64,000 bases of DNA, taken from assembly GCF_034424315.1 (NCBI RefSeq), contig NZ_CP139972.1, positions 1,178,001-1,242,000 of the forward strand, written 5' to 3'. The notes beneath the pieces were generated by a model. The model searched no databases. It saw only the letters and a program-made list of their open reading frames with translations, and was not told where the DNA came from. The position numbers were made by a program, and so were the translations under genes. How positions within the stretch are numbered: the first letter of the stretch is position 1; each line of letters starts with the position of its first letter. This document shows, piece after piece, positions 1 to 64,000 of the stretch. This stretch comes from Chitinophaga sancti. GTDB taxonomy: Bacteria; Bacteroidota; Bacteroidia; Chitinophagales; Chitinophagaceae.

Positions 1-359
1 CTATTTATGTAACAAGTTTCAGGATTTTTCTACGTGAAAATACGGTTCGTGTATGCGATATATATGCAACACCTGCTTTATGATAGGCTGACTCCCATTA
101 TGCTACGGCCTTGTATCCGGGCAATTACAGCTTCAATACATACGCCTATAAATATTATCCACGAAAGGGCATACAATATTTTCAATATCTGCCTGGATGT
201 GATTTTAATTTTCATAGTTGTTCTGGGGTTAATGATAATGTAAACCTAATGAATATTTGTCGAAAAACAATAGATATTTAACGTGTTGGGCTATTAGAAT
301 ATGAATATTCCGGGCATAAAAAAAAGTTGAGCATTTGACTAATAGCCAGTTAATTAGAA
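1..359. other. AT-rich stretch without a supported gene
   Basis: The only open frame here (34-243) has no recognisable protein features and no clear ribosome binding site. I see nothing that I can name in this stretch. Confidence 0.5.
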
Positions 360-796
360 GTGGTCGTACAAATAATTAACATGCACAATTTAAGAACGAA
401 CTTCGTAAAATGCTATCGTATATGCAAAGAGTTATTTAAAACTGAAACAGTTCAAGGTTTTAATTTTGGCCATTATTCTTTGGCTCCGAAGATGAATGAT
501 TATGACATTGCTATATTTTATCTGCATTTAAATAACGCGTTATTTATAGCCAAAATTACTAGCAACCAAACCTTTTAAGTAGCTAATGCGGATTGTTTGC
601 ATCTATTCGCCGAACCAAATCAGCTACCGTATGAATATCCCGAAAACTTGCCTACCTGGGTTTCAGCGTCGTCTTATGATTTCCTTTTCAGCATGGATGG
701 TAATGAAATTGCAAAGGTCCCCCAAGGTCTTTTCATCTTCCGGATCAAGTATATTCGTCCAAGCTACCCTGTCCGCTGCCATGCGGAAATAATGAT
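360..796 (+). pseudogene. Broken hypothetical gene, interrupted by an in-frame stop
   Basis: Two open frames lie in the same reading frame and are separated by a single TAA at 576-578. Read through, they give one protein of about 145 residues with no recognised domain. The second part contains FAEPNQLPYEYPENLP and SSYDFLFSMDGNEIAKVPQG, which look like real protein rather than noise. The 3' end runs directly into an IS3 end remnant at about 797. The most likely reading is an accessory gene inactivated by a nonsense mutation and then truncated by an insertion. A chance pair of frames is possible. Confidence 0.4.
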
Positions 797-895
797 AAAA
801 AATAACAAAAAAAAAGAGGACATTAATAATAGTAGTAATAGATTTGATTCTTTTAATTATTAAACCACTTATTGCTTGCTAACAAATGGGGAGTA
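797..895 (+). mobile_element. IS3-family end remnant, same IS as the copy at 49.6 kb
   Basis: The stretch reads in frame as ..NNSSNRFDSFNY and finishes with GGGGAGTA. This matches the last codons and terminal inverted repeat of the intact IS at 49588-50902, whose transposase ends ..YNSSNRFDSLINNSPIAV and whose outer end is GGGGAGTA. Only about 100 bp of the orfB-side end remain, so this is a relic that records an older insertion at this site. Confidence 0.75.
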
Positions 896-930
896 CCAAA
901 AAGTTAAGCTCCTTTTCTTAACTTTGAACT

Positions 931-1530
931 AATGAGTGAACCAACAGGACACAACCACAACAAAGCCTTTAAACAGATGGCGATAGACTTTTATCTGAAG
1001 GGAAAGCAGCAGGAGAGTCAGCGAAAGATAATAGATTGGGCGTAGATCTACTTCGGCGATGATCCAGAGAGCATAGGGTGAATGGTAGTCGTTGCTTTCC
1101 TGGTAATGGGAAACAGAATCTAACTCCGGTTTAGAAAGAAATACAGGCATTAAAGAAAGCACTGAAGGAGTCAGAAATGGAAAATCAGATTTTAAAAAAG
1201 GCGGTAAGCATCTTCTCCGGGGAAGGCAACAAATATTCAGGGTTTAAAGAACCGCATCAGCAAATTGAAGTCAGCAAGATGAGTAAGGCATGTAGAGTCA
1301 ATCGCAGCAGTTATTATGCCTGGTTAACCTGGCTACCATTAAGACAAGCGATCAGCAATTATTATCTTTCACAAAGCATTGAGGCAATATACCAATCCGG
1401 GAAGGGCAGGTATTGAAGTCCCAAAATAACGGGGGGCCTAAGGTCTGAAGGAATAGATGTTTCAAGACAAAGAGTAGCCCGGATTATGGGGTTGAAGGGT
1501 GTTCGCGGAGTAATATATGGCACCTGAGCA
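931..1530 (+). pseudogene. Decayed IS3-family transposase (orfA end plus orfB start)
   Basis: Pieces of an IS3-type transposase are spread over shifted frames. The start reads MSEPTGHNHNKAFKQMAIDFY. A coiled-coil end of OrfA follows (ALKKALKESEMENQILKKA), then the typical OrfB start around CRVNRSSYYAWL, and then GRY..LRSEGIDVSRQRVARIMGLKG in another frame. Stops at about 1033 and 1414, frameshifts, and the absence of the DDE catalytic half make it non-functional. It is a different IS3 subgroup from the copy at 49.6 kb, judging by the OrfA sequence. Confidence 0.75.
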
Positions 1531-1612
1531 ATTTAAAAATTCTTTCATTAAACAAGCGGCCTAACCAGGTGCTTATTTTCTGGTTGCAAATCCAATACCT
1601 TAATCACCTAAT

Positions 1613-3388
1613 ATGAGTTTCATTCATTCTAATCTGTCAGGGACGTCTCCTTCTCCTGATTTCGTGCTCGCAGTTACGCAAAAAAGTATCAATGCTTCCT
1701 TAAAACATCGTCTTTATCGATCCTCGCAAGACGAAGAACTTATTTGGTTCGGGTATGGAGATAACGGTCAGCCAAAAGAGTATGATTTTCTCACCATGCG
1801 TTTCAGGGCGGGAAACACGAACTTTTTTGATATTCCTGAAGGAGCCCGTGTAAAAGAAAACAAAGTCCTTGAAAATTACCAGAAGGCAGGCTTTATTCAG
1901 TTGATCCGGTTAAAACCAGGGATACCAAGGGTAAAGAACCTGGCCATGCTGCCACCGGTAATAAAATTTGGAACAGACTCGGAAATACTGTATACCCTCC
2001 TGTTTGAGGAATTTACTGTGATCACCTTACGGGGTGAGGGGCCTTCAGCTCAATTGGAATACAGCAGGCAACCGCTTACCGGTATTTACCAGGTAAAGGT
2101 GAAAGCAGGTCTTAAGTTCATTAATATTGACGCCGACCCTGCGACCAACAAAAACAATTCGTCCTTCAGCCTAAATGGCCAGGGACAGAATCGCTATACC
2201 CTTAGGCAGCTGGTGGCTGACTCCAGCAAGGCGCAAATCATTTCACTGCCGGGGATAGATGCTATTGGCGCGGGAAGCGTTCAGGAAAAACGACTACAGA
2301 CTTTGTACATCAACCTGATGCAAAAGAATATGATTGTATTGGGCACGGTTGCCCTGGAGCAGGACCCCCCGCCTACTATTGTCAACATCGGAACGACCAG
2401 GTATACAGTTCCGACACCCCGCACCAGTACTAATCTGCCGCTGAAAGACGTCACTTTTTTTATTAATCACTTTAAAGGTGACAAACCGCTTCCGCAACCA
2501 GCAGACGATAGCCGTTCGGGCTTTAGCTCCCTGAACTTCGCCTGTTCCGTAGGATCCGGCGCAGCGGTCAGGCCAGCTTCTCTGAGCTGGGATTGGATTG
2601 AACCTAAGGTTGGCAAGATACAGGCAGATGGTGTACTCGCTATCAGAAAAGATGCGTTTTTGAACTGGCTGTCGGACCTCGTAGCGCCATTCTTCCGGAG
2701 AATCTGCCTGCAACCTTCTTGCACCGTAGAAAGCGGCTGGAGCATGACTTATGATCTGAAGTTTGCCGAAGCAGGAGACAGTCAACAGTTTAAAATTATT
2801 CCCAAAAGAACCTACCCGGATGGTTTTAATTGTGTCATGGCACTGGCATACCAGGGCGAATCATCAGATTCCTGTTTTCAGGTTTATTCCTGGGGGAATT
2901 TAGAATGCCGGTATTCTGTTGCTTCAGAGATTTATATTAAGGATAATAAGATTAAGTTCTATACGAATGTCAATGTCTGGCTGCATATTAATTTTGATAG
3001 CGGCGTAACGGAAGGAAACTTTGCCAAATACGTAATTGAGCAAGTTTTTGATCTGCATGTGAATGCTTACGGAAAAATACAGCTACAGCGGCAGCCGACA
3101 ATCATTAGCGATAAGTCGGAGACATATGACGTCAGCTTTTGGACGAAGCTCATCTCTTTCGGGCGCTTCGACGACTTATTGGATCTTCAGAAAAAGTTCA
3201 AAGCGGGTTATTACGATAGTTTAATTAACAACCTGGACGGTATAGAAAAGGGCCTTAATGGTGCCGCCGCCATGATTTTCCCAGGGGGAAACTCTTTTGT
3301 ATTTAAAGATGTACAGTTTTCAGAAGGGCTTGACCTGGTGGCACACATTGTCCACGCCGATCCTGATAACAATACAAATGCTAATTAA
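1613..3388 (+). CDS. Large hypothetical protein, 591 aa, paired with the next gene
   Basis: No signal peptide or membrane segment is visible, so it is probably cytosolic. I do not recognise the family with confidence. The N-terminus (residues 15-30, DFVLAVTQKSINASL) and residues about 320-345 (SWDWIEPKVGKIQADGVLAI) recall TULIP-type lipid-binding proteins such as the P47/OrfX group of clostridial toxin clusters, but this is only an impression. The downstream gene starts 22 bp after the stop on the same strand, which suggests co-transcription. Sequence composition is more GC-rich and gene-like than the debris on both sides. It starts soon after an IS3 relic, so it may be an acquired module. 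Confidence 0.75.
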   Translation: MSFIHSNLSGTSPSPDFVLAVTQKSINASLKHRLYRSSQDEELIWFGYGDNGQPKEYDFLTMRFRAGNTNFFDIPEGARVKENKVLENYQKAGFIQLIRLKPGIPRVKNLAMLPPVIKFGTDSEILYTLLFEEFTVITLRGEGPSAQLEYSRQPLTGIYQVKVKAGLKFINIDADPATNKNNSSFSLNGQGQNRYTLRQLVADSSKAQIISLPGIDAIGAGSVQEKRLQTLYINLMQKNMIVLGTVALEQDPPPTIVNIGTTRYTVPTPRTSTNLPLKDVTFFINHFKGDKPLPQPADDSRSGFSSLNFACSVGSGAAVRPASLSWDWIEPKVGKIQADGVLAIRKDAFLNWLSDLVAPFFRRICLQPSCTVESGWSMTYDLKFAEAGDSQQFKIIPKRTYPDGFNCVMALAYQGESSDSCFQVYSWGNLECRYSVASEIYIKDNKIKFYTNVNVWLHINFDSGVTEGNFAKYVIEQVFDLHVNAYGKIQLQRQPTIISDKSETYDVSFWTKLISFGRFDDLLDLQKKFKAGYYDSLINNLDGIEKGLNGAAAMIFPGGNSFVFKDVQFSEGLDLVAHIVHADPDNNTNAN

Positions 3389-3410
3389 CCTTTCCTAATA
3401 ATTTTAGAAC

Positions 3411-6400
3411 ATGACCAAATATTCGATTTCGGCCACCTCTGAGCTGATCAAAAATTATAAACAGGCCGAGACGATGGCTCCTGATGCCAATTTTGAGGCG
3501 CTGCAAACCACCGACGGCCTTTCTTTGCTTTTTTCCATTGGTACAGACGGCGCATTTTATGTAACTGCTGAGAGCCCGGGACATAAGACTGGGTGGGAAC
3601 GGATCTGTCTTACGCGTGCACTCTGCGAAACATCATTTCCAGGCAATAATTCTGTTCAATGCAAACTGTTCAGCCTCGCCCAAAATAAGCATACTAACTC
3701 GATTGACTGCGGTATTGTTATTAATGACGGAAAGAATGATCACCTCTTTGTTTCCGTTGATAATCCCTGCGGGAGCACTTCCTGGCTCCACGATTTAAAA
3801 TGGAAAAACGTCTCGTATGACCATCCACATAGCCGGCCATCGGTGATCAATATCACGGGCCTGATGATCAGTGATTCCTCAGATGGCGAATATATCATTG
3901 CAGATATCAGTACGGGGCCGGATTCCGGCAAATCATTTGTCGAGCGTTATTATATCGATATTGAAAAAATGGACGGACTGGCATGGCATAGCCACAATCT
4001 GACGGCACACCTGGAGACCGACCAGTATTTAAGCTGCCTTGGAAGAAAAAAGGATGGCCTGGTAGATGGTGTCTATACAACCGGAAAACTGGGGAATGAT
4101 GTACATCTCATCTATCAGCCATTGTATAATGCTTTTGACCCGGACTTATATGCGGCGCCTTCACGCTTACGACTCCCCGGCAATCTACTGCCTGAAGCAA
4201 TGGCCACCTGCCGCAAGCAGGATGACAGCACCGACCTTTTCCTTACGGCTAGCGGCGGTCTGTACTGGTTTCCCTCGGATAGACAGTCAGATTATTCGGA
4301 AGCGGTACTGCTGTTTAAAGACCAACTATTTAAAGGAGTGAAACGTCTTTTTGCATCTGCAAATTCAGAGCGGGCAACTGTTTGGGGCTTAAATCGCTCC
4401 AACCAGGTTTTTTACATCAGCTGCCCGGTTAAAGAATTACATAAGGCCGACAGCTGGAGTGTGCCCGTACCATTGCTGGCAAACGTGTATCAGATTTCCC
4501 CGTATATAAACCTCGAAGACGGATCAAACACCTTTTTTGCCAACATCGAGGGAGATACACTGCTGAAGGCAGCCAAATCTGCGGATACCTCTTTATGGGG
4601 ATACCAACGCATCATCCTCGAAGCGAAATCAATCAGGGCGAGCACAAGGAAGTTTACCTCCTATACAACAAGGATACAGCTTAGTGACGAGCAAAAACAG
4701 GGCATAGCTGAAGCTAACCTTAGTATTAGCACTAACTTCCGTACAAAAGTGTATATCAACAATGTGTACTATGTGCTGGACACTGAGCCTATTGAGGTCA
4801 AGACTGATTATTCCGGCGCGCTTACCGTGGTGGAGGCAGTAAGCGGGTTACTTGGCGCGACCATCACCGTCGGGCACACAGCAGCCGAACCATTAGAGAT
4901 ATGCCCAATGGACAAGCAACTGGCTAAGCTGGCAGCGCTGGATAGCCCTGAGCGCCTGAAAGCTGCGAATTTTACAGACGAGTCAGGAAATAAAAGGAAA
5001 TTACTGCGGGACGGAATAGATGCAAAAAAGTTGGAGCATGTAGCAGCGATGAATAGGAAATTAGGACAGGAGTTCCGGTCTTTAAGACTTGCGGATGCAG
5101 ATGCATCCGCAAGCCTTCAGTTAGCCGCGGCCAGTACCGGCCTCACGGACCCGGGTGACCTGTTCAGCTGGATAAAATCGGGTGTAACCAGCGTCATTGA
5201 ATCTGTTGTCAGTGTGGCAAAGAATGCATGGGAGTTTGTGGTCAATGTCGCCGGCAAGATTTATCGAACCGTGCTGGATTGTGCCGAACAAATAGCCGCA
5301 GCCGTTGAACAATTGTTCAGTACCGTGGCCGCGGCAATAAAGGATGTTATCAATTACCTGGAATACCTGTTTGCCTGGGGTGATATCAGGAGAACAAAAG
5401 AAGTATATCATCATCTTACACGTTTATACCTGGATGAGCAGATAGAAAGCGTACGTCACCTGAAAGGGAAGTTCGATGGAGTAATGAGCCAGGTCATAAA
5501 ATCTGTCAACGAATGGGCGGATATTACTGATTGGACGGGTATCGGTGAATCGGCAGATAAAAAAATTGAAGGCAAGGTAAGTCCCCTGGAAGGACAGGAG
5601 GCTTCGAGCATGATGATCATCAATCACTTCAAGGACAACGCAGCCAACATCACTGAACAGACACCAGGGCAACCATCCATTGAGGAACCGGGTGTTTTTG
5701 ATGTGTTGCTGGAGGTACTTAAAAGGGAAGGAGATCTTATGTCCGAAGTGTTCAGACAGTTTCAGACACTGGCAGAAAGCTACCAATCGCTTACGCTGAG
5801 CGAGATCCTTAAGAAAATAGTTGCCATTCTTGCAAACACCTTATTGAGTACCGTGCAGGTGGTGATCGATGCGCTGCTGGATATACTTTATATTCTGGGC
5901 AAAGCCGCTTTACGGGTCTTAGACACTAAAATACACATCCCGGTTGTTTCAGATATTCTTAACGCAATTGGTGTTGAAGACATGTCTATGCTTGATCTTA
6001 TCTGCTGGATAGGAGCTGTTCCTGCTACCATCATGTATAAGGTACTTACTGGTAGTGCCCCCTTTACTGATTCCCATATCACCATTGATCTGAAAAATGC
6101 CGTAAGTCTGGAGGAAGCACTGGCTGCCGGGCAATTGGAGACTGCTGAGCATCCTGAACCTGAGATGGAAAAAGCCGGCATGGTACATTCCATGAGCTTA
6201 ATGACCACGTCTTCTGTAGCACACACCAATTTACAGCGAATAATGTTTATAACAGGACATAGCCTATCTGCTATTTGTTCCTTTATCAACTTCCCTTTTG
6301 TATTTGCTGATACGCTGCAGGAACAAGGTAGCATGGCACAGAAAGTCTCTTCTGCCTTAAGTATCGTAATGGCAGCCACATCCTATCTGGGTAACTATTT

Positions 6401-6872
6401 TCTTGGTATTTGTGCGAGTAAAGATGCAGTCTGGAAGGGTTATGCCACAACGATGCAAAGTGTGCGCCTGGTGAGTAGGGTAGTTTTCTGGAGCAAGCTA
6501 CACCGGGGGGCAGAACAAAGTTCTTCTTCTTCCCTGAAGCTGGCCAACTATCGTGAAATAGGTGCGATATTCGACTCGTTTTTAGTACTTTTTGACATGA
6601 TCGGTACCGTTGTTCATTTCTGCGAGTTGGCTAAGTTGCCCGATAACGAAGTTGGTAAAAAGGAAGCTACTTATAATGAAATGGCAAACGTTGTGGGTTA
6701 CTTTAGTCGTATTACTTACATGGTTGCAGTAAAAACTTCAAATCCAAAGGTAAAGGTGATCAGCGGTGGATTTTCATCAGGTTGCCATGTGGTGATCGGA
6801 TCAATTAAAGTAGGTATAGTACATACTTACTGGAAAAGGTCGCAGCCGGTTTACGCTATATCCAGTATTTGA
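3411..6872 (+). CDS. Very large hypothetical protein, 1153 aa, propeller-like N-terminus
   Basis: The first 400 residues look like beta-propeller blades: repeated short segments such as FSIGTDGAFYVTAESPG, LFLTASGGLYWFP and ATVWGLNRSNQVFYISCP. Residues about 405-500 look like an Ig-like beta domain. Residues 590-720 are alpha-helical (IKSGVTSVIESVVSVAKNAW and on), with further hydrophobic helices after residue 800 and around LLDLICWIGAVPATIMYKV-type sequence. No signal peptide is seen. The combination of a sugar- or lipid-binding type propeller with long amphipathic helices would suit a pore-forming or membrane-acting protein, but this is inference. It forms a pair with the 591-aa gene 22 bp upstream. 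Confidence 0.75.
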   Translation: MTKYSISATSELIKNYKQAETMAPDANFEALQTTDGLSLLFSIGTDGAFYVTAESPGHKTGWERICLTRALCETSFPGNNSVQCKLFSLAQNKHTNSIDCGIVINDGKNDHLFVSVDNPCGSTSWLHDLKWKNVSYDHPHSRPSVINITGLMISDSSDGEYIIADISTGPDSGKSFVERYYIDIEKMDGLAWHSHNLTAHLETDQYLSCLGRKKDGLVDGVYTTGKLGNDVHLIYQPLYNAFDPDLYAAPSRLRLPGNLLPEAMATCRKQDDSTDLFLTASGGLYWFPSDRQSDYSEAVLLFKDQLFKGVKRLFASANSERATVWGLNRSNQVFYISCPVKELHKADSWSVPVPLLANVYQISPYINLEDGSNTFFANIEGDTLLKAAKSADTSLWGYQRIILEAKSIRASTRKFTSYTTRIQLSDEQKQGIAEANLSISTNFRTKVYINNVYYVLDTEPIEVKTDYSGALTVVEAVSGLLGATITVGHTAAEPLEICPMDKQLAKLAALDSPERLKAANFTDESGNKRKLLRDGIDAKKLEHVAAMNRKLGQEFRSLRLADADASASLQLAAASTGLTDPGDLFSWIKSGVTSVIESVVSVAKNAWEFVVNVAGKIYRTVLDCAEQIAAAVEQLFSTVAAAIKDVINYLEYLFAWGDIRRTKEVYHHLTRLYLDEQIESVRHLKGKFDGVMSQVIKSVNEWADITDWTGIGESADKKIEGKVSPLEGQEASSMMIINHFKDNAANITEQTPGQPSIEEPGVFDVLLEVLKREGDLMSEVFRQFQTLAESYQSLTLSEILKKIVAILANTLLSTVQVVIDALLDILYILGKAALRVLDTKIHIPVVSDILNAIGVEDMSMLDLICWIGAVPATIMYKVLTGSAPFTDSHITIDLKNAVSLEEALAAGQLETAEHPEPEMEKAGMVHSMSLMTTSSVAHTNLQRIMFITGHSLSAICSFINFPFVFADTLQEQGSMAQKVSSALSIVMAATSYLGNYFLGICASKDAVWKGYATTMQSVRLVSRVVFWSKLHRGAEQSSSSSLKLANYREIGAIFDSFLVLFDMIGTVVHFCELAKLPDNEVGKKEATYNEMANVVGYFSRITYMVAVKTSNPKVKVISGGFSSGCHVVIGSIKVGIVHTYWKRSQPVYAISSI

Positions 6873-6911
6873 ACTTAAGACATTAATTCCAGCGATACAT
6901 CCTCACCAGTG

Positions 6912-6961
6912 TGGTGAACCGGATTGGATTCGAACCAATGACCTGCTGCTTAAAAGGCAGC
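6912..6961 (-). pseudogene. 3' half of a tRNA-Lys(UUU), including encoded CCA
   Basis: Read on the minus strand, the piece contains an anticodon stem GCTGC/GCAGC around loop CTTTTAA (anticodon TTT), variable loop AGGTC, a T arm ATTGG-TTCGAAT-CCAAT, acceptor strand CCGGTTC, discriminator A, and CCA. The D arm and 5' acceptor strand are missing. In their place the sequence folds back as a copy of the T-arm side. It cannot give a functional tRNA and probably marks an integration or rearrangement junction. Confidence 0.65.
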
Positions 6962-6974
6962 AGGTCATTGGTTC
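6932..6974. repeat. Perfect 18-bp inverted repeat with 7-nt loop
   Basis: GAACCAATGACCTGCTGC at 6932-6949 is the exact reverse complement of 6957-6974, around the loop TTAAAAG. The arm contains half of a tRNA-Lys anticodon stem, variable loop and part of its T arm. No T-tract follows, so it is not a typical terminator. Confidence 0.85.
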
Positions 6975-7219
6975 ATTGCTTATCTGTTCTTTGCATTCTT
7001 TCAATTCCTGGTTATATTTAGTAGCATCTTCATAGGGGGGGTGCACTGCGCAGGAGGTATACCACTAAATTTTTAAAATGATAAGCGCCCCATTTTTGAA
7101 TCTGGCTATATTCGGACCCGGGCCCTGTTGGATAAGGAGTACCCTTATACTTCCCTTTTGATAATCTCGTAGCGAATGTTTCAGTAGAATCATCGGTCAG
7201 GCCTATAATACGCCATATG
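6975..7219 (-). pseudogene. Unidentified protein fragment with a frameshift
   Basis: The minus strand from about 7219 down is open for some 55 codons, including GLTDDSTETFATRLSKGKYK and GTPYPTGPGSEYSQIQKWGA. It then shifts frame at a run of seven G/C (about 7037-7043) into YEDATKYNQELKECKEQISN. The composition looks like protein, but I cannot name a family. It has no start and ends in the tRNA palindrome. The upper end overlaps a plus-strand toxin tail, so one of the two readings at 7198-7219 must be chance. Confidence 0.3.
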
Positions 7220-7641
7220 GCGGAAGTAGCCGCCCAGCAAGCCAGTTAGCTTAATACAGAAGCCGGTGGCCAAATTTACTTATTGGGTACAAGATATTAC
7301 CCGAAGCACCAAACAGGGCAACTGCATTACCTATTGAAAGATCCTTGGTATCTTCACATTATCAAATATACATGCTTGGGCCTCTTGGGCAAGCCTTGCC
7401 AAATCCATTTTAATTATAAAATCAAAGCATGCTCGGTAATTTTGAAATTAGTTTCTTAGGAGATCAGGAATTGTCATTCGAGGCCAATCCAGTAGGATTA
7501 TCCTACATGTCACTTCTAAAGGCAGCAAAATTTATAAAATACAAGCGGATCGATATTTGCATAATAAATCGATCTGAGACACTGTTAGAAGTGGAAGGAA
7601 TTGATTGTTCTTTGTGTCAGGTAAATATCAATTATGATGTA
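7197..7641. repeat. 445-bp segmental duplication, copy 1
   Basis: This segment matches 33623-34067 along its whole length without an indel. About 20 substitutions are seen, most of them in the toxin tail part. It covers the toxin tail, the 15-bp gap, and the first 70 or so codons of the immunity gene. Confidence 0.9.
7198..7413 (+). pseudogene. C-terminal tail of a polymorphic toxin, with in-frame stop
   Basis: In frame, the sequence reads ..RPASQLA, stop (TAA 7252-7254), YRSRWPNLLIGYKIL.. to ..GPLGQALPNPF and a second stop at 7411-7413. The near-identical copy at 33.6 kb has GAA in place of TAA and stays open, which shows that the frame was once coding. The tail ends 15 bp before the 255-aa gene, the usual toxin-then-immunity order of polymorphic toxin loci. 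The toxin family is not recognised. No Rhs core or start is present, so this is an orphan tail. Confidence 0.55.
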
Positions 7642-8196
7642 GACATCTATAAAGGAAAAGATATTGAGACAAAACGAAAGATCCTTTATGAGATTATATT
7701 TTACAGCATGGATTTTCTTGCTACTAAAAAAGGCTGGAACCTCGCCTTTCTAGCGGAAGTTAAATTGACTGTTATCAATCACAATTATATCATTTTTACC
7801 CCTTATAGAAAACCGGTCAGGAATGAGAAACGTAAGATAATAGCTCAATTGATAGTATTTTTGGATATAGGAGTTGGATATTTTAAACTCAATATTTATG
7901 ATTATAATATGGAGTTAATCAAAAGTATTGATTTTTATAAAGTACATCCGCATCCTATTATTTACGATTGGTTCTTTACTAAAATTTTATGGGTAGAAGA
8001 GAATATATGTAGGGTGGCGGATTTGGATGATGAAATCTTATTTGACATAAATATCGACGATGAAACTATTAATACGCATTTTGTACCTAAAGGAAGATCA
8101 TTGGATATTTTACATAGTGCGATTCTGGCATTAAAGTATGACACGCCATGGGAGGATAGACAGAAGTATATACGACAGATGATTCAAGGTAGTTAA
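7429..8196 (+). CDS. Putative immunity protein, 255 aa, intact copy
   Basis: Soluble, acidic, with no signal peptide and no recognised domain. It starts with MLGNFEISFLGDQELSFE. Its position 15 bp after a toxin tail suggests an immunity role. A second copy at 33855 keeps only the first 72 residues and then runs into unrelated sequence. AT content is high, typical of immunity genes in this region. Functional assignment is by context only. With the toxin tail upstream broken, this gene may act as an orphan protection gene. Confidence 0.65.
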   Translation: MLGNFEISFLGDQELSFEANPVGLSYMSLLKAAKFIKYKRIDICIINRSETLLEVEGIDCSLCQVNINYDVDIYKGKDIETKRKILYEIIFYSMDFLATKKGWNLAFLAEVKLTVINHNYIIFTPYRKPVRNEKRKIIAQLIVFLDIGVGYFKLNIYDYNMELIKSIDFYKVHPHPIIYDWFFTKILWVEENICRVADLDDEILFDINIDDETINTHFVPKGRSLDILHSAILALKYDTPWEDRQKYIRQMIQGS

Positions 8197-8367
8197 AATA
8201 AGGAAGCTGTCTCAATAAATGGAATGGGTTTGTTAGGAACAGCGAATTAAATTAATACACCATTTACACCAACTAAATTATCAGATATTACAATGGGGTT
8301 AATATCACGAATAATGACTGCTGCAATAGGTAATCAAAGGCTTTGCCCCGAATATTAAAGTGTTAGT

Positions 8368-8898
8368 ATGAAATCTTTTTTATAAATTATCATTATAGCA
8401 ATCTTTTGTTCATGCAGTGCAAGCAGAAAGGGAATGCAGAACTATTACTATGTTGAGCCTTTTAAAGAGCAGGAAGTAAATCTTTATTTAAAAGGCGACT
8501 CAACATTTATTTTCCAAGACTTGACGGGATGTAACCAATTTGAATTTACAGGTAGATACAAGCAAATAAATGACAGCACGGTGAGTTACTTACTTTTTAG
8601 TTCAGTCAAACTTCAAAATGTTTTACCGAACTCCAACAATGATTTAATTTTTTCTGTTCAAGATGGTGATACTGCTTGGATAATAAACAGAGATAGAATT
8701 TTTATTCATAAGCAACCATTTATAGCAACATCAAAAAGTACAATAAATCTTCAGGAGATTAGGTATAAAAAACTGGAAGAATACTACATAGGTTTACTTG
8801 GCAAAGAAGGCTTTTTAAGAGTGTTTGGTGACGGTAGCAAAAAAGAAGCAAAGAAAAGGTTGCTTGATTGTAAACTTCCTGATATAAAAATTAGATAA
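8368..8898 (+). pseudogene. Lipoprotein with a nonsense codon in the signal peptide
   Basis: The reading frame from ATG 8368 gives MKSFL, TAA (8383-8385), then IIIIAIFCSCSASRKG.., which is a clear lipoprotein signal peptide with a cysteine lipobox, broken by one stop. After that the frame is open to 8898. The mature part (YYYVEPFKEQEVNLYLKGDS..CNQFEF) is related to the intact lipoprotein at 48677-49294 (FVTIKPLRDWEVTLTFNKDS..CNEFYY). A start at ATG 8434 would give a 154-aa protein without export signal. The paralogue sits directly after a HELKH toxin domain, so this is probably a retired immunity lipoprotein. The 170 bp between the previous gene and this one hold no recognisable gene. Confidence 0.6.
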
Positions 8899-8917
8899 CT
8901 ACTTCTACTTTTATAAT

Positions 8918-9430
8918 TTAGGATGAGTCGTTATTAAGCTTCTCTAATCCTCTCTGCTCCTGCCTTATCTTGATTTGGTCAAGCACTTCATCAGGAGAAA
9001 AACTTTTCTTCGAATAGACTCTTATTATTATATCTCGTATATCATATGCACTCAATAATGGATATTCATTATTATACAAGATTTTTTCACTTAGTATAAA
9101 ATGTAATGCCATTATTACCAATACCATATGATGATGCCACGCCCTCCATCCTCTAACCTGATATTCACTCATACCTGCCTCCTGCTTTGCATCCTGGAAG
9201 GACCTCTCGATAAAATAGCGCTGAGATTGCATTCTGACCAGGTCAGCAAGTTCAAATTCATCTTCATATGCATTGCTAAGGGCATATTTATATCCAATAT
9301 CTCCTGAAGGGATCTTTGTCGCTCTTATAATTAATAAATGTTCTCTATAATCTTCACTCTCCCCGTCTCATGTATAAACTGTCTTCATCTGCATTTTTTT
9401 ATAAAGTCTGCAAAATCGTTTCTGAACTTT
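8918..9430 (-). pseudogene. IS701-like transposase, C-terminal remnant
   Basis: The open part 8918-9232 encodes RYFIERSFQDAKQEAGMSEY and VRGWRAWHHHMVLVIMALHF, the conserved C-terminal region of IS701-type DDE transposases, including the glutamate in the YxIExxF-type motif. The frame continues upstream as DYREHLLIIRATKIPSGDIG, and further up a TGA stands where the family usually has Trp. The N-terminal two thirds are missing. The break coincides with the start of the group II intron RT fragment on the other strand. Confidence 0.75.
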
Positions 9431-10575
9431 TCTGTAGCATCCTTATTTTCCTTCCACGATTCGGAATTCAGTACCAACCATACCACGCAAAACCAGTCAG
9501 AAGGGTATATATCCCTAAAGCGGATGGCAAACAACGGCCAATAGGAGTTACAGTTTTAGAGGATAAAATAGTCCAAAGAGCTACTGCTATGGTATTAAAC
9601 GCTATCTACGAGGCTGATTTTCTGGGCTTCTCTTATGGATTTCGACCGAAACGTAGTCAACATCAGGCTTTGGATGCTGTGTATGCAGGTTTGTTGATTA
9701 AAAGGATCAATTGGATTCTGGATGCGGACATTCAGAACTTCTTCGGGAAGGTAAATCATGGATGGGTACTCAAGTTCGTTGAACATCGAATTGCTGATCC
9801 CCGAGTCTTACGATTAATCCGTAAATGGTTGAATGCAGGAGTCATGGAGAACGGAGTATTATCATTTGAAGAGGATGGAACGCCACAGGGGGGATCGATT
9901 TCACCCTTAATTGCTAATATTTATCTTCACTACGTACTCGATCTCTGGACACAAAATATGAGAGAGAAGCAATTGAAAGGTGATGTAATAGTAGCTCGCT
10001 ATGCGGATGACAGTATTACAGGCTTTCAATACAAAAGTGAAGCAGAGTACTATTTACAGGATCTAAGACTGAGACTCGCAAAATTTGGATTATCACTGAA
10101 TGAAGAAAAGACGAGGTTATTGGAATTTGGTAAGTATGCAATTAGCCGCCGAAAAGAACAAGGATCGGGAAAACCGGAAACTTTCAATTTTCTAGGGTTC
10201 ACCCATATCTGTGGGAAAAGCCGTAAAGGGAAGTTTACCATCCTCCGATACACGATTAATAAGCGGATGCGGAGCAAGATGCTTTCAATTAAGCAGCAAC
10301 TTAGAAAACGCATGCATATGAAGGTCAGTTTAGTCGGGAAATGGCTAACGAGTGTACTGACCGGATATTTTCGATATTATGGAGTATCCGGAAATATCGG
10401 AAAATTAGATCAGTTTCGTTATGGAATTCTAATGCGATGGTTTAAAATACTAAAGCGTAGAAGTCAGCAACGAAGACTAAGTTGGTCCCAAATGAGCACT
10501 ATTGCTAACCGATGGCTACCTCGCCCCAAGGTCTACTACAAACATCCGCTTTCACGAATTGGTGTCACTACCTGA
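9430..10575 (+). pseudogene. ltrA: Group II intron reverse transcriptase, 5'-truncated
   Basis: From about 9480 the frame reads HAKPVRRVYIPKADGKQRPI.., the RT fingers of group II intron-encoded proteins. It includes the GFRPKRSQHQALDA block, GTPQGGSISPLIANIYLH, the catalytic YADD, and a maturase (domain X) region rich in Lys and Arg. No HNH endonuclease follows. About 60-80 N-terminal residues (RT0) and the 5' ribozyme domains are missing. The open frame begins at 9370, but its first 35 residues are IS701 antisense sequence, not RT. The intron therefore cannot splice or move, although the RT catalytic core is intact. Confidence 0.85.
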
Positions 10576-10653
10576 GGTAGGAGCCGTATGCGGTAATTCT
10601 GCACGTACGGATCTGCGCAGGGGGTGCGAGGTAACTCGCATTCCTATCGCGAC
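10574..10653 (+). ncRNA. Group II intron domains V and VI, 3' end
   Basis: Right after the RT stop, 10579-10616 shows the domain V hallmark GAGCCGTATGCGG..GCACGTACGG, the catalytic hairpin. It is followed by a domain VI-like hairpin GTGCGAGG-TAA-CTCGCAT and the sequence CCTATCGCGAC, close to typical intron 3' ends. The exact 3' splice site cannot be fixed by eye. Confidence 0.75.
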
Positions 10654-10962
10654 CAAACTTTTCATTATGCAGATAGCATACTCAATACCTGAAGAATCCT
10701 ATCCTCAAAGTTGCTTTTCTACTGAAGAAATAGAATGTCTGGAACAGCAGATCGAACAGTTAGAAGGCAAAACGGATAAACTAAAAACCCATATACATCT
10801 TCCGATCTGAGAAGATATATATGGGCCATAGCCAGATTAGGTGGCTGGAAAGGCTATCTATCTGAACGTAAACCCTGCATCACCACCTTTTGGATGGGGC
10901 TGCAGAAATTTACTGCAGTCATGCAAGGCTGGATTCTTTTTAGAGATGTGTCCAGACGGTAG
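10654..10962 (+). pseudogene. IS4 (Tn5-like) transposase, C-terminal remnant
   Basis: In one frame the sequence gives FSTEEIECLEQQIEQLEGKT. After a one-base frameshift near 10793 it gives IWAIARLGGWKGYLSERKP, TFWMGLQKFTAVMQGW and FRDVSRR, with a stop at 10960-10962. IARLGG..G..RKPG.T..W.GLQ is the C-terminal signature of Tn5-type IS4 transposases. The catalytic core is absent. It abuts the intron 3' end, suggesting that the intron once sat beside or in this element. Confidence 0.75.
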
Positions 10963-11025
10963 GTCATTGACCGGGGTTTATTTTTTACGATTGATTGTAA
11001 TATCTAATCTAAAGACTTTATTAGT

Positions 11026-11397
11026 TTAAGAATAGTACTTCACCACTTTATCAACAAGCTCAATGTTTTCTGCAATAATATAAAAAAAATCGCCCTCCTC
11101 ATTATTTAATTTAAAAACTGTAAACCCTATTTCAACACGATATTTCTTATTTAAGTTAATCGCTTCCTCTGTACCTTCAATGACTTGTATAAGTAATTTA
11201 TTCGTATCTGCTTTCCAATCAATATTTCCAATAATTGTAAAAACATTTTTAAACCTCATTTCAAAGTTATGAAAGTAACTAAAATCCTCACTGGCAGCAA
11301 TTATAAGCTCTTTATCCCTAAAAGATAATAATGATAATTCCAAAAAGGGAAATTCTATTACCTTGCTATTTATTTTGTCAACTATATCTTGAATCAT
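11026..11397 (-). CDS. Putative immunity protein of the 2903-aa Rhs toxin, 123 aa
   Basis: A small, soluble, acidic protein (MIQDIVDKINSKVIEFPFLE..) with no recognised domain or signal peptide. It begins 5 bp after the Rhs stop codon on the same strand and is the last gene of the seven-gene operon, the canonical place for an immunity gene. It is much more AT-rich than the Rhs gene, as expected for a cassette exchanged together with the toxin tip. No biochemical role can be read from the sequence. Confidence 0.7.
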   Translation of the reverse strand: MIQDIVDKINSKVIEFPFLELSLLSFRDKELIIAASEDFSYFHNFEMRFKNVFTIIGNIDWKADTNKLLIQVIEGTEEAINLNKKYRVEIGFTVFKLNNEEGDFFYIIAENIELVDKVVKYYS

Positions 11398-11402
11398 ACT
11401 GT

Positions 11403-14400
11403 TTATCCTTTTAATGGAATATGAGTATCGTTTGCAGCTTGCTTGTTATCTCCTGTTTTCAAATCTCGTTCTTTATACCAATTATTCTTATCATCCACAT
11501 ACTCCCAACCAAATCCTTGACCGTTACTATCGCTTCCTTGTAACCTTCTTGCTACCCTATAAGTCGTACCATTCCTAGAATTTGATCCTTCTGGCGCATT
11601 TTCTTGCTTCGGATGTATCCTGACTTCATAATCATACCCACCTTCCGACCACTTTTCTTTAAACTTCTCTGGTAAATATACCAATCCTTGACGATTTAAA
11701 GCCTTAGTCAATAAACTACGTGCCTCAGACACTGGTGTAAATCGACCATCCACGCCAGGTAACATTCCTCTACTAACTAGTTCTGTTTTATACCGCCAAT
11801 CATTCCACGAAGCAGTTCCATCCAATAATCTTTGTTTCACCCCCAATAAATAATTATCGGGAAGTGTAATGGGATCATCTGTGATAATTTCACCTGGTTT
11901 ATACTTCTCTGAACCTTTTCCCACATCTGAAGAAGAAAAAAGTCCCTCGAAAAATATGACCCAAGGAGATGCTTTTGATGCTAATGATACTATTTTTCCT
12001 GCTGTCCTTGTCTTTTCAAATAACTTTTTAAGAATCTCATCACCATCTTTAACTCTATGAGGATCTGGCGCTCTCGTACCTAGCCTATTATTTAATGTAG
12101 TTTTTCTTTGTGATACCGCCCCTATCTCATTGCTATTTCCACTTTCTAAACCATCTATATCAATATTTACTATAGGACTATTACTTGCATACTGATAAGG
12201 GGTTAATTCCGGATACTGTTTCGTAATAGGGTCTACTGAAAGGAACCTCCCCACTCTCGAATCATAAATTCTCATCCCATAATCCTGCTCATTCCCCTCT
12301 CCCTTCACCTCATTATCATTCTCCTTCCCATTAAACCCATACCTATACCCCTTCGCAGCTATCCCATAACTCACCCCATTATCACTACCCAAATCTGCAT
12401 TCGTCTGATCCACCGTCAACGTTCCAAACTCATCTCCATCCCCACTCGCAAATTCATCTTCGAAACTAATGCTTTCACTCGCCATATACGTCGCCGGCGT
12501 ATTATTCGTACGCTGATTCACAACTAGTGTGGCTGGAACCGTCTCTCCATTCTTGATTAAACTGCTCGCTATATTCCTTCCCGTCCCAATATGGCCTCCT
12601 CTACCTGGCATCAACATTCCAAATGGATAGTAATCCTGCGCATTGACGATCACCGCATTGTAGTGATCCACTGTAGAACTATTCAGCGATACGCCCAGTT
12701 TACGGTCGGAGACAACTGCAAGCACATTCCCCAGGTGATTGGTCAATTCAAAGAACTTCTTTCCTCTTATGAAGGTAATATTTTTTCCGTTACCTAATCC
12801 GGTCATGCCCGTAACTGCTGGTGATGTCTGATCCTGCACATTTATAGCCAATGTTTGCATGCCTAACCGGCTACTGCCATATAGGTTGGCTTCCGCCTGA
12901 CTTAACTGACCCTGATTGACCGTTGCATCATTATAATTATAGACACTCAGTATATTCCCTGTTGCATCACGAACATACCAGGTCTGAGTCGTATCATTGG
13001 TTTTACTGATGACCGCTTTGCTGATCCGGTTGCCAGTCACATCATAAGTATACACAATCGCTGTACTGTCGTGCTTATATATTTTTGATATCTTCCCATA
13101 TACATTCCAACTGATAAGGTCTGCACCTGAACGACGGTCTGCCATCATATTACCAATACTGTCGTATTTGTAATTGTCATACCCCTGATTATCAATATCA
13201 TTGCCATACCTACGCTCATTAACGGTATCCCGAATATATGCCAGCTTATTAGTACCCGGACGGTAGTAATACGTCATCGAATCCATGGCCAACGGAGCTC
13301 CGGCAAAAGTATTATTACCATTGCGTAAATATCTCAGGATGTTACCATTCGCATCATAGTTAATCTTTTCCTTAAAATCTGGAAGTGCAGTAAATGCATT
13401 CGTCCAGGAATTGGTCAGGCTATCTAAGCCCTTATTGGCTGTCATACCTTTAATACGGTTCAGCACATCATAAGAATAGCTGTACTCCAGGGCTGTACCC
13501 AAGGAAGGCGTATTCTGGCTCATCGCAGCAATATTGCCATTAAATAAGCGCTTATTACCAACTCCCCCGGCAAAAGGCATCACTGCTGAATTCACTGGCT
13601 TGTAGTCATTATTTCCATAATAATGGTTAGCATAACCAAATACATCCTTCGCAACCTGGCTTCCCGAAGCGCCATCACCTCCTATATCGAAGGAGGATGT
13701 GCCAGCAGTACCATTGATACCCTTTAACCAACCTTCAAGGGTGTAAGCATTGTCTATGCCCTGCACCTGTTGCTGACCGATTACCGTACGGGCAAGTGCT
13801 CCATGCCTGTAATATTGATAATAGGCATCGTTTTCCCAGAAAACACTATCACGACTCGTTTCTACATTCGTCAACCGGTTCAATGCATCATAACTGTAAC
13901 GGTGATAGTACGCATCCTTCTGACCAGGTTGATAACCCACCCAGTTCACTTTTCCACTGATGAGGTCATATTTGTACCCGATCTTCTTCCAACGGTTGGC
14001 AAACCTGCTCAATGCGCCCTGTTTATAATCATGTAACAGTGTTTTCACGTTACCATGAATATCATAACTGTAGAAAGTGGCAACTGAAAACTCCATCGCA
14101 TCCTGTGCTGCCGCATCATTGAAGCGTGCCATCCAGGAGACCCGGTTTCTCAGGTTCTCAGGTAAAAGGTACTCTGGTGGTAGTAACCCATAGGTTATAT
14201 CATAATTAGTCACTGCAATATCCGTTCTTGTAGACTTAACGGCTGACAACCAATCTGCTGCTTTTGTCGTATCCCGGCTGATAAAATCATTCATAGCCAC
14301 GGTACTTGTGAGCTCTCCCACCTCTTTTGTCCGACCCAATGCATCATATTGAGTATAACTATACTTGTTTTCTCCTATTTGTTTTGCATTCTGGGAATAA

Positions 14401-17400
14401 ACTAGTCTACCTAAACGATCATACCAGTAATTCGTAATGCCATCATCCGGAGTTTTCTTTGAAACAACCTGGTTGAGTGTATTATACCTGTACTGAGTCG
14501 CCATTTTGTGTGCAGGCACTAACAGCGTACGATTCGCACGCGCAGCTCTTACTTTACCCGCCCAGGCATCAGAACGATCAATCACCACTCCTGCAGGAGG
14601 AATTGTTTTGATTAAATTACCTGCCTGATCATAATAATATAAGGTATAATGATACTCGCTGCTCGTGTAAGTCAGGGTGAACACCTCACGCTGCCCACCA
14701 GCTAAAGCTGTGTCAAGGTACTCTTTCGCAAAGTTGCCGGAAAGAGAATCCCTGTAAGCCTTATATTGTTCAGTTCCCGCCATAACAGCATGATTCTCCG
14801 CATCCGTACAACTATTCGTCGTATCAAGTGTAACACTGTTAAATACAGGAGTGACATTACCGCATAGTAATGGACCGTTATGAATTGTACTACACGTTGG
14901 GTAAGCACAACTTATTATAGCACGGTTGATACTATCTTTTAAATTACTTACTGTAACAGGATAATTCGAAAGATAACCGTTATTCTTAATTGTAATTAAA
15001 TAACTTGAATCCGATGTCCAGGTAGTAGTCCTGTTTACATCCATACCAACACTGTCCACCCCGGTTGTAAACACACTATCCAGGCACCCCACTTTATTAA
15101 CTCCTTTACTGATCATCAGCATGCTGGAGTCTCCATAATTACCTATTGCTGCATATGTGCCATCAGGGCGCTCTATCACTCCATGGATGTCTGTTCTGAC
15201 CTTTGTATTGATCATATCAGCCCATTCCATATTCGTATCAGATCCTAACTTTTGCCATAACACACGGGATGGCGTTGTGCCATAGTTCTGTACCGCCATA
15301 ATACCACCATCAGATGTGGGCGCTATAGGCATCCACTGCGTTGGAAGGACGCCAAACGGGTTTCTGAACTGCTTTGAGAATAAGATATTACCTGTGTTAT
15401 TGATCCCAACAACTATGTTGGCATTTGTCTGCGGCGCTGACCCGGATTTCCAAAAGGTAGCAGTAAAGTTGAATAAAAATCCTTTGGATGTTTTAAATAA
15501 CTGCGCAGAATAGCCTTGCTCCGCCCGACTGGATTGTTTGTTATAAATAATGGTTGAATTGGGAATGACGTTGCCCGTCGATAAATATAGTTTGGTCACT
15601 ACCATATTATACATCAAGGTCCCGAAAATATTCGCAAAGGAACATCCTACCATCACCAGTGTGTCTTTATTCTGTACAATTGAATAGCCTTCATTCCCGC
15701 TTCCTTTCAAATCCAGTAAATGTGCCCAACGTGCATCTCCATTAGGTTTCAATGACACTACAAGACCATTGACAGAAGAAAGGGTCTGATGCCTTAATGC
15801 CATGACGTATCCACTATCTGTCTGTATAATATCCTGGCCTGTTATACCTTTTTTATCATTTAGGACCTTACTCCAGCTAACATCACCATTAGACTGTAAT
15901 TTTACAATAAATGCAGAATTAACGCCCCCTACGCCAGTTGTACCCAGTACAATATAGCCGCTATCACCAGTAAGGCGGATTCTGTTGAAATAGTCGTTAC
16001 CTCCATTACCATATGTCTTTGCCCAGCTTACCTGCCCTGTTGCGGTCGTTTTCACGAGATAGGCATCATAATTCCCTGAAGCATTTTTGATTTGTCCGGC
16101 GAGCAGCATACCATTATCAACGGTGTTGATAATATCATAAAAGACGCTACTGTAACTATTCCTGGTATAAGTTTGAAGGGTAGAACCTGTATTGGCTGTA
16201 GTACATACCGCTATAGAATCCGTTTTTTGAGACAATGCACACGTATCCCTGAATGCCAGATATTGCCATGCCTGGTAATTGTACCCTGTGGCATTGTTCA
16301 TGTATGCCGCAAACAACTTGTTCTTTTGCTGCTGCAGGCTGCTCGTATCTTCATAGGCTGGTGCCAGACCCGGATAAGTGGCATTGTAATTTGCATACAA
16401 TGTGGAGAACTCCTGGCAGCTCACACAGGCAGGTGCTGTATTACACTGCATCAATGGTGGTATCGTAACTGGCGAAGACAGGTACTTACAACTGGATCCG
16501 GCGCTGTCACAAGCCTGCTGTAATAGCCGCACCTGCCCTTCTGTCAATGAGGTGCCTCTTGTGCGGTTCAGGTACACTGTCAAAGACGTATCTGTTGACC
16601 TTTTGAATGCCTTGTATTCAACATTCAGTACGCGCAGCTTCTCACATTCACAATCTGTTGGCTTTGCATAGGTCACCTCATCATAATTTGCGCGTTGCTT
16701 GTCATAAGCACCCGGAGCAGTGATCAGCAGACCGTTACAATTTACATTATCAGTAATACCTTTTTCCTGGTTATAGGCCGCCAGCACCTTCTGAAAACTG
16801 TTGTCCCCTGATGGCGTGCTGCTCGAACCAAATAAATGATGCTCATCTGAACCTGCCATACAGATCGCTTTCAGCTGTGGAATCACCTTCGCTCTCAGTT
16901 CCGCTGTATCATAATACGTACAGGAAGCTGTTAACTGGCGGATCCACGCATTGATATAACTATTACAGTTGGATTCATAGCTCGCCTTCACATCTACATT
17001 CACTGAATCTTTTACCTTTGATGTATCGCCGCTGGTCATATAACTGTAACCAGCCATGGTCAGTGCACTGCTCGCATCCATAAACCGAGGGGTCTTGGAA
17101 TCGACGATCAGCTGGTTGGTGGTAGGGCTACAATTGGCCGCCATCACCAGGCTATCTATTAAGTGATCTTTATAGGCAAGATATAAGCTGCGGAAATTAT
17201 GCCAGATCATATCCTGATCTCCCGCACATAACCCGGAAGAAAATGCTTTCGCAGGGGTATTATAGGTCGCTGCACAGCTGGCGGTCAGATCACCACATTT
17301 AGTCATAATCGCTGCTACACTGTATAAAGACAAAGCATTTGTGCCTGTACCACCTGTATAGTTCTCTAATTTACTTTTTAAGGGTATCATGACAGACAAA

Positions 17401-20114
17401 GGGTCTATATTTCCTGTCACTACTTTAAAAGGGAATGACACACCATCTCCTATTGGATTGAGATAACCTTTATCAAGCGCTTCAGCATATGTATCAACAC
17501 CTTCAAAGGCTCTGTCCCATTGTAATGCCTTTTCATAAGAGGTATATTTCAGGTAACGGCAGTACTCAGGGTGGAATTGTACCAGCGCTTTCGCCCAGGA
17601 AGGTTTGAAGTTCTCCGCAAATGCCTCTGCTGACAATGCCTGTGGCCGCACATACACACCTGCTGATTCATCATATACACTATCTACACGTCCATTCTCG
17701 TCCAGGTAGGTGATTGTCGGAAGCATGTATTTAGGCAGCGAATCTGTTTTATGATAAAAGATACTATAAGCATACGATGAATCGCTTAACGTGGCATACT
17801 GACCAGAAGGAGCAGAAACGTCTTCCAGCATGATATCCAGTTTTTCTGTCGCAGGAGAGGTCGTACCACAGAGTGCATCACAGGCGGCTACGGCATCGTT
17901 GTAAGCGATAAAGGCAGCTGTGGAGTCGCCTCCATAATTTGCCTTGAAAGTGATCCAGTCACCTACTGCCGCACGACATCCTGCACAGGTAGGTGCACAA
18001 TCTATCTTACTTACAAGGCTACGTTGTGCCTGGATAAATTCGTTCAGCGTCTTTAAACATTGCTGCTGCAGGTAGATGCTGTCACGATAAAATTCCAGTG
18101 CAGCTCTGCTTACTGTGAGGCGTTTGGTGACCTGGTAGCTGCCTTTGGGTAATTGCAACGCAAACGCAACTACAATGGAGTCCGGCTTAGTACAGGTAGC
18201 TATGATCGAATCCGGCTTGTAGTTGCGGACAAGTTTATAGTAATTCTGGTGATTGAGTTCATCAGTCACTGAGATTTCCAGGTCATACAATCCATTATAA
18301 CAGATGGTGTCTGTACCACATGGTTTACGCAGTACCGGCGGTTGCAGGGCGTACCTGAAAGATTGTGAATACTGAGGACCATCAACACTGATCAACAAAC
18401 CACGGGTACTTTCCAGTACCATCCCGTTCACACTGTTACTACCTGCTCTTGAAAGCGTATCTACTACTTTAAACTCAACATTGGACTCAAGATTGTCAAG
18501 ATCCGCACTGTCAGCTTTACCGGCTAACGCCGTCGCTATTGTACGACCATGCATATCTACATAGGTGATCGACATCTGCCCATTGGCATCCTGCACCCCA
18601 TTTTTGAAGTAATGGGTAATATCACCTGCCTCAGTTCCAAACAGTACATTCAGGTCGTTATCACTCGGAGAAGCATAGAAATATTTGGTTTCGTGGTTGC
18701 TGCCTAATTTGAATACAGGCCCTACTCCACTCTGCCGGCTAACCCGGCCTGTTCCATCCTGTGTATAAGAAGTTTCTGTGAAAGCATAACCACCTGCATC
18801 GGGAATGTATTTGTTTACACCCTCGTTCACAAGTGGATTGTTAAGCGAATAATATTGACTGGCACCACTACCTGTAGACATTGCAGGGGCACTTGCAGTC
18901 GCAAAATCAGCAGGAGAAGACAGATTGTCATACAGACTCTTATCGTAAGGAACGCCATTTAAACCCTGGTTAAAATTGGCGGAGTACCTGATAACCGTAT
19001 TCAAAGTTGGGGCAGGCATCACTTTGATCACCTCTCGACCTTGGTAATCATATAAGTTCTCTGCTACGATTGTCGTATTGGTCGTGTTATCCTTGGTAAC
19101 AGTCTGCCGGTTACGAAGACTTCCATCGAAATAACTTACGGTTACATTTCGCTTACCCTCTTCTGCAAAGGCTATATTGGATTGCCAGTTCAAGGCGTTC
19201 TGATGACCAACAAAAGAAAAACCTGTCAGTGGATTTGCAAAGTCCGAACTCCACAATGTCTCTTTCCGGAAATCATTCTCCAGTACCTGTACCGCTCTTA
19301 TTCTGTAGAATAGGATACCCGGACCCTCGAAGAGCAGGGGAATACGATATTTATACCCGGTGTTATACCCGGGGATCGTTACCCGTGAGGAATTGTTCTT
19401 AAAGACCAACGCCGGATCTGGTTGAGCAACTGGCCCATATCTTCCGGATAATAATGCGGATGAATCTATGAAAGTCCATTCCAAATCATATTCATCGGCA
19501 CTTGCAACAGGCGTCCATTGGACGGTCACTTCATCTGTAGAATCTGTATTAGGCGTATTCTCATGACTGATCGATTTGACCGCATCACTGGCACAATCCA
19601 TGACGTACACCGCACGAACCTCCATTTCATTTTCCAGTAAAAGGGCGTTCATCACCTTTGCACTTTCACGTGTGATAGTTAGCCCCAATACTCTTACTGT
19701 TACTTCGTGGGCATTATTAAACACAAAGCTGTTACGACTCGTATAAGTAGCCGTATCTGTGTAGTTAATAATAAGCGTCTGCTCCAGAGAATCGTATGCT
19801 GCATCCGGCCGTTTGTAGGTGATTCTAACCTTGACGATGGCTGTAAAAGAGTCAGGCAAAAGCTGTGTGGAATATTCATTTATATGGAAATGAATGATGT
19901 TTCGCGTAGAATACCGGGAGTCCAGTTTCGACTTATCTGCATCCAAAAAACCGGCATCCCTGACAGTAATGAAGTTATTCTGAACTAATTCATTCTTACT
20001 CCCGTCCAATACCTTACTTAACATACCTACCTTCTGTGCGGAAGTAGTTCCTGCTATTAAAAATAACAGGAGCAAGGGAAGCCATTTATATATTTGTTTA
20101 AGCAAAACTTGCAT
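11403..20114 (-). CDS. Giant secreted Rhs/YD-repeat protein with C-terminal toxin, 2903 aa
   Basis: Residues 1-26 are a Sec signal peptide ending TTSAQ. Residues about 190-290 look like fibronectin III (VQWTPVASADEYDLEW). A cysteine-rich helical section follows, and around 1330-1700 a repeat of the type ..GNYDAYLVKTTATGQVSWAK suggests a propeller. YD repeats (YDYQGREV, YNTLNQVV, YDRLGRLVY) extend to the Rhs core end YGMRIYDSRVGRFLSVDP at about residue 2620. After it come about 240 variable residues ending DYEVRIHPKQENAPEGSNSR..DTHIPLKG, which I take as the toxin domain. I recall similar C-termini from polymorphic toxins but cannot name the Pfam family. The protein is the effector of the operon, and the 123-aa gene 5 bp downstream should protect the producer. 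Confidence 0.9.
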   Translation of the reverse strand: MQVLLKQIYKWLPLLLLFLIAGTTSAQKVGMLSKVLDGSKNELVQNNFITVRDAGFLDADKSKLDSRYSTRNIIHFHINEYSTQLLPDSFTAIVKVRITYKRPDAAYDSLEQTLIINYTDTATYTSRNSFVFNNAHEVTVRVLGLTITRESAKVMNALLLENEMEVRAVYVMDCASDAVKSISHENTPNTDSTDEVTVQWTPVASADEYDLEWTFIDSSALLSGRYGPVAQPDPALVFKNNSSRVTIPGYNTGYKYRIPLLFEGPGILFYRIRAVQVLENDFRKETLWSSDFANPLTGFSFVGHQNALNWQSNIAFAEEGKRNVTVSYFDGSLRNRQTVTKDNTTNTTIVAENLYDYQGREVIKVMPAPTLNTVIRYSANFNQGLNGVPYDKSLYDNLSSPADFATASAPAMSTGSGASQYYSLNNPLVNEGVNKYIPDAGGYAFTETSYTQDGTGRVSRQSGVGPVFKLGSNHETKYFYASPSDNDLNVLFGTEAGDITHYFKNGVQDANGQMSITYVDMHGRTIATALAGKADSADLDNLESNVEFKVVDTLSRAGSNSVNGMVLESTRGLLISVDGPQYSQSFRYALQPPVLRKPCGTDTICYNGLYDLEISVTDELNHQNYYKLVRNYKPDSIIATCTKPDSIVVAFALQLPKGSYQVTKRLTVSRAALEFYRDSIYLQQQCLKTLNEFIQAQRSLVSKIDCAPTCAGCRAAVGDWITFKANYGGDSTAAFIAYNDAVAACDALCGTTSPATEKLDIMLEDVSAPSGQYATLSDSSYAYSIFYHKTDSLPKYMLPTITYLDENGRVDSVYDESAGVYVRPQALSAEAFAENFKPSWAKALVQFHPEYCRYLKYTSYEKALQWDRAFEGVDTYAEALDKGYLNPIGDGVSFPFKVVTGNIDPLSVMIPLKSKLENYTGGTGTNALSLYSVAAIMTKCGDLTASCAATYNTPAKAFSSGLCAGDQDMIWHNFRSLYLAYKDHLIDSLVMAANCSPTTNQLIVDSKTPRFMDASSALTMAGYSYMTSGDTSKVKDSVNVDVKASYESNCNSYINAWIRQLTASCTYYDTAELRAKVIPQLKAICMAGSDEHHLFGSSSTPSGDNSFQKVLAAYNQEKGITDNVNCNGLLITAPGAYDKQRANYDEVTYAKPTDCECEKLRVLNVEYKAFKRSTDTSLTVYLNRTRGTSLTEGQVRLLQQACDSAGSSCKYLSSPVTIPPLMQCNTAPACVSCQEFSTLYANYNATYPGLAPAYEDTSSLQQQKNKLFAAYMNNATGYNYQAWQYLAFRDTCALSQKTDSIAVCTTANTGSTLQTYTRNSYSSVFYDIINTVDNGMLLAGQIKNASGNYDAYLVKTTATGQVSWAKTYGNGGNDYFNRIRLTGDSGYIVLGTTGVGGVNSAFIVKLQSNGDVSWSKVLNDKKGITGQDIIQTDSGYVMALRHQTLSSVNGLVVSLKPNGDARWAHLLDLKGSGNEGYSIVQNKDTLVMVGCSFANIFGTLMYNMVVTKLYLSTGNVIPNSTIIYNKQSSRAEQGYSAQLFKTSKGFLFNFTATFWKSGSAPQTNANIVVGINNTGNILFSKQFRNPFGVLPTQWMPIAPTSDGGIMAVQNYGTTPSRVLWQKLGSDTNMEWADMINTKVRTDIHGVIERPDGTYAAIGNYGDSSMLMISKGVNKVGCLDSVFTTGVDSVGMDVNRTTTWTSDSSYLITIKNNGYLSNYPVTVSNLKDSINRAIISCAYPTCSTIHNGPLLCGNVTPVFNSVTLDTTNSCTDAENHAVMAGTEQYKAYRDSLSGNFAKEYLDTALAGGQREVFTLTYTSSEYHYTLYYYDQAGNLIKTIPPAGVVIDRSDAWAGKVRAARANRTLLVPAHKMATQYRYNTLNQVVSKKTPDDGITNYWYDRLGRLVYSQNAKQIGENKYSYTQYDALGRTKEVGELTSTVAMNDFISRDTTKAADWLSAVKSTRTDIAVTNYDITYGLLPPEYLLPENLRNRVSWMARFNDAAAQDAMEFSVATFYSYDIHGNVKTLLHDYKQGALSRFANRWKKIGYKYDLISGKVNWVGYQPGQKDAYYHRYSYDALNRLTNVETSRDSVFWENDAYYQYYRHGALARTVIGQQQVQGIDNAYTLEGWLKGINGTAGTSSFDIGGDGASGSQVAKDVFGYANHYYGNNDYKPVNSAVMPFAGGVGNKRLFNGNIAAMSQNTPSLGTALEYSYSYDVLNRIKGMTANKGLDSLTNSWTNAFTALPDFKEKINYDANGNILRYLRNGNNTFAGAPLAMDSMTYYYRPGTNKLAYIRDTVNERRYGNDIDNQGYDNYKYDSIGNMMADRRSGADLISWNVYGKISKIYKHDSTAIVYTYDVTGNRISKAVISKTNDTTQTWYVRDATGNILSVYNYNDATVNQGQLSQAEANLYGSSRLGMQTLAINVQDQTSPAVTGMTGLGNGKNITFIRGKKFFELTNHLGNVLAVVSDRKLGVSLNSSTVDHYNAVIVNAQDYYPFGMLMPGRGGHIGTGRNIASSLIKNGETVPATLVVNQRTNNTPATYMASESISFEDEFASGDGDEFGTLTVDQTNADLGSDNGVSYGIAAKGYRYGFNGKENDNEVKGEGNEQDYGMRIYDSRVGRFLSVDPITKQYPELTPYQYASNSPIVNIDIDGLESGNSNEIGAVSQRKTTLNNRLGTRAPDPHRVKDGDEILKKLFEKTRTAGKIVSLASKASPWVIFFEGLFSSSDVGKGSEKYKPGEIITDDPITLPDNYLLGVKQRLLDGTASWNDWRYKTELVSRGMLPGVDGRFTPVSEARSLLTKALNRQGLVYLPEKFKEKWSEGGYDYEVRIHPKQENAPEGSNSRNGTTYRVARRLQGSDSNGQGFGWEYVDDKNNWYKERDLKTGDNKQAANDTHIPLKG

Positions 20115-20123
20115 CTTTTTACT

Positions 20124-20876
20124 TTATGGGTTAGGGGTTGACAATACTACCTGATAATCACTAAAAGCACTAGCAGGCTTATATTCAGCACCTTCTTTAT
20201 AGAAATATTGCTCCTCTTTAAACCTGGTATCTTCCGGCTTGAGCGGATGATAGTTAGTAAATGTGGTACGTACAAAAGCATATTCATCATACCCCTCTGG
20301 CATATTGCCCTCCTGCTGTGCAGCAGGATCTAACAATAATGTAGATTTTAGCAGATATTCAACGGAAAGTAAATGATGTGCTGCTGTATCAATCTGCATG
20401 ATCAGGTTCTTGCAGGGACTACCGGGTAAAAATGTAATATCAATAGTCTTGACAGACTTTTTACGGCTTACCTTACATTTCTCCGCACCGGATTTTACAA
20501 TCATCGACTGCATGTTTGATATAGGGTCGACAGCTGAATCTGGCCTGGCTATTGCCAGCAAGATCAGTTTATCTTCACGGAAAACAATAATGCTGTATCG
20601 GTCATTCCGGATAGATTCTGTACTGTCCATGCGACAATAATAATTATTACCGCCTATCTCTATACTTCCGCTTAAAGAGTCCAGGAGGATAGCAGGCTTG
20701 CTTTCATTTGCATAGGTATATTTTATATCAAAACCATAGGGAGTCGTTTTACCGGCTTCCATGATATATTTCAATGAGGCTATTGCATCTGCTACCGTTG
20801 CCCGATCCTGCGCCCGTAGCGAATGTGCTAACGATAGACAGCACATTGCCATTATAAAAAATAAAACACGTTTCAT
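20124..20876 (-). CDS. Secreted hypothetical protein of the Rhs operon, 250 aa
   Basis: An N-terminal signal peptide (MKRVLFFIMAMCCLSLAHSLRAQ) is followed by a mainly beta-strand protein (DIKYTYANESKPAILLDSLS, GSIEIGGNNYYCRMDSTESI). The pattern weakly resembles the LolA-like fold of periplasmic lipoprotein carriers. The gene lies 18 bp after the 749-aa gene and 9 bp before the 2903-aa Rhs gene, so it is clearly part of the operon. A role as a periplasmic chaperone or carrier for the Rhs proteins would fit its size and place, but this is inference. Confidence 0.75.
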   Translation of the reverse strand: MKRVLFFIMAMCCLSLAHSLRAQDRATVADAIASLKYIMEAGKTTPYGFDIKYTYANESKPAILLDSLSGSIEIGGNNYYCRMDSTESIRNDRYSIIVFREDKLILLAIARPDSAVDPISNMQSMIVKSGAEKCKVSRKKSVKTIDITFLPGSPCKNLIMQIDTAAHHLLSVEYLLKSTLLLDPAAQQEGNMPEGYDEYAFVRTTFTNYHPLKPEDTRFKEEQYFYKEGAEYKPASAFSDYQVVLSTPNP

Positions 20877-20894
20877 ATCTGCAATAATTTGAGA

Positions 20895-23144
20895 CTATTT
20901 GTTGAGCATTGCACTTCTGGACTCCTTGATGGTCATGATGCCTCTCTCAGTTTCCTTCTTCAGACGAATCAATCCTCCTTCATCATCGTACTCATAGAAA
21001 GTTGCATAGTTATTCTCATCCAGTTCTGCCATAAGACGAAGTGAAGATTCATCATACACATAAGACTTCATGTTGGCATTGTATGGATGCACACGAATAT
21101 CATCGAAGTAAACGATGTTACTACCGGTGTTCTTCAGGCTAATCATAAGTTGTGTAGTTGTAGCAGGTATATCCAATATCATTTCAATACGTTGCCATCC
21201 CTCGATAATATTGCCTGAAGGCTTACCCGTGATCGTTGATTCAACAGTACCATTATGCAAAAGCGCTACATCGATTTGACTACCAGTATAGGCACTACCA
21301 CTACACTGCCCGGATTCTTTTACCCAGGCGCCTACCAATATTTTCTTCCCTGCCAACGGAGAAAAGGAAGGAAGCAGCGCTTCTTTGCCTAAACGGATAC
21401 TTTTTAGTATACTGTCAGTACCTCCACAATTGTTGGCAGCGGCATTAATAGCGATATTAAATGAAGGATCATCAACAGATACATCGCTGGTGACACTTGC
21501 TACCTTTATATTGTCCAGACGCAGGCTGTAATTGCCGGTATGCTGAATGGTGGTATCGAAATTGGATTTGTAGGAAGAGAAGTCAAAGCTCCGTGCGGCA
21601 GGACATACATTATCACATGTACCACCTACATAATTATAATCTTCGAAGCCGTCAAAAGCAACTTCCCGGTAGCGGGCATTCTGTGCCACAGCTGTGGCTA
21701 ATGCATCCTGGAAACCATATAACCCGGCAGTATATCTACCCAACGGATCTACATTTTCCATCTCCGCCCCTTTCTGATTAAAGAGAGTAGTTTGTGCTGT
21801 CCACACCCATCTTGACACCGCTGTATCCTGTGGTTGCCATTTACCATTCACCAATTGCCAGAAGGACAGGAAATTACTGACGGTACCATCTGTACGGGCA
21901 TTGGTAGCGTTATTGGTATTTGTTTCCGCACGTGGATTATAAAAACCATATGAGCGATATGGGCGCCAGTTGCCAGCTACACCAAATAAATATGGATTGA
22001 CACTTGTGTCAGTAATTGCGCTGTAACAAATACCTGATGGTTTATAATTACAGGAAAAGCAACTGTCAATATATAAGCTGGCGACTACACCAGTATCAGA
22101 TGGAAGCGTCCAGGTGATGTCAAGATATGGACGTTTGCTGGAGTCTGCAGTATACTTTTCTGAACAGAAGGTCGCGTATAAAGTAGTTGTATCTGTCGGA
22201 AACGTGGTAGGAACTGATTTCGTATTTACCAGTGTAATTCCATAATCCAGTGATCTTCTGCTGGAAGAAAACCAATTTTTGATGTCTATCTGAAAGTCCT
22301 GTTTTGCTATTTCCGCCACGATGGACATTGAATCAGTGACACTTCCTGTCAGTAAAGTACTTGCTGTAGTTTGATAATTCCATGCAGCAGAACGCCGATA
22401 TACTGTTGCAATTGGCTGAAGATTACTTAAGGTATACAGCGAATGCGCATTGGTATAGGTAGACGCATTAAATCCTGCCGGATATGCATAGAGATACAAA
22501 TTGGCAGACAGTACAATTGCATTGCTGGGAATATTGACAGCACTGTCTATCGCAAATGTTGTTGCAATTTTGTACTTGCTGCTGTTTGATGCATAAGCAG
22601 TACGCATGTAAGCGGCGGTGCTATCCAACTGTGTTGTTGGATAGGTAGTAACTGATGAAAATATGTTACTGGCGCCTGCAATGTAATTTACGTTTACAGA
22701 GCGGGTTACCTTGTATTTCTTATTTACCGGACGACCATTACTATAGGTGACCGCGCCTGTATTACCACAATTCCTGCTTTTCAGTGAAGAAAAGGTGATA
22801 TTACCGCTGGCTGACTTTAGTGTAACGGAACAGTCCCCCATCTGTGCCCTATATTGGGTGCCTGTGGTGGCAGTTGTCAAGGCATAGAAATACCGGTTGA
22901 CGTTGCTCGTAAGAATCGAGCAGCTACTACCAGATACCGCGTAACCAGCCGCATTTGCATCTGCGATCAGGGTAGAAAGCAAAATGTGATCAGACTCCTT
23001 TATGAACAACCTGTTTGACGCAATCAGGTAATCAAAAAGTGGTTTCAGACAATCGCAGGCACAACCGGAAGACTGCGCCTGGGCCTGATAACCGGGAGCG
23101 GTTATCAGGAGGCTGAAAATAAGTATAGTGAGATATCTTTTCAT
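20895..23144 (-). CDS. Secreted DNRLRE/CBM-like protein with short Rhs-like tail, 749 aa
   Basis: A signal peptide (to about residue 23, ..APGYQAQAQ) precedes a Cys-rich start (GCACDC). Residues about 165-350 resemble DNRLRE-type modules (LDSTAAYMRTAY.., SIVAEIAKQDFQIDIKNWFS, SLDYGITLVN). Residues about 520-690 look like a jelly-roll carbohydrate-binding module (FDFSSYKSNFDTT..NYSLRLDNIKV, ending IVYFDDIRVHP). The last 50 residues read as one YD-like unit (MKSYVYDESSLRLMAELDEN, FYEYDDEGGLIRLKKETERG). It probably acts as a surface or shell component for the effector. It sits 24 bp after the 2041-aa gene. Confidence 0.8.
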   Translation of the reverse strand: MKRYLTILIFSLLITAPGYQAQAQSSGCACDCLKPLFDYLIASNRLFIKESDHILLSTLIADANAAGYAVSGSSCSILTSNVNRYFYALTTATTGTQYRAQMGDCSVTLKSASGNITFSSLKSRNCGNTGAVTYSNGRPVNKKYKVTRSVNVNYIAGASNIFSSVTTYPTTQLDSTAAYMRTAYASNSSKYKIATTFAIDSAVNIPSNAIVLSANLYLYAYPAGFNASTYTNAHSLYTLSNLQPIATVYRRSAAWNYQTTASTLLTGSVTDSMSIVAEIAKQDFQIDIKNWFSSSRRSLDYGITLVNTKSVPTTFPTDTTTLYATFCSEKYTADSSKRPYLDITWTLPSDTGVVASLYIDSCFSCNYKPSGICYSAITDTSVNPYLFGVAGNWRPYRSYGFYNPRAETNTNNATNARTDGTVSNFLSFWQLVNGKWQPQDTAVSRWVWTAQTTLFNQKGAEMENVDPLGRYTAGLYGFQDALATAVAQNARYREVAFDGFEDYNYVGGTCDNVCPAARSFDFSSYKSNFDTTIQHTGNYSLRLDNIKVASVTSDVSVDDPSFNIAINAAANNCGGTDSILKSIRLGKEALLPSFSPLAGKKILVGAWVKESGQCSGSAYTGSQIDVALLHNGTVESTITGKPSGNIIEGWQRIEMILDIPATTTQLMISLKNTGSNIVYFDDIRVHPYNANMKSYVYDESSLRLMAELDENNYATFYEYDDEGGLIRLKKETERGIMTIKESRSAMLNK

Positions 23145-23168
23145 ATGTATAGTATCTTAGTCAAATCA

Positions 23169-26100
23169 TCATAGGTTACCAAGTGAGACACTAATATTCC
23201 CGTTGAAGTATAGGTTCAGAAATTCGAGGGCGCCATCTGCCTGAAGGACTCCATCCTTCCCGTCAGTAGAATTTATACTATAGCTGGCAGGTATCAATGA
23301 TGAGTTGAAATGAACAGTGTAAGGAGGATTATATTCAATCTTTTGATAGGTTTTATATGATGACGAATTAGAAGCATTCGCACTACCGACACCCTTACCT
23401 GTACCATCTATTACACTGATACTCAGAGAAGCCCGATTACTGGTCGATTGAAATGAACCTGCAGTCACTAAAATCCAGATAGAATCCTTTGCGACACAAG
23501 TAGCATGAGCATTTGCATAATTCTTTCCATTACTATCCAGGTCTCTTATTGCCCTGGCATCTGCACTATCCTGATTGATTAATGAGGGATATTTGTTTGC
23601 GGGTACCACATACGTGACCTGGTACGCAGCTACTCCGGTTGCACAATCAGGCGTATAGCTCTTTGAATACCTATGATTATAATAGATAGTAGTGTTTGTG
23701 TTACACTTTGTACTGTCTCCTGAATAAGGTAAATTAGGGCCCTGCAGGCAAGCCAATACGGTTCCAGCCTTACGACTGTCCGCTACTTTCCACAGTCCGT
23801 TATATTCAACCGCAGAAGCATTAATTACCCTGGAAGTATTATTTATAACGAGACTATTCTTACCTGAGATGGGATCTTTGACAACGGGATTAGCCAATAA
23901 TGTGATATTGTTGACGAACCCACTGAGATTCTTTCTACCAGATTGTAACACTTTTAATGATACGCTATTACCTGTAAACGGCTGTCCGTTTTCATCTACA
24001 AAGTACAAATCAGGCTCTCCTCCACGCTGTACATTTGCATCTACTGTATAAATAACACCTGGTTTAGGGAAAGTCGCGATATCCGGCGTACAATCATCCC
24101 CGCCTGTTTTTTCTCTTGAATAGATCAGTATTCTATCACCCGTAGCAAAATAGTCTGTTACTTTTTTACCAGCAGGAATGCCTTTTGTAATACGTCCCTG
24201 GTTGATATAGATACTATCAAGTATAACATCTATATTCTTGTAGGCACCACTCATGCCATCATAGGCCCAACCCGCAGGTAAGGTAAATGTATATATCGAG
24301 TCACCCCATTCATTCTGGGTACTATTCAAAATGGCAGCACCTGTTTCGCTATCATACAGAAGGTTACGGGTAGTCACAGTGCTTCCTTTATCAGTCGCTT
24401 CCACATTGTCCAATACACCATGCCTGTATATTACTTTTGACACAGCAGAAGAACGAAACACCGTTTCTTCCCGGTTGTATACATTTAACAACATAGGGAT
24501 AAATAACACCGGAGGCCACAGGAAATAAAACATATCCCCGTTTATCTGGGCATTCCAGGACGTACTCAGGGAACGTTGCTGACGCATATCCATCATCAAC
24601 TCCATATCCTTTCCTACCACTGCACTCTCATCAATATCTCCATTGGGCTTCATTACCATCACCGTATTATTCAGGTGTTTGAATGTTGCATTCGCGTTAT
24701 CCACCTTATAATTATACTTTGTTTCGGTAACTGCCTTCTTATCGTCCAATTCTGAATAGGTAGCTTCTGATTTCTTTTTACCATGCATATCATTCAATTC
24801 CACCTTAAAGCCCTGGGTGACGGCTATATAATGACGGGAATTGATACGCAGTAAATTGGTCAGGGATGGCTTGAATCGGATTTTATCCAGGGTAGATCTA
24901 TCTACCAGCGTAGGAAAATCATACGCGGTATAAAAACAGGTTTCAGCAAATCCGTTTGCAGAACGGGTATTTTTTGCATTGATCGTCCTTACCCTTACCC
25001 TACTATATCCTATAGAAGGGGAAGGGAAGAATGATTCACCCAACGGAGCTTCTACATAACCACTGGAAACAGGTGCTAAGGCCGATACCTGCTGGGTATA
25101 TTCTATCGGCTCTCGCCATGGATTTTCTTCTCCACCGATCATAGGCTCATAAGTAGCTACACCACTACTAATGGTTTCATCCTTTCCGTTGACAGTACGA
25201 GTGGTAGTATAGTTGTATTCCTGGCCATACATGGACTGTTTCTGGCCTGTCATTTTATCCCAATAATCGTAGATAGTGACACGTTTTACACGAATACCAC
25301 CACCATATTTCTTAAAATAAGGGTTGTTCAGGCGAACAAAGCTACGATCTGTCTGCACTACCTGCGCCCAACCTTTTGAACGTGCACCATCATCAAAACC
25401 TGAGATTGCAGTCAGAATATTGCCTGCACTGGATGCAATTACTTTTATCAGGTCAGACCAACTAATGTCATCACCTGTTTCAGAACCAGGATATGCTTTG
25501 GAAGGAAGATTCAGACGCAGGAAGGAAAGCGCGGCCTTTGTCAGTGGGCTGTATTTGCTATCTGACATGCCAATCTCCCCGCTGTTATTGATGGCTTTTA
25601 CTTTTATCCAGATGGTGTTACCTCCGTTAAAATAACCGTAACTGCTTGTATCCAGTGAAGCATAACCAGGTACATATTCTGCACCACTGCCATATTTATC
25701 ACCAGGCATGTTCACATACAGGCGGAAATAAACTTTGGTTAATCCATCGAGGTACCATTTACTTATTTCCCGTTTACTACTGACAGCTCTTGGTACGTTC
25801 ACTGATATATACTGGAAATCACTTCCACCCTGGTATAAGTAATGACTGAGGTCTGTAAGATTTGTATTAATGTCCGGGCTATTCTTTGTAAACCCTGCGA
25901 TTGTAAACAACTGCGCTGCACGTTTATTTTGAACAAACGCGTAGTCATCTCCTTCGTAATCTATTTTCATTCGGCCACCGGAAGGTATTATAATTGAATC
26001 CAGTGCCCATACTGCAACATTTGCTGACGCAAGTGTGCTATCCTGGATAGCATATGGATAATCGCTGTTATTCAATTGGGCAGGATTCTGACTGGCAGGT

Positions 26101-29100
26101 TTATATACTCCCCAGCGGTCCACGTTCTTACTGTTATAAGGTGTTGTACCTGCATTATAATGGAATATGTAGGGATGACGCTGTCCTTTTTTGTTATTAT
26201 TATAGGTAAAGTATAGGGAGTCAAGTGTGAGCTTTCCTACGGATGGATTGCTGCTGTTAATTCCAGGACAGAGTTTATAAGAATATTTAAAATGGACCGT
26301 CTTCAAAGGCTTAGGGTTTTTCTTCATAAACTCTGCCTTTGTGTACAGGTTGATCTCATCTAGCTTACGGGCTTTACTGCCAGACATCTCACCATTTTCA
26401 CCTATATCCTGCAAGTCATCGCGGTTACTCATTTTAAAGACAGCAATCATGGTCTTTGACTCAATTGAATTCAAATACCATAATTCTTTCTGGCCGTGAA
26501 CATAGCTTCCCTTGCCATCACGGTTGTCTGTACGCATCCCTTCGCTATAGTTTGCTTTATTTACACCGATCGGTGCACGCCAGTTAGATGGATTAACAAG
26601 ACCAGCAATTTTGGTATAGTTAAATTTGATCGCATTGCCGGGATCATCTGCGGTTATACCGTTTCCGGTAAGGTCCTTATAGTCTGATGACAATACTGCT
26701 GTCAGCAGGAATGTATGCGCATAGGCTGGTGTAACCTCACTGGAAAAATAGTGATCATTTCCCTGGTTATTATCTACTGTATTGTCAGTACCACGATTAT
26801 ATTCTACCAGGCCTGTAGCCAGGCTACCTTTGCCTTCATCCACAGAAAATGTTGTTTCAGTTTGCTTCAGGTTGTATACTGGAATACCGTACACATACCG
26901 CTGTCCACCGGTATTCAGCACATTGATTTCGGAAATATGGTTATCCAAACGGAAACTGTTCACCCTTTTTTCAAGGGTAACATTACCATAGGTTACGTTA
27001 TCATTGGATGCTGGTAAATAAAGATATTTTTTAGGAATCACACTACGAGATTGTGAAGGATATGACCATTCCAGCGTAGCTACTGTATTGCCGCCTTCCT
27101 GGAAATAATCCATTCTCACTGTATAGAACTCTCCTGCTACCAGGTTTACAAATACAGTATCCGTTTTGACGTCATGGACATTCCAGTTGGATTTAACGTT
27201 GACACCATCCAGGTATAATCTCATACCGTCATCACTCTTCACATAAAAGGCATATCTGCCACTCACCGGCGCTTTGATACGACCAGTCCAGCGAACGGAA
27301 AAGTTATTATCCAATTCTGTAACACCGGGAGTTTTTTGGAAATTGGACTTGGTTAACATGTTTATCACAGAATCAGTTCTCTGGAATGATATATTTCCAA
27401 AATTTTTATCTGTGAAATATTCTCCTCTTAAACCACTTGCAACACTATCTGTATCTATTATTTCCTGCGCACATGCATTAGCAGTGTAAGTATTTTCAGT
27501 GTAATTTTCGATATACTTTGGGAAACCGGCTAAACTGGCTTCTGCTGCTGTAAGATAAGAAATCACCTGTGTGCGCTTATCTCTTGCAGTCTTATTATAG
27601 GTACTATTATTAATCGCCTGCTTGCTAACAAGCGTTGAGTTATTGAATCTATTGATTGTATCTTTTGCCAACAGCGTAGGATCACTGTTACCGTTATGAT
27701 AGATATTAACAGCCACTACATCATCCCCTCCCAGATTATTATAATAATCCTTATCGTTTACCGTCATTTCGCCCGGATTGCGGAAATAGGACGCTTCATA
27801 AGTGCCATAAGAGCTGCTGAACGCCGTTTTGCCGGCCATCTTATTATTTTTGCTCCATTCCCCCGTTTCGGTGTGGGAATAAGTATAGGTGAGATCCGCA
27901 CCCGCGTGGGCAATAGCAGTAGCGCCTAAATCAGCACTGACATTTCCGCTATGAGACTTGGTTTTACTGTAATGATCAAATATATGCCCTACATCACTAC
28001 GATAAGCCCTAAAGGTACCGCCAATGCCTTCGCCTGAGATACCAAATACATCGTAAGTATAAGAAGGTATACCTATATTGGGTACTACCGGCTTCTCTTT
28101 ATATGGAAGATCCTTTTCCCTGTTGAAATCAAGTAATACTGCGGTATTCTTACCTGACTTCTGGTAGTTGAGATAACCATAGGCAGGAAAAGATTGTGTA
28201 CGGTCGCCTGAAGCAATACTCTGTACAGAGACATAACCCGTGATTGCACCTGCGATATTTGTACCCAAAATTTCAGTACCGCCTTTTACTGTTAGGGTCA
28301 GGTTTGTGTTTGTAAAAGGTATTGACGGGCTGGGTAAATAGCTTGGGTAAGCATAGGACACCAACGTTCTGTCTGCATGAGACCTCGCGTTTTTGCCTTC
28401 CGTGTTATACTGCTGTACGCCCAATCCTAAATCCAGGCTTTTTAAGCCTGATCTTGTATTATAACCAGTACTTAAATCCAGACTTCCGGTCATAGTCCGT
28501 TCCTTATTGGACAATTGTAGTTCCAGGTTAGGATCAACACTCACTCCGTCCATAGAACTATTTGTAATAGATAATCCAGCGGTAAGTCTACCCATTGAAC
28601 TTGAGCCGGAGTTGATACTTGGGCTCAAACCAGCCGACGTTCCCCAACCCCTGTAATTATTATATACAATACCCGCGGAGGCGCCAAGATTGAATATTTT
28701 ACTGGTAATAGGCACCCCAATCGTTTCCTGTGACAGCGACACATTGACGCCAACGGTGGTATTGGCCTTGACGGAGGTTGTTTTGGTAACAGATTCTGCG
28801 CCACTGAAGTCATCTGGCAAGCCACGTAAGGTACGGGTAATGGAACCGGGATTCAGGTTCCAGCCCAGGCCTACCCAGCTGGCATCTTCACTCATACCTA
28901 CACCACTGTTATAACCTAATGCTAAAGGATATCCACCCACATCCATGAGGGGAACGTTATAACTGAAATCACCGGAAAACAGGTCGACCATATTGTCATC
29001 GCTAACAGAGTGGAAAGCCTGGCTTTCTGGTTGGGTTGGACCACCGATGGCTCCTTTGGCTGCAGCAGGTGTAAAGGCATTAGCAGCTAACGGTGTCAAA

Positions 29101-29294
29101 ACTTTCCTCGCAGCAGCAAATGGTGCATTCTCTTTCTCATGTAGGATCAGTGGTGCTGCAGAGGGCTTCACCATTCGTCTCACAACTACAGGCATGCCTA
29201 ATGCATAGGAGGGGATAATCGTCTCAATATAGAGCACAACAAGCATCAGTGAAGCAATAAATCGCTTACTTCCTGCGACATGTTTTAAGATCAT
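23169..29294 (-). CDS. PA14-containing Rhs-associated surface protein, 2041 aa
   Basis: A hydrophobic N-terminus (FIASLMLVVLYIETIIPSYA) serves as signal sequence. Residues about 90-150 carry DLFSGDFSYNVPLMDVGGYP and WVGLGWNLNPGSITR, the start typical of SpvB/TcdB-like Rhs proteins. A PA14 domain (residues about 620-755; GLRGEYFTDKNFGNISFQ.., RYAFYVKSDDGMRLYLDG) suggests carbohydrate or cell-surface binding. The rest is beta-rich with occasional YD-like motifs. No toxin tip is present. It is best read as the front half of a shell whose second half is the 2903-aa protein, or as a delivery or adhesion partner. It lies 8 bp after the 361-aa gene. Confidence 0.85.
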   Translation of the reverse strand: MILKHVAGSKRFIASLMLVVLYIETIIPSYALGMPVVVRRMVKPSAAPLILHEKENAPFAAARKVLTPLAANAFTPAAAKGAIGGPTQPESQAFHSVSDDNMVDLFSGDFSYNVPLMDVGGYPLALGYNSGVGMSEDASWVGLGWNLNPGSITRTLRGLPDDFSGAESVTKTTSVKANTTVGVNVSLSQETIGVPITSKIFNLGASAGIVYNNYRGWGTSAGLSPSINSGSSSMGRLTAGLSITNSSMDGVSVDPNLELQLSNKERTMTGSLDLSTGYNTRSGLKSLDLGLGVQQYNTEGKNARSHADRTLVSYAYPSYLPSPSIPFTNTNLTLTVKGGTEILGTNIAGAITGYVSVQSIASGDRTQSFPAYGYLNYQKSGKNTAVLLDFNREKDLPYKEKPVVPNIGIPSYTYDVFGISGEGIGGTFRAYRSDVGHIFDHYSKTKSHSGNVSADLGATAIAHAGADLTYTYSHTETGEWSKNNKMAGKTAFSSSYGTYEASYFRNPGEMTVNDKDYYNNLGGDDVVAVNIYHNGNSDPTLLAKDTINRFNNSTLVSKQAINNSTYNKTARDKRTQVISYLTAAEASLAGFPKYIENYTENTYTANACAQEIIDTDSVASGLRGEYFTDKNFGNISFQRTDSVINMLTKSNFQKTPGVTELDNNFSVRWTGRIKAPVSGRYAFYVKSDDGMRLYLDGVNVKSNWNVHDVKTDTVFVNLVAGEFYTVRMDYFQEGGNTVATLEWSYPSQSRSVIPKKYLYLPASNDNVTYGNVTLEKRVNSFRLDNHISEINVLNTGGQRYVYGIPVYNLKQTETTFSVDEGKGSLATGLVEYNRGTDNTVDNNQGNDHYFSSEVTPAYAHTFLLTAVLSSDYKDLTGNGITADDPGNAIKFNYTKIAGLVNPSNWRAPIGVNKANYSEGMRTDNRDGKGSYVHGQKELWYLNSIESKTMIAVFKMSNRDDLQDIGENGEMSGSKARKLDEINLYTKAEFMKKNPKPLKTVHFKYSYKLCPGINSSNPSVGKLTLDSLYFTYNNNKKGQRHPYIFHYNAGTTPYNSKNVDRWGVYKPASQNPAQLNNSDYPYAIQDSTLASANVAVWALDSIIIPSGGRMKIDYEGDDYAFVQNKRAAQLFTIAGFTKNSPDINTNLTDLSHYLYQGGSDFQYISVNVPRAVSSKREISKWYLDGLTKVYFRLYVNMPGDKYGSGAEYVPGYASLDTSSYGYFNGGNTIWIKVKAINNSGEIGMSDSKYSPLTKAALSFLRLNLPSKAYPGSETGDDISWSDLIKVIASSAGNILTAISGFDDGARSKGWAQVVQTDRSFVRLNNPYFKKYGGGIRVKRVTIYDYWDKMTGQKQSMYGQEYNYTTTRTVNGKDETISSGVATYEPMIGGEENPWREPIEYTQQVSALAPVSSGYVEAPLGESFFPSPSIGYSRVRVRTINAKNTRSANGFAETCFYTAYDFPTLVDRSTLDKIRFKPSLTNLLRINSRHYIAVTQGFKVELNDMHGKKKSEATYSELDDKKAVTETKYNYKVDNANATFKHLNNTVMVMKPNGDIDESAVVGKDMELMMDMRQQRSLSTSWNAQINGDMFYFLWPPVLFIPMLLNVYNREETVFRSSAVSKVIYRHGVLDNVEATDKGSTVTTRNLLYDSETGAAILNSTQNEWGDSIYTFTLPAGWAYDGMSGAYKNIDVILDSIYINQGRITKGIPAGKKVTDYFATGDRILIYSREKTGGDDCTPDIATFPKPGVIYTVDANVQRGGEPDLYFVDENGQPFTGNSVSLKVLQSGRKNLSGFVNNITLLANPVVKDPISGKNSLVINNTSRVINASAVEYNGLWKVADSRKAGTVLACLQGPNLPYSGDSTKCNTNTTIYYNHRYSKSYTPDCATGVAAYQVTYVVPANKYPSLINQDSADARAIRDLDSNGKNYANAHATCVAKDSIWILVTAGSFQSTSNRASLSISVIDGTGKGVGSANASNSSSYKTYQKIEYNPPYTVHFNSSLIPASYSINSTDGKDGVLQADGALEFLNLYFNGNISVSLGNL

Positions 29295-29302
29295 TTAGGC
29301 TC

Positions 29303-30388
29303 TTATTTTTTATTATAAATAAATTTTGTATTCCAGTATTCAAGTCTTCCGTTCAGGATATGAAACAGGTAAGAATGTCCGGTAGTAAAACTATTATTCA
29401 ATACCACCTTGAGCTGGTTAGGACCACGGTTCAAAGAAAGCATTCCTGATTGCACGACCTTCTTACTTTCATCCAGGTTAATAATTTCGTATTTCACGGT
29501 ATTATCACCCGGATCATTGCTATAGCTCAATTGTAAGGTACCGGAACAGGTAACGAGTGGCGCATCCAATCCTCTTTTCAACTGTACGTAAGCAGCTTCT
29601 TCAATGTTTATTTTTTCAGCATGCACTCCCTTCAATTTAAATGTCCAGATCTCTGCCTGTGCAGCAAACTGGTTTCCATTGTTAGCAACGACGGTCCAGG
29701 CATACTTTTTAGCGGTGTCTAATTGTACTGCTGAGGCGGGGTAATTAAGAAACATGTTCTTGTTATATGCAGCACGATATACTGGTATATTCTGTTGTAT
29801 TGCTTCCGCGGCTGACTGACCATTACGCAATTCAACAATGGTAAAATCGTAGTTCAGATCACTGAAGATTGCCTGTGGAGCAGGTGGCAACCAGCTGAAT
29901 TGCGGTAAGCTCTCTTCCACAATACTTTCATTAGCAGGCGCATTTAAGATCGGAGGGCTCACTGGTTCTACAGCAAAGGGTATACAGTCTTCGCCTATTA
30001 CACTCCAGGCGTCGCCTATTCTCCTAATTACGGTATAGCAGGCAAGGTAGCTCCCTGCTGTGAGCATACCATTTGCACTACGGTCAGCAGCTGCAGATAA
30101 ATATTCATAGCTGACCGGCGATACATCGCCTACCTGTAACTGCTTCGCCCCTTTGTTTAACACAAATGTCCGGGAAGCACCAGTCAATACTGGTTGATTG
30201 GTACGGGCATCAGTAACACGTATCTCTACCTGTACAAGTATAGGAGATGTAGATCCAGACACCAACAGGATATTCCACAACTGTGCTCTCTGCATTACAC
30301 CGGTTGGAGGTAGCTGCACTGTCATACTAACTTGTGCAGTGGCGCGTAAGGATAGCATTACCAGGGCTATCAGTATGAAATGTCTCAT
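29303..30388 (-). CDS. Secreted FN3-like protein of the Rhs operon, 361 aa
   Basis: A short signal peptide (MRHFILIALVMLSLRATAQ) is followed by beta-rich repeats. A first Ig-like part covers residues 20-130. An FN3-like part near 150-250 contains ILNAPANESIVEESLPQFSW and YAWTVVANNGNQFAAQAEIW. It begins directly after the stop codon of the 756-aa barrel gene with no gap, so translation is probably coupled. A role as a periplasmic or surface adaptor between the barrel and the large Rhs-type proteins is plausible from context only. Confidence 0.75.
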   Translation of the reverse strand: MRHFILIALVMLSLRATAQVSMTVQLPPTGVMQRAQLWNILLVSGSTSPILVQVEIRVTDARTNQPVLTGASRTFVLNKGAKQLQVGDVSPVSYEYLSAAADRSANGMLTAGSYLACYTVIRRIGDAWSVIGEDCIPFAVEPVSPPILNAPANESIVEESLPQFSWLPPAPQAIFSDLNYDFTIVELRNGQSAAEAIQQNIPVYRAAYNKNMFLNYPASAVQLDTAKKYAWTVVANNGNQFAAQAEIWTFKLKGVHAEKINIEEAAYVQLKRGLDAPLVTCSGTLQLSYSNDPGDNTVKYEIINLDESKKVVQSGMLSLNRGPNQLKVVLNNSFTTGHSYLFHILNGRLEYWNTKFIYNKK

Positions 30389-32659
30389 TTAAAATATTTT
30401 AGTAAAGGTAATTCTGCCTGTATTATTTGAAACCAGCCGCCTTTGAGCGCCAGGTATAAAGCCTTTGTCTGCCATCATTTCAACCTGTCCGAAGTAAGGA
30501 ATATTCACTCGAAAGTTAGCTGTGTAGCCTACCTGGCGAAGTTCGTACACTGTCTGATAACTGTATTTCACCCCTCCCCCTATATCCAGCCAGGTACGTA
30601 CCTGATATTGTACATTACCATCTGCGCCATACAGGTTATAGTCGCTATTGAGTGCAGCAGATCCGGTGCCTTGTATAGTAAAGCGTCCGAGGAACATGCT
30701 ATGATTGAGCAGGATGTTCTTTGTATTAAAGTAGACAAAGCTACTGTCAGTCATCTTATTATAGAAGCGGGTGTACGATAGCATAGAGTTCATCGTTATC
30801 CTCTTTACCTTATAGAAATGACTAACTGTACCGACTAATGTATAGAAAGTATTCTCCACCAGGGCTCCCTCAGTCAGTTTGGTAAGCTGTGAACTTGGGT
30901 AATAACCGATGCTGACTACCGGATAATTTTTTATTCTCAATGTAGCCTGGAGGGTTTTGAAGATGGTATTACTATTATAGTTGGCCTGCTGGAACTGACT
31001 TGTGTAGTCATTTTTTCTTATAGCTGCAGTGACGAGCAACTGCTGTCTGAAGAAAGGTTGGTCAATTCTTACATTCCAGGCTATTTGTTTTGAACCTGTA
31101 GTATACAGGCTGAAAGACTGAAAACCGGCACCTAATAACTTGTAGGTACCTGTGAGTTTAGTTTTGGTAGCAGGGATGAAAGCGTTTGCTGCAATAGACC
31201 AGGCCTCATTTCTCCGGTCACTGAACTTCAGCAGGCTTTGCGCTTTACTCTCATCTTTAGCTGCCTGATAATATGGAAGAGAAGATTTCGCCACTTCTCC
31301 TGTAAGGAATAAGTTTTTTGTTAACTGCCAACGGCCTTCCAGGGCAATTCCTATGATGTTGTAGTCTGGGTAACGGGAACCAGCAGAATCGGTATGCTGG
31401 TTATAAAGCTGCCTTTTACCCATATAATATGTGAAATACACATGGTTCCCTTCTTTCATGCCATAGCCAGCTTTGAATAATGACAGGTATTGTTTGGGGC
31501 CATCGTTATTGACAACATAATTCCTGAACCGATAATCAATGACACCTGTTGCGACGGCGGCATACCAGGAAGGGTTATATTCCACCTGTCCTCCCTGAAT
31601 GCTGATGTTTTTGGCGGTTAGTTCAGAGTAGTCTACCAATGTTCGCCCCAGAGCAATCGTCCGGATAGCAAGCAGGGTTTTGTACCCTTTAGGCAAAACG
31701 GTATCAGGGAGATTCATCTCCTTCAATGTGGCGGTCAGTTCTTCATTATTACGACTAGCCATAAGTTTCGATAGCAGGCTTCCATTTACATCGCCTATCT
31801 GGGATTGATGTAATCGGTAAAGGCTATCCAATTTTTTGACTCTTTTTTCAAGTGAATCTATTTGGCGTCTTTTAGCAGCATATTCATCCTCTAATGAGCT
31901 GTCGGATGATAACTTCAGCCTGGGCTTATTTTTGAGTACCAGATTTAGGTTCGGATGTGGTAATGTATCCAGATTAAGATTAGGCTTCTTGCCGTACAGC
32001 GCCCGTTCTTTTGCTTCTACCCGCCGTTGGATGGCTGCAGGACCATCAATATCGACTCTAAGCTGGTTTAGCTTAAAAGCTTCGGCATCGAGGGAGCGCT
32101 TTTCGTATTGCAGATCCTGCATCTTTGTATAGCGGGATACATCCCATTTTTGCAATTTCTCCCATAGCAGGCTTTTAAAGTCGCTGCTGGTATATTGCAT
32201 ATTCAGGCCAGTGATATTTCGGAACAGGGTTGAATTCCCTCTTGCAGTAGTAAACCCAACACGTACCGGGTACTGATCTCTGATAGTAAAGTCGAGGTAA
32301 GTTTGTACAGTATGCTGATAAATATCTTTTTGCTGATAGGGAGTATCAACGCCGGATTGATAGTAGTAATCATAGATAACATTTCCATGCACCTTCAGGA
32401 AAGGCTTGCGTGGGTCGCGAGGCCTGGCAACTGAATCATAGTGCTGATTGCCGTGTAATGGTACCAGATTAATATTTCCAGCGGTATCTGTTGCTAATAA
32501 GTAGAACACTTCGCCGGAAGATTGCTTAATACCACGAGGAAATGCAACTATGGAACCTTTACCAGGGGCACCAGGCAACGAGGTACTACGTTGTAATTGA
32601 GCATAGGTATCCAGGCTCCCTGCGGTAAGGAAGAATAATATTATGTATAGATACTTCAA
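30389..32659 (-). CDS. Outer-membrane beta-barrel protein heading the Rhs operon, 756 aa
   Basis: A signal peptide (MKYLYIILFFLTAGSLDTYA) leads into a periplasmic part with coiled-coil segments (residues about 165-300, e.g. KRRQIDSLEKRVKKLDSLYR). From about residue 350 alternating amphipathic strands continue to the end (YNPSWYAAVATGVIDYRF, NHVYFTYYMGKRQLYN). The protein finishes with the aromatic C-terminal F (GRITFTKIF) that marks many outer-membrane barrels. It is the first gene of the operon. I know of no TonB box or plug in the sequence. It could be the conduit or anchor for the Rhs proteins, which is inference. Confidence 0.8.
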   Translation of the reverse strand: MKYLYIILFFLTAGSLDTYAQLQRSTSLPGAPGKGSIVAFPRGIKQSSGEVFYLLATDTAGNINLVPLHGNQHYDSVARPRDPRKPFLKVHGNVIYDYYYQSGVDTPYQQKDIYQHTVQTYLDFTIRDQYPVRVGFTTARGNSTLFRNITGLNMQYTSSDFKSLLWEKLQKWDVSRYTKMQDLQYEKRSLDAEAFKLNQLRVDIDGPAAIQRRVEAKERALYGKKPNLNLDTLPHPNLNLVLKNKPRLKLSSDSSLEDEYAAKRRQIDSLEKRVKKLDSLYRLHQSQIGDVNGSLLSKLMASRNNEELTATLKEMNLPDTVLPKGYKTLLAIRTIALGRTLVDYSELTAKNISIQGGQVEYNPSWYAAVATGVIDYRFRNYVVNNDGPKQYLSLFKAGYGMKEGNHVYFTYYMGKRQLYNQHTDSAGSRYPDYNIIGIALEGRWQLTKNLFLTGEVAKSSLPYYQAAKDESKAQSLLKFSDRRNEAWSIAANAFIPATKTKLTGTYKLLGAGFQSFSLYTTGSKQIAWNVRIDQPFFRQQLLVTAAIRKNDYTSQFQQANYNSNTIFKTLQATLRIKNYPVVSIGYYPSSQLTKLTEGALVENTFYTLVGTVSHFYKVKRITMNSMLSYTRFYNKMTDSSFVYFNTKNILLNHSMFLGRFTIQGTGSAALNSDYNLYGADGNVQYQVRTWLDIGGGVKYSYQTVYELRQVGYTANFRVNIPYFGQVEMMADKGFIPGAQRRLVSNNTGRITFTKIF

Positions 32660-32964
32660 CTTGTTAATTAAGCAGTTGTGATTGGGAATACGACCTTATA
32701 GGTATTCGGGTATAAGAGCTTTCTCGAATGGGTTTAATTATGACATAGATACTTTTTGGATCAAAGAAAAAGGGTTAAGGTAGTTCACTGACAGATACGG
32801 TTAAAATGGATTGATGGCGTAAAATCATAGAATAAAAACTAATTACAAAACTTATTAAGCATATTTTATTACTAATTGGAGAAAGGTAAGGACACGTTAG
32901 TTCATCCTGGAAATCTAATCCCCCCAATAATACTTTTCAGCTTTTTAAATAAGTGGTATAGGCA
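32660..32964. other. Upstream region of the Rhs operon
   Basis: The stretch contains no gene. It must hold the promoter of the seven-gene minus-strand operon. I looked for the Bacteroidota -7 element TAnnTTTG and did not find a convincing match. Its right part, from 32886, belongs to a duplicated segment (see 35030). Confidence 0.5.
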
Positions 32965-33290
32965 TCAAGCATCATTCACTCCATAGTCATAAACCCTCTT
33001 TAGCGCTTCTTCGATAGAAGGTTTTCTTCCCTGGATTACAACAAAATCTTCTATAACTTCCTTTGCCAAAAATACTTCAAGTAAATAATGGTACTCTTGT
33101 CCATTGTATGTTCTTAAAATACTGCTATCTTCATCCTGTTCCAGGAGAATTGCTTCTGATGCAGGATTTGATAGATCTTGCATATAAATAGTTAAGGCCC
33201 TGTCTATTGTGTCGATTCCAACAATTATATCCCGAAGAATCATACTGTCTATATTTTTACTTGAATAAAACCATTATTCGCCCCCAATTA
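32886..33290. repeat. About 400-bp segmental duplication, copy 1
   Basis: The segment beginning GTAAGGACACGTTAGTTCAT is repeated at 35030-35425 in the same orientation with scattered substitutions. It covers the whole 92-aa gene and its flanks. Confidence 0.85.
32965..33243 (-). CDS. Small hypothetical protein, 92 aa, likely immunity-type
   Basis: An acidic soluble protein (MILRDIIVGIDTIDRALTIY.., ending RVYDYGVNDA) without a recognised domain. It is duplicated at 35.1-35.4 kb, where a one-base insertion breaks the frame, so this is the intact copy. Its place among toxin tails and immunity remnants makes an immunity role likely but unproven. Confidence 0.6.
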   Translation of the reverse strand: MILRDIIVGIDTIDRALTIYMQDLSNPASEAILLEQDEDSSILRTYNGQEYHYLLEVFLAKEVIEDFVVIQGRKPSIEEALKRVYDYGVNDA

Positions 33291-33622
33291 AAAAACGATT
33301 ATAATAATAGCTGTACGCTTATTCATATTAAAGTTTTTCAAAGCAGCAGCAAAGGAGCCACAGCTCTTTTGCCATTAAACCATATTACTGTCCTTTATCT
33401 CTGTGTACAAAGTTAATATCTAATGAATTAAACTATAGGCTATGGATCGTAAAATCTTTTTCATTGTAGCAAAGGAGCTTTTGAGAGTTCAGGAACAGTT
33501 GCGCTAACAACACCTAAAATACAACGGTATTTTAGGCCTGATGGATAAATCATAATTACATCTTTTATTTCAGATGTATCTCTTGCATATGGATATGTAA
33601 CGATAAAATATAGCATTTCAGA
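33244..33622. other. Gap with a possible protein fragment on the minus strand
   Basis: No complete gene is present. On the minus strand around 33450-33610 about 50 codons stay open and read MLYFIVTYPYARDTSEIKDV.. to ..PELSKAPLLQ. It has neither partner nor family that I recognise, and may be another remnant. Confidence 0.3.
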
Positions 33623-34067
33623 TCAGGCCTATAATACGAAATATGGCAGAAGTAGCCGCCCAGCAAGCCAGTTAGCTGAATACAGAAGCCGGTGGCCAAA
33701 TTTACTTATTGGGTACAAGATATTGTTCAAAGCACCAGACAGGGCAACTGCATTAGATATTGAAAGATCCTTGGTATCTTCACATTATCAAATATACATG
33801 CGTGGGCCTCTTGGGCAAGCCTTGCCAAAAACATTTTAATTATAAAATCAAAGCATGCTCGGTAATTTTGAAATTAGTTTCTTAGGAGATCAGGAATTGT
33901 CATTCGAGGCCAATCCAGTAGGTTTATCCTACATGTCACTTCTAAAGGCAGCAAAATTTATAAAATACAAGAGAATCGATATTTGCATAATAAATCGGTC
34001 TGAGACACTTTTAGAAGTGGAAGGAATTGATTGTTCTTTGTGTCAGGTAAATATCAATTATGATGTA
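33623..34067. repeat. 445-bp segmental duplication, copy 2
   Basis: Matches 7197-7641 without indels. Here the toxin-tail frame has no internal stop, but the immunity gene is cut at codon 72. Confidence 0.9.
33628..33839 (+). pseudogene. Orphan polymorphic-toxin tail, open frame
   Basis: The frame reads YNTKYGRSSRPASQLAEYRS, RWPNLLIGYKILFKAPDRAT, ALDIERSLVSSHYQIYMRGP, LGQALPKTF and stops at 33837-33839. It lacks any start codon, Rhs core or trafficking domain. Differences from the 7.2-kb copy mostly change amino acids, so at least one copy is drifting. The nuclease-like look of the tail is an impression only. Confidence 0.5.
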
Positions 34068-34154
34068 TCTATTACTTCTTATTTTTTTCAAAATATGCAT
34101 AAGCCTCCTCAAAAATCTCATATAAAGCTGCAATATCACCACCAAGGTCAATAA
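33855..34154 (+). pseudogene. Truncated copy of the 255-aa putative immunity gene
   Basis: The first 72 codons equal those of the gene at 7429 at protein level. After ..CQVNINYDV the frame enters unrelated sequence that is the antisense of the neighbouring minus-strand gene (34072-34665) and ends after 27 foreign residues. The junction at 34067 is a clean recombination breakpoint. Confidence 0.8.
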
Positions 34155-34581
34155 TACAGTCTCTGTTCAAATAAATACTTGAATTGTAAGGGATAAAGCT
34201 TGCGTAACTATTTTTACTTCCCATTATTAGCATATCAAAATAATGATGTACTTCCTTACCATTAATAATCAAATAATCGTAACTAGGTATATGAAAAGAA
34301 TCCAAAAGGGGCAGTTCCTTCTCTATTTTCATTAAACATTTTTCGCCATCATCTTTCTTAGATTCAATAAAATATTCCTTTCCCTTCCTAATTAATTTGG
34401 CGTAGCTCTTGCTACCATCAGCGATTATTAGCATGACAAAAAAGTCTTCCTGTAAACTAATATCTTCCGTCTTAAGGTATGACTGTCTCAGCGTTGAACT
34501 ATCAACAAAAATATAAGATTGTGCGTTAGCATTTATGGAGAAAGCGAATAAACTACTTAGTATTAATGCCCAAATTTTCAT
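34072..34581 (-). CDS. Secreted hypothetical protein, 169 aa (immunity-type)
   Basis: I start it at ATG 34579-34581 because MKIWALILSSLFAFSINANA is a good signal peptide with cleavage before QS. An alternative start at 34665 (197 aa) overlaps the stop of an upstream toxin-tail fragment as ATGA, which would fit translational coupling but buries the signal peptide 28 residues inside. The mature part has no recognised domain. It contains SFHIPSYDYLIINGKEVHHY and ends YEIFEEAYAYFEKNKK. Context suggests a periplasmic immunity protein. Confidence 0.6.
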   Translation of the reverse strand: MKIWALILSSLFAFSINANAQSYIFVDSSTLRQSYLKTEDISLQEDFFVMLIIADGSKSYAKLIRKGKEYFIESKKDDGEKCLMKIEKELPLLDSFHIPSYDYLIINGKEVHHYFDMLIMGSKNSYASFIPYNSSIYLNRDCIIDLGGDIAALYEIFEEAYAYFEKNKK

Positions 34582-34661
34582 ATAAATTAAGATCTTGTTG
34601 GAATAATTTAGGATCTTTTTATCAAATAAATAATAATCATTCCCTAATTTTGAGATAGTTT

Positions 34662-34829
34662 TCATTCCTTTTTTGCATCATAATCATATTTAAGTTGAAA
34701 TCCTGTAGAATAATATGGTTGCAAGGTAATATTATCTTTATATCCTGTCCTAATTAATTCTCCCAACACAATATTTTCAATGAACAATGCGCCAACTTCT
34801 GACACAATCTCTTTTAAGGTGATTCCAAA
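34662..34829 (-). pseudogene. Orphan toxin-tail fragment upstream of the 169-aa gene
   Basis: The frame reads FGITLKEIVSEVGALFIENI, VLGELIRTGYKDNITLQPYY, STGFQLKYDYDAKKE and stops at 34662-34664, overlapping the next ATG by ATGA. There is no start or Rhs core upstream. It fits the pattern of cut-off effector tails in front of immunity genes seen at 7.2, 33.6, 44.2 and 51.6 kb. Confidence 0.45.
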
Positions 34830-35029
34830 CAGCGGTAATACTTAATGGACTATTATTGATTGAAAAATTATCATTCATTTCTACGCTATAGATGTTTTCC
34901 GAAACGATCCTTAACGCTTATACTAAAAATGCCCAACCTCGCAATCCCTACAAGTAACAAGTACCATATAGTTCAAGTCTGGTTCTTTCGTGAAATTCTC
35001 ATTAATGAATTGAATTATAGTAAGGACAC

Positions 35030-35425
35030 GTTAGTTCATCCTGGAAATCTAATCTCCCCAATAATACTTTTCAGCTTTTAAATAAGTGGTATAGGCATCA
35101 ACCATCATTAACGCCATAGTCATAAACCCAATTTAGCGCTTCCTCGACAGAAGGTTTTCTTCCCTGGGTTACAACAAAATCGTCCATAATTTCTTTTGCC
35201 AAAAATACTTCAAGCAAATAAATGGTACTCTTGTCCATTGTATGTTCTTAAAATACTACCATCTTCATCCTGTTCCAGGAGAATTGCTTCCGATGCAGGA
35301 TTAGATAGGTCTTGGAAATAAATAGTTAAGTCTCTATCGATCGTGTCGATTCCAGCAATTATATCCCGAAGTGTCATACAATATATATTTATACTTTAAT
35401 AAAACCGTTATTTCCCCCAAACTAC
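35030..35425. repeat. About 400-bp segmental duplication, copy 2
   Basis: Direct repeat of 32886-33290 carrying the broken copy of the 92-aa gene. The two copies bracket the 33.3-35.0 kb debris block, so they could mediate its loss or gain by recombination. Confidence 0.85.
35100..35377 (-). pseudogene. Frameshifted copy of the 92-aa gene
   Basis: Begins MTLRDIIAGIDTIDRDLTIY and follows the gene at 32965 closely. At about 35220 an extra A (AAATAAATGG against AAATAATGG) throws it out of frame, and stops follow. It lies within the duplicated segment 35030-35425. Confidence 0.8.
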
Positions 35426-35657
35426 AAAACCTCCACCGCTTCCAGGTAAATGATGCAAAACTTTCCAAAAAACTGATTACTATCATCTGTTGTGAACTGA
35501 GTAATCCCTGAGGCGTCTCTCATGTACATAAATTCCTGGCGTTATAAGTAGTACATTGTATAATTCAAGGGATTGAGCTCCTCATCCGGGCCATTTTTCA
35601 TTAATATACTTTTAAAATGAGTCGTTCGGAATTGTAAACATATTCCTAATACGGAGA
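35426..35657. other. Gap with a decayed minus-strand fragment
   Basis: In one minus-strand frame, pieces such as MKNGPDEELNPLNYTMYYL and MRDASGITQFTTDDSNQFFG appear, broken by stops. They could be a further immunity or toxin remnant. No intact gene is present. Confidence 0.3.
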
Positions 35658-36248
35658 TTACTTTGCCATACATTTTACGCTACCAGCAAATGGATCAATA
35701 AAATTGATATATTCGGGATATACCGATAAATCACAAAAAATAAGACTCCCAACAACTATATTCTCACTTGGAATTGGACCAAATTGATCCAACTCCATTT
35801 TATAACATTTTGAGCCATGTTCATCAAGCATCTCCTTACTGTGTACTTTAATTAAATCCCCCAAAAAGCCTGCATAGTATATTTTAGGAGTATGAGCAGT
35901 TTTAAATTGGAAAATTGGTATCCCAACTTTCATCCGGTGGGTTAATGAATCATAGTTTTTATCATTATAGTATTTACTAATAAATTCTATTTTCCTTTTC
36001 TTTAGATTCAAAGCGATATAACCCGTATATCCGGATGTGTCTGTTGCAATTGTTAGACGGTAATATGTTTTTTGATGATGTAAAATGGTATTTGCTGAAT
36101 CTATAATATAGTACACAGTCATCGGCATAGGCTCTCCCCATTGCGTAAGACTGGTATAAGCATATTCTTTTACAAGTTTGCCCTGCCCAAGAGCCAGTGA
36201 AGAGCATATAACTATAAAAAGTAAAGTAACTATTGGTACTTTTTTCAT
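35658..36248 (-). CDS. Secreted hypothetical protein, 196 aa
   Basis: The signal peptide MKKVPIVTLLFIVICSSLAL ends near GQG. The mature protein is beta-rich (KEYAYTSLTQWGEPMPMTVY, YRLTIATDTSGYTGYIALNL), with two Cys near the C-terminus and the ending GSVKCMAK. I do not recognise the family. It could be a periplasmic immunity protein, given the neighbourhood, but nothing in the sequence proves this. The stretch 36249-36845 upstream of it has no gene that I can support. Confidence 0.65.
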   Translation of the reverse strand: MKKVPIVTLLFIVICSSLALGQGKLVKEYAYTSLTQWGEPMPMTVYYIIDSANTILHHQKTYYRLTIATDTSGYTGYIALNLKKRKIEFISKYYNDKNYDSLTHRMKVGIPIFQFKTAHTPKIYYAGFLGDLIKVHSKEMLDEHGSKCYKMELDQFGPIPSENIVVGSLIFCDLSVYPEYINFIDPFAGSVKCMAK

Positions 36249-36845
36249 TTAATTAGTTTTATTTTCAGCTGTTTTATCAAATTTCTGGACACAGTAATTA
36301 TAAAAACGAATCTGGCTTTTTAACTTCTGTATTATCAATTGCGGGTAGTGGTACCTCTGAACCCTGACTGGGTATGCACCGGGTAGACAGGTAACGATAA
36401 AATCATTACACAAACAATCCGCCCGCAATAGGTAATAAGGGCATCCATTTCTAAGGAATAAAAGTAGCATTCTTATTGACTGCTCCCAGGTATAACAATA
36501 AAATTACGAGGATTTAAGCTAACAGTTAATGCACATAAAATTATAGGAATATCAATATTTTGCAAGGGCTTAACATCGGCGTATATAGATACCAGTGACA
36601 AATGTAGAATAAGAGATGGCAAAAGTAAATAACACAAACATGTACTATTGATTTATATTTCAATGATAAATATCAGTCTGAATGTAAGAGTTGCCTTCCT
36701 TCATTGCTGCGCCCTGATCGATTCGGATCAATGAATTACCAGCACATATTCTTCGTAGGTACGTAAAAGTTTGCCGCTCTACGCCACCTTCAATCCATCC
36801 ACAAAACACACCAACAGCTCCCATAGTCATCCCATCAAAAACGAA

Positions 36846-36881
36846 AAGGTTGCCTCCCGGCACCACCCGGGAAGCAACCTT
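36846..36881 (-). terminator. Rho-independent terminator after the 36.9-kb gene
   Basis: AAGGTTGC-ct-CCCGG-caccac-CCGGG-aa-GCAACCTT forms a strong interrupted stem. On the minus strand it is followed by TTTTCGTTTTT. It lies 46 bp downstream of the minus-strand gene ending at 36928. Confidence 0.7.
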
Positions 36882-36927
36882 GTACTTCTATATTTCCATT
36901 ACAGCTCCAAACATCCTCATCCCCCTG

Positions 36928-37272
36928 CTACCTGCTCTTTGTACGGGGTAAGGGTACAATCTGCCCGTCTGCAGGGTTGTATAGGAATTTCATCTCTACT
37001 ACTGCTCCGTTGGTACCTTTGCGGTAACCATTGATGTAGCCCCATTCAAGGAGCTCCCTCATATAACGGAAATAGTTACTCCTGCTTCCAAGATTGGATT
37101 CATTACACATTTCATAAGACGTAATGTGGAGTACCAGGTTATGCTCCTGTTCCTGCCATTTCAACAGAAGGTTGATATATAGCATAACATGATGAGGCTT
37201 TATGTTCCTGTCTGACATCCGGGTTTTCCAGAACGCAGCGAGTTGTATTTGCAAATTAAAGTGAATATTCAT
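36928..37272 (-). CDS. Short relative of the repetitive protein at 39.1-40.9 kb
   Basis: The protein (start taken at MNIHFNLQIQLAAFWK; an upstream ATG at 37356 would add 28 residues) matches residues about 85-165 of the 589-aa protein: FWK..., then R.I.P.H..LY..L...W, then GS...NY.....L...GYI.GY. The shared block resembles a winged-helix replication or regulatory domain. Without the repeat tail it may be a stand-alone DNA-binding protein. The family is not named with confidence. Its gene faces the dyad-repeat region upstream. Confidence 0.6.
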   Translation of the reverse strand: MNIHFNLQIQLAAFWKTRMSDRNIKPHHVMLYINLLLKWQEQEHNLVLHITSYEMCNESNLGSRSNYFRYMRELLEWGYINGYRKGTNGAVVEMKFLYNPADGQIVPLPRTKSR

Positions 37273-37518
37273 GGAGGATACAATGTGGTCGTTAATAATG
37301 GGTTTACTAACAAGACGACCATTGCACCCGGTCGAATCATCGATACACCCGGCCACGGATGCATATGCAATCGGTCGTCACCACTTGTGGAATGAGTACA
37401 GGATTCATCATAGCAAATTTAAAATGTGAGGAATATATGAAATAACAATAATTGACTGCAGCCGGGAGTACAGTGGAGATAATTCTAAATATATGCATAT
37501 GAGTGCTATTGAAATTGA

Positions 37519-38427
37519 GCCCGGTAAGAATACCAGGCCCTTTTACATCTTGACCTTTTTAACCCAAATAGAATATTTTTATTCGGTCGCGATAGGGATA
37601 CCAGGCCCTTTTATAGATTCGCCAGGTAACCTGGTAAATCATTTATAATCAGGCCCTATAAGAATACCGACCACTTTCACATATCCATTTTTTATCCTAA
37701 AAAAATTTAAACAAAAGTGTAATAGGCATACCCGTTATGTAACACTAAGAATATTTTAATTCAGGCCCGGCAGGATTACCAGGCCCTTACCATCGAACAC
37801 CTATTAACCATAATGCACTTTGTAAATCAGGCTAATAAAATACCCAGGCATTCCATCCGCCATGAAAATATTTTTTAAACGCCCCGGTAGGAATACCAGG
37901 GCAGGTCATAACATCATTTATCCAGGAACAACTAATTCACTATGTTATTTTCAATATCAGCGAAGCTTAAACCAGAACTCATTTCATAATTACTATTTAT
38001 GTATTGATTATCAGCTGGGAATACCTATTTATGCAATGAGCTCTAACAACAATGTCCTAGTCCGTTCAATTCAAAACATTTTCTTCTCATACCCATTACG
38101 GTAAAAATTTGAATATTTCTTCTCATACCCATTACGGCAAAAATTTCAATATTAGCACCGGCAAGAATACCAGCGCAAGTCATAACACTAGCTGTCCATA
38201 TGCTTTTATTCCCTAAACCCAATTCTAAAACATCGGAATATCAGATCCGCAAATCCATGAGTTCCATTCCTTATCTCTTAATAAATCCACCACTACAAGA
38301 TCACCCTCACGTCTCCATATCAGCCCCCACCAAATCAACCAGCGCAACTCATCTCCTACCTCCCCATCTCCCACTATCTCACCACCATCACATCTGCAAT
38401 ATCAGGCCCGGCACGACTACCGGGCCC
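37519..38427. repeat. Eight dispersed dyad-symmetric 22-bp repeats
   Basis: Degenerate copies of a palindrome of the form GGCCCGGTA-aga-TACCAGGCC occur at 37519-37540, 37585-37608, 37652-37672, 37763-37786, 37828-37850, 37881-37902, 38155-38176 and 38405-38427. The last has perfect 7-bp arms GGCCCGG/CCGGGCC. A smaller palindrome CCAGGTAACCTGG sits at 37622-37634. Most copies are followed by a run like CTTTT or CTTTC. They lie between the minus-strand genes at 36.9-37.3 kb and 38.5 kb, all in non-coding DNA. Candidates are protein-binding iterons, operators, or a small mobile palindrome family. Confidence 0.8.
38081..38153 (+). repeat. Direct tandem repeat, two copies of 36-37 bp
   Basis: TTCTTCTCATACCCATTACG begins at 38081 and again at 38117. 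Both copies continue as GGYAAAAATTTSAATATT. Only two bases differ. Confidence 0.9.
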
Positions 38428-38495
38428 TTTCACCTCTCGTTGACTGACAAACTACTCTCCCAAAAATCCCTCACAAACACTAATCCACCTTAGCC

Positions 38496-39155
38496 CTAAT
38501 GCCGTTTATCCGGCGAGCTATCCACATATAAAACCCGGTTAAACATCTCCCGCATCCTGCTGCGAATATGCTCCCCATATCTCTCTCCCAGCTCCTCACT
38601 GTACAATTTCGTAGTCACATGCGTTATCATTCGCCGCGATATAAAATAATTATACCTGGATAAGAGCACTTCTCTCATCACATTCACACTTTTACCATAA
38701 TGATGTCCATCCGGCTCCAAACCCAAATCATCAAAGCAATACACACGAGGATGCCCGGTTGAGTAAAAAGACTTTTTTGTAAATTGGATAATCGCTTCAT
38801 ACGCTCTCGTGTCAAAATCTAATACCACCTCATTGCTTGAACGAAACTCCAGCCGATCCTTCGCCGCACAAAAATTACTCATGATCTTCATGATCGCAGT
38901 TTTGCCACAACCCGTTGGCCCCATCAGCAGGACGCCCTTTTTCAGATCCAGTCCTTCCGCTTCTGCTACGGTCTTGTCTTTCAGGAAATAGGCTAACAGC
39001 TTGGTAATAACCGGCTTGTCAACATCATCGATTATGAAATCACGCCCAAACATATCTTTCCTCAGTTTTGAGACATACTGTAGCAGAAAATGATAATCAT
39101 AAGGGGTCGCTATAGGACCTTGTGACATTGGTGTGAGATTTTCCTGATTTCCCAT
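38496..39155 (-). CDS. DnaC/IstB-like AAA+ ATPase, 219 aa
   Basis: A P-loop ATPase with Walker A GPTGCGKTAI (residue about 73 on) and Walker B VYCFDDLGLEP (about 138-148), followed by a probable arginine-bearing ISRRMITHVTTKLYSEELGE segment. The size and layout suit helicase-loader or IstB-type ATPases from mobile elements. Its 5' end overlaps the 3' end of the 589-aa gene by 59 bp, so both are cotranscribed. Together with the RteC-like regulator upstream it suggests a remnant of a replication or transfer module, although no integrase, relaxase or tra gene is visible nearby. Confidence 0.75.
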   Translation of the reverse strand: MGNQENLTPMSQGPIATPYDYHFLLQYVSKLRKDMFGRDFIIDDVDKPVITKLLAYFLKDKTVAEAEGLDLKKGVLLMGPTGCGKTAIMKIMSNFCAAKDRLEFRSSNEVVLDFDTRAYEAIIQFTKKSFYSTGHPRVYCFDDLGLEPDGHHYGKSVNVMREVLLSRYNYFISRRMITHVTTKLYSEELGERYGEHIRSRMREMFNRVLYVDSSPDKRH

Positions 39156-40866
39156 TTTTATTTGGTTTTATATTCTCTGACCATTTAGCCGCCGCGGCCT
39201 CCCAATCCATTATCGGCTGCCCACTGAGGGTCCAGCTGATCGCCTCATAGTGATAAAAAAACCGCCGGGCCTCCCGGGATGTTACTTCTCTTTGCGCAAA
39301 CCATTCCAGGACGGCCTCTATTGTTGGCTTTTCTTTTTTTGAAATGAATAAATCATTTCTTTTTGCGGGTGCCTGTTTACCCTCCGTTTTAAAGACTATT
39401 TGTTTGTTTAAATAATTGTGTCGCAATTCTGCGACTGTACCTGTATCAGTTTTAGTACCTGTATGGGTATCAGTTTTGAGATCTGTGCTTGTATCAGTTT
39501 TAGTACGTGTATGGGTATTAGTTTTGAGATCTGCGCTTGTATCAGTTTTAGTACGTGTATGGGTATCAGTTTTGAGATCTGTGCTTGTACCAGTTTTAGC
39601 ACGTGTATGAGTATCAGTTTTGAGATCTGTGCTTGTACCAGTTTTAGCACGTGTATGAGTATCAGTTTTGAGATCTGTTCTTGTATTAGTTTTAGTACGT
39701 GTATGGGTATCAGTTTTGAGATCTGTGCTTGTATCAGTTTTAGTACCTGTATGAGTGCCAGTTTTAGTACCTGTATGGATACCAGTTTCAATACCCGGAC
39801 GTATATCAGTTTCGGCACTGGCAGGCATTTCAATTCCAACACCTCTACGAATATTAATCCCAACATCTCTACGTATCTCACTTTCACCACCCACATCACT
39901 TCCAACGTCTCTATGAATATCGCCTCCGCGCCTATCAACACCAACAACTGCACGTATCACACGTTCACCATCCATATCACTTCCAACGTCTCTATGAATG
40001 TCGCCTCCGCGCCTATCAACACCAACAACTGCATGTATCACACGTTCACCATCCATATCACTTCCAACGTCTCTATGAATATCGCCTCCGCGCCTATCAG
40101 CACCAACATCTCTACGTATCACACGTTCACCACCCATATCACTTCCAAGGTCTCTATGAATATCACCTCTGCGCCCATCAGCACCAACAACTGCACGTAT
40201 CACACGTTCACCATCCATATCACTTCCAACGTCTCTATGAATGTTGCCTCTGCGCCTATCAACACCAACAACTGCACGTATCACACCTTCACCACCCATA
40301 TCACTTCCAACATCTCCGCCCATATCCACCACCGCCAATCCCCCCTTTCTCCCCGCCTCCTCCGCAACCCCCGCAATACTCACGGTGCAGGGAATATATG
40401 GACGGCCAGAAGGGTAATAAATAATATACCCACACTTATGCAACCATTTCAAACAATGCGTATACGTATTTGCAGATCCAATTTTACAAGACCTCATCAC
40501 CTGCTCGCGCTTGATCGGAAAACGATGCCGGAACCGATAAGCATTCCAGGTAATAAAAAGTGCCATGTACAAACTGATATGATTAGGCCGCAACCGGGAA
40601 TCATTCGCAACGCATTTCCAGAAGGAATTGAGGTGATGAATGTAATTGATATGCGCACCCTCATTCCCTAAATACGCATTACCCAGGCGCTGCACCTTGC
40701 CTGCCAACACCGCTCTCTCCCCCTGTTCCCCCAACACTGCTCTCTCCCCCTGTCCTCCCAACACCACTCTCTCCCCCTGTTCTCCCATCACCGCTCTCTC
40801 ACGCTGTTCTGCCAACATCGCTGTCTTCACATGATGTAATTCCTCAGAAGATAATGTTGTAATCAT
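39097..40866 (-). CDS. Winged-helix-like protein with two arrays of protein repeats, 589 aa
   Basis: Residues 20-55 contain a 9-residue repeat (GEQGERAVL). Residues about 85-170 are a winged-helix-like block shared with the short gene at 36.9 kb. Residues about 180-320 are 27-residue repeats (GERVIRAVVGVDRRGGDIHR..). Residues about 345-480 are 16-residue Thr/Lys/Asp repeats (DLKTDTHTRTKTDTST). The last 80 residues are non-repetitive. The first residues overlap the stop of the upstream RteC-like gene by 4 bp. The winged-helix part suggests replication initiation or regulation. The repeat arrays are probably a flexible linker of variable length. Function is not known. Confidence 0.75.
   Translation of the reverse strand: MITTLSSEELHHVKTAMLAEQRERAVMGEQGERVVLGGQGERAVLGEQGERAVLAGKVQRLGNAYLGNEGAHINYIHHLNSFWKCVANDSRLRPNHISLYMALFITWNAYRFRHRFPIKREQVMRSCKIGSANTYTHCLKWLHKCGYIIYYPSGRPYIPCTVSIAGVAEEAGRKGGLAVVDMGGDVGSDMGGEGVIRAVVGVDRRRGNIHRDVGSDMDGERVIRAVVGADGRRGDIHRDLGSDMGGERVIRRDVGADRRGGDIHRDVGSDMDGERVIHAVVGVDRRGGDIHRDVGSDMDGERVIRAVVGVDRRGGDIHRDVGSDVGGESEIRRDVGINIRRGVGIEMPASAETDIRPGIETGIHTGTKTGTHTGTKTDTSTDLKTDTHTRTKTNTRTDLKTDTHTRAKTGTSTDLKTDTHTRAKTGTSTDLKTDTHTRTKTDTSADLKTNTHTRTKTDTSTDLKTDTHTGTKTDTGTVAELRHNYLNKQIVFKTEGKQAPAKRNDLFISKKEKPTIEAVLEWFAQREVTSREARRFFYHYEAISWTLSGQPIMDWEAAAAKWSENIKPNKNGKSGKSHTNVTRSYSDPL
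39424..39790. repeat. 48-bp minisatellite inside the 589-aa gene
   Basis: About seven units encode DLKTDTHTRTKTDTST-like 16-residue blocks. Substitutions are few and spread between T, A, S, N and G codons. This is a candidate for slippage-driven length variation in whole units, which keeps the frame. Confidence 0.9.
39880..40320. repeat. 81-bp minisatellite inside the 589-aa gene
   Basis: Five to six units of 81 bp encode GERVIRAVVGVDRRGGDIHR plus VGSDMD. Neighbouring units are almost identical (for example around 39940-40070), which implies recent amplification or homogenisation. Confidence 0.9.
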
Positions 40867-41744
40867 GGCAATTTTCCGTTTTCAAATGAAGGATCCATTA
40901 CCGCTGCCCCCTCCTCTTCAATATTGAACAGACGAATAAAAGAAAGCAATACGCGACCGATAGGTTCCGGAACAGCCGGAAGATTGTGCATATATCTTAG
41001 CAGATTTTCTGCTGACAATTCCGCCCGGTCTTTCGTAGCAAAATGCCTGGCAACGAACTCCACTATTTCAATCTCACTGTCAGTCTGTATCATGTCATCT
41101 TTCATCAGCAGCCCCAAAAGAACAGCCAGCTCCTTAACAGAAATATTCAACTTCACTTTACAGCCGCCCTCATACTGCAATAACACGGAGGAATAATTGA
41201 TTTTATCCTCCAGGTAATCAATTTCATGCTCCAGCCAGTCAAGCATAAACACCTTTACTGAGCGTTGCCTGGAATCGTAATGAAAACCCGGCAGCTCCGA
41301 TCGCTGGTAAATTATTTTCAAGCACCCTCTGGCCTGTAATAATTGTTGATAAGACGTTTCGCAGGCATAAATATTTTCCTTCAACACCCCTTTCATATAC
41401 TCCAGGAATCCTTTGTTGTTAAAATTCATGCTGTATAAAACTTCTTCAGCAGCTTCCCTGCTTTTCCCGGTAATATTCAGCAGCTGTCCGCTCAGCTCTA
41501 TCATATAACAGGTTCGATAAAGCGGCACATCAACCGTTCGCGCCACTTCCAGGATCGCACCAGGGACGATATCCCCGAACTCCATCCCGGAGAGGAGTTC
41601 TTCCAACAAAGGAATGTTATCTGACAAGGCTGTACGTGCTGTTGATAATAAAGTTTCGGTAAAACCTGGTGTTTGTTTCATGGCATGTAGTTTTAATTCA
41701 GCTGCAAAGTTTTCATATTCCACTGAAGTATAAAGGGGTATCAT
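40863..41744 (-). CDS. RteC-like regulator, 293 aa
   Basis: The C-terminal part carries features I associate with the RteC family of Bacteroidota conjugative transposons: LDWLEHEIDYLEDKI, then LNISVKELAVLLGLLMKDDM, then IEIVEFVARHFATKDRAELS.EnLLRYMHN. RteC proteins regulate excision genes of CTnDOT-type elements in response to an upstream two-component system. Here no excision or transfer genes are seen next to it. The following gene overlaps by 4 bp. Assignment is by sequence impression without an alignment tool. Confidence 0.65.
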   Translation of the reverse strand: MIPLYTSVEYENFAAELKLHAMKQTPGFTETLLSTARTALSDNIPLLEELLSGMEFGDIVPGAILEVARTVDVPLYRTCYMIELSGQLLNITGKSREAAEEVLYSMNFNNKGFLEYMKGVLKENIYACETSYQQLLQARGCLKIIYQRSELPGFHYDSRQRSVKVFMLDWLEHEIDYLEDKINYSSVLLQYEGGCKVKLNISVKELAVLLGLLMKDDMIQTDSEIEIVEFVARHFATKDRAELSAENLLRYMHNLPAVPEPIGRVLLSFIRLFNIEEEGAAVMDPSFENGKLP

Positions 41745-41834
41745 AAGTGGAACTATCGCCCCTGAAACTCAATAGGGATATGAATAGTACCATAAGTGGA
41801 ACTCCCTTTTGTCAGAAAAAACTTCCTTTTTATC

Positions 41835-41866
41835 AAAAAAAGTTGCCCCCGGGGAACGGAGGCAAC
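41835..41866 (-). terminator. Terminator after the 41.9-kb gene
   Basis: On the minus strand, the stem GTTGCC(tccgttccccggg)GGCAAC is followed by seven T. It lies about 45 bp after the stop at 41911. The same hairpin is present in the duplicate at 44459-44488. Confidence 0.75.
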
Positions 41867-42450
41867 GACATTTAACAACAGGGGGTTCAAACATTCATTT
41901 CCAGGAAACATTACAACACAACATCCGCCACCGTCTCATTCGCGGGTAGATCTCTCGCAATCGCAGTAATCACACTACCTTTCAGCGCATCATTCAGCAC
42001 GGTTGCCACATATACCCAGTCTAAGCCGTTAGCATGCATCGCCGCATCTCCCTGCTCGATCAGCACTCCCGCAGCATTCGTGATAGACACCTTCACACCA
42101 GCAACCCTGAAATCATCGATAGCCCTGACCGTTATCGTACTACCAATAGCACCGGTATATAAAGCCGTCGTGATATTCCTGATTTCTGGCGCGACGAACG
42201 CATCCCTTACTGCCAGGTTATAGGCCGACTGGTCCTTTTTTGCTTTCACGGCCGCCGCCTTGTATAAAGCATAGATATCGGGTAACTTCAAAATGGATTT
42301 GGTATAGATAGTACCCATTTTGAATCTGCTCTGGATGTTGAGCTGCTTCTGCGTAGGGTCTACCGTGTTACCCCTACGATGCTTTCCGATCTGGATGCTT
42401 CCAGACCTTTTCTTAGTGATGGTCAACTCTTTCCCAACTGTACCGGAAGT
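41838..42450. repeat. About 610-bp segmental duplication, copy 1
   Basis: Matches 44460-45071 with only a handful of substitutions and one indel in the terminator stem. It covers the terminator and all but the first codons of the 183-aa gene. The 5' junction at 42450 leaves this copy without its native start. Confidence 0.92.
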
Positions 42451-42462
42451 TCTGATATCCAC
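41911..42462 (-). CDS. Copy of an unknown helical/Ig-like protein, start replaced, 183 aa
   Basis: From residue 6 (TSGTVGKELTITKKRSGS) this copy is almost identical to the gene at 44532-45104. The first residues MDIR come from foreign sequence at the duplication junction, so the native N-terminus (MAKSNAMVWRE) is missing. Residues about 45-95 are helical (FKMGTIYTKSILKLPDIYAL..). Residues 95-183 look like an Ig-type beta domain (ITVRAIDDFRVAGVKVSITN). The function is unknown. A more distant paralogue is at 47000. Expression of this copy would depend on a promoter in or behind the neighbouring gene. Confidence 0.6.
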   Translation of the reverse strand: MDIRTSGTVGKELTITKKRSGSIQIGKHRRGNTVDPTQKQLNIQSRFKMGTIYTKSILKLPDIYALYKAAAVKAKKDQSAYNLAVRDAFVAPEIRNITTALYTGAIGSTITVRAIDDFRVAGVKVSITNAAGVLIEQGDAAMHANGLDWVYVATVLNDALKGSVITAIARDLPANETVADVVL

Positions 42463-42680
42463 TCCTTCTTAATTCCAAATGAAATGATTAGTACACCTAC
42501 AAAGTAATTAGCTTCTATTGGCATAGGGAGTACAGTATGAGACCTGCTTTCATCATAGTACTCAACCTCCGTTACGCCTCTTATATCCAGACCAATTGTA
42601 CTTATAATAAGTATAACTCCTATTGCGACTGATATCAGATATCCCCATTTATGGATAAAATACCCTAAGCGCTGTATCAT
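42423..42680 (-). CDS. Small membrane protein cut by the duplication junction, 85 aa
   Basis: Two hydrophobic helices are visible (YLISVAIGVILIISTIGLDI and ANYFVGVLIISFGI). The last residues (QLGKS) derive from the duplicated segment, so the C-terminus is not native. It is likely an accessory protein of the inserted toxin-immunity block. It overlaps the next gene by 40 bp in another frame. Confidence 0.45.
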   Translation of the reverse strand: MIQRLGYFIHKWGYLISVAIGVILIISTIGLDIRGVTEVEYYDESRSHTVLPMPIEANYFVGVLIISFGIKKEWISELPVQLGKS

Positions 42681-42859
42681 ATCTAATGATTTATGTTTGC
42701 TAATTTTCTGATGGCTGAGTTACTAGTTGATGATTTTGATTAGTCATTTATTCAATCTACAACCATAAATCTTATTGCTATATTTGAATACATTCGTACA
42801 GGATGGAAATATTTCCATCCTATGTTTTTGGCGCTAAATAATCCAAAATCCTAACCTGC

Positions 42860-43429
42860 ATGAAAATAATTGTGAATTACAACTTTAACATGGTAAAATA
42901 TTGCGATAACGATGTGTTAGTATTTTTCGGCGGCAGAAGACTTGAAAAATTACACTATAAATGGCAGCTTTTCGATCTACATGAAAATACCATTGCCGAA
43001 ATTAGATTAAAGCCTTACTTCTTTTCATTTTCTCCAGATGAAGAATTCCGAATCTCATTTTCTGACAATAACGACACTTACAATCTATTCATGTATTATA
43101 AGACCAAAAAAGCTCCTCATTATGAAATTGATTTCAACAATGATACTTACGAAATAATAGTTCACAAAGGAAACAAAGTTTCATTTTTTAAGAATCAATT
43201 GCAATTTGCCTATTACATTAAACAGGCAATAACTTTTGGCGAGGCTGATAGATTACAGGTGGTTGCGGATGACGACACCAACATTAGCTTCCTTTGTATG
43301 CTTATTTATGTTACTATATGTACAACGGAAACTAATGATGGTACTATCAATTTCAATCTAGGAAATCTATCCAGAGAAATGAAAGCATTTGATACTCAAT
43401 GGAAGCCCAAACTAAATTTTAGCAACTGA
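42860..43429 (+). CDS. Hypothetical cytosolic protein, 189 aa
   Basis: Beta-rich, without signal peptide (MKIIVNYNFNMVKYCDNDVL, KWQLFDLHENTIAEIRLKPY). The strand pattern is vaguely similar to tubby/LURP-one-like folds, which is only an impression. It is convergent with the lipoprotein gene on the other strand, and the two overlap by 18 bp at their 3' ends. AT-rich and located inside the duplicated-flanked block, it may be a cargo or immunity gene. Confidence 0.6.
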   Translation: MKIIVNYNFNMVKYCDNDVLVFFGGRRLEKLHYKWQLFDLHENTIAEIRLKPYFFSFSPDEEFRISFSDNNDTYNLFMYYKTKKAPHYEIDFNNDTYEIIVHKGNKVSFFKNQLQFAYYIKQAITFGEADRLQVVADDDTNISFLCMLIYVTICTTETNDGTINFNLGNLSREMKAFDTQWKPKLNFSN

Positions 43430-43972
43430 TTTAATCACCTGGCTGAATAATGCCCGATATTGACTGTAATTTCCAACAGGATCATTATCACCCATACAAT
43501 TTACAAACAATATAAAGTTACCCAGATCAATAATACCGTTAGTTGAGCCTAAATTCGTACCACTTACGCTCATTCGAAAATCTAATATCGTGCACTGGTA
43601 TCCATTAACCAGCATAGTTTGAGAGCTTAGTGAGTGCATATCATTCAACTTCTCTTTTACTTTTTTCAGAAAAAAATCGGCATAATTAGACAATAAGGCT
43701 CCTTCCTTTTTGGCCACAATATTTAATACGATTTTGGGACAAAACACCTGACTTTCTTTGCAATTCATTTTACAAACCGATAACACATTTGCTTCGCTCC
43801 CCCTTTTCCATTCATCAGGGTAACCTATTTTAAATCCATATTCCTTAAATTCAGCCATATGTAAACGAGATTTCGAACTATCTATATTCCTTGTTTTACA
43901 TTTAGCTATAGTTAACATTACTCCTGAACAACTAAGTATTAAAAAAAAACTCAAACAAAAAAATCGTTTCAT
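43412..43972 (-). CDS. Putative lipoprotein, PsbP/MOG1-like, 186 aa (immunity-type)
   Basis: The N-terminus MKRFFCLSFFLILSCSGVML carries a lipobox (LILSC). The mature part has FKEYGFKIGYPDEWK at the start of an alpha/beta domain and ends YRALFSQVIKSV, a pattern known from PsbP/MOG1-like domains that bind partners. It follows a frameshifted toxin tail on the same strand, so a surface-exposed immunity lipoprotein is the best guess. Confidence 0.6.
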   Translation of the reverse strand: MKRFFCLSFFLILSCSGVMLTIAKCKTRNIDSSKSRLHMAEFKEYGFKIGYPDEWKRGSEANVLSVCKMNCKESQVFCPKIVLNIVAKKEGALLSNYADFFLKKVKEKLNDMHSLSSQTMLVNGYQCTILDFRMSVSGTNLGSTNGIIDLGNFILFVNCMGDNDPVGNYSQYRALFSQVIKSVAKI

Positions 43973-44003
43973 AATGTCTTATTTATTAAATCCTAATTTC
44001 AAA

Positions 44004-44450
44004 TTAACATCCCCCCCAATGAACAGCTCCTATCCCCAAATCTACTCCATAGAATTGTTTATTCTTACCTATTTTATCTGAAAATTTAGGTGTTTTAGTC
44101 ATACTCATCCCTTTTTGTTCCATCTTTTTCGCCTTATCTGCCAGATTATTCATACTTGTAAGTTGTGGTACAGGGACTACCACGTAAACTCCATAATCCT
44201 GCTTATAATCATAAGCTCTTATGTCATCTTCGGCCCATAAAAGCTATGCTCATACGCCCCACCGACGGCGAGCTTTCCAAAAGGAGTTTCTGGTATGAAG
44301 GGTAATTCAGCTAATATTGAGCCTCCTTGTGAAACGTTAACGCCATCTTTTCCTGCATAATCCAGACTAGGGGCGAACTCTTTTGATGAATAAACGCCTG
44401 CTTTAGCTGTTAAAAGATTCACTTTGATTATATTGAGTTCTCCCGTCACC
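44004..44450 (-). pseudogene. Frameshifted toxin tail between the 610-bp repeats
   Basis: The minus strand first reads KVTGELNIIKVNLLTAKAGV, YSSKEFAPSLDYAGKDG.. and ..GGAYEHSFYG. It then continues only after a -1 shift near 44225 as EDDIRAYDYKQDYGVYVVVP, FSDKIGKNKQFYGVDLGIGA and VHWGG. A run of seven C at 44011-44017 lies at the end. It has no start, since its 5' end is replaced by the duplicated segment. The toxin family is not recognised. Its position before the lipoprotein at 43412-43972 follows the toxin-immunity order. Confidence 0.55.
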
Positions 44451-44459
44451 TTTAATTCA

Positions 44460-45071
44460 AAAAGTTGCCCCCGGGAACGGAGGCAACGACATTTAACAAC
44501 AGGGGGTTCAAACATTCATTTCCAGGAAACATTACAACACAACATCCGCCACCGTCTCATTCGCGGGTAGATCTCTCGCAATCGCAGTAATCACACTACC
44601 TTTCAGCGCATCATTCAGCACGGTTGCCACATATACCCAGTCTAAGCCGTTAGCATGCATCGCCGCATCTCCCTGCTCGATCAGCACTCCCGCAGCATTC
44701 GTGATAGACACCTTCACACCAGCTACCCTGAAATCGTCGATAGCCCTGACCGTTATCGTACTACCGATAGCACCGGTGTATAAAGCCGTCGTGATATTCC
44801 TGATTTCTGGCGCGATGAACGCATCCCTTACTGCCAGGTTATAGGCCGACTGGTCCTTTTTTGCTTTCACGGCCGCCGCCTTGTATAAAGCATAGATATC
44901 GGGTAACTTCAAAATGGATTTGGCATAGATAGTGCCCATTTTGAATCTGCTCTGGATGTTGAGCTGCTTCTGCGTAGGGTCTACCGTGTTACCCCTACGA
45001 TGCTTTCCGATCTGGATGCTTCCAGACCTTTTCTTAGTGATGGTCAACTCTTTCCCAACTGTACCGGAAGT
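44460..45071. repeat. About 610-bp segmental duplication, copy 2
   Basis: The parental-looking copy, because it carries the full gene 44532-45104. With copy 1 it flanks the 42.45-44.46 kb block in direct orientation. Confidence 0.92.
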
Positions 45072-45104
45072 CTCCCTCCAGACCATCGCATTTGATTTTG
45101 CCAT
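44532..45104 (-). CDS. Unknown helical/Ig-like protein, 190 aa, complete copy
   Basis: I start it at ATG 45102-45104 (MAKSNAMVWRETSGTVGKEL) rather than at 45191, because the paralogue at 47.5 kb begins in the same place with MAIVKDN. It has a basic N-terminal 45 residues (TKKRSGSIQIGKHRRGN), a helical middle ending KDQSAYNLAVRDAF, and a C-terminal beta domain ending PANETVADVVL. There is no signal peptide. The basic start and repeated presence in this area suggest a nucleic-acid or structural role, but no function can be assigned. Confidence 0.7.
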   Translation of the reverse strand: MAKSNAMVWRETSGTVGKELTITKKRSGSIQIGKHRRGNTVDPTQKQLNIQSRFKMGTIYAKSILKLPDIYALYKAAAVKAKKDQSAYNLAVRDAFIAPEIRNITTALYTGAIGSTITVRAIDDFRVAGVKVSITNAAGVLIEQGDAAMHANGLDWVYVATVLNDALKGSVITAIARDLPANETVADVVL

Positions 45105-45279
45105 TGTTTTAATTTTTAAAATGTGAGGAATGTATACAGTGGGATAAGAGGTGCCGCTCTCTCGTCCCAGGCACAGCCTGTATGATTGCAATAGTAAGAA
45201 AGGAATAAACCGGTAAATAGAAAATCTGTTGGCGAATCGATAAATGGGGATTGAACGATCGAAAATAGAGGGATGAAGA

Positions 45280-45600
45280 TTAGAGGATCACCTTTATTCT
45301 TTCGAAAAAATGCGGTGCATAAGTCTTCCCTAATGCAAGTTCTTTATCCAATATAAAAACTGTCTCCATGCTAAATTCCATCACATAATCCATCCCCACT
45401 ACATAAGACCTGTTTACCCTGCAAGAATGCGCTGCAGGCAATATTTCTTCTAACTGTGCAAGGGTGCTGTTTACCAGGTAAGCGACGCTTGATGTGACTA
45501 TCCTCACGCAGCCACCACAGGCTTCCAGCAATACCATGTCACGACTATTCACTTTCGTGAATACCCCATTGGTTTTCCGAATAAAAATGTCTTCATGCAT
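45280..45600 (-). CDS. LytTR DNA-binding protein, 106 aa
   Basis: A stand-alone LytTR domain (MHEDIFIRKTNGVFTKVNSR.., LEACGGCVRIVTSS.., ..HSCRVNRSYVVGMDYV). FxRVhRSYlVN-type sequence is the family hallmark, here CRVNRSYVVGMD. There is no receiver domain, so it acts without phosphorylation or with a partner. It lies 13 bp after the 92-aa gene on the same strand. It probably regulates neighbouring genes from direct repeats. Confidence 0.85.
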   Translation of the reverse strand: MHEDIFIRKTNGVFTKVNSRDMVLLEACGGCVRIVTSSVAYLVNSTLAQLEEILPAAHSCRVNRSYVVGMDYVMEFSMETVFILDKELALGKTYAPHFFERIKVIL

Positions 45601-45613
45601 AATTGAAATCTAT

Positions 45614-45892
45614 TTACTCCTCAGCCCTGTATTTCCAAAAACGATAGGCTAACCACTCGGGCCGCTGATCCTTGTAGTAAGCGCAAAACTCCGCCAGGGT
45701 CAATTTATAAGTGGACGGTTTACCCAGGGCATTCTTTGCGTCTTTTAGCAACCTGTAAGCGGTAGATGAAGAATCATCTATCATCACGGTTAGCGCTTTG
45801 GCTCTTAACACCTCGTGGAATAAATATGCGTACTGGCCATCAGGAGTGAATTTCTCAAGATTGCCAAATTTTTCATATTTGTCATTGTTCAA
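45614..45892 (-). CDS. Hypothetical protein, 92 aa, upstream of LytTR gene
   Basis: Small soluble protein (MNNDKYEKFGNLEKFTPDGQ.., ending RPEWLAYRFWKYRAEE), predicted helical. It is probably cotranscribed with the LytTR gene. No family is recognised. The 300-bp upstream contains direct repeats (45927-46190) shared with the divergent 202-aa gene. Confidence 0.6.
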   Translation of the reverse strand: MNNDKYEKFGNLEKFTPDGQYAYLFHEVLRAKALTVMIDDSSSTAYRLLKDAKNALGKPSTYKLTLAEFCAYYKDQRPEWLAYRFWKYRAEE

Positions 45893-45926
45893 TAGCCGGT
45901 AATTTTATTCTTTATAATTGTAAGTT

Positions 45927-46190
45927 GGGGTGTATAAATTTAAGCATTGATTGTTTTGAGAATTCGATGTAAGAGACAGGAGATTATTTTCCTTGAATCA
46001 TCCATCCAAAGCCTTTTATAAAAGCGTAATCGGGCATACAAATTTAAGCATTCATCGCCTTATAAATTCAAAGTACGCATAACAATAAACAGGAAATAAT
46101 TCCTTTGAAATATCCAGCCAAAGCCTTTTACAAAGGTTTAATCGGGCATACAAATTTAAGCATTCATCATTCTATAAATTCAAAATAACC
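45927..46190. repeat. Three direct repeats of 104-112 bp in a divergent promoter region
   Basis: Units centred on GGGCATACAAATTTAAGCAT start near 45927, 46031 and 46143. Between them CATCCATCCAAAGCCTTTTA-like sequence recurs (about 46000 and 46110). This fills the whole gap between the 92-aa gene and the 202-aa gene, and could carry LytTR sites or duplicated promoters. Confidence 0.8.
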
Positions 46191-46799
46191 ATGACAACAA
46201 AAAATAAAATATTCCCATTAAACCCTCCCAAAAAAACATCAAAAAAACCAAACAAAAGAACCATAAACCCTGAATTCACCACTGCCATCCGTGCGGCAAA
46301 ACTGATCCGGGTTTGCGCAGCATTCATGGCTCCTGACCGGCAGCGTTTTTACCGGCTTTCAAAATTCATTCTCCACCAGGTTATACATGCAGATACCTGT
46401 CACCCAATTGGTGAAAGACAGATTCTACATGAACACTTAAAAGTTTTTGAGAACTATGCATTCGATCCGGATCATCCATTGGAAAAATATCTGCCTGCCG
46501 ACATCATCACATCCGTAGATAACAAAATAAGCATCTCCATCCCCCAACCGGCAATCAATTGGCCCGCACAATCTTTATATTATAAGATTTTCCTCCTGGG
46601 TGTCAGCATAGATTTTCAGGCGTTCACTGCAAGCAGTGTGAGCCAAAGTACGGAGTGGCTTACGCAGGATACAGCGCCTATCCATCTGGAAATAGACAAT
46701 ACCTGTTCCCTGCTAATCGCTATAGGGATTGCATTTTCAAACAATAAGACTACGGTTGCCACCTGCAAGGCGGTAAAAATCATCTGCGTCAATACTTAA
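46191..46799 (+). CDS. Hypothetical protein, 202 aa, related in context to the 44-47 kb family
   Basis: A basic N-terminus (NKIFPLNPPKKTSKKPNKRT) precedes a helical part (RAAKLIRVCAAFMAPDRQRF) and a beta-rich C-terminus (ISISIPQPAINWP.., ..IHLEIDNTCSLLIAIGIAFS). This basic-helix-beta layout parallels the 190-aa and 182-aa proteins nearby, but sequence similarity is not obvious. The function is unknown. Transcription starts within the repeat region 45927-46190. Confidence 0.6.
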   Translation: MTTKNKIFPLNPPKKTSKKPNKRTINPEFTTAIRAAKLIRVCAAFMAPDRQRFYRLSKFILHQVIHADTCHPIGERQILHEHLKVFENYAFDPDHPLEKYLPADIITSVDNKISISIPQPAINWPAQSLYYKIFLLGVSIDFQAFTASSVSQSTEWLTQDTAPIHLEIDNTCSLLIAIGIAFSNNKTTVATCKAVKIICVNT

Positions 46800-46802
46800 T
46801 CA

Positions 46803-47060
46803 TTTTAGGCGAACTTCCCTCACCGTTTCATTCCCAGTCAAATTTGCCACCATCATTGGCTACTCCAATCGTACATCTCAGGCATACTCACCACCAACCA
46901 CTTCAACCACACTTCCCTCACCATCTCATTCCCTGGCAAATCCACCGCCACAATTTATCGCTCCAACCGTTCATCCTCCTGCATACTCACCACCACCAAT
47001 CACTCCAACCGCACTTCCCTCACCGTCTCATTCCCCGGCAAATCCACCGCCACAATGACC
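46803..47060. repeat. Three tandem copies of the 3' end of the 47.0-kb gene
   Basis: The plus-strand motif CTTCCCTCACCGTCTCATTC with following GGCAAATCCACCGCC recurs at about 46812, 46908 and 47008. The rightmost copy is the real gene end (minus strand ..VAVDLPGNETVREVRLE). The other two are decayed copies downstream of the stop. The period is about 96-100 bp. Confidence 0.85.
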
Positions 47061-47539
47061 ACTTTCCCACCCACCGGCAACATGCCCGCCTTATAATACC
47101 AATCCACACCATTGCGACCTAACACCGCCATCCCTCTTTCCTGTAACTCACCCGCCGCATCAAACACCTTTACCTGTACTTCCGCTACCCTGAACTCATC
47201 CTTCGCTGTTACCACCACCGTCGTATCCTCAAACACAATACCCTGCACCTCCGGCGACCTGTAAGCATCCTTTACCGCCATATTATACGCATTCTGCCCC
47301 GGACCCGCCTTTGACTTATAATAAGCCTTCAGCTCCGGATCTTCCAAAATCACCTTCGCATAAGCCGCGGCTACGCGCAACTTATACCTGGCTTCTAACT
47401 GTTTTTTTGACGGTTTATTTTTTGACGGACCACGCTTCTTCGCCATGATAATCTGCCCGTTCCTTTCGTAAATCGTAAGCTGACCGCCGAGGCTTCCCCG
47501 CACGAGTTGCAGCAAAATATTATCCTTCACAATAGCCAT
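47000..47539 (-). CDS. Unknown helical/Ig-like protein, distant paralogue, 179 aa
   Basis: Start chosen at MAIVKDNILLQLVRGSLGGQ, three codons inside the longest frame, in line with the 190-aa paralogue. Same plan: a basic segment (MAKKRGPSKNKPSKKQLEAR), a helical part ending GQNAYNMAVKDAYRSPEVQG against KDQSAYNLAVRDAF.APEIRN in the paralogue, and an Ig-like part ending LPGNETVREVRLE against LPANETVADVVL. The function is unknown. The gene is followed by two degenerate copies of its own tail. Confidence 0.7.
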   Translation of the reverse strand: MAIVKDNILLQLVRGSLGGQLTIYERNGQIIMAKKRGPSKNKPSKKQLEARYKLRVAAAYAKVILEDPELKAYYKSKAGPGQNAYNMAVKDAYRSPEVQGIVFEDTTVVVTAKDEFRVAEVQVKVFDAAGELQERGMAVLGRNGVDWYYKAGMLPVGGKVVIVAVDLPGNETVREVRLE

Positions 47540-47548
47540 AACAAACAA

Positions 47549-48003
47549 TTTTTGGGGTTATACTGCAAGGTAAAGATTTTCGCCTGGAATATTACCCGAC
47601 AACGACATTTAATAAGTACTAATTCATTACTTTATGCCTACCTCAATATCCAATTGATATAAAAGTACCCTTTACATATCCTTATGGCTATATGAAGGAT
47701 TAAAACAAAGCCCCTCTTTCAATAGGGAATTAGCACAGATGGAATCCTGGGCCACCCAATAGATCACACCACTCCATTGTTCGTATTTTTATCATAAATC
47801 TTTCATTAATCCCATGTCTGTGTTATAACATTTCTCTCCAACAATAAATACTTTTACCCTTAATTCCAGCCATAGACTGGGTTTTCCTTATACCATCAAC
47901 ATTGTCATGAATTTTAAAAACTACCTGTATTCGTAAACCATTGGTTCTCTGATGATATCCTATACCATCCCTGACCCGTTTCCATATTTATAGTAGCACT
48001 TAG
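47549..48003. other. Intergenic stretch with no recognised feature
   Basis: AT-rich DNA between divergent genes. I see no convincing open frame, RNA or repeat in it. Confidence 0.5.
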
Positions 48004-48680
48004 ATGAAACAAATTTTATTGTTCCTATCCCTGCTATGCACCGTTGCACAAAATGCAATTTCGCAGAGCCACCCACTTGCAAGGCACAGAATGTCCGGAA
48101 TAGGAACACCGCTATTATTGGTATTTTGAATGAAGAAGAGCAACAAAAAGTCGATGAATTAACCTGGCGGCTTGAAGTTCTAAGTAAAGTTGGAATAGCA
48201 TTAATCAAAATGGGAGATAGTCCTGATTATACATTTTCATTACTTCCAGATGAGAAAGTAAATGGGGAACTGGAATTACCAGCGGCAGACAATTTATTTA
48301 GAATCACAATGCATTTTATACCTGGGAATTTAGGTAATGCATTGCATGAATTGAAACATGGTTTTCAGGCATTAAAGGGAGATATAATTGGGGGCTTAGA
48401 AAATGAAAAAGTCACGACGAACTACTCAAAGAAATTTACAAGCCTGGCACAACTTAACCAGCCTGGTTACTTTAGGCAATATGCTTTTCCGGGTAAACTT
48501 GCACCAAATGTCGAACCCTTAAAAGAAGAACTTAATTATCTAAATAACCAGGTTCAAGGATTAACGGGAACTAACAATCAATTAAATTATGTTATTCAAA
48601 ACTCAGATCGACATCAAACTACTGTTGACTTAATAAAACGTATAACTCTGCCTAACGGTACACCTATTTATACCAAATGA
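48004..48680 (+). pseudogene. HELKH metallopeptidase-like toxin, signal peptide out of frame
   Basis: The frame from 48036 to 48680 (214 aa) contains GNALHELKHGFQALKGDIIG, a zinc-binding HExxH motif, and ..YFRQYAFPGKLAP, a combination I associate with metallopeptidase tips of Bacteroidota Rhs toxins. A signal peptide MKQILLLFLSLLCTVAQNAI begins at 48004 in another frame, so a frameshift near 48060-48110 separates export signal and enzyme part. No Rhs core is present. The end overlaps the next gene as ATGA. It is either a stranded toxin tip or a formerly secreted peptidase. The third zinc ligand cannot be fixed by eye. Confidence 0.6.
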
Positions 48681-49294
48681 CTATGAAAATCTTAATAATA
48701 TTTGCACTATTATTAGTGCTCACATCCTGCTCATCCAAAATAACGGATCGACGATTTGTTACAATAAAACCTTTGCGCGATTGGGAAGTTACGCTAACAT
48801 TCAATAAAGATTCATCCTTTATAATGAAAGATGATTTCTGTTGTAATGAATTTTATTATTGTGGGAAATGGCGATATGTAACAAACTCAAAAAACACAAT
48901 CGTTTTGTCTGATACAATTAAGGCTGTATTTGACGACTATCATGAAGCTTTCAAGGTATACAACCGAGATAAGCACTATTTCCAACTTTATCCTCCACAT
49001 TATTATTTTCCTATTATTTCCAATGATACAATAACTATCAAAAAGAATGGGAGGAAAATACTTTTTCGCGATTTAAAATTTGAAAGACAGACAATATTCG
49101 ATCGTAAAAATTTATCCAAAACAAGAGCTTTATTAATTGCACATGAACTCGTTTATACTTTAAAAATGCCTAATAAAGAATTCAAAAGTCGGTTTGGAAA
49201 AGGTAAAAGGCAAATGTTAAAGGCAAAAACTAAAGAATTAATGATTTGTCCCGATTTCATTTTCCCAATGAAGATGCACCGTAAAGGCTCTTAA
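48677..49294 (+). CDS. Lipoprotein, probable immunity partner of the HELKH protein, 205 aa
   Basis: The second ATG (48683) gives MKILIIFALLLVLTSCSSKI, a clean lipoprotein signal with lipobox LTSC. The first ATG (48677) overlaps the toxin stop as ATGA, which implies translational coupling. The mature part is beta-rich with paired Cys (FCCNEFYYCGKWRY) and is related to the broken lipoprotein at 8368-8898. An outer-membrane or periplasmic lipoprotein fits protection against an extracytoplasmic peptidase. This is inference from gene order. Confidence 0.65.
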   Translation: MTMKILIIFALLLVLTSCSSKITDRRFVTIKPLRDWEVTLTFNKDSSFIMKDDFCCNEFYYCGKWRYVTNSKNTIVLSDTIKAVFDDYHEAFKVYNRDKHYFQLYPPHYYFPIISNDTITIKKNGRKILFRDLKFERQTIFDRKNLSKTRALLIAHELVYTLKMPNKEFKSRFGKGKRQMLKAKTKELMICPDFIFPMKMHRKGS

Positions 49295-49344
49295 TAGAAC
49301 TGAGAAATTGCAAATCATGTAGCTGGTAAAATAAATGCCAGCTA

Positions 49345-49587
49345 CTTATGGGCTACTCAAAAAATTCTACCAGCCGGGCACATTTAGAGCAAGCCAACGA
49401 TATCAGACAACAGGCATATTTGGGTGAACTTCCACCAAATGCCAAACCAGTAAATGGAGAATTGATTTGCCTGACTAATGAAAATAGAAGGATATACTGG
49501 AACTAAGGATCAAATAAATTCTGTTATTCAAATCTTAGATCACCATCAAATTACTATTGACTTAATAAAACATATAACTAAGTTATA
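49345..49587 (+). pseudogene. Decayed second copy of the HELKH toxin tail
   Basis: In shifting frames the DNA gives NSTSRAHLEQANDIRQQAYL, GELPPNAKPVNGEL and then QINSVIQILDHHQITIDLIK. This parallels the intact tail at 48430-48660 (..TSLAQLNQPGYFRQYAFPGK, LAPNVEPLKEEL, QLNYVIQNSDRHQTTVDLIK). It is cut at 49587 by the IS3 insertion. A tail with no enzyme core implies that incomplete toxin cassettes have piled up here. Confidence 0.6.
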
Positions 49588-49600
49588 TACTCCCCATTTA

Positions 49601-50554
49601 TTAGACAGCAATAGGTGAATTATTAATTAAAGAATCAAATCTATTACTACTATTATAACCTTTTTCTTTTTTTGGTTCTTTTTTTCTTTTTGTTGATATC
49701 TGTGGATATGTGGATAACTTATCAGCTGCTCCATAAACTTCAGCAGGAGTCTTATATTCCAGGCCTTGATGTTTTCGTTCCCAGTTGTAGAATTCCACAT
49801 ACCTGTGAATTCCCTTGTATAAATCCAGTGTACTATCATAAGCATTGAGATAGATATTCTCATACTTGATGCTACGCCAAAATCTTTCGATTGCGATATT
49901 GTCAGTGGCTCGTCCTACTCCATCCATGCTTAGGCGAATTTCAGCACCTAATACAGCTGTTGTAAAGTCTTCACTGGTAAACTGGCTGCCCTGATCCGTA
50001 TTTAAGATCTCTGGTGCTCCATAAATAGAAACGGCCTTTTCAAGCGCTTCCAGACAAAATTCCACTGTCATAGTATTGCTGAGTGTCCAGGATAACAGAT
50101 AGCGGCTATTCCAGTCTATAATCGCACACAGGTACATAAAACCCTTCGGCATTGGAATATAAGTTATATCCATACTCCAAACCATATTATTCCGATCAAT
50201 TTTCAGGTTCCGAAGCAGGTAAGGATATGTTTTATGCCACTTACATGCCTCACTTGTATTAGGAGCGGGATATATGGCAGAAATATCCATCTTTCGCATC
50301 AATCGCCTTATGCGCTTCACATTAACCTGTACTTCTGGTGTACTCAAATGTTTTGCCATGCGCTCTGCTCCAAAATAAGGATGTTCCAAATGCAGACGGT
50401 CTATCTGCTCCATCAGCGCCAGGTTTTGTTTGCTTTCTCCTTTGGGCTCATGGTAATGGCTGCTACGAGATACTTCCAGCAATTGACACTGACGTACAAT
50501 ACTGAGCTCATTGTCCTCCTTATTTACTAAAGCCATCTTTCCAGTTCTTCCCAA
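49601..50554 (-). CDS. IS3-family transposase OrfB, DDE catalytic part
   Basis: The rve-type DDE integrase core has its first Asp in WSMDITYIP, its second Asp in LNTDQGSQFTS and its Glu in DNIAIERFWRSIKYE. HTH_21-like sequence (HLEHPYFGAERMAKHLS) precedes it. The open frame begins in the -1 frame relative to orfA and has only a TTG-type start at 50554, so it is most likely made as an OrfAB fusion by -1 frameshifting on the A9 run at 50568-50576. All catalytic residues are present. Confidence 0.9.
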   Translation of the reverse strand: MGRTGKMALVNKEDNELSIVRQCQLLEVSRSSHYHEPKGESKQNLALMEQIDRLHLEHPYFGAERMAKHLSTPEVQVNVKRIRRLMRKMDISAIYPAPNTSEACKWHKTYPYLLRNLKIDRNNMVWSMDITYIPMPKGFMYLCAIIDWNSRYLLSWTLSNTMTVEFCLEALEKAVSIYGAPEILNTDQGSQFTSEDFTTAVLGAEIRLSMDGVGRATDNIAIERFWRSIKYENIYLNAYDSTLDLYKGIHRYVEFYNWERKHQGLEYKTPAEVYGAADKLSTYPQISTKRKKEPKKEKGYNSSNRFDSLINNSPIAV

Positions 50555-50846
50555 ATGCCTGCTCAGATTTTTTTTTCAACCAGTCAACCTCTACCTTGAG
50601 CTGACCGATTTGCTTATATAGTTCGTCTTTTTCTTCCTGATGATCAGAGGCCGCTACGCCTGCTTTCTTACCCTGATCAAACACATCCTCTGAACCTGAT
50701 AGCAGTTGCTTCTTCCACTCCGTTATCTGAGTAGGATGTATATCATACTTTTCGGCCAGCTCTGCTAATGTCAGCTGTTCCTTTAAGGCTTCGATAGCTA
50801 CTTTCGCTTTAAACGCCGCATTGAACTTTCTTCTTCCCTTGTTCAT
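50520..50846 (-). CDS. IS3-family transposase OrfA, HTH part
   Basis: A 108-residue protein with an N-terminal HTH (FKAKVAIEALKEQLTLAELA..IHPTQITEWKKQLL) and a C-terminal leucine-zipper-like helix (YKQIGQLKVEVDWLKKK). It binds the IS ends. The AAAAAAAAA run at codons KKK is the likely slippery site for making OrfAB. Confidence 0.9.
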   Translation of the reverse strand: MNKGRRKFNAAFKAKVAIEALKEQLTLAELAEKYDIHPTQITEWKKQLLSGSEDVFDQGKKAGVAASDHQEEKDELYKQIGQLKVEVDWLKKKSEQAFGKNWKDGFSK

Positions 50847-50911
50847 ATTGTAAATTTAAGATGTTTTTCCACTTAAACTTACTGTCCGTTTTTCGGGGAG
50901 TATTATAAAGC

Positions 50912-51520
50912 TCACCAAGTATATCCAACGGGAATGCAAACCTTAGCCGCTGTATCATATTTACATTTAACGGACCTTTGTAAGTCATACTGAAAGTAGC
51001 CTTCTCTTAACCCAAAATATTGAATTGAATCACTACGCTGATTTAGTAAAAACAATTCATTATTATGAATCCCTATGCTAGTTGTTAAATCATCATTGTA
51101 ATTTACACCATTAAACACAACGCAAACACCATTCCCTACTTTCATTACGATATTCTCCATTAATCCACTCTTTCCTACAAGCGGATTCATTGACAATATA
51201 TAATACTTATTCCCATCATAGCGAAACCAACTCACTCCTTCCAAATCAAACAGCACTTTCCTAAAATTTCCACTTCTCGGGATATGTACTTTGCTATTTT
51301 TCACTTGAATAAAATCAAAATCAGGTTTTTTTGACAAGTAAATTTTTATGTCGTCTTGAGCTAAAATGTATAAATAATCATTCCCAATTTTCTTTATTTT
51401 ATAGTCAATGGAAGTACAATTAATTTGTTGGGAAATAATATCCTGTAGACCATTTTCCAAGCATTTGTAATTTCCTGATTGAGTAAGAAGAAAGCTTACC
51501 ACTATCATTACATACTTCAT
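50912..51520 (-). CDS. Hypothetical protein after a toxin tail, 202 aa (immunity-type)
   Basis: A short hydrophobic start (MKYVMIVVSFLLTQSG) may be a signal peptide. The rest is beta-rich with several Cys and Tyr, ending YDTAAKVCIPVGYTW. It begins 6 bp after a toxin-tail fragment on the same strand. The IS3 element inserted 5 bp downstream of its stop without damaging it. A periplasmic immunity role is inferred from position alone. Confidence 0.6.
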   Translation of the reverse strand: MKYVMIVVSFLLTQSGNYKCLENGLQDIISQQINCTSIDYKIKKIGNDYLYILAQDDIKIYLSKKPDFDFIQVKNSKVHIPRSGNFRKVLFDLEGVSWFRYDGNKYYILSMNPLVGKSGLMENIVMKVGNGVCVVFNGVNYNDDLTTSIGIHNNELFLLNQRSDSIQYFGLREGYFQYDLQRSVKCKYDTAAKVCIPVGYTW

Positions 51521-51526
51521 AACTTC

Positions 51527-51690
51527 TTATTTTTCCTTTTTGATATTCTTACTATTCTTTTCTTGTAACTGCTTAACACGGCGAGGATCTCTTGTGTCAT
51601 AGAAAATATGTGAACGTTTGCCAGCTCCATCACGTCTTAAGACTTTATCCTTCAGACTATTCTGGATAGGATAATGGATATTCAAAAACT
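51527..51690 (-). pseudogene. Orphan Rhs-type toxin tail
   Basis: The frame reads NIHYPIQNSLKDKVLRRDGA, GKRSHIFYDTRDPRRVKQLQ, EKNSKNIKKEK and a stop at 51527-51529. The Lys/Arg-rich end is typical of toxin C-termini. It lacks a start and core. Its upper end meets the XRE-like remnant on the other strand, which marks the junction. Confidence 0.5.
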
Positions 51691-51811
51691 AAATGCCCAG
51701 GATAAATCTGATGCCTTTAAACTACTCGATATGTTCCTCCGCGATGCTAAAGCTAGACATGCATATAAAACGCCCCCCCGGTCGACGACCGGGGGGGCGT
51801 TTTATCAGTAA
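51674..51811 (+). pseudogene. 3' remnant of a small XRE-type regulator, read into a terminator
   Basis: The 45-codon frame starts MDIQKLNAQDKSDAFKLLDM and goes on FLRDAKARHAYK. It resembles the C-terminus of short HTH regulators, which commonly end ..LRDAKARKAY. The last residues (TPPRSTTGGAFYQ) are the terminator palindrome read as protein. The HTH itself is absent. Confidence 0.35.
51765..51805. terminator. 41-nt perfect palindrome, bidirectional terminator
   Basis: ATAAAACGCCCCCCCGGTCG at 51765-51784 is the exact reverse complement of 51786-51805 with a single A at the centre. The GC-rich stem flanked by AAAA on one side and TTTT on the other gives a Rho-independent terminator in both directions. 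It separates the immunity genes ending at 51831 from the debris at 51.5-51.7 kb. Confidence 0.8.
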
Positions 51812-51830
51812 TTATTGATATAAAATCAAG

Positions 51831-52226
51831 TCAATCTAACATATTTAAATACTCCTTCTTTAATGCGATTAATAACGCAGACACCATATCATAAAAAGCC
51901 TGATGTATATCTAAACTACTCACAGTTTTTTCTGTATAATTTAATATCCTTTGAGCTAACATTTCTCCAAAACTTCTAATGACTGAAAGATCTAATTCAT
52001 ATTCATAGAGATCTTTCAGCTCTAAGCGAATTGTTAGTAATGGCCCATAGTCATCTTCATTTGCATATTTCAGAACAATTAATTCAAAAACATACTCTTT
52101 CCTACTGTCTCCTAAATGTTGCTCTTCTCTAAAAGAGACGCCATTTATTCCCGACAGGCTGCTTTGTAAAAAAACAGACATAGATTTAACCTCTTCTTCT
52201 ATTACCTTTACAATTCCCGAGTCCAT
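51831..52226 (-). CDS. Putative immunity protein of the second Rhs locus, 131 aa
   Basis: Acidic soluble protein (MDSGIVKVIEEEVKSMSVFL.., ending ALLIALKKEYLNMLD), without recognised domain. It starts 5 bp after the toxin domain of the second Rhs gene, the same spacing as the 123-aa immunity gene at 11.4 kb. It stays intact although the toxin gene has collapsed. Confidence 0.65.
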   Translation of the reverse strand: MDSGIVKVIEEEVKSMSVFLQSSLSGINGVSFREEQHLGDSRKEYVFELIVLKYANEDDYGPLLTIRLELKDLYEYELDLSVIRSFGEMLAQRILNYTEKTVSSLDIHQAFYDMVSALLIALKKEYLNMLD

Positions 52227-52231
52227 AAATA

Positions 52232-52603
52232 TTACTTTTTCTTTCCAGCAGAAGGGGCAGTTTGAATCTCTTCAACCCTTGCTTTTTTCAATATTTTAGC
52301 CAGTATATGTGCCTGACGCTTATTTGCTACAACATCAGGCCGGGATGCTGCCCATATTTTTAATGCCCTTTCACTTTTAGGTTTGATTCCAACATGCGAC
52401 CCTTCAACACTAAGTTCAAAACCAAGAGCTTTAAGTTTTTTCACGCTTAACTTTTGTACTTTACCACCACTGCCCATTGTTGCAGCAACAGGATCTTTAA
52501 ACGTTGACAGTCCCCCTTTAGAATCATAATAGTTATCGTCCTTACCTCGCCTTGGTGTAAAGTTTGCATCAGTAAAACCACCTCCCCTATGTATATATGA
52601 ATC
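52232..52603 (-). pseudogene. Toxin domain of the second Rhs gene, cut off by an in-frame stop
   Basis: This stretch stays open in exactly the frame of the Rhs core upstream and is separated from it only by TAA at 52604-52606. It encodes GGGFTDANFTPRRGKDDNYY, then KKLKALGFELSVEGSHVGIK, and ends ..EEIQTAPSAGKKK. The basic, helical domain is not one I can name. An internal ATG at 52477 would give an 81-aa piece on its own. As it stands the toxin cannot be attached to a delivery core. Confidence 0.65.
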
Positions 52604-54266
52604 TTATTCATTCTCATCTTTCTTAGTAGGTGATTGCCTTGGGTCAAATTGTCGCGTTGGATTAGCCTTTGGCTGTGGTACCGTGTTAGGATTAGCTTGT
52701 GATTCCGATACCGATGTTGCATCCGGATTCTTCAAAAAAGGAATCCTTGGCAATATAGGCATAGGTTCAAAAGATGTCCAATTAAATGGTAACTCTTGCC
52801 ATAAACCTATACGATCAATTTGCATATTACCAAGCGCCCGACCTAATCCGGCGCCTTCATATGTTCCACCTACTTTTGCCCCCGCATCAACACCTGTTTC
52901 AATCGCCTCGTTAACAGAAAACATTGGTGGCTCTATACCAAACATCGGTATTAATTCCTCAGCTCCATCTAAATCTACAGCCCAAATAGGTTTATTTCCT
53001 GCAAATTGATATGGTGTATACCATGGAAAACTATTCGTTAAAGGATCTACGCTTAGGAACCTCCCCAACCTCGGGTCATAAATCCTCATCCCATAATCCT
53101 GCCATCCCGTCTCCACATCATTCTCCTTCCCATTAAAACCATACCTATACCCCTTCGCTGTTATCCCATAACTCACCCCATTATCACTACCAGCATCCGC
53201 ATTGGCCTGATCTACCATCAACGTCGTAAACTCATCACTATCTCCACTCGCAAACCCATCTTCAAGACTAATGGTCGCTGCTGCCATATACGTCGCTGGC
53301 AGGTTATTCGTACGCTGAATCACAGTCGGTATTACCGGTATCGTATCCCCATTCCTGATAATGCTACCTGCTATATTCCTACCCGTGCCAATTTGACCAC
53401 CTCTACCCGGCATTAGCATACCAAAGGGATAATATTCCTGCGCATTGACTATAACTGCATTATAACGATCTACAGTCGTATTATTGAGAGATACACCCAG
53501 CTTCCTGTCAGACACAGTAGCCAGCACATTCCCCAGGTGGTTTGTCAATTCAAAGAACTTCTTTCCTCTTATAAAAGTAACATTTTTTCCTGCGCCCAGT
53601 CCGGTCATCCTTGTTCCGGTAGGAGTTGTCAGATCCTGTACATTGATTGCCAATGTGTTCATGTCTAAACGGCTACTGCGATACAGATTCGTTTCAATCT
53701 GACTGAGCTGTGCTTTATTGACAGAGGTATCATTATAAGTATAGACACTCCGGATATTGCCCCTTGCATCTCGCATATACCAGGTTTGGGTGGTATCGTT
53801 TGCCTTGCTGATCCGGTTACCGGTTACATCATAGGTATAGACGATTGCTGTACTGTCATCTTTGAAGATTGTGGATGTTTTGCAATAGACATTCCACCTG
53901 GTACTGTCAACACCTGCCCTGCGATCGGATACAATATTAGCTACACTGTCATACTTGTAGTTATCATATCCCTGGTTATCAATATCATTCCCATATCGGG
54001 CCCAGTTTACCGTATCCTTTACATAGGTCAGTTTATTGGTTCCCGGACGGTAATTGTAGATCATGGAGTCCATCACCAATGGAGAACCCGCAATAGAGTT
54101 ATTACTATTTCTTTTGTTTTTTAGAATATTGCCATTTCCATCGTAGCTAATATTCTCCTGGAAATCAGGTAGCGCGGTAAATGCATTCGTCCAGGCATTG
54201 GTCAGGTATCCAGACCTTTGTTAGCTGTCACGCCTTTGAGGCGATTGAGCACGTCGTAAGAATAAG
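52604..54266 (-). pseudogene. 5'-truncated Rhs core gene, relative of the 2903-aa gene
   Basis: The open part from 54079 encodes the C-terminal Rhs region: repeats (MDSMIYNYRPGTNKLTYVKD, YDVTGNRISKANDTTQTWYM) up to YGMRIYDPRLGRFLSVDP. It is about 80 percent like residues 2260-2650 of the 2903-aa protein. Homology continues upstream to about 54266 (EYTYSYDVLNRLKGVTANKG) but with a frameshift and stop near 54205. No signal peptide or N-terminal half is present. It ends with TAA 52604-52606, before its toxin domain. It probably arose as an Rhs tip copy that could recombine with the large gene. Confidence 0.8.
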
Positions 54267-54282
54267 TGTATTCTAATAGTTT

Positions 54283-54777
54283 ATGAAAACATCCATCTTA
54301 ATTTTATCATTCCTTTCGCTAAGCCTTGTGGCTGGTAGCCAATCGCAGCCGGAGAAATTAGTTCAAAAGGTTTTAAAGGAGAATATCCCGCGAAGAAATC
54401 TTGAATTCAATATGAAAGACAAGCAACAAACAGAATATTCAATCAAGTACCTTGGCAGCGTTACCGTAAAAAATGGGAATACGTATAAGATAGTCAATTA
54501 TCAAACTTATTCTAAGCCTGTTGGCCTCATGCAGCATGGGAACTGCATTCTCCTGATTTATACAGACAAGAACAAGTTTGCAGGGGCTTACTTTGTCGGT
54601 GATTATTTATCCTTACCAGACTACCTGGATAATAAGGAGCTTGTGTTCGTAGGAAAGTTCAAATGTAAGGAAATGACGAGGGTCAGTCTTGCAAACGGTC
54701 TGCCGCAACAGATCTACAAAAAATGCACAAAGAAACTAGGAGACATGTTTGAGTATTCCACCATGTACCCGTTTTAG
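54283..54777 (+). CDS. Secreted hypothetical protein, 164 aa
   Basis: Signal peptide MKTSILILSFLSLSLVAGSQ, then a mixed alpha/beta protein (KYLGSVTVKNGNTYKIVNYQ, ..GNCILLIYTDKNKFAGAYFV). No family is recognised. The first codons directly adjoin the broken end of the Rhs gene on the other strand, so the gene could have lost part of its promoter. It may be another immunity-type or stress protein. Confidence 0.6.
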   Translation: MKTSILILSFLSLSLVAGSQSQPEKLVQKVLKENIPRRNLEFNMKDKQQTEYSIKYLGSVTVKNGNTYKIVNYQTYSKPVGLMQHGNCILLIYTDKNKFAGAYFVGDYLSLPDYLDNKELVFVGKFKCKEMTRVSLANGLPQQIYKKCTKKLGDMFEYSTMYPF

Positions 54778-55165
54778 TATCGGAAAACACCGGCTGTCAA
54801 AATATATGGCAGCCGCGGTTATTCCATTAACATCGGTAATTCAAAGTTGTTGTATACATTCACATGGAGCAGCACCTCGGTTTGACATCTTGCCTCATAA
54901 CCTGAAAATGCTTAGTTTACCTTTCTTCCATAATTGTCGTTTACATTATAACTACGCTGAACGGTTACACCATAAAAATAGAAAACATCCCCAGGTGTAT
55001 AACATCTAAATCTCCCTCCCCCCTTCGTTGCCAACCAGAACTTATTCCATACATAAAATTCCGGGAACTGCCTCACCCAAGCCTACAAATAAAATGAAAC
55101 TATAGGAATTCCCATTTAATCGAATCTGACCAAATAGACTTAATTTTGCCTTCCAAATAAACTAT
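54778..55165. other. Upstream region of the sigma-54 response regulator
   Basis: The stretch contains no supported gene. A -7 like TAGACTTAATTTTGCC precedes ATG 55166 by 20-35 bp. TAATTTTG at about 55140 fits the Bacteroidota TAnnTTTG element well. Confidence 0.5.
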
Positions 55166-56503
55166 ATGGCAGGAACTGTGCTCATAATCGACGACGAAGA
55201 AAAGTTACGCAGCCTGATGAAGCGCATCATCACCCTCGAAGGTTACAACGTCCTTGAAGCCGGTAATATCAAATCCGCGCAAAAGATCCTCGATAAAGAA
55301 GATATCGATGTCGTACTCTGCGATGTCAAACTCCCCGACGGCAGCGGGGTAGATTATTCCAAAACCATCAAGGAGAAATTTCCTTCCCTGGAAGTCATCG
55401 TTCTCACCGCCTACGGCAATATTCCCGATGGCGTGCAGGCCATCAAAAACGGGGCTTTCCATTACCTCACCAAGGGCGACGATAATAACCAGATCATCCC
55501 TTTGCTGAACCGTGCCTACGAAAAAGTACTGCTGCAAAAGCGGATCGAAAAACTCGAAAAACAGGTAGGACAGAAATACAGTTTTGAAAGCATCCTGGGC
55601 AATTCCCGCGCGATCTCTGAGGCCATTGCCCAGGCCAGCAAAGTAGCCCCCGCCGATACCACCGTACTGTTATTAGGAGAAACAGGTACCGGCAAGGAAG
55701 TTTTTGCCCAGTCCATTCATAACAGCAGCAAGCGCGCAGGCAAGCCTTTCGTAGCACTGAACTGTAGCGCGTTCAGCCGGGAGCTACTGGAAAGTGAACT
55801 ATTCGGTTACAAAGCCGGTGCCTTCACCAATGCAACACGGGATAAAAAAGGCCTGATCGAAGAAGCGAATAACGGTACCATTTTCTTAGATGAACTGGGT
55901 GAAATGCCCCTGGACCTCCAGGCGAAATTATTGCGTGTCTTAGAGACCGGCGAGTTTATTAAAGTAGGTGATACCAAACCCACCAAAGTGAACGTACGCA
56001 TCATCGCCGCAACCAACCGTGACCTGAAAGCAGAAGTGGAGAAAGGTTTATTCAGGGAAGACCTGTATTACAGGCTGAATGTATTCGCCATCACCCTGCC
56101 ACCCCTGCGGGAACGCAAAAAAGATATCCCGGCACTGGCAGAGTATTTTATCGCACTGGCCGCAAACCGCAATAACAGGAAAGCCCTGAAAATGACGACG
56201 GCGTTTGTAGAGAAACTGCAACTGCATGAATGGAAAGGGAATATCCGGGAATTGAAGAACGTGCTGGAACGCGCCGTGATACTCGCTGACGGTGATGAGC
56301 TATTGGTAGAACACCTGCCATTTGATTTGCAGATTGCAGATAAATCATCAGGGATATTGTCCGCATTTGATCTCGCCAGCGTGGAGAAATTACATATTAT
56401 AAAGGTGCTGCATCATACTAAAAACAATAAAACAGAAGCAGCGAAATTATTGAATATAGGGCTTGCGACATTGTACCGGAAAATAGAAGAGTATAAAATA
56501 TAG
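55166..56503 (+). CDS. Sigma-54-dependent response regulator (NtrC family), 445 aa
   Basis: Receiver domain 1-120 with acidic pocket D9-D10 and phosphoacceptor D53 (VVLCDVKLPDGSG). AAA+ domain from about 140: Walker A GETGTGKE near 171, the sigma-54 loop as GAFTNA (usual GAFTGA) near 219, and Walker B GTIFLDELGEM. A Fis-type HTH covers about 421-445 (NKTEAAKLLNIGLATLYRKI). It lies directly upstream of the kdp genes and of a candidate sigma-54 promoter, while no KdpE-type regulator is visible in the window. It therefore likely activates kdp when phosphorylated, perhaps by the KdpD-type kinase at the right edge. The GAFTNA variant replaces a Gly that is normally conserved. Confidence 0.93.
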   Translation: MAGTVLIIDDEEKLRSLMKRIITLEGYNVLEAGNIKSAQKILDKEDIDVVLCDVKLPDGSGVDYSKTIKEKFPSLEVIVLTAYGNIPDGVQAIKNGAFHYLTKGDDNNQIIPLLNRAYEKVLLQKRIEKLEKQVGQKYSFESILGNSRAISEAIAQASKVAPADTTVLLLGETGTGKEVFAQSIHNSSKRAGKPFVALNCSAFSRELLESELFGYKAGAFTNATRDKKGLIEEANNGTIFLDELGEMPLDLQAKLLRVLETGEFIKVGDTKPTKVNVRIIAATNRDLKAEVEKGLFREDLYYRLNVFAITLPPLRERKKDIPALAEYFIALAANRNNRKALKMTTAFVEKLQLHEWKGNIRELKNVLERAVILADGDELLVEHLPFDLQIADKSSGILSAFDLASVEKLHIIKVLHHTKNNKTEAAKLLNIGLATLYRKIEEYKI

Positions 56504-57180
56504 GGGCCTTTCGGAATGAAGTAGCGACATTATTGATTATAGACCTCGCAATACGATACCGGAAAATAGAAGAGTATATAATATAGGGGCCTTTGGGAAT
56601 GAAGCAGCGACTTATTGATTATAGACCTCGCAATACGATACCGGAAAATAGAAGAGTATATAATATAGGGGCCTTTCGGAATGAAGCAGCGACATTATTG
56701 AATATAGACCTCGCAATACGATACCGGAAAATAAAAGAGTATATAATATAAGGTTCCTTCAGAAGGATAAAACTGAAGCAGCGAAATTATTTAATACCTG
56801 CCTCGCCACACGCTATAGGCAAATAGAAGAATACAGAATACAAGGTTCCTTCAGAATAATAAAACTGAAGCGGAACATTATTAAATATATGCCCCCGCAA
56901 TACGCTACCGAAAAACAGGAAAATATAAAGTCGCGCCACAGTAATAAAACTGAAGCCGGAACATCATTTAATACCTGCCCCGCAATACCCAACCGAAAAA
57001 TAGAAGAACATAAAGTCGCTTCGCAACAATAAAACTGAAACCTGGACATCATCAAATACATGCCCCGCCACCCCCCTACCGACAAATAAAAAACTATAAA
57101 ATATAAGGCCCCCTCACAACGATAAACCCCAAGCCACAAAACCATTAACCCCCGCCCTCCCAACCCGCTACCACCCACCC
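56504..57180 (+). repeat. About eight decayed tandem copies of the regulator's HTH-coding end
   Basis: Units of 82-93 bp repeat the last 75 bp of the regulator gene plus a spacer. They start near 56517, 56600, 56682, 56774, 56866, 56951, 57035 and 57128. The first three copies keep CAATACGATACCGGAAAATA and GGGGCCTTT. The fourth still reads as protein, DKTEAAKLFNTCLATRYRQI. Later copies lose similarity step by step and drift to C-rich sequence. Nothing else is encoded here. The array fills the gap between the regulator and the kdp promoter. Confidence 0.92.
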
Positions 57181-57280
57181 CCTTCAAAATGATAAAACCC
57201 TCTCAAAATGAGAAGGTCTTATTTCCACCCCATTTTCCCATTCACCTGAAAACCAACCACTTCCCCCCTTCCCCGCCCTC

Positions 57281-57296
57281 CGGCACAACAATTGGC
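57281..57296 (+). promoter_or_regulatory. Candidate sigma-54 promoter of the kdp operon
   Basis: CGGCACAACAATTGGC against the consensus TGGCACRNNNNTTGCW. The -24 GG is present with 10 bases between it and the -12 dinucleotide, which is GG instead of GC. Transcription would start near 57307, about 19 bp before ATG 57326. The sigma-54 activator gene directly upstream makes this plausible. Confidence 0.5.
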
Positions 57297-57325
57297 CACA
57301 CTCCTTCATATAAAATTCATTTTTT

Positions 57326-57676
57326 ATGAACCAATATGAAGCCGCTGCTGAAATAGCAGATGAAATACCCTCCATTCAAAAAGAAATAGTCAAAGCACCT
57401 GTATTCGGCTCTGCCTATCTCTGCATCAAAGTATTGGCGAACTACACTCTGAAAATGATCCAGGACCACCAGATCCGTGAAGTACAACACTCCATGCGCC
57501 TGGCCGAAAAGATCTACAACAAAGGCAACCAGCTCGTAAAAACAGCCATCGAAAATGTATTCATCTACAGTTTCAGTGCCATGAAAATGGTATGCTCCCG
57601 CCAGGAATGGCAGGAAATACAAAGCAAAATGCCGGTCAACATCTTTTCTATCTACATCCAACAACTACACGCTTAA
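57326..57676 (+). CDS. Hypothetical protein at the head of the kdp operon, 116 aa
   Basis: Helical soluble protein (MNQYEAAAEIADEIPSIQKE.., ending NIFSIYIQQLHA) without recognised motif. It is the first gene behind the candidate sigma-54 promoter, and only 4 bp separate it from the next microprotein, so it is part of the kdp transcript. A regulatory or assembly role for the pump is possible. No function can be read from the sequence. Confidence 0.7.
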   Translation: MNQYEAAAEIADEIPSIQKEIVKAPVFGSAYLCIKVLANYTLKMIQDHQIREVQHSMRLAEKIYNKGNQLVKTAIENVFIYSFSAMKMVCSRQEWQEIQSKMPVNIFSIYIQQLHA

Positions 57677-57680
57677 ATAT

Positions 57681-57764
57681 ATGTTCACATTTATCTACCT
57701 GCTCATCATAGCAGCCTGCTTTTACATTTTTTATAAATCTATTGACTTCTTCGAAAACATCTAA
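57681..57764 (+). CDS. 27-aa single-span membrane microprotein in the kdp operon
   Basis: MFTFIYLLIIAACFYIFYKS plus IDFFENI, one transmembrane helix with a charged tail. It stands 4 bp after the 116-aa gene and 3 bp before kdpF. The tight packing and clean helix support a real gene. It is similar in size to KdpF but lacks its LKPEKF ending, so it may be a second small subunit of the pump. Confidence 0.6.
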   Translation: MFTFIYLLIIAACFYIFYKSIDFFENI

Positions 57765-57767
57765 GCC

Positions 57768-57848
57768 ATGATGACATTACTCCTGATCATATCCATCCTC
57801 GTATTCATCTACCTGGTGTATGTGCTCCTAAAACCTGAAAAATTCTGA
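57768..57848 (+). CDS. kdpF: KdpF, small stabilising subunit of the K+ pump, 26 aa
   Basis: MMTLLLIISILVFIYLVYVL ending LKPEKF is a typical KdpF: one helix followed by a short LxPEkF-type tail. KdpF stabilises the KdpABC complex in the inner membrane. It lies 11 bp before kdpA, the normal place. Confidence 0.85.
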   Translation: MMTLLLIISILVFIYLVYVLLKPEKF

Positions 57849-57859
57849 TCTCTTAAATT

Positions 57860-59539
57860 ATGAACAGCGAAATCACAGGTGTCTTAGTCACCTTCTTCAT
57901 TACCTTACTGATTGCTTTCCCCCTCGGAAAGTACATCGCCAAAGTATTCGCCGGCACACCTACCTTTACCGACTTCCTGCATCCCTTTGAACGATTCCTC
58001 TACCGCATCTGCGGCATCGATCCCAATAAGGAAATGAACTGGAAACAACACATGGTGGCCTTACTGACCATCAACATGGTCTGGGTCCTTTACGCCTTCT
58101 TCGTCCTCCTGTTCCAGTCACACCTTCCCCTCAACCCGGACGGTAACGGGAACATGACGCCGGACCTGGCTTTCAATACCAGTATCAGTTTCCTCGTAAA
58201 CTGTAACCTGCAACACTACTCCGGCGAATCCGGACTCACCTACCTCACCCAGCTGCTGGTGATCACTTTCTTACAATTCGTATCCGCAGCAACAGGTGTG
58301 GCAGCAGTAGCGGTGCTTTTTAAGGCGTTTGCGGGCAAAACGACTGAAAAGCTAGGTAACTTCTTCGTTTTCTTTATTAAGACGATTACGCGCCTCTTAT
58401 TGCCCCTGTCTGTGATCATGGCGATCATCCTGGCCTTTAGTGGTACCCCCGCCTCCTTCGATGGCAAGGATACCATTACCACCCTGCAGGGCGATACCGT
58501 ACAGGTATCCCGTGGCCCCGCAGCGGCCATGATCGCCATCAAACACCTGGGTACAAACGGTGGCGGCTGGTTCGGGGCTAACTCCACCCACCCGCTGGAA
58601 AATCCCTCCTACTTTACCAATATGCTCGAAGCCATTGCTCAATGTATCCTTCCAATGGCACTGGTCTTTGCCTTCGGCTTCTTCATCAACCGTAAAAAAC
58701 TGGGCTATGCCATCTTCGGTGTCATGACCATCGGGATGCTCACTTTGATGATCCCGAATATGCTGTCCGAACTCGGCGGCAACCCCGTACTTGCAAAGAT
58801 CGGTTTGCATGATCACAGCGCGATGGAAGGAAAAGAAGTACGTATAGGTGTAGCCGCTTCGGCGTACTGGCAGGTGATGACGACCATCATCTCTACCGGT
58901 TCGGTGAACTCCATGCACGATAGTGCTATGCCGCTCTCCGGTGCCATGCAATTACTCGGTATGATGGTGAACTGCTTCTATGGTGGTAAAGGTGTCGGCC
59001 TGCTGAACTACTTTATCTTCCTCATCATCGCCGTGTTTATATCCGGCCTGATGGTGGGCCGTACGCCGGAGTTCATGGGGCGCAAAGTAGAGGCGAAAGA
59101 AATGAAGATCGCCGCCATTATCGCGCTGTTCCATCCCTTCCTGATATTGGTAGGTACGGCCATTGCAGCTTACCATCCGGACGCCGCCTGGCTCAATAAT
59201 CCCGGTCACCACGGGTTTTCAGAGATGCTGTATGAATATACGTCCTCCTCTGCAAACAATGGTTCCGGTTTCGAGGGACTGGCTGATAACAACATCTTCT
59301 GGAATATCAGCACAGGCCTGGTGATGCTCTTAGGCAGGTTCCTGCCCATCATTGGCCCGGTAGCAATCGCGGGTATCCTGGCGAATAAAAAGTATACGCC
59401 GGAATCTGCAGGTACGCTGCAAACGGACAACGCTACTTTTGGTATCATGACCTATGCCGTCATTATGATCGTAGCTGCACTGGCCTTCTTCCCGGCTTTG
59501 ACACTGGGACCTGTGGCCGAATTCTTTCAAATCTACTAA
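57860..59539 (+). CDS. kdpA: KdpA, potassium-binding and translocating subunit, 559 aa
   Basis: Ten or so transmembrane helices of the superfamily of K+ transporters, with the four selectivity-filter regions, for example SFLVNCNLQHYSGE and KHLGTNGGGWFGANSTHPLE. The length is usual for the family. KdpA takes up K+ from the periplasm and passes it on to KdpB. It is encoded in an uninterrupted kdpFABC order with 12 bp to kdpB. Confidence 0.97.
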   Translation: MNSEITGVLVTFFITLLIAFPLGKYIAKVFAGTPTFTDFLHPFERFLYRICGIDPNKEMNWKQHMVALLTINMVWVLYAFFVLLFQSHLPLNPDGNGNMTPDLAFNTSISFLVNCNLQHYSGESGLTYLTQLLVITFLQFVSAATGVAAVAVLFKAFAGKTTEKLGNFFVFFIKTITRLLLPLSVIMAIILAFSGTPASFDGKDTITTLQGDTVQVSRGPAAAMIAIKHLGTNGGGWFGANSTHPLENPSYFTNMLEAIAQCILPMALVFAFGFFINRKKLGYAIFGVMTIGMLTLMIPNMLSELGGNPVLAKIGLHDHSAMEGKEVRIGVAASAYWQVMTTIISTGSVNSMHDSAMPLSGAMQLLGMMVNCFYGGKGVGLLNYFIFLIIAVFISGLMVGRTPEFMGRKVEAKEMKIAAIIALFHPFLILVGTAIAAYHPDAAWLNNPGHHGFSEMLYEYTSSSANNGSGFEGLADNNIFWNISTGLVMLLGRFLPIIGPVAIAGILANKKYTPESAGTLQTDNATFGIMTYAVIMIVAALAFFPALTLGPVAEFFQIY

Positions 59540-59551
59540 TCGTTAATTGTC

Positions 59552-61597
59552 ATGTCCAACAATAAATTATTCGAACCTTCACTGGTAGCCGGCGCTTTGA
59601 AACAGGCGTTCATCAAGCTCTCCCCGAAGAGCATGTTCCGCAACCCGGTCATGTTTACGGTAGAGATAGGTACGGCTATTATGCTGATCGTGACCGCCTA
59701 TACGTATTTCACAAAGGATGCCTCCCAGGGTGCGCCCGGGTATAACCTGTCGGTCTTTATCATCCTGTTGTTAACCTTACTCTTTGCCAACTTTGCAGAG
59801 GCCATTGCCGAAGCAAGAGGGAAAGCACAAGCCGAAAGTCTGCGTAAGACAAGAGAAGAAACCCCGGCTAAAAAAATCCTGGCCGTTGGGGAGATCTTTA
59901 TGGATGAAATGAAAATCGTTCCTTCGTCACAGTTACGCAAAGGGGACATCTTCATTTGCGAAGCCGGTGATATGATTCCCATGGATGGTGAAATCATACA
60001 GGGCCTTGCTACCATCGATGAATCTGCCATTACAGGGGAATCTGCCCCGGTGATCCGCGAAGCAGGTGGCGATAAGAGCTCTGTAACCGGCGGTACGAAA
60101 GTGCTGAGTGATAAAATTAAAGTGAGGGTGACCACCGATCCCGGGGAGAGTTTCCTGGATAAAATGATCGCACTGGTAGAAGGGGCAAGTCGGCAGAAAA
60201 CGCCGAACGAAATTGCGCTGACGATATTACTGGCAAGTTTTACGCTGGTTTTCATTATTGTATGTGTGACACTGAAACCTTTTGGTGATTTCTCACATAC
60301 CCCTATTACGATCGCAGCATTTGTATCACTATTTGTCTGTTTGATCCCTACTACGATCGGTGGTTTGCTGAGTGCGATCGGGATTGCCGGCATGGACCGT
60401 GCGCTGCGGGCGAATGTGATCACCAAGAGTGGAAAGGCCGTGGAAACCGCTGGTGACCTGGATACGCTGCTGCTGGATAAAACAGGTACCATCACGATCG
60501 GGAACAGGAAGGCTACGCATTTCTGGCAGGCGGACAACATTGGTAAAAAAGAATTCTTTGAAGCCTGTACCCTGGCTTCCCTGGCAGATGAAACCCCTGA
60601 GGGTAAATCGATCATCGAATTAGCAGCGGAGAAGGGCATTAAAACCAGTACTTTAAATGCAAACGGCGCAGCGTTTATTCCCTTTACAGCAGAGACTCGT
60701 TGCAGTGGTGTGAATGTGGGCGGATTGCGGATTCGCAAAGGTGCTTATGATTCCATCAGGAATATCGTGCTTCGTTCCGGCAATGCATTTCCGGCAGAAA
60801 CGGAGGAGAAAGTGAAAGAGATTTCTTCTAATGGCGGTACGCCGCTGGTGGTGAGTCAGAACGAGCTGGTAATGGGTGTGATAGAATTGCAGGACATCAT
60901 CAAACCCGGTATCCGTGAGCGTTTCGAACGTTTGCGCCGCATGGGTGTGAAGACCGTGATGGTGACAGGTGACAACCCGCTGACCGCGAAGTTCATTGCA
61001 GAAAAAGCCGGTGTGGACGATTTTATTGCAGAGGCAAAGCCGGAGGATAAGATGATCTACATTCGCCGGGAACAGGAAGGTGGTAAACTGGTGGCGATGA
61101 TGGGTGATGGTACGAATGATGCGCCGGCACTGGCACAGGCAGATGTGGGAGTGGCGATGAACAGCGGTACACAGGCAGCGAAGGAAGCCGGGAATATGGT
61201 GGACCTCGATAACGATCCAACCAAACTGATTGAGATCGTAGAGATCGGTAAACAGTTGCTCATGACCCGTGGTACGCTGACCACCTTCTCCATTGCGAAT
61301 GATGTGGCGAAGTATTTCGCGATCGTTCCGGCCTTGTTTATGACAGCTATCCCGGCACTGCAGGCGCTGAATATTATGCACCTGAAAAGTCCGGAGAGTG
61401 CGATCCTCTCTGCCGTTATCTTCAACGCGATTATTATACCCGCATTGATTCCGCTGGCGCTGAAAGGGGTGTCTTATAAGCCGATAGGCGCGAGTGCACT
61501 GTTGCGCAGGAACCTGCTTATTTACGGACTGGGGGGTGTGATCATTCCTTTCATCGGGATCAAACTGATTGATTTATTCTTATCCTTCATCATGTAA
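59552..61597 (+). CDS. kdpB: KdpB, P-type ATPase subunit of the K+ pump, 681 aa
   Basis: A P-type ATPase with actuator motif TGES (in [15 protein letters not shown]), phosphorylation site DKTGT with D at about residue 309, the KdpB-type nucleotide-binding domain, and the hinge [20 protein letters not shown] and [23 protein letters not shown] hydrolysis drives K+ entry via KdpA. Full length, no missing motifs. It is followed by kdpC after 14 bp. Confidence 0.98.
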
Positions 61598-61611
61598 TTA
61601 TTCAATTAAGT

Positions 61612-62166
61612 ATGAAAAAATATCTTTTGCCATCTATAAAACTCACATTGATTTTAATATTGCTTTTAGGCGTAGCATATCCATTGCTGATAGCGGGTGT
61701 GGCGCATTTTGCGAGAGGCGCGGGGAAAGGGCGTGTGGTCCTTTCCAATGGTAAAGTGGTGGGCTATGAAAATGTGGGACAGAAATTTACCTCAGATAAA
61801 TATTTCCAGGGCCGGCCATCAGCGGTAGATTACAATGCGGCAGGTTCCGGGGGTTCTAATAAGGCGGTGAGTAACCCTGATTATCTGAAAACAGTGCAGG
61901 AGCGGATCGATACCTTCCTGGCACACAACCCGGGTACTGTGGCTGCGGATATTCCAAGTGAACTGGTAACGGCTTCCGGTAGCGGGTTGGACCCTGACAT
62001 CTCTCCTGCTGCGGCAGAGATCCAGGTAATAAGAGTAGCGGCTGTACGCCACCTGGATGTTGGTGGCCTGCGCAAACTGATTGCTGACCATACGGATAAA
62101 TCGTGGTTAGGCCCGGATAAAATTAATGTATTAAAACTCAATATCGCGCTGGACGCGTTAAAATAA
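61612..62166 (+). CDS. kdpC: KdpC, accessory subunit of the K+ pump, 184 aa
   Basis: One N-terminal transmembrane helix (LILILLLGVAYPLLIAGVAH) followed by a periplasmic domain with the family motifs KYFQGRPSAVDYN, AAGSGGSNKAVSNPDY and SGLDPDISPAAAEIQ. It stabilises the complex and supports K+ affinity. Normal length. The GNAT gene follows 8 bp downstream. Confidence 0.97.
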   Translation: MKKYLLPSIKLTLILILLLGVAYPLLIAGVAHFARGAGKGRVVLSNGKVVGYENVGQKFTSDKYFQGRPSAVDYNAAGSGGSNKAVSNPDYLKTVQERIDTFLAHNPGTVAADIPSELVTASGSGLDPDISPAAAEIQVIRVAAVRHLDVGGLRKLIADHTDKSWLGPDKINVLKLNIALDALK

Positions 62167-62174
62167 ATAGCACA

Positions 62175-62711
62175 ATGGAACACGAGCGAGTAATAGTGAG
62201 TCATGCTGAGGAACAATATGCTGGCGTGATGGGTGATGAGAGGGAGGCTGCTGCGAAGGCGGGAGGCATGGGGAAAATGGAACATGAGCGAATAATCGTG
62301 AGTCTTGCTGAGGAACAACATGCTACTGTGGTTAAGGATGAGAGGGAGGCTGCTGCGAAAGTGAGGGGAATGGGAAAAATAGGAGATGAGCGAATAATTG
62401 TGAGTCTTGCAGATGTACAACATGCTGCTGTGGTTAGGGATGAGAGAGAGACTGCTGCGAAAGTGAAGGGTACGGGGATTGGGAAAACGGAACACGAGCG
62501 AGTAATAGTGAGTCATGCTGATGTACAATATCCTGCTGTGGTTAGGGGTGAGAGGGAGACTGCTGCGAAAGTGAACGGAATAGGGATTAGGAAATTAGAA
62601 CACGAGCGAATCATCGTTAGAAAAGCGTGTCCTGCTGACATACAATATGCTGCGGTGATCAGGGATGAGATGGAGGCTTCTGCGAAAGCGAGAGGTACGG
62701 GGATTGGGAAA
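62175..62711 (+). repeat. Five tandem 102-117 bp repeats of a gene head
   Basis: Units at 62175-62276, 62277-62378, 62379-62486, 62487-62594 and 62595-62711. The last is the native-looking one. Units 1-4 share a deletion of a few codons (RKACPAD is reduced to one or two residues), so they go back to one derived copy. All units remain in one frame. Confidence 0.92.
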
Positions 62712-63188
62712 AGACCTATATCCGCGATCATAGACAAGATCAGGCAGGGAAAGGCGGTGATTGCATTAACAGCGGAAAAGGTGTGGGTAGGATTTTCATA
62801 TGTGGAGATCTGGGGGCATGGTGAGTATGTGTCAAATTCAGGCTTGATCGTAAACCCTGTATTCAGGAATATGGGGGTGGCGTCTAGGATTAAGAAAAGG
62901 ATCTTCCGGTTGTCGAGGGAATTGTACCCGGCGGCGAAGGTGTTTAGTATTACGAGTGGACTGGCGATTATGAAGATGAATACGAAGCTGGGTTTTGAGC
63001 CGGTGACATTTAGTGAGATTACGCGGGATGAGGGATTCTGGGCAGGGTGTAAAGCTTGTGTGAATTATGATATTTTAGAGAAGAAAGCGTTTAAGCAATG
63101 TATATGTACGGCGATGTTGTATTCGCCGGAGGAACATGGAGTGCGGCAGGTGGGTGTGCATTTGCAGAAAAGTGAAGTGTTAATGTAA
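62175..63188 (+). CDS. GNAT acetyltransferase with five tandem copies of its own N-terminus, 337 aa
   Basis: From about residue 141 on the protein is a normal GNAT of the kind often seen near arginine genes in Bacteroidota: DEMEASAKARGTGIGKRPIS, GKAVIALTAEKVWVGFSYVE, acetyl-CoA loop RNMGVASRIKKRIF, FEPVTFSEITRDEGFWAGCK, and C-terminal Cys (CKACVNYD, CICTAML). Before it stand four more copies of the first 34-36 residues (MEHERVIVSHAEEQYAGVMG.., and so on), so the reading frame is extended by 140 residues. The native start probably corresponds to codon LEHERIIVRKACPADIQ at 62595, which has no ATG now. The substrate is not known. It is 8 bp behind kdpC, an unusual place for this family. Confidence 0.85.
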   Translation: MEHERVIVSHAEEQYAGVMGDEREAAAKAGGMGKMEHERIIVSLAEEQHATVVKDEREAAAKVRGMGKIGDERIIVSLADVQHAAVVRDERETAAKVKGTGIGKTEHERVIVSHADVQYPAVVRGERETAAKVNGIGIRKLEHERIIVRKACPADIQYAAVIRDEMEASAKARGTGIGKRPISAIIDKIRQGKAVIALTAEKVWVGFSYVEIWGHGEYVSNSGLIVNPVFRNMGVASRIKKRIFRLSRELYPAAKVFSITSGLAIMKMNTKLGFEPVTFSEITRDEGFWAGCKACVNYDILEKKAFKQCICTAMLYSPEEHGVRQVGVHLQKSEVLM

Positions 63189-63255
63189 AGGATATGTGCC
63201 AGGAATTTAAGGCAGGTGTGCATTTGGAGAAAAGTGAGGTATTAACGTAAAGCCG
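63135..63255 (+). repeat. Duplicated 3' end of the GNAT gene
   Basis: GTGTGCATTTGCAGAAAAGT (63155 on) with AAGTGTTAATGTAAAG is repeated about 57 bp later as GTGTGCATTTGGAGAAAAGT with GAGGTATTAACGTAAAG. The second copy lies after the stop codon at 63186-63188. Confidence 0.85.
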
Positions 63256-63345
63256 CTGCAGGATCAATTTCGCATCACGCAGGCTATTCACTGCCGCTGT
63301 CCAAAACCCACCCACATCCTTTCAACCGGCCGCAGGCCACTCCCT

Positions 63346-63388
63346 CGAAAGTTTTTGTTTTTGCCGAAGGTAAAAGCAAAAACTTTCG
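63346..63388. terminator. Hairpin between the GNAT gene and kdpD
   Basis: CGAAAGTTTTTGTTTTT pairs with AAAAGCAAAAACTTTCG around a loop of nine bases, with one mismatch. The AT-rich stem lacks a clear GC clamp, so it may be a weak terminator or a processing site that separates pump and sensor expression. Confidence 0.55.
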
Positions 63389-63413
63389 CCCTATTAATTA
63401 AAGTCTTGCATTC

Positions 63414-64000
63414 ATGACTGAAAAAGAAAACAACGTCCAGCATTTCCTTGACCTGATCCGACAGTCACGGCGTGGAAAATTCAAAGTCTACATCGGCATG
63501 AGTGCCGGCGTAGGCAAAACCTATCGCATGCTCAAAGAAGCACGCACGCTCCTGCGGAATGGTGTCAACATCCAGATCGCTTACATCGAAACGCACAACC
63601 GGCCGGAAACGCATTCCTTACTGGAAGGCCTGCCGGTCATTCCCCGCCGCCAGCTATTCTACAAAGGCAAGATGCTCGATGAACTGGATACGCAGGCGGT
63701 ACTCAACCTACACCCGGAAGTTGTCGTAATCGATGAGCTGGCACATTCGAACATCGAAGGCAGCAAGCATGAAAAGCGCTGGCAGGACGTCGTGGAGATC
63801 CTGGATGCGGGGATCAATGTGATCAGTGCGGTGAACATCCAGCATATAGAAAGTCTGCAGGAAGAGGTGAAGAACATCACCGGCATCGATGTATCAGAGC
63901 GGATTCCGGACAGCATTTTACTACAGGCCGATGAAGTGGTGAACATCGATCTGACGGCGGATGAGCTTATCACCCGCCTGCAGGAAGGGAAGATCTATAC
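63414..64000 (+). CDS. kdpD: KdpD N-terminal part (sensor), cut by the window edge
   Basis: Residues 1-195 are visible: the KdpD sensor domain with Walker A GMSAGVGKTYRML (residues about 27-40), EARTLLRNGVNIQIAYIETH, and VVIDELAHSNIEGSKHEKRW with the family DELAH motif. KdpD monitors K+ supply. Whether the kinase half follows is outside the window. Some Bacteroidota carry a KdpD N-domain fused to, or next to, a separate kinase that signals to a sigma-54 regulator. The ATG at 63414 is chosen because the family sequence starts just after it. Confidence 0.93.
   Translation, partial: MTEKENNVQHFLDLIRQSRRGKFKVYIGMSAGVGKTYRMLKEARTLLRNGVNIQIAYIETHNRPETHSLLEGLPVIPRRQLFYKGKMLDELDTQAVLNLHPEVVVIDELAHSNIEGSKHEKRWQDVVEILDAGINVISAVNIQHIESLQEEVKNITGIDVSERIPDSILLQADEVVNIDLTADELITRLQEGKIY

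Follow-up and report, generated by a model that had tools for sequence, protein, structure and literature searches.

Bacterial minisatellites, or VNTR loci, arise by slipped-strand tandem duplication, and the MIRU elements of Mycobacterium are one dispersed sequence family of intergenic tandem units that touch gene ends. The array described here, found in a stretch of 64,000 nucleotides of the Chitinophaga sancti chromosome (the whole of which is hereafter called the window), is a minisatellite or tandem array by definition, being made of head-to-tail units within the range of ten to several hundred base pairs. Like minisatellite and VNTR loci, it is built head to tail from local sequence, in units that measure between tens and a few hundred base pairs; what sets the arrays reported here apart is that many of them start within gene tails and that they appear to cluster in a single zone of the chromosome. 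With MIRU it shares intergenic tandem units at gene ends but not the presence of copies elsewhere in the genome: a 168-base query from the array gave three matches in its own genome, all inside the array, which argues against a dispersed repeat of the MIRU type. Borg repeats, which are carried by archaeal extrachromosomal elements, are reported to be fast-evolving, locally derived, independently formed and generally perfect, many of them being read into proteins (PMC9879509). Local derivation, independent formation, rapid evolution and protein read-through are common to both, whereas here the repeats lie in a bacterial chromosome near a dif-like site and their copies are decayed (PMC9879509). 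Fork fusion in E. coli raises the local recombination of a 266-bp tandem repeat, which makes a short tandem repeat locally unstable where forks meet (PMC12809603), much as proposed below. In that laboratory work, however, a reporter repeat was deleted, and the present case is a natural record of gains. The mechanism of the array is known in kind, and the part that merits attention is the apparent concentration of such arrays near dif in two species. Among titles and the beginnings of abstracts, a search that left most subscription journals outside, no description of gene-tail or terminus-proximal tandem arrays was found.

The genome of the window (8.42 Mb in one contig; G000) carries the array immediately 3' of a response regulator gene, as follows, with unit borders set by eye.

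55166..56503, forward strand: gene of the NtrC-type response regulator (receiver, sigma-54 activator and Fis-type HTH; Pfam Response_reg, Sigma54_activat and HTH_8), the tail of which is duplicated
56421..56503, forward strand: gene-tail unit u0, with the TAG stop at its end
56427..56433, forward strand: ATAAAAC in the gene tail, the putative left microhomology of the first duplication, from comparison with relatives
56504..56586, forward strand: copy u1, 72% identical to the gene and 96-98% to u2 and u3
56587..56668, forward strand: copy u2, 73% to the gene
56669..56760, forward strand: copy u3, 73% to the gene
56761..56844, forward strand: copy u4, with an HTH-like peptide, 75% to the gene
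56845..56931, forward strand: copy u5, 75% to the gene
56932..57014, forward strand: copy u6, 71% to the gene
57015..57107, forward strand: copy u7, 69% to the gene
57108..57189, forward strand: copy u8, the most decayed and C-rich (52% C), 51-53% to the gene
57190..57222, forward strand: eroded copy of the regulator's intrinsic terminator, now 3' of the array, with ATAAAAC at 57192-57198, from alignment with relatives
57326-57676: DUF7674 gene (Pfam), next 3' of the regulator
57860-59539: kdpA (Pfam), 3' of the DUF7674 gene

The preliminary description of this DNA stated that the gene tail recurs eight times at steps of 82-93 bp, and this was confirmed: the last 83 bp of the regulator gene are followed by eight decayed copies that span 56504-57189, the tail aligned locally with the spacer at a score of 81, whereas none of ten shuffles scored above 28, and TRF reported three overlapping rows for the array (scores 520, 277 and 279). 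The HTH-like peptide that it had placed in the fourth unit is also present, in frame 1. Its view that decay grows with distance from the gene holds for the last copy but not for most of the array, because identity to the gene from u1 to u8 is 0.72, 0.73, 0.73, 0.75, 0.75, 0.71, 0.69 and 0.53, that is, lowest in u8 and flat (0.71-0.75) from u1 to u6. No forward-strand ORF of at least 60 aa with a start codon inside the array occurs in the ORF list, and there is one reverse-strand ORF of 124 aa at 56813-57187.

All of the nine related loci compared lack the array, with zero copies at each and tail-to-downstream scores of 17-21 (81 in the window). Five of them keep the order of regulator, short spacer, terminator-like hairpin and DUF7674-like gene, with scores of 18-21: C. 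silvisoli (L034; regulator identity 96%), [Flexibacter] sp. ATCC 35208 (L035; 93%), a second single-contig genome studied below (G014, L005; 93%), G013 (L008; 83%) and C. tropicalis (L037; 84%). The other four (L006, L007, L036 and L038) have different neighbours and likewise no array. The alignment of the window with C. silvisoli continues to 56503/9338 and restarts at 57183/9344. C. silvisoli has the word ATAAAAC once in the tail of the gene and once in the leader of the terminator, with 91 bp from one to the other (101 bp in L035), and in the window the word occurs at 56427, 56767, 56859, 56944, 57029 and 57192. The joins u3/u4, u4/u5, u5/u6 and u6/u7 each consist of leader-like sequence, ATAAAAC and gene-tail sequence. 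The joins among the gene, u1, u2 and u3 lack the word, so it can be traced through the older copies only, and in this one array; a short later deletion would account for its absence there.

These comparisons suggest how the array may have formed. The regulator's stop codon would at the start have lain just 5' of the intrinsic terminator, as it does in the relatives, and the approximately 91 bp between the ATAAAAC of the gene tail and that of the terminator leader would then have been duplicated in tandem, as the joins indicate; the two words of C. silvisoli likely mark this first duplication, for which slippage of a strand or a switch of template in the course of replication is the most likely mechanism. 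As the upstream copy retains the reading frame, the gene remains intact. Since u1-u3 are 96-98% alike and only 72-73% like the gene, the recent growth of the array started from copies and not from the gene; u5, too, is a closer match to u1-u3 (79-85%) than the gene is. Wherever the gene and C. silvisoli differ, u1-u3 mostly have the gene's state (7 to 1), whereas u4-u8 are mixed (gene to C. silvisoli states 5:4, 4:5, 3:4, 3:5 and 3:4), and the older copies may therefore predate part of the gene's own change. The newer copies thus derive from copies and have drifted with no detectable coding constraint, and the terminator, now 0.7 kb away, is eroded, with a predicted fold of -8.7 kcal/mol against -16.9 for the relatives' stretch. 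Of the three readings put forward earlier for the array, the by-product of slippage is the one that these data support, and we consider it probable that the array is neutral duplication debris, generated by microhomology-seeded slippage in a terminus-proximal instability zone and surviving mainly 3' of genes, where the damage would be smallest.

Raw differences from the gene by codon position were [7,3,12] in u4, [4,8,11] in u5, [5,8,13] in u6 and [7,7,10] in u7, and their peak at third positions is the part that stood of the earlier remark that not all changes are random. When only sites at which the gene and C. silvisoli agree were considered, so that the gene's own change drops out, the counts became [0,7,0] in u1, [0,5,1] in u2, [1,5,0] in u3, [6,3,5] in u4, [3,8,4] in u5, [4,8,6] in u6, [6,7,2] in u7 and [13,7,7] in u8, and the codon-position bias was not significant in u4-u8 (p 0.24, 0.25, 0.28, 0.63 and 0.18, respectively). 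The changes in u1-u3 fall mostly at second positions, with zero cells, and p is given for u4-u8 only. Coding constraint of the kind expected from a selected HTH cassette was thus looked for by codon position and not found. The last 28 residues of the regulator are the same as in C. silvisoli despite 13 DNA differences, distributed over codon positions as [1,0,12]. Judged by these positions, the end of the regulator gene has been kept under constraint while the copies drifted.

A role of the array as enhancer or as spacing DNA, serving the sigma-54 regulator in front of the kdp genes, would agree with its location between the regulator and these genes and with an HTH-type regulator, and had been suggested in the preliminary description, but five relatives with the same gene order do without it, many other genes of the zone have similar arrays that each resemble their own gene's tail, and the copies are free of coding constraint; we regard this function as very unlikely. 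A reservoir from which the regulator's DNA-binding helix would be rewritten by gene conversion, also proposed there, finds some agreement in the HTH-like translation of unit 4 but is contradicted by the unchanged final residues and by the third-position location of 12 of the 13 DNA differences, and is highly improbable. Neither proposal is supported, since coding constraint is absent from the copies and the HTH of the regulator has not changed. Tandem arrays are prone to misassembly and the relatives examined have none at this place, which could point to an artefact; nevertheless, the copies differ from one another by up to approximately 43%, the genome is in a single contig, and arrays of the same kind are present in G014 and in C. 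silvisoli, making a wrong assembly scarcely credible. The reported array is most likely functionless, as far as can be judged from its sequence. The C-richness of u8 was also considered as a general signature of strand-biased decay and was ruled out by the GC skews of spacers with tail copies, which ranged from -0.38 to +0.65 in G000 (22 spacers, mean 0.06) and from -0.39 to +0.51 in G014 (26 spacers, mean 0.04); skews of both signs indicate that the C-richness is local.

The frequency of such duplications was surveyed at all predicted gene ends next to a spacer of at least 40 bp: the spacer was compared with the 200 bp of the gene that adjoin it, the last for tails and the first for heads, at a similarity cut-off of 36. 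Genes were called with a home-made hexamer caller, the weak or short calls of which may be wrong. In shuffled controls (best of five per end), which cover the first two sets of stretches and precede the later-added ones, all 1692 ends and all 438 ends remained below 36, with maxima of 32 and 29, respectively. The G000 sample comprised the window and 100 stretches, approximately 2.0 Mb in total, in one continuous run between 0.60 and 1.64 Mb and at scattered places in the rest, with N stretches skipped; that of G014 comprised 40 stretches (0.8 Mb), most of them near dif or the block syntenic with G000. A dif-like pattern matched once with at most one mismatch in seven of eight Chitinophaga genomes, and in the eighth its match had two mismatches; in G000 it lies at 868,815. 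Third-position GC skew, from which the origin was placed, changes sign roughly opposite dif: the G000 samples have negative values at 4.0-5.0 Mb and positive ones at 5.0-6.5 Mb, with noise elsewhere. The dnaA gene, at 4.316 Mb, is approximately 0.6 Mb from this noisy turn at about 4.9-5.0 Mb, and so the origin may not be beside dnaA.

With zone limits of -500 to +700 kb from the dif-like site, picked post hoc after the first genome had been seen, downstream copies were found for 32/527 tails in the zone of G000 against 1/528 elsewhere, and for 22/443 against 0/438 when only stronger gene calls (score of at least 30) were counted. The corresponding figures for G014 were 27/298 in the zone and 1/106 outside, or 25/250 and 1/89 with stronger calls. 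Heads were less affected, with 6/534 against 1/547 in G000 and 3/316 against 0/122 in G014, and this excess of tails in the zone fits selection acting after a blind process. The aligned stretch ended at most 2 nt from the gene end in 15 of 18 strong-call tail matches of one listing. Noncoding TRF arrays followed the same distribution: G000 has 69 of them in the approximately 1000 kb of zone and 12 in approximately 1030 kb of other sequence, and the counts for G014 are 42 (580 kb of zone) and 4 (220 kb outside). Several zone arrays hold more than two copies, and the periods of 65 ungapped noncoding arrays from the zones of both genomes were spread 22/22/21 modulo 3, with no preference for multiples of three. 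By permutation, the relation of tail matches to dif distance gave p of at most 5e-5 in G000, whether by tails or by samples; in G014, p was 0.009-0.014 by tails and 0.10-0.15, not significant, by 20-kb samples. The gene-tail arrays appear, in the sampled sequence of these two Chitinophaga genomes, to be concentrated around the dif-like site within limits set post hoc, clearly so in G000 and in G014 by tails but not by samples.

The zone is patchy and lopsided. Its strongest block in G000 (1.21-1.48 Mb) lies 0.34-0.6 Mb from dif and not on it, the stretch 1.098-1.178 Mb has 0/32 tails with copies, the 120 kb sampled in G014 on the right-hand side of dif, up to 300 kb away, has 0/52, and lone array tails occur 1.9 Mb (G000) and 3.7 Mb (G014) from dif. 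The intergenic fraction did not differ significantly between the zone and the rest; downstream spacers had a median of 180 bp in the zone against 139 bp outside in G000 (p 6e-5), and of 170 against 139 bp in G014, where the difference was not significant (p 0.53). Elsewhere in the genus, the kdp loci had tail copies in 2/12 tails plus one head in C. silvisoli, 0/8 tails in ATCC 35208, 1/9 tails (score 39) plus one head in YR627, and 0/5 each in C. tropicalis and C. filiformis, and among strong gene calls of L034, L036, L037 and L038, 1/23 tails had copies. Seven 3-kb dif loci (L218-L224) gave 0/12 tails, a very small sample. Among 75 kdp loci not named Chitinophaga, copies adjoined 1/581 tails and 2/624 heads. 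In 350 kb of E. coli K-12, none were found at 195 tails and 225 heads, the tails being divided into 0/120 in four stretches near what we take to be the place of dif and 0/75 in three others.

The segments 1.21-1.44 Mb of G000 and 5.54-5.78 Mb of G014 are the same block, inverted. Among 169 ortholog tail pairs, 151 had no array, 12 had one only in G014, 5 only in G000 and 1 in both, which suggests that the arrays of the two genomes are mostly separate events, at different genes. Events of the type proposed for the regulator have affected many genes around the dif-like site, as the counts in both genomes show, and as the genes affected are many and mostly different in the two species, short tandem duplication seems to be more frequent in the zone. 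The cause, we infer, would be replication termination, with fork fusion and late-replication repair acting over approximately 1 Mb. Tails probably outnumber heads because head duplications are selected against: a tandem duplication from tail to spacer would spare the gene, while one of the head would separate or repeat the start signals. We put forward, tentatively and as a possibility short of being probable, that in Chitinophaga chromosomes termination keeps making short tandem duplications in the approximately 1 Mb around dif, the tails being left as decaying fossils and the heads sometimes captured in frame as new protein repeats, of which the acetyltransferase-like gene described below would be an example. 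An alternative that we think rather unlikely is that the zone is an intrinsic trait of conserved chromosome blocks, through DNA structure, nucleoid proteins or gene content, and lies near dif by chance. The hottest G000 block (1.21-1.48 Mb, 20/165 tails) does indeed have a syntenic counterpart in G014 that is also hot (5.54-5.79 Mb, 14/136). However, the G000 sequence within 350 kb of dif on either side is also enriched (11/315, against 2/581 in the rest), as is the segment 5.79-5.99 Mb beside dif in G014 (12/83), and the block itself has changed sides relative to dif in G014, where its orientation is reversed, yet it is still at most 0.45 Mb away.

If the zone around dif is confirmed, it would offer a natural sequence record of where forks meet and of how frequent the resulting short duplications are, readable by genome comparison, and would be the counterpart in evolution of laboratory studies of termination-induced instability. 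It would also explain the repeat-rich spacers in one part of the chromosome and provide a route from gene-end slippage to new protein repeats. A search of G000 for the Tus family gave no match. A head-on bias of the genes with arrays, with fork direction inferred from dif, was considered and rejected, there being 9/213 co-directional against 13/230 head-on tails in G000 and 11/127 against 14/123 in G014.

Three further features of the window appear to result from duplications of gene ends.

62175..63188, forward strand: acetyltransferase-like gene that follows kdpC; its head has four additional in-frame units (102, 102, 108 and 108 bp)
63189..63250, forward strand: spacer with a copy (63215-63250) of the last 36 bp of gene 62175-63188 (score 52, period 62)
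46796..46999, reverse strand: spacer with tail copies of the reverse-strand gene 47000-47539 (score 92, period 102)

The acetyltransferase-like gene opens with five in-frame repeats of a unit of 34-36 residues. Its C. silvisoli ortholog, the protein of which matches GNAT PF00583, has one head unit, and where that ortholog has its start ATG the window has TTA; the extended protein of the window gave no Pfam match. Head duplications may here have been captured as a new N-terminal protein repeat, in what would be a second case, within the window, of the process that made the array. The stretch 63189-63250 is unmatched in C. silvisoli (L034). The C. silvisoli ortholog of gene 47000-47539 likewise has a tail copy, and one L034 stretch matches the window at both 46796-46855 and 46911-46951.

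Other elements were observed in and around the window. Just 5' of the regulator, at 47731-55131, lies a stretch of approximately 7.4 kb that is without a counterpart there in C. silvisoli. A reverse transcriptase domain (RVT_1, E 1.6e-29) is encoded by the ORF at 9589-10575, far from the array. On the reverse strand, at 11403-20114, a 2903-aa ORF matches Ntox30 (Bacterial toxin 30) at its C-terminal end and, weakly, the RHS repeat, and is one of several very large ORFs within the genome stretch 1.098-1.216 Mb, where gene-tail copies were looked for and none were found. A 589-aa ORF at 39097-40866, also on the reverse strand and with no Pfam match, holds three different repeat arrays with periods of 48, 81 and 27 bp, all multiples of three. 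Finally, a two-copy array of 112 bp lies at 45989-46215, beside a predicted gene starting at 46191.
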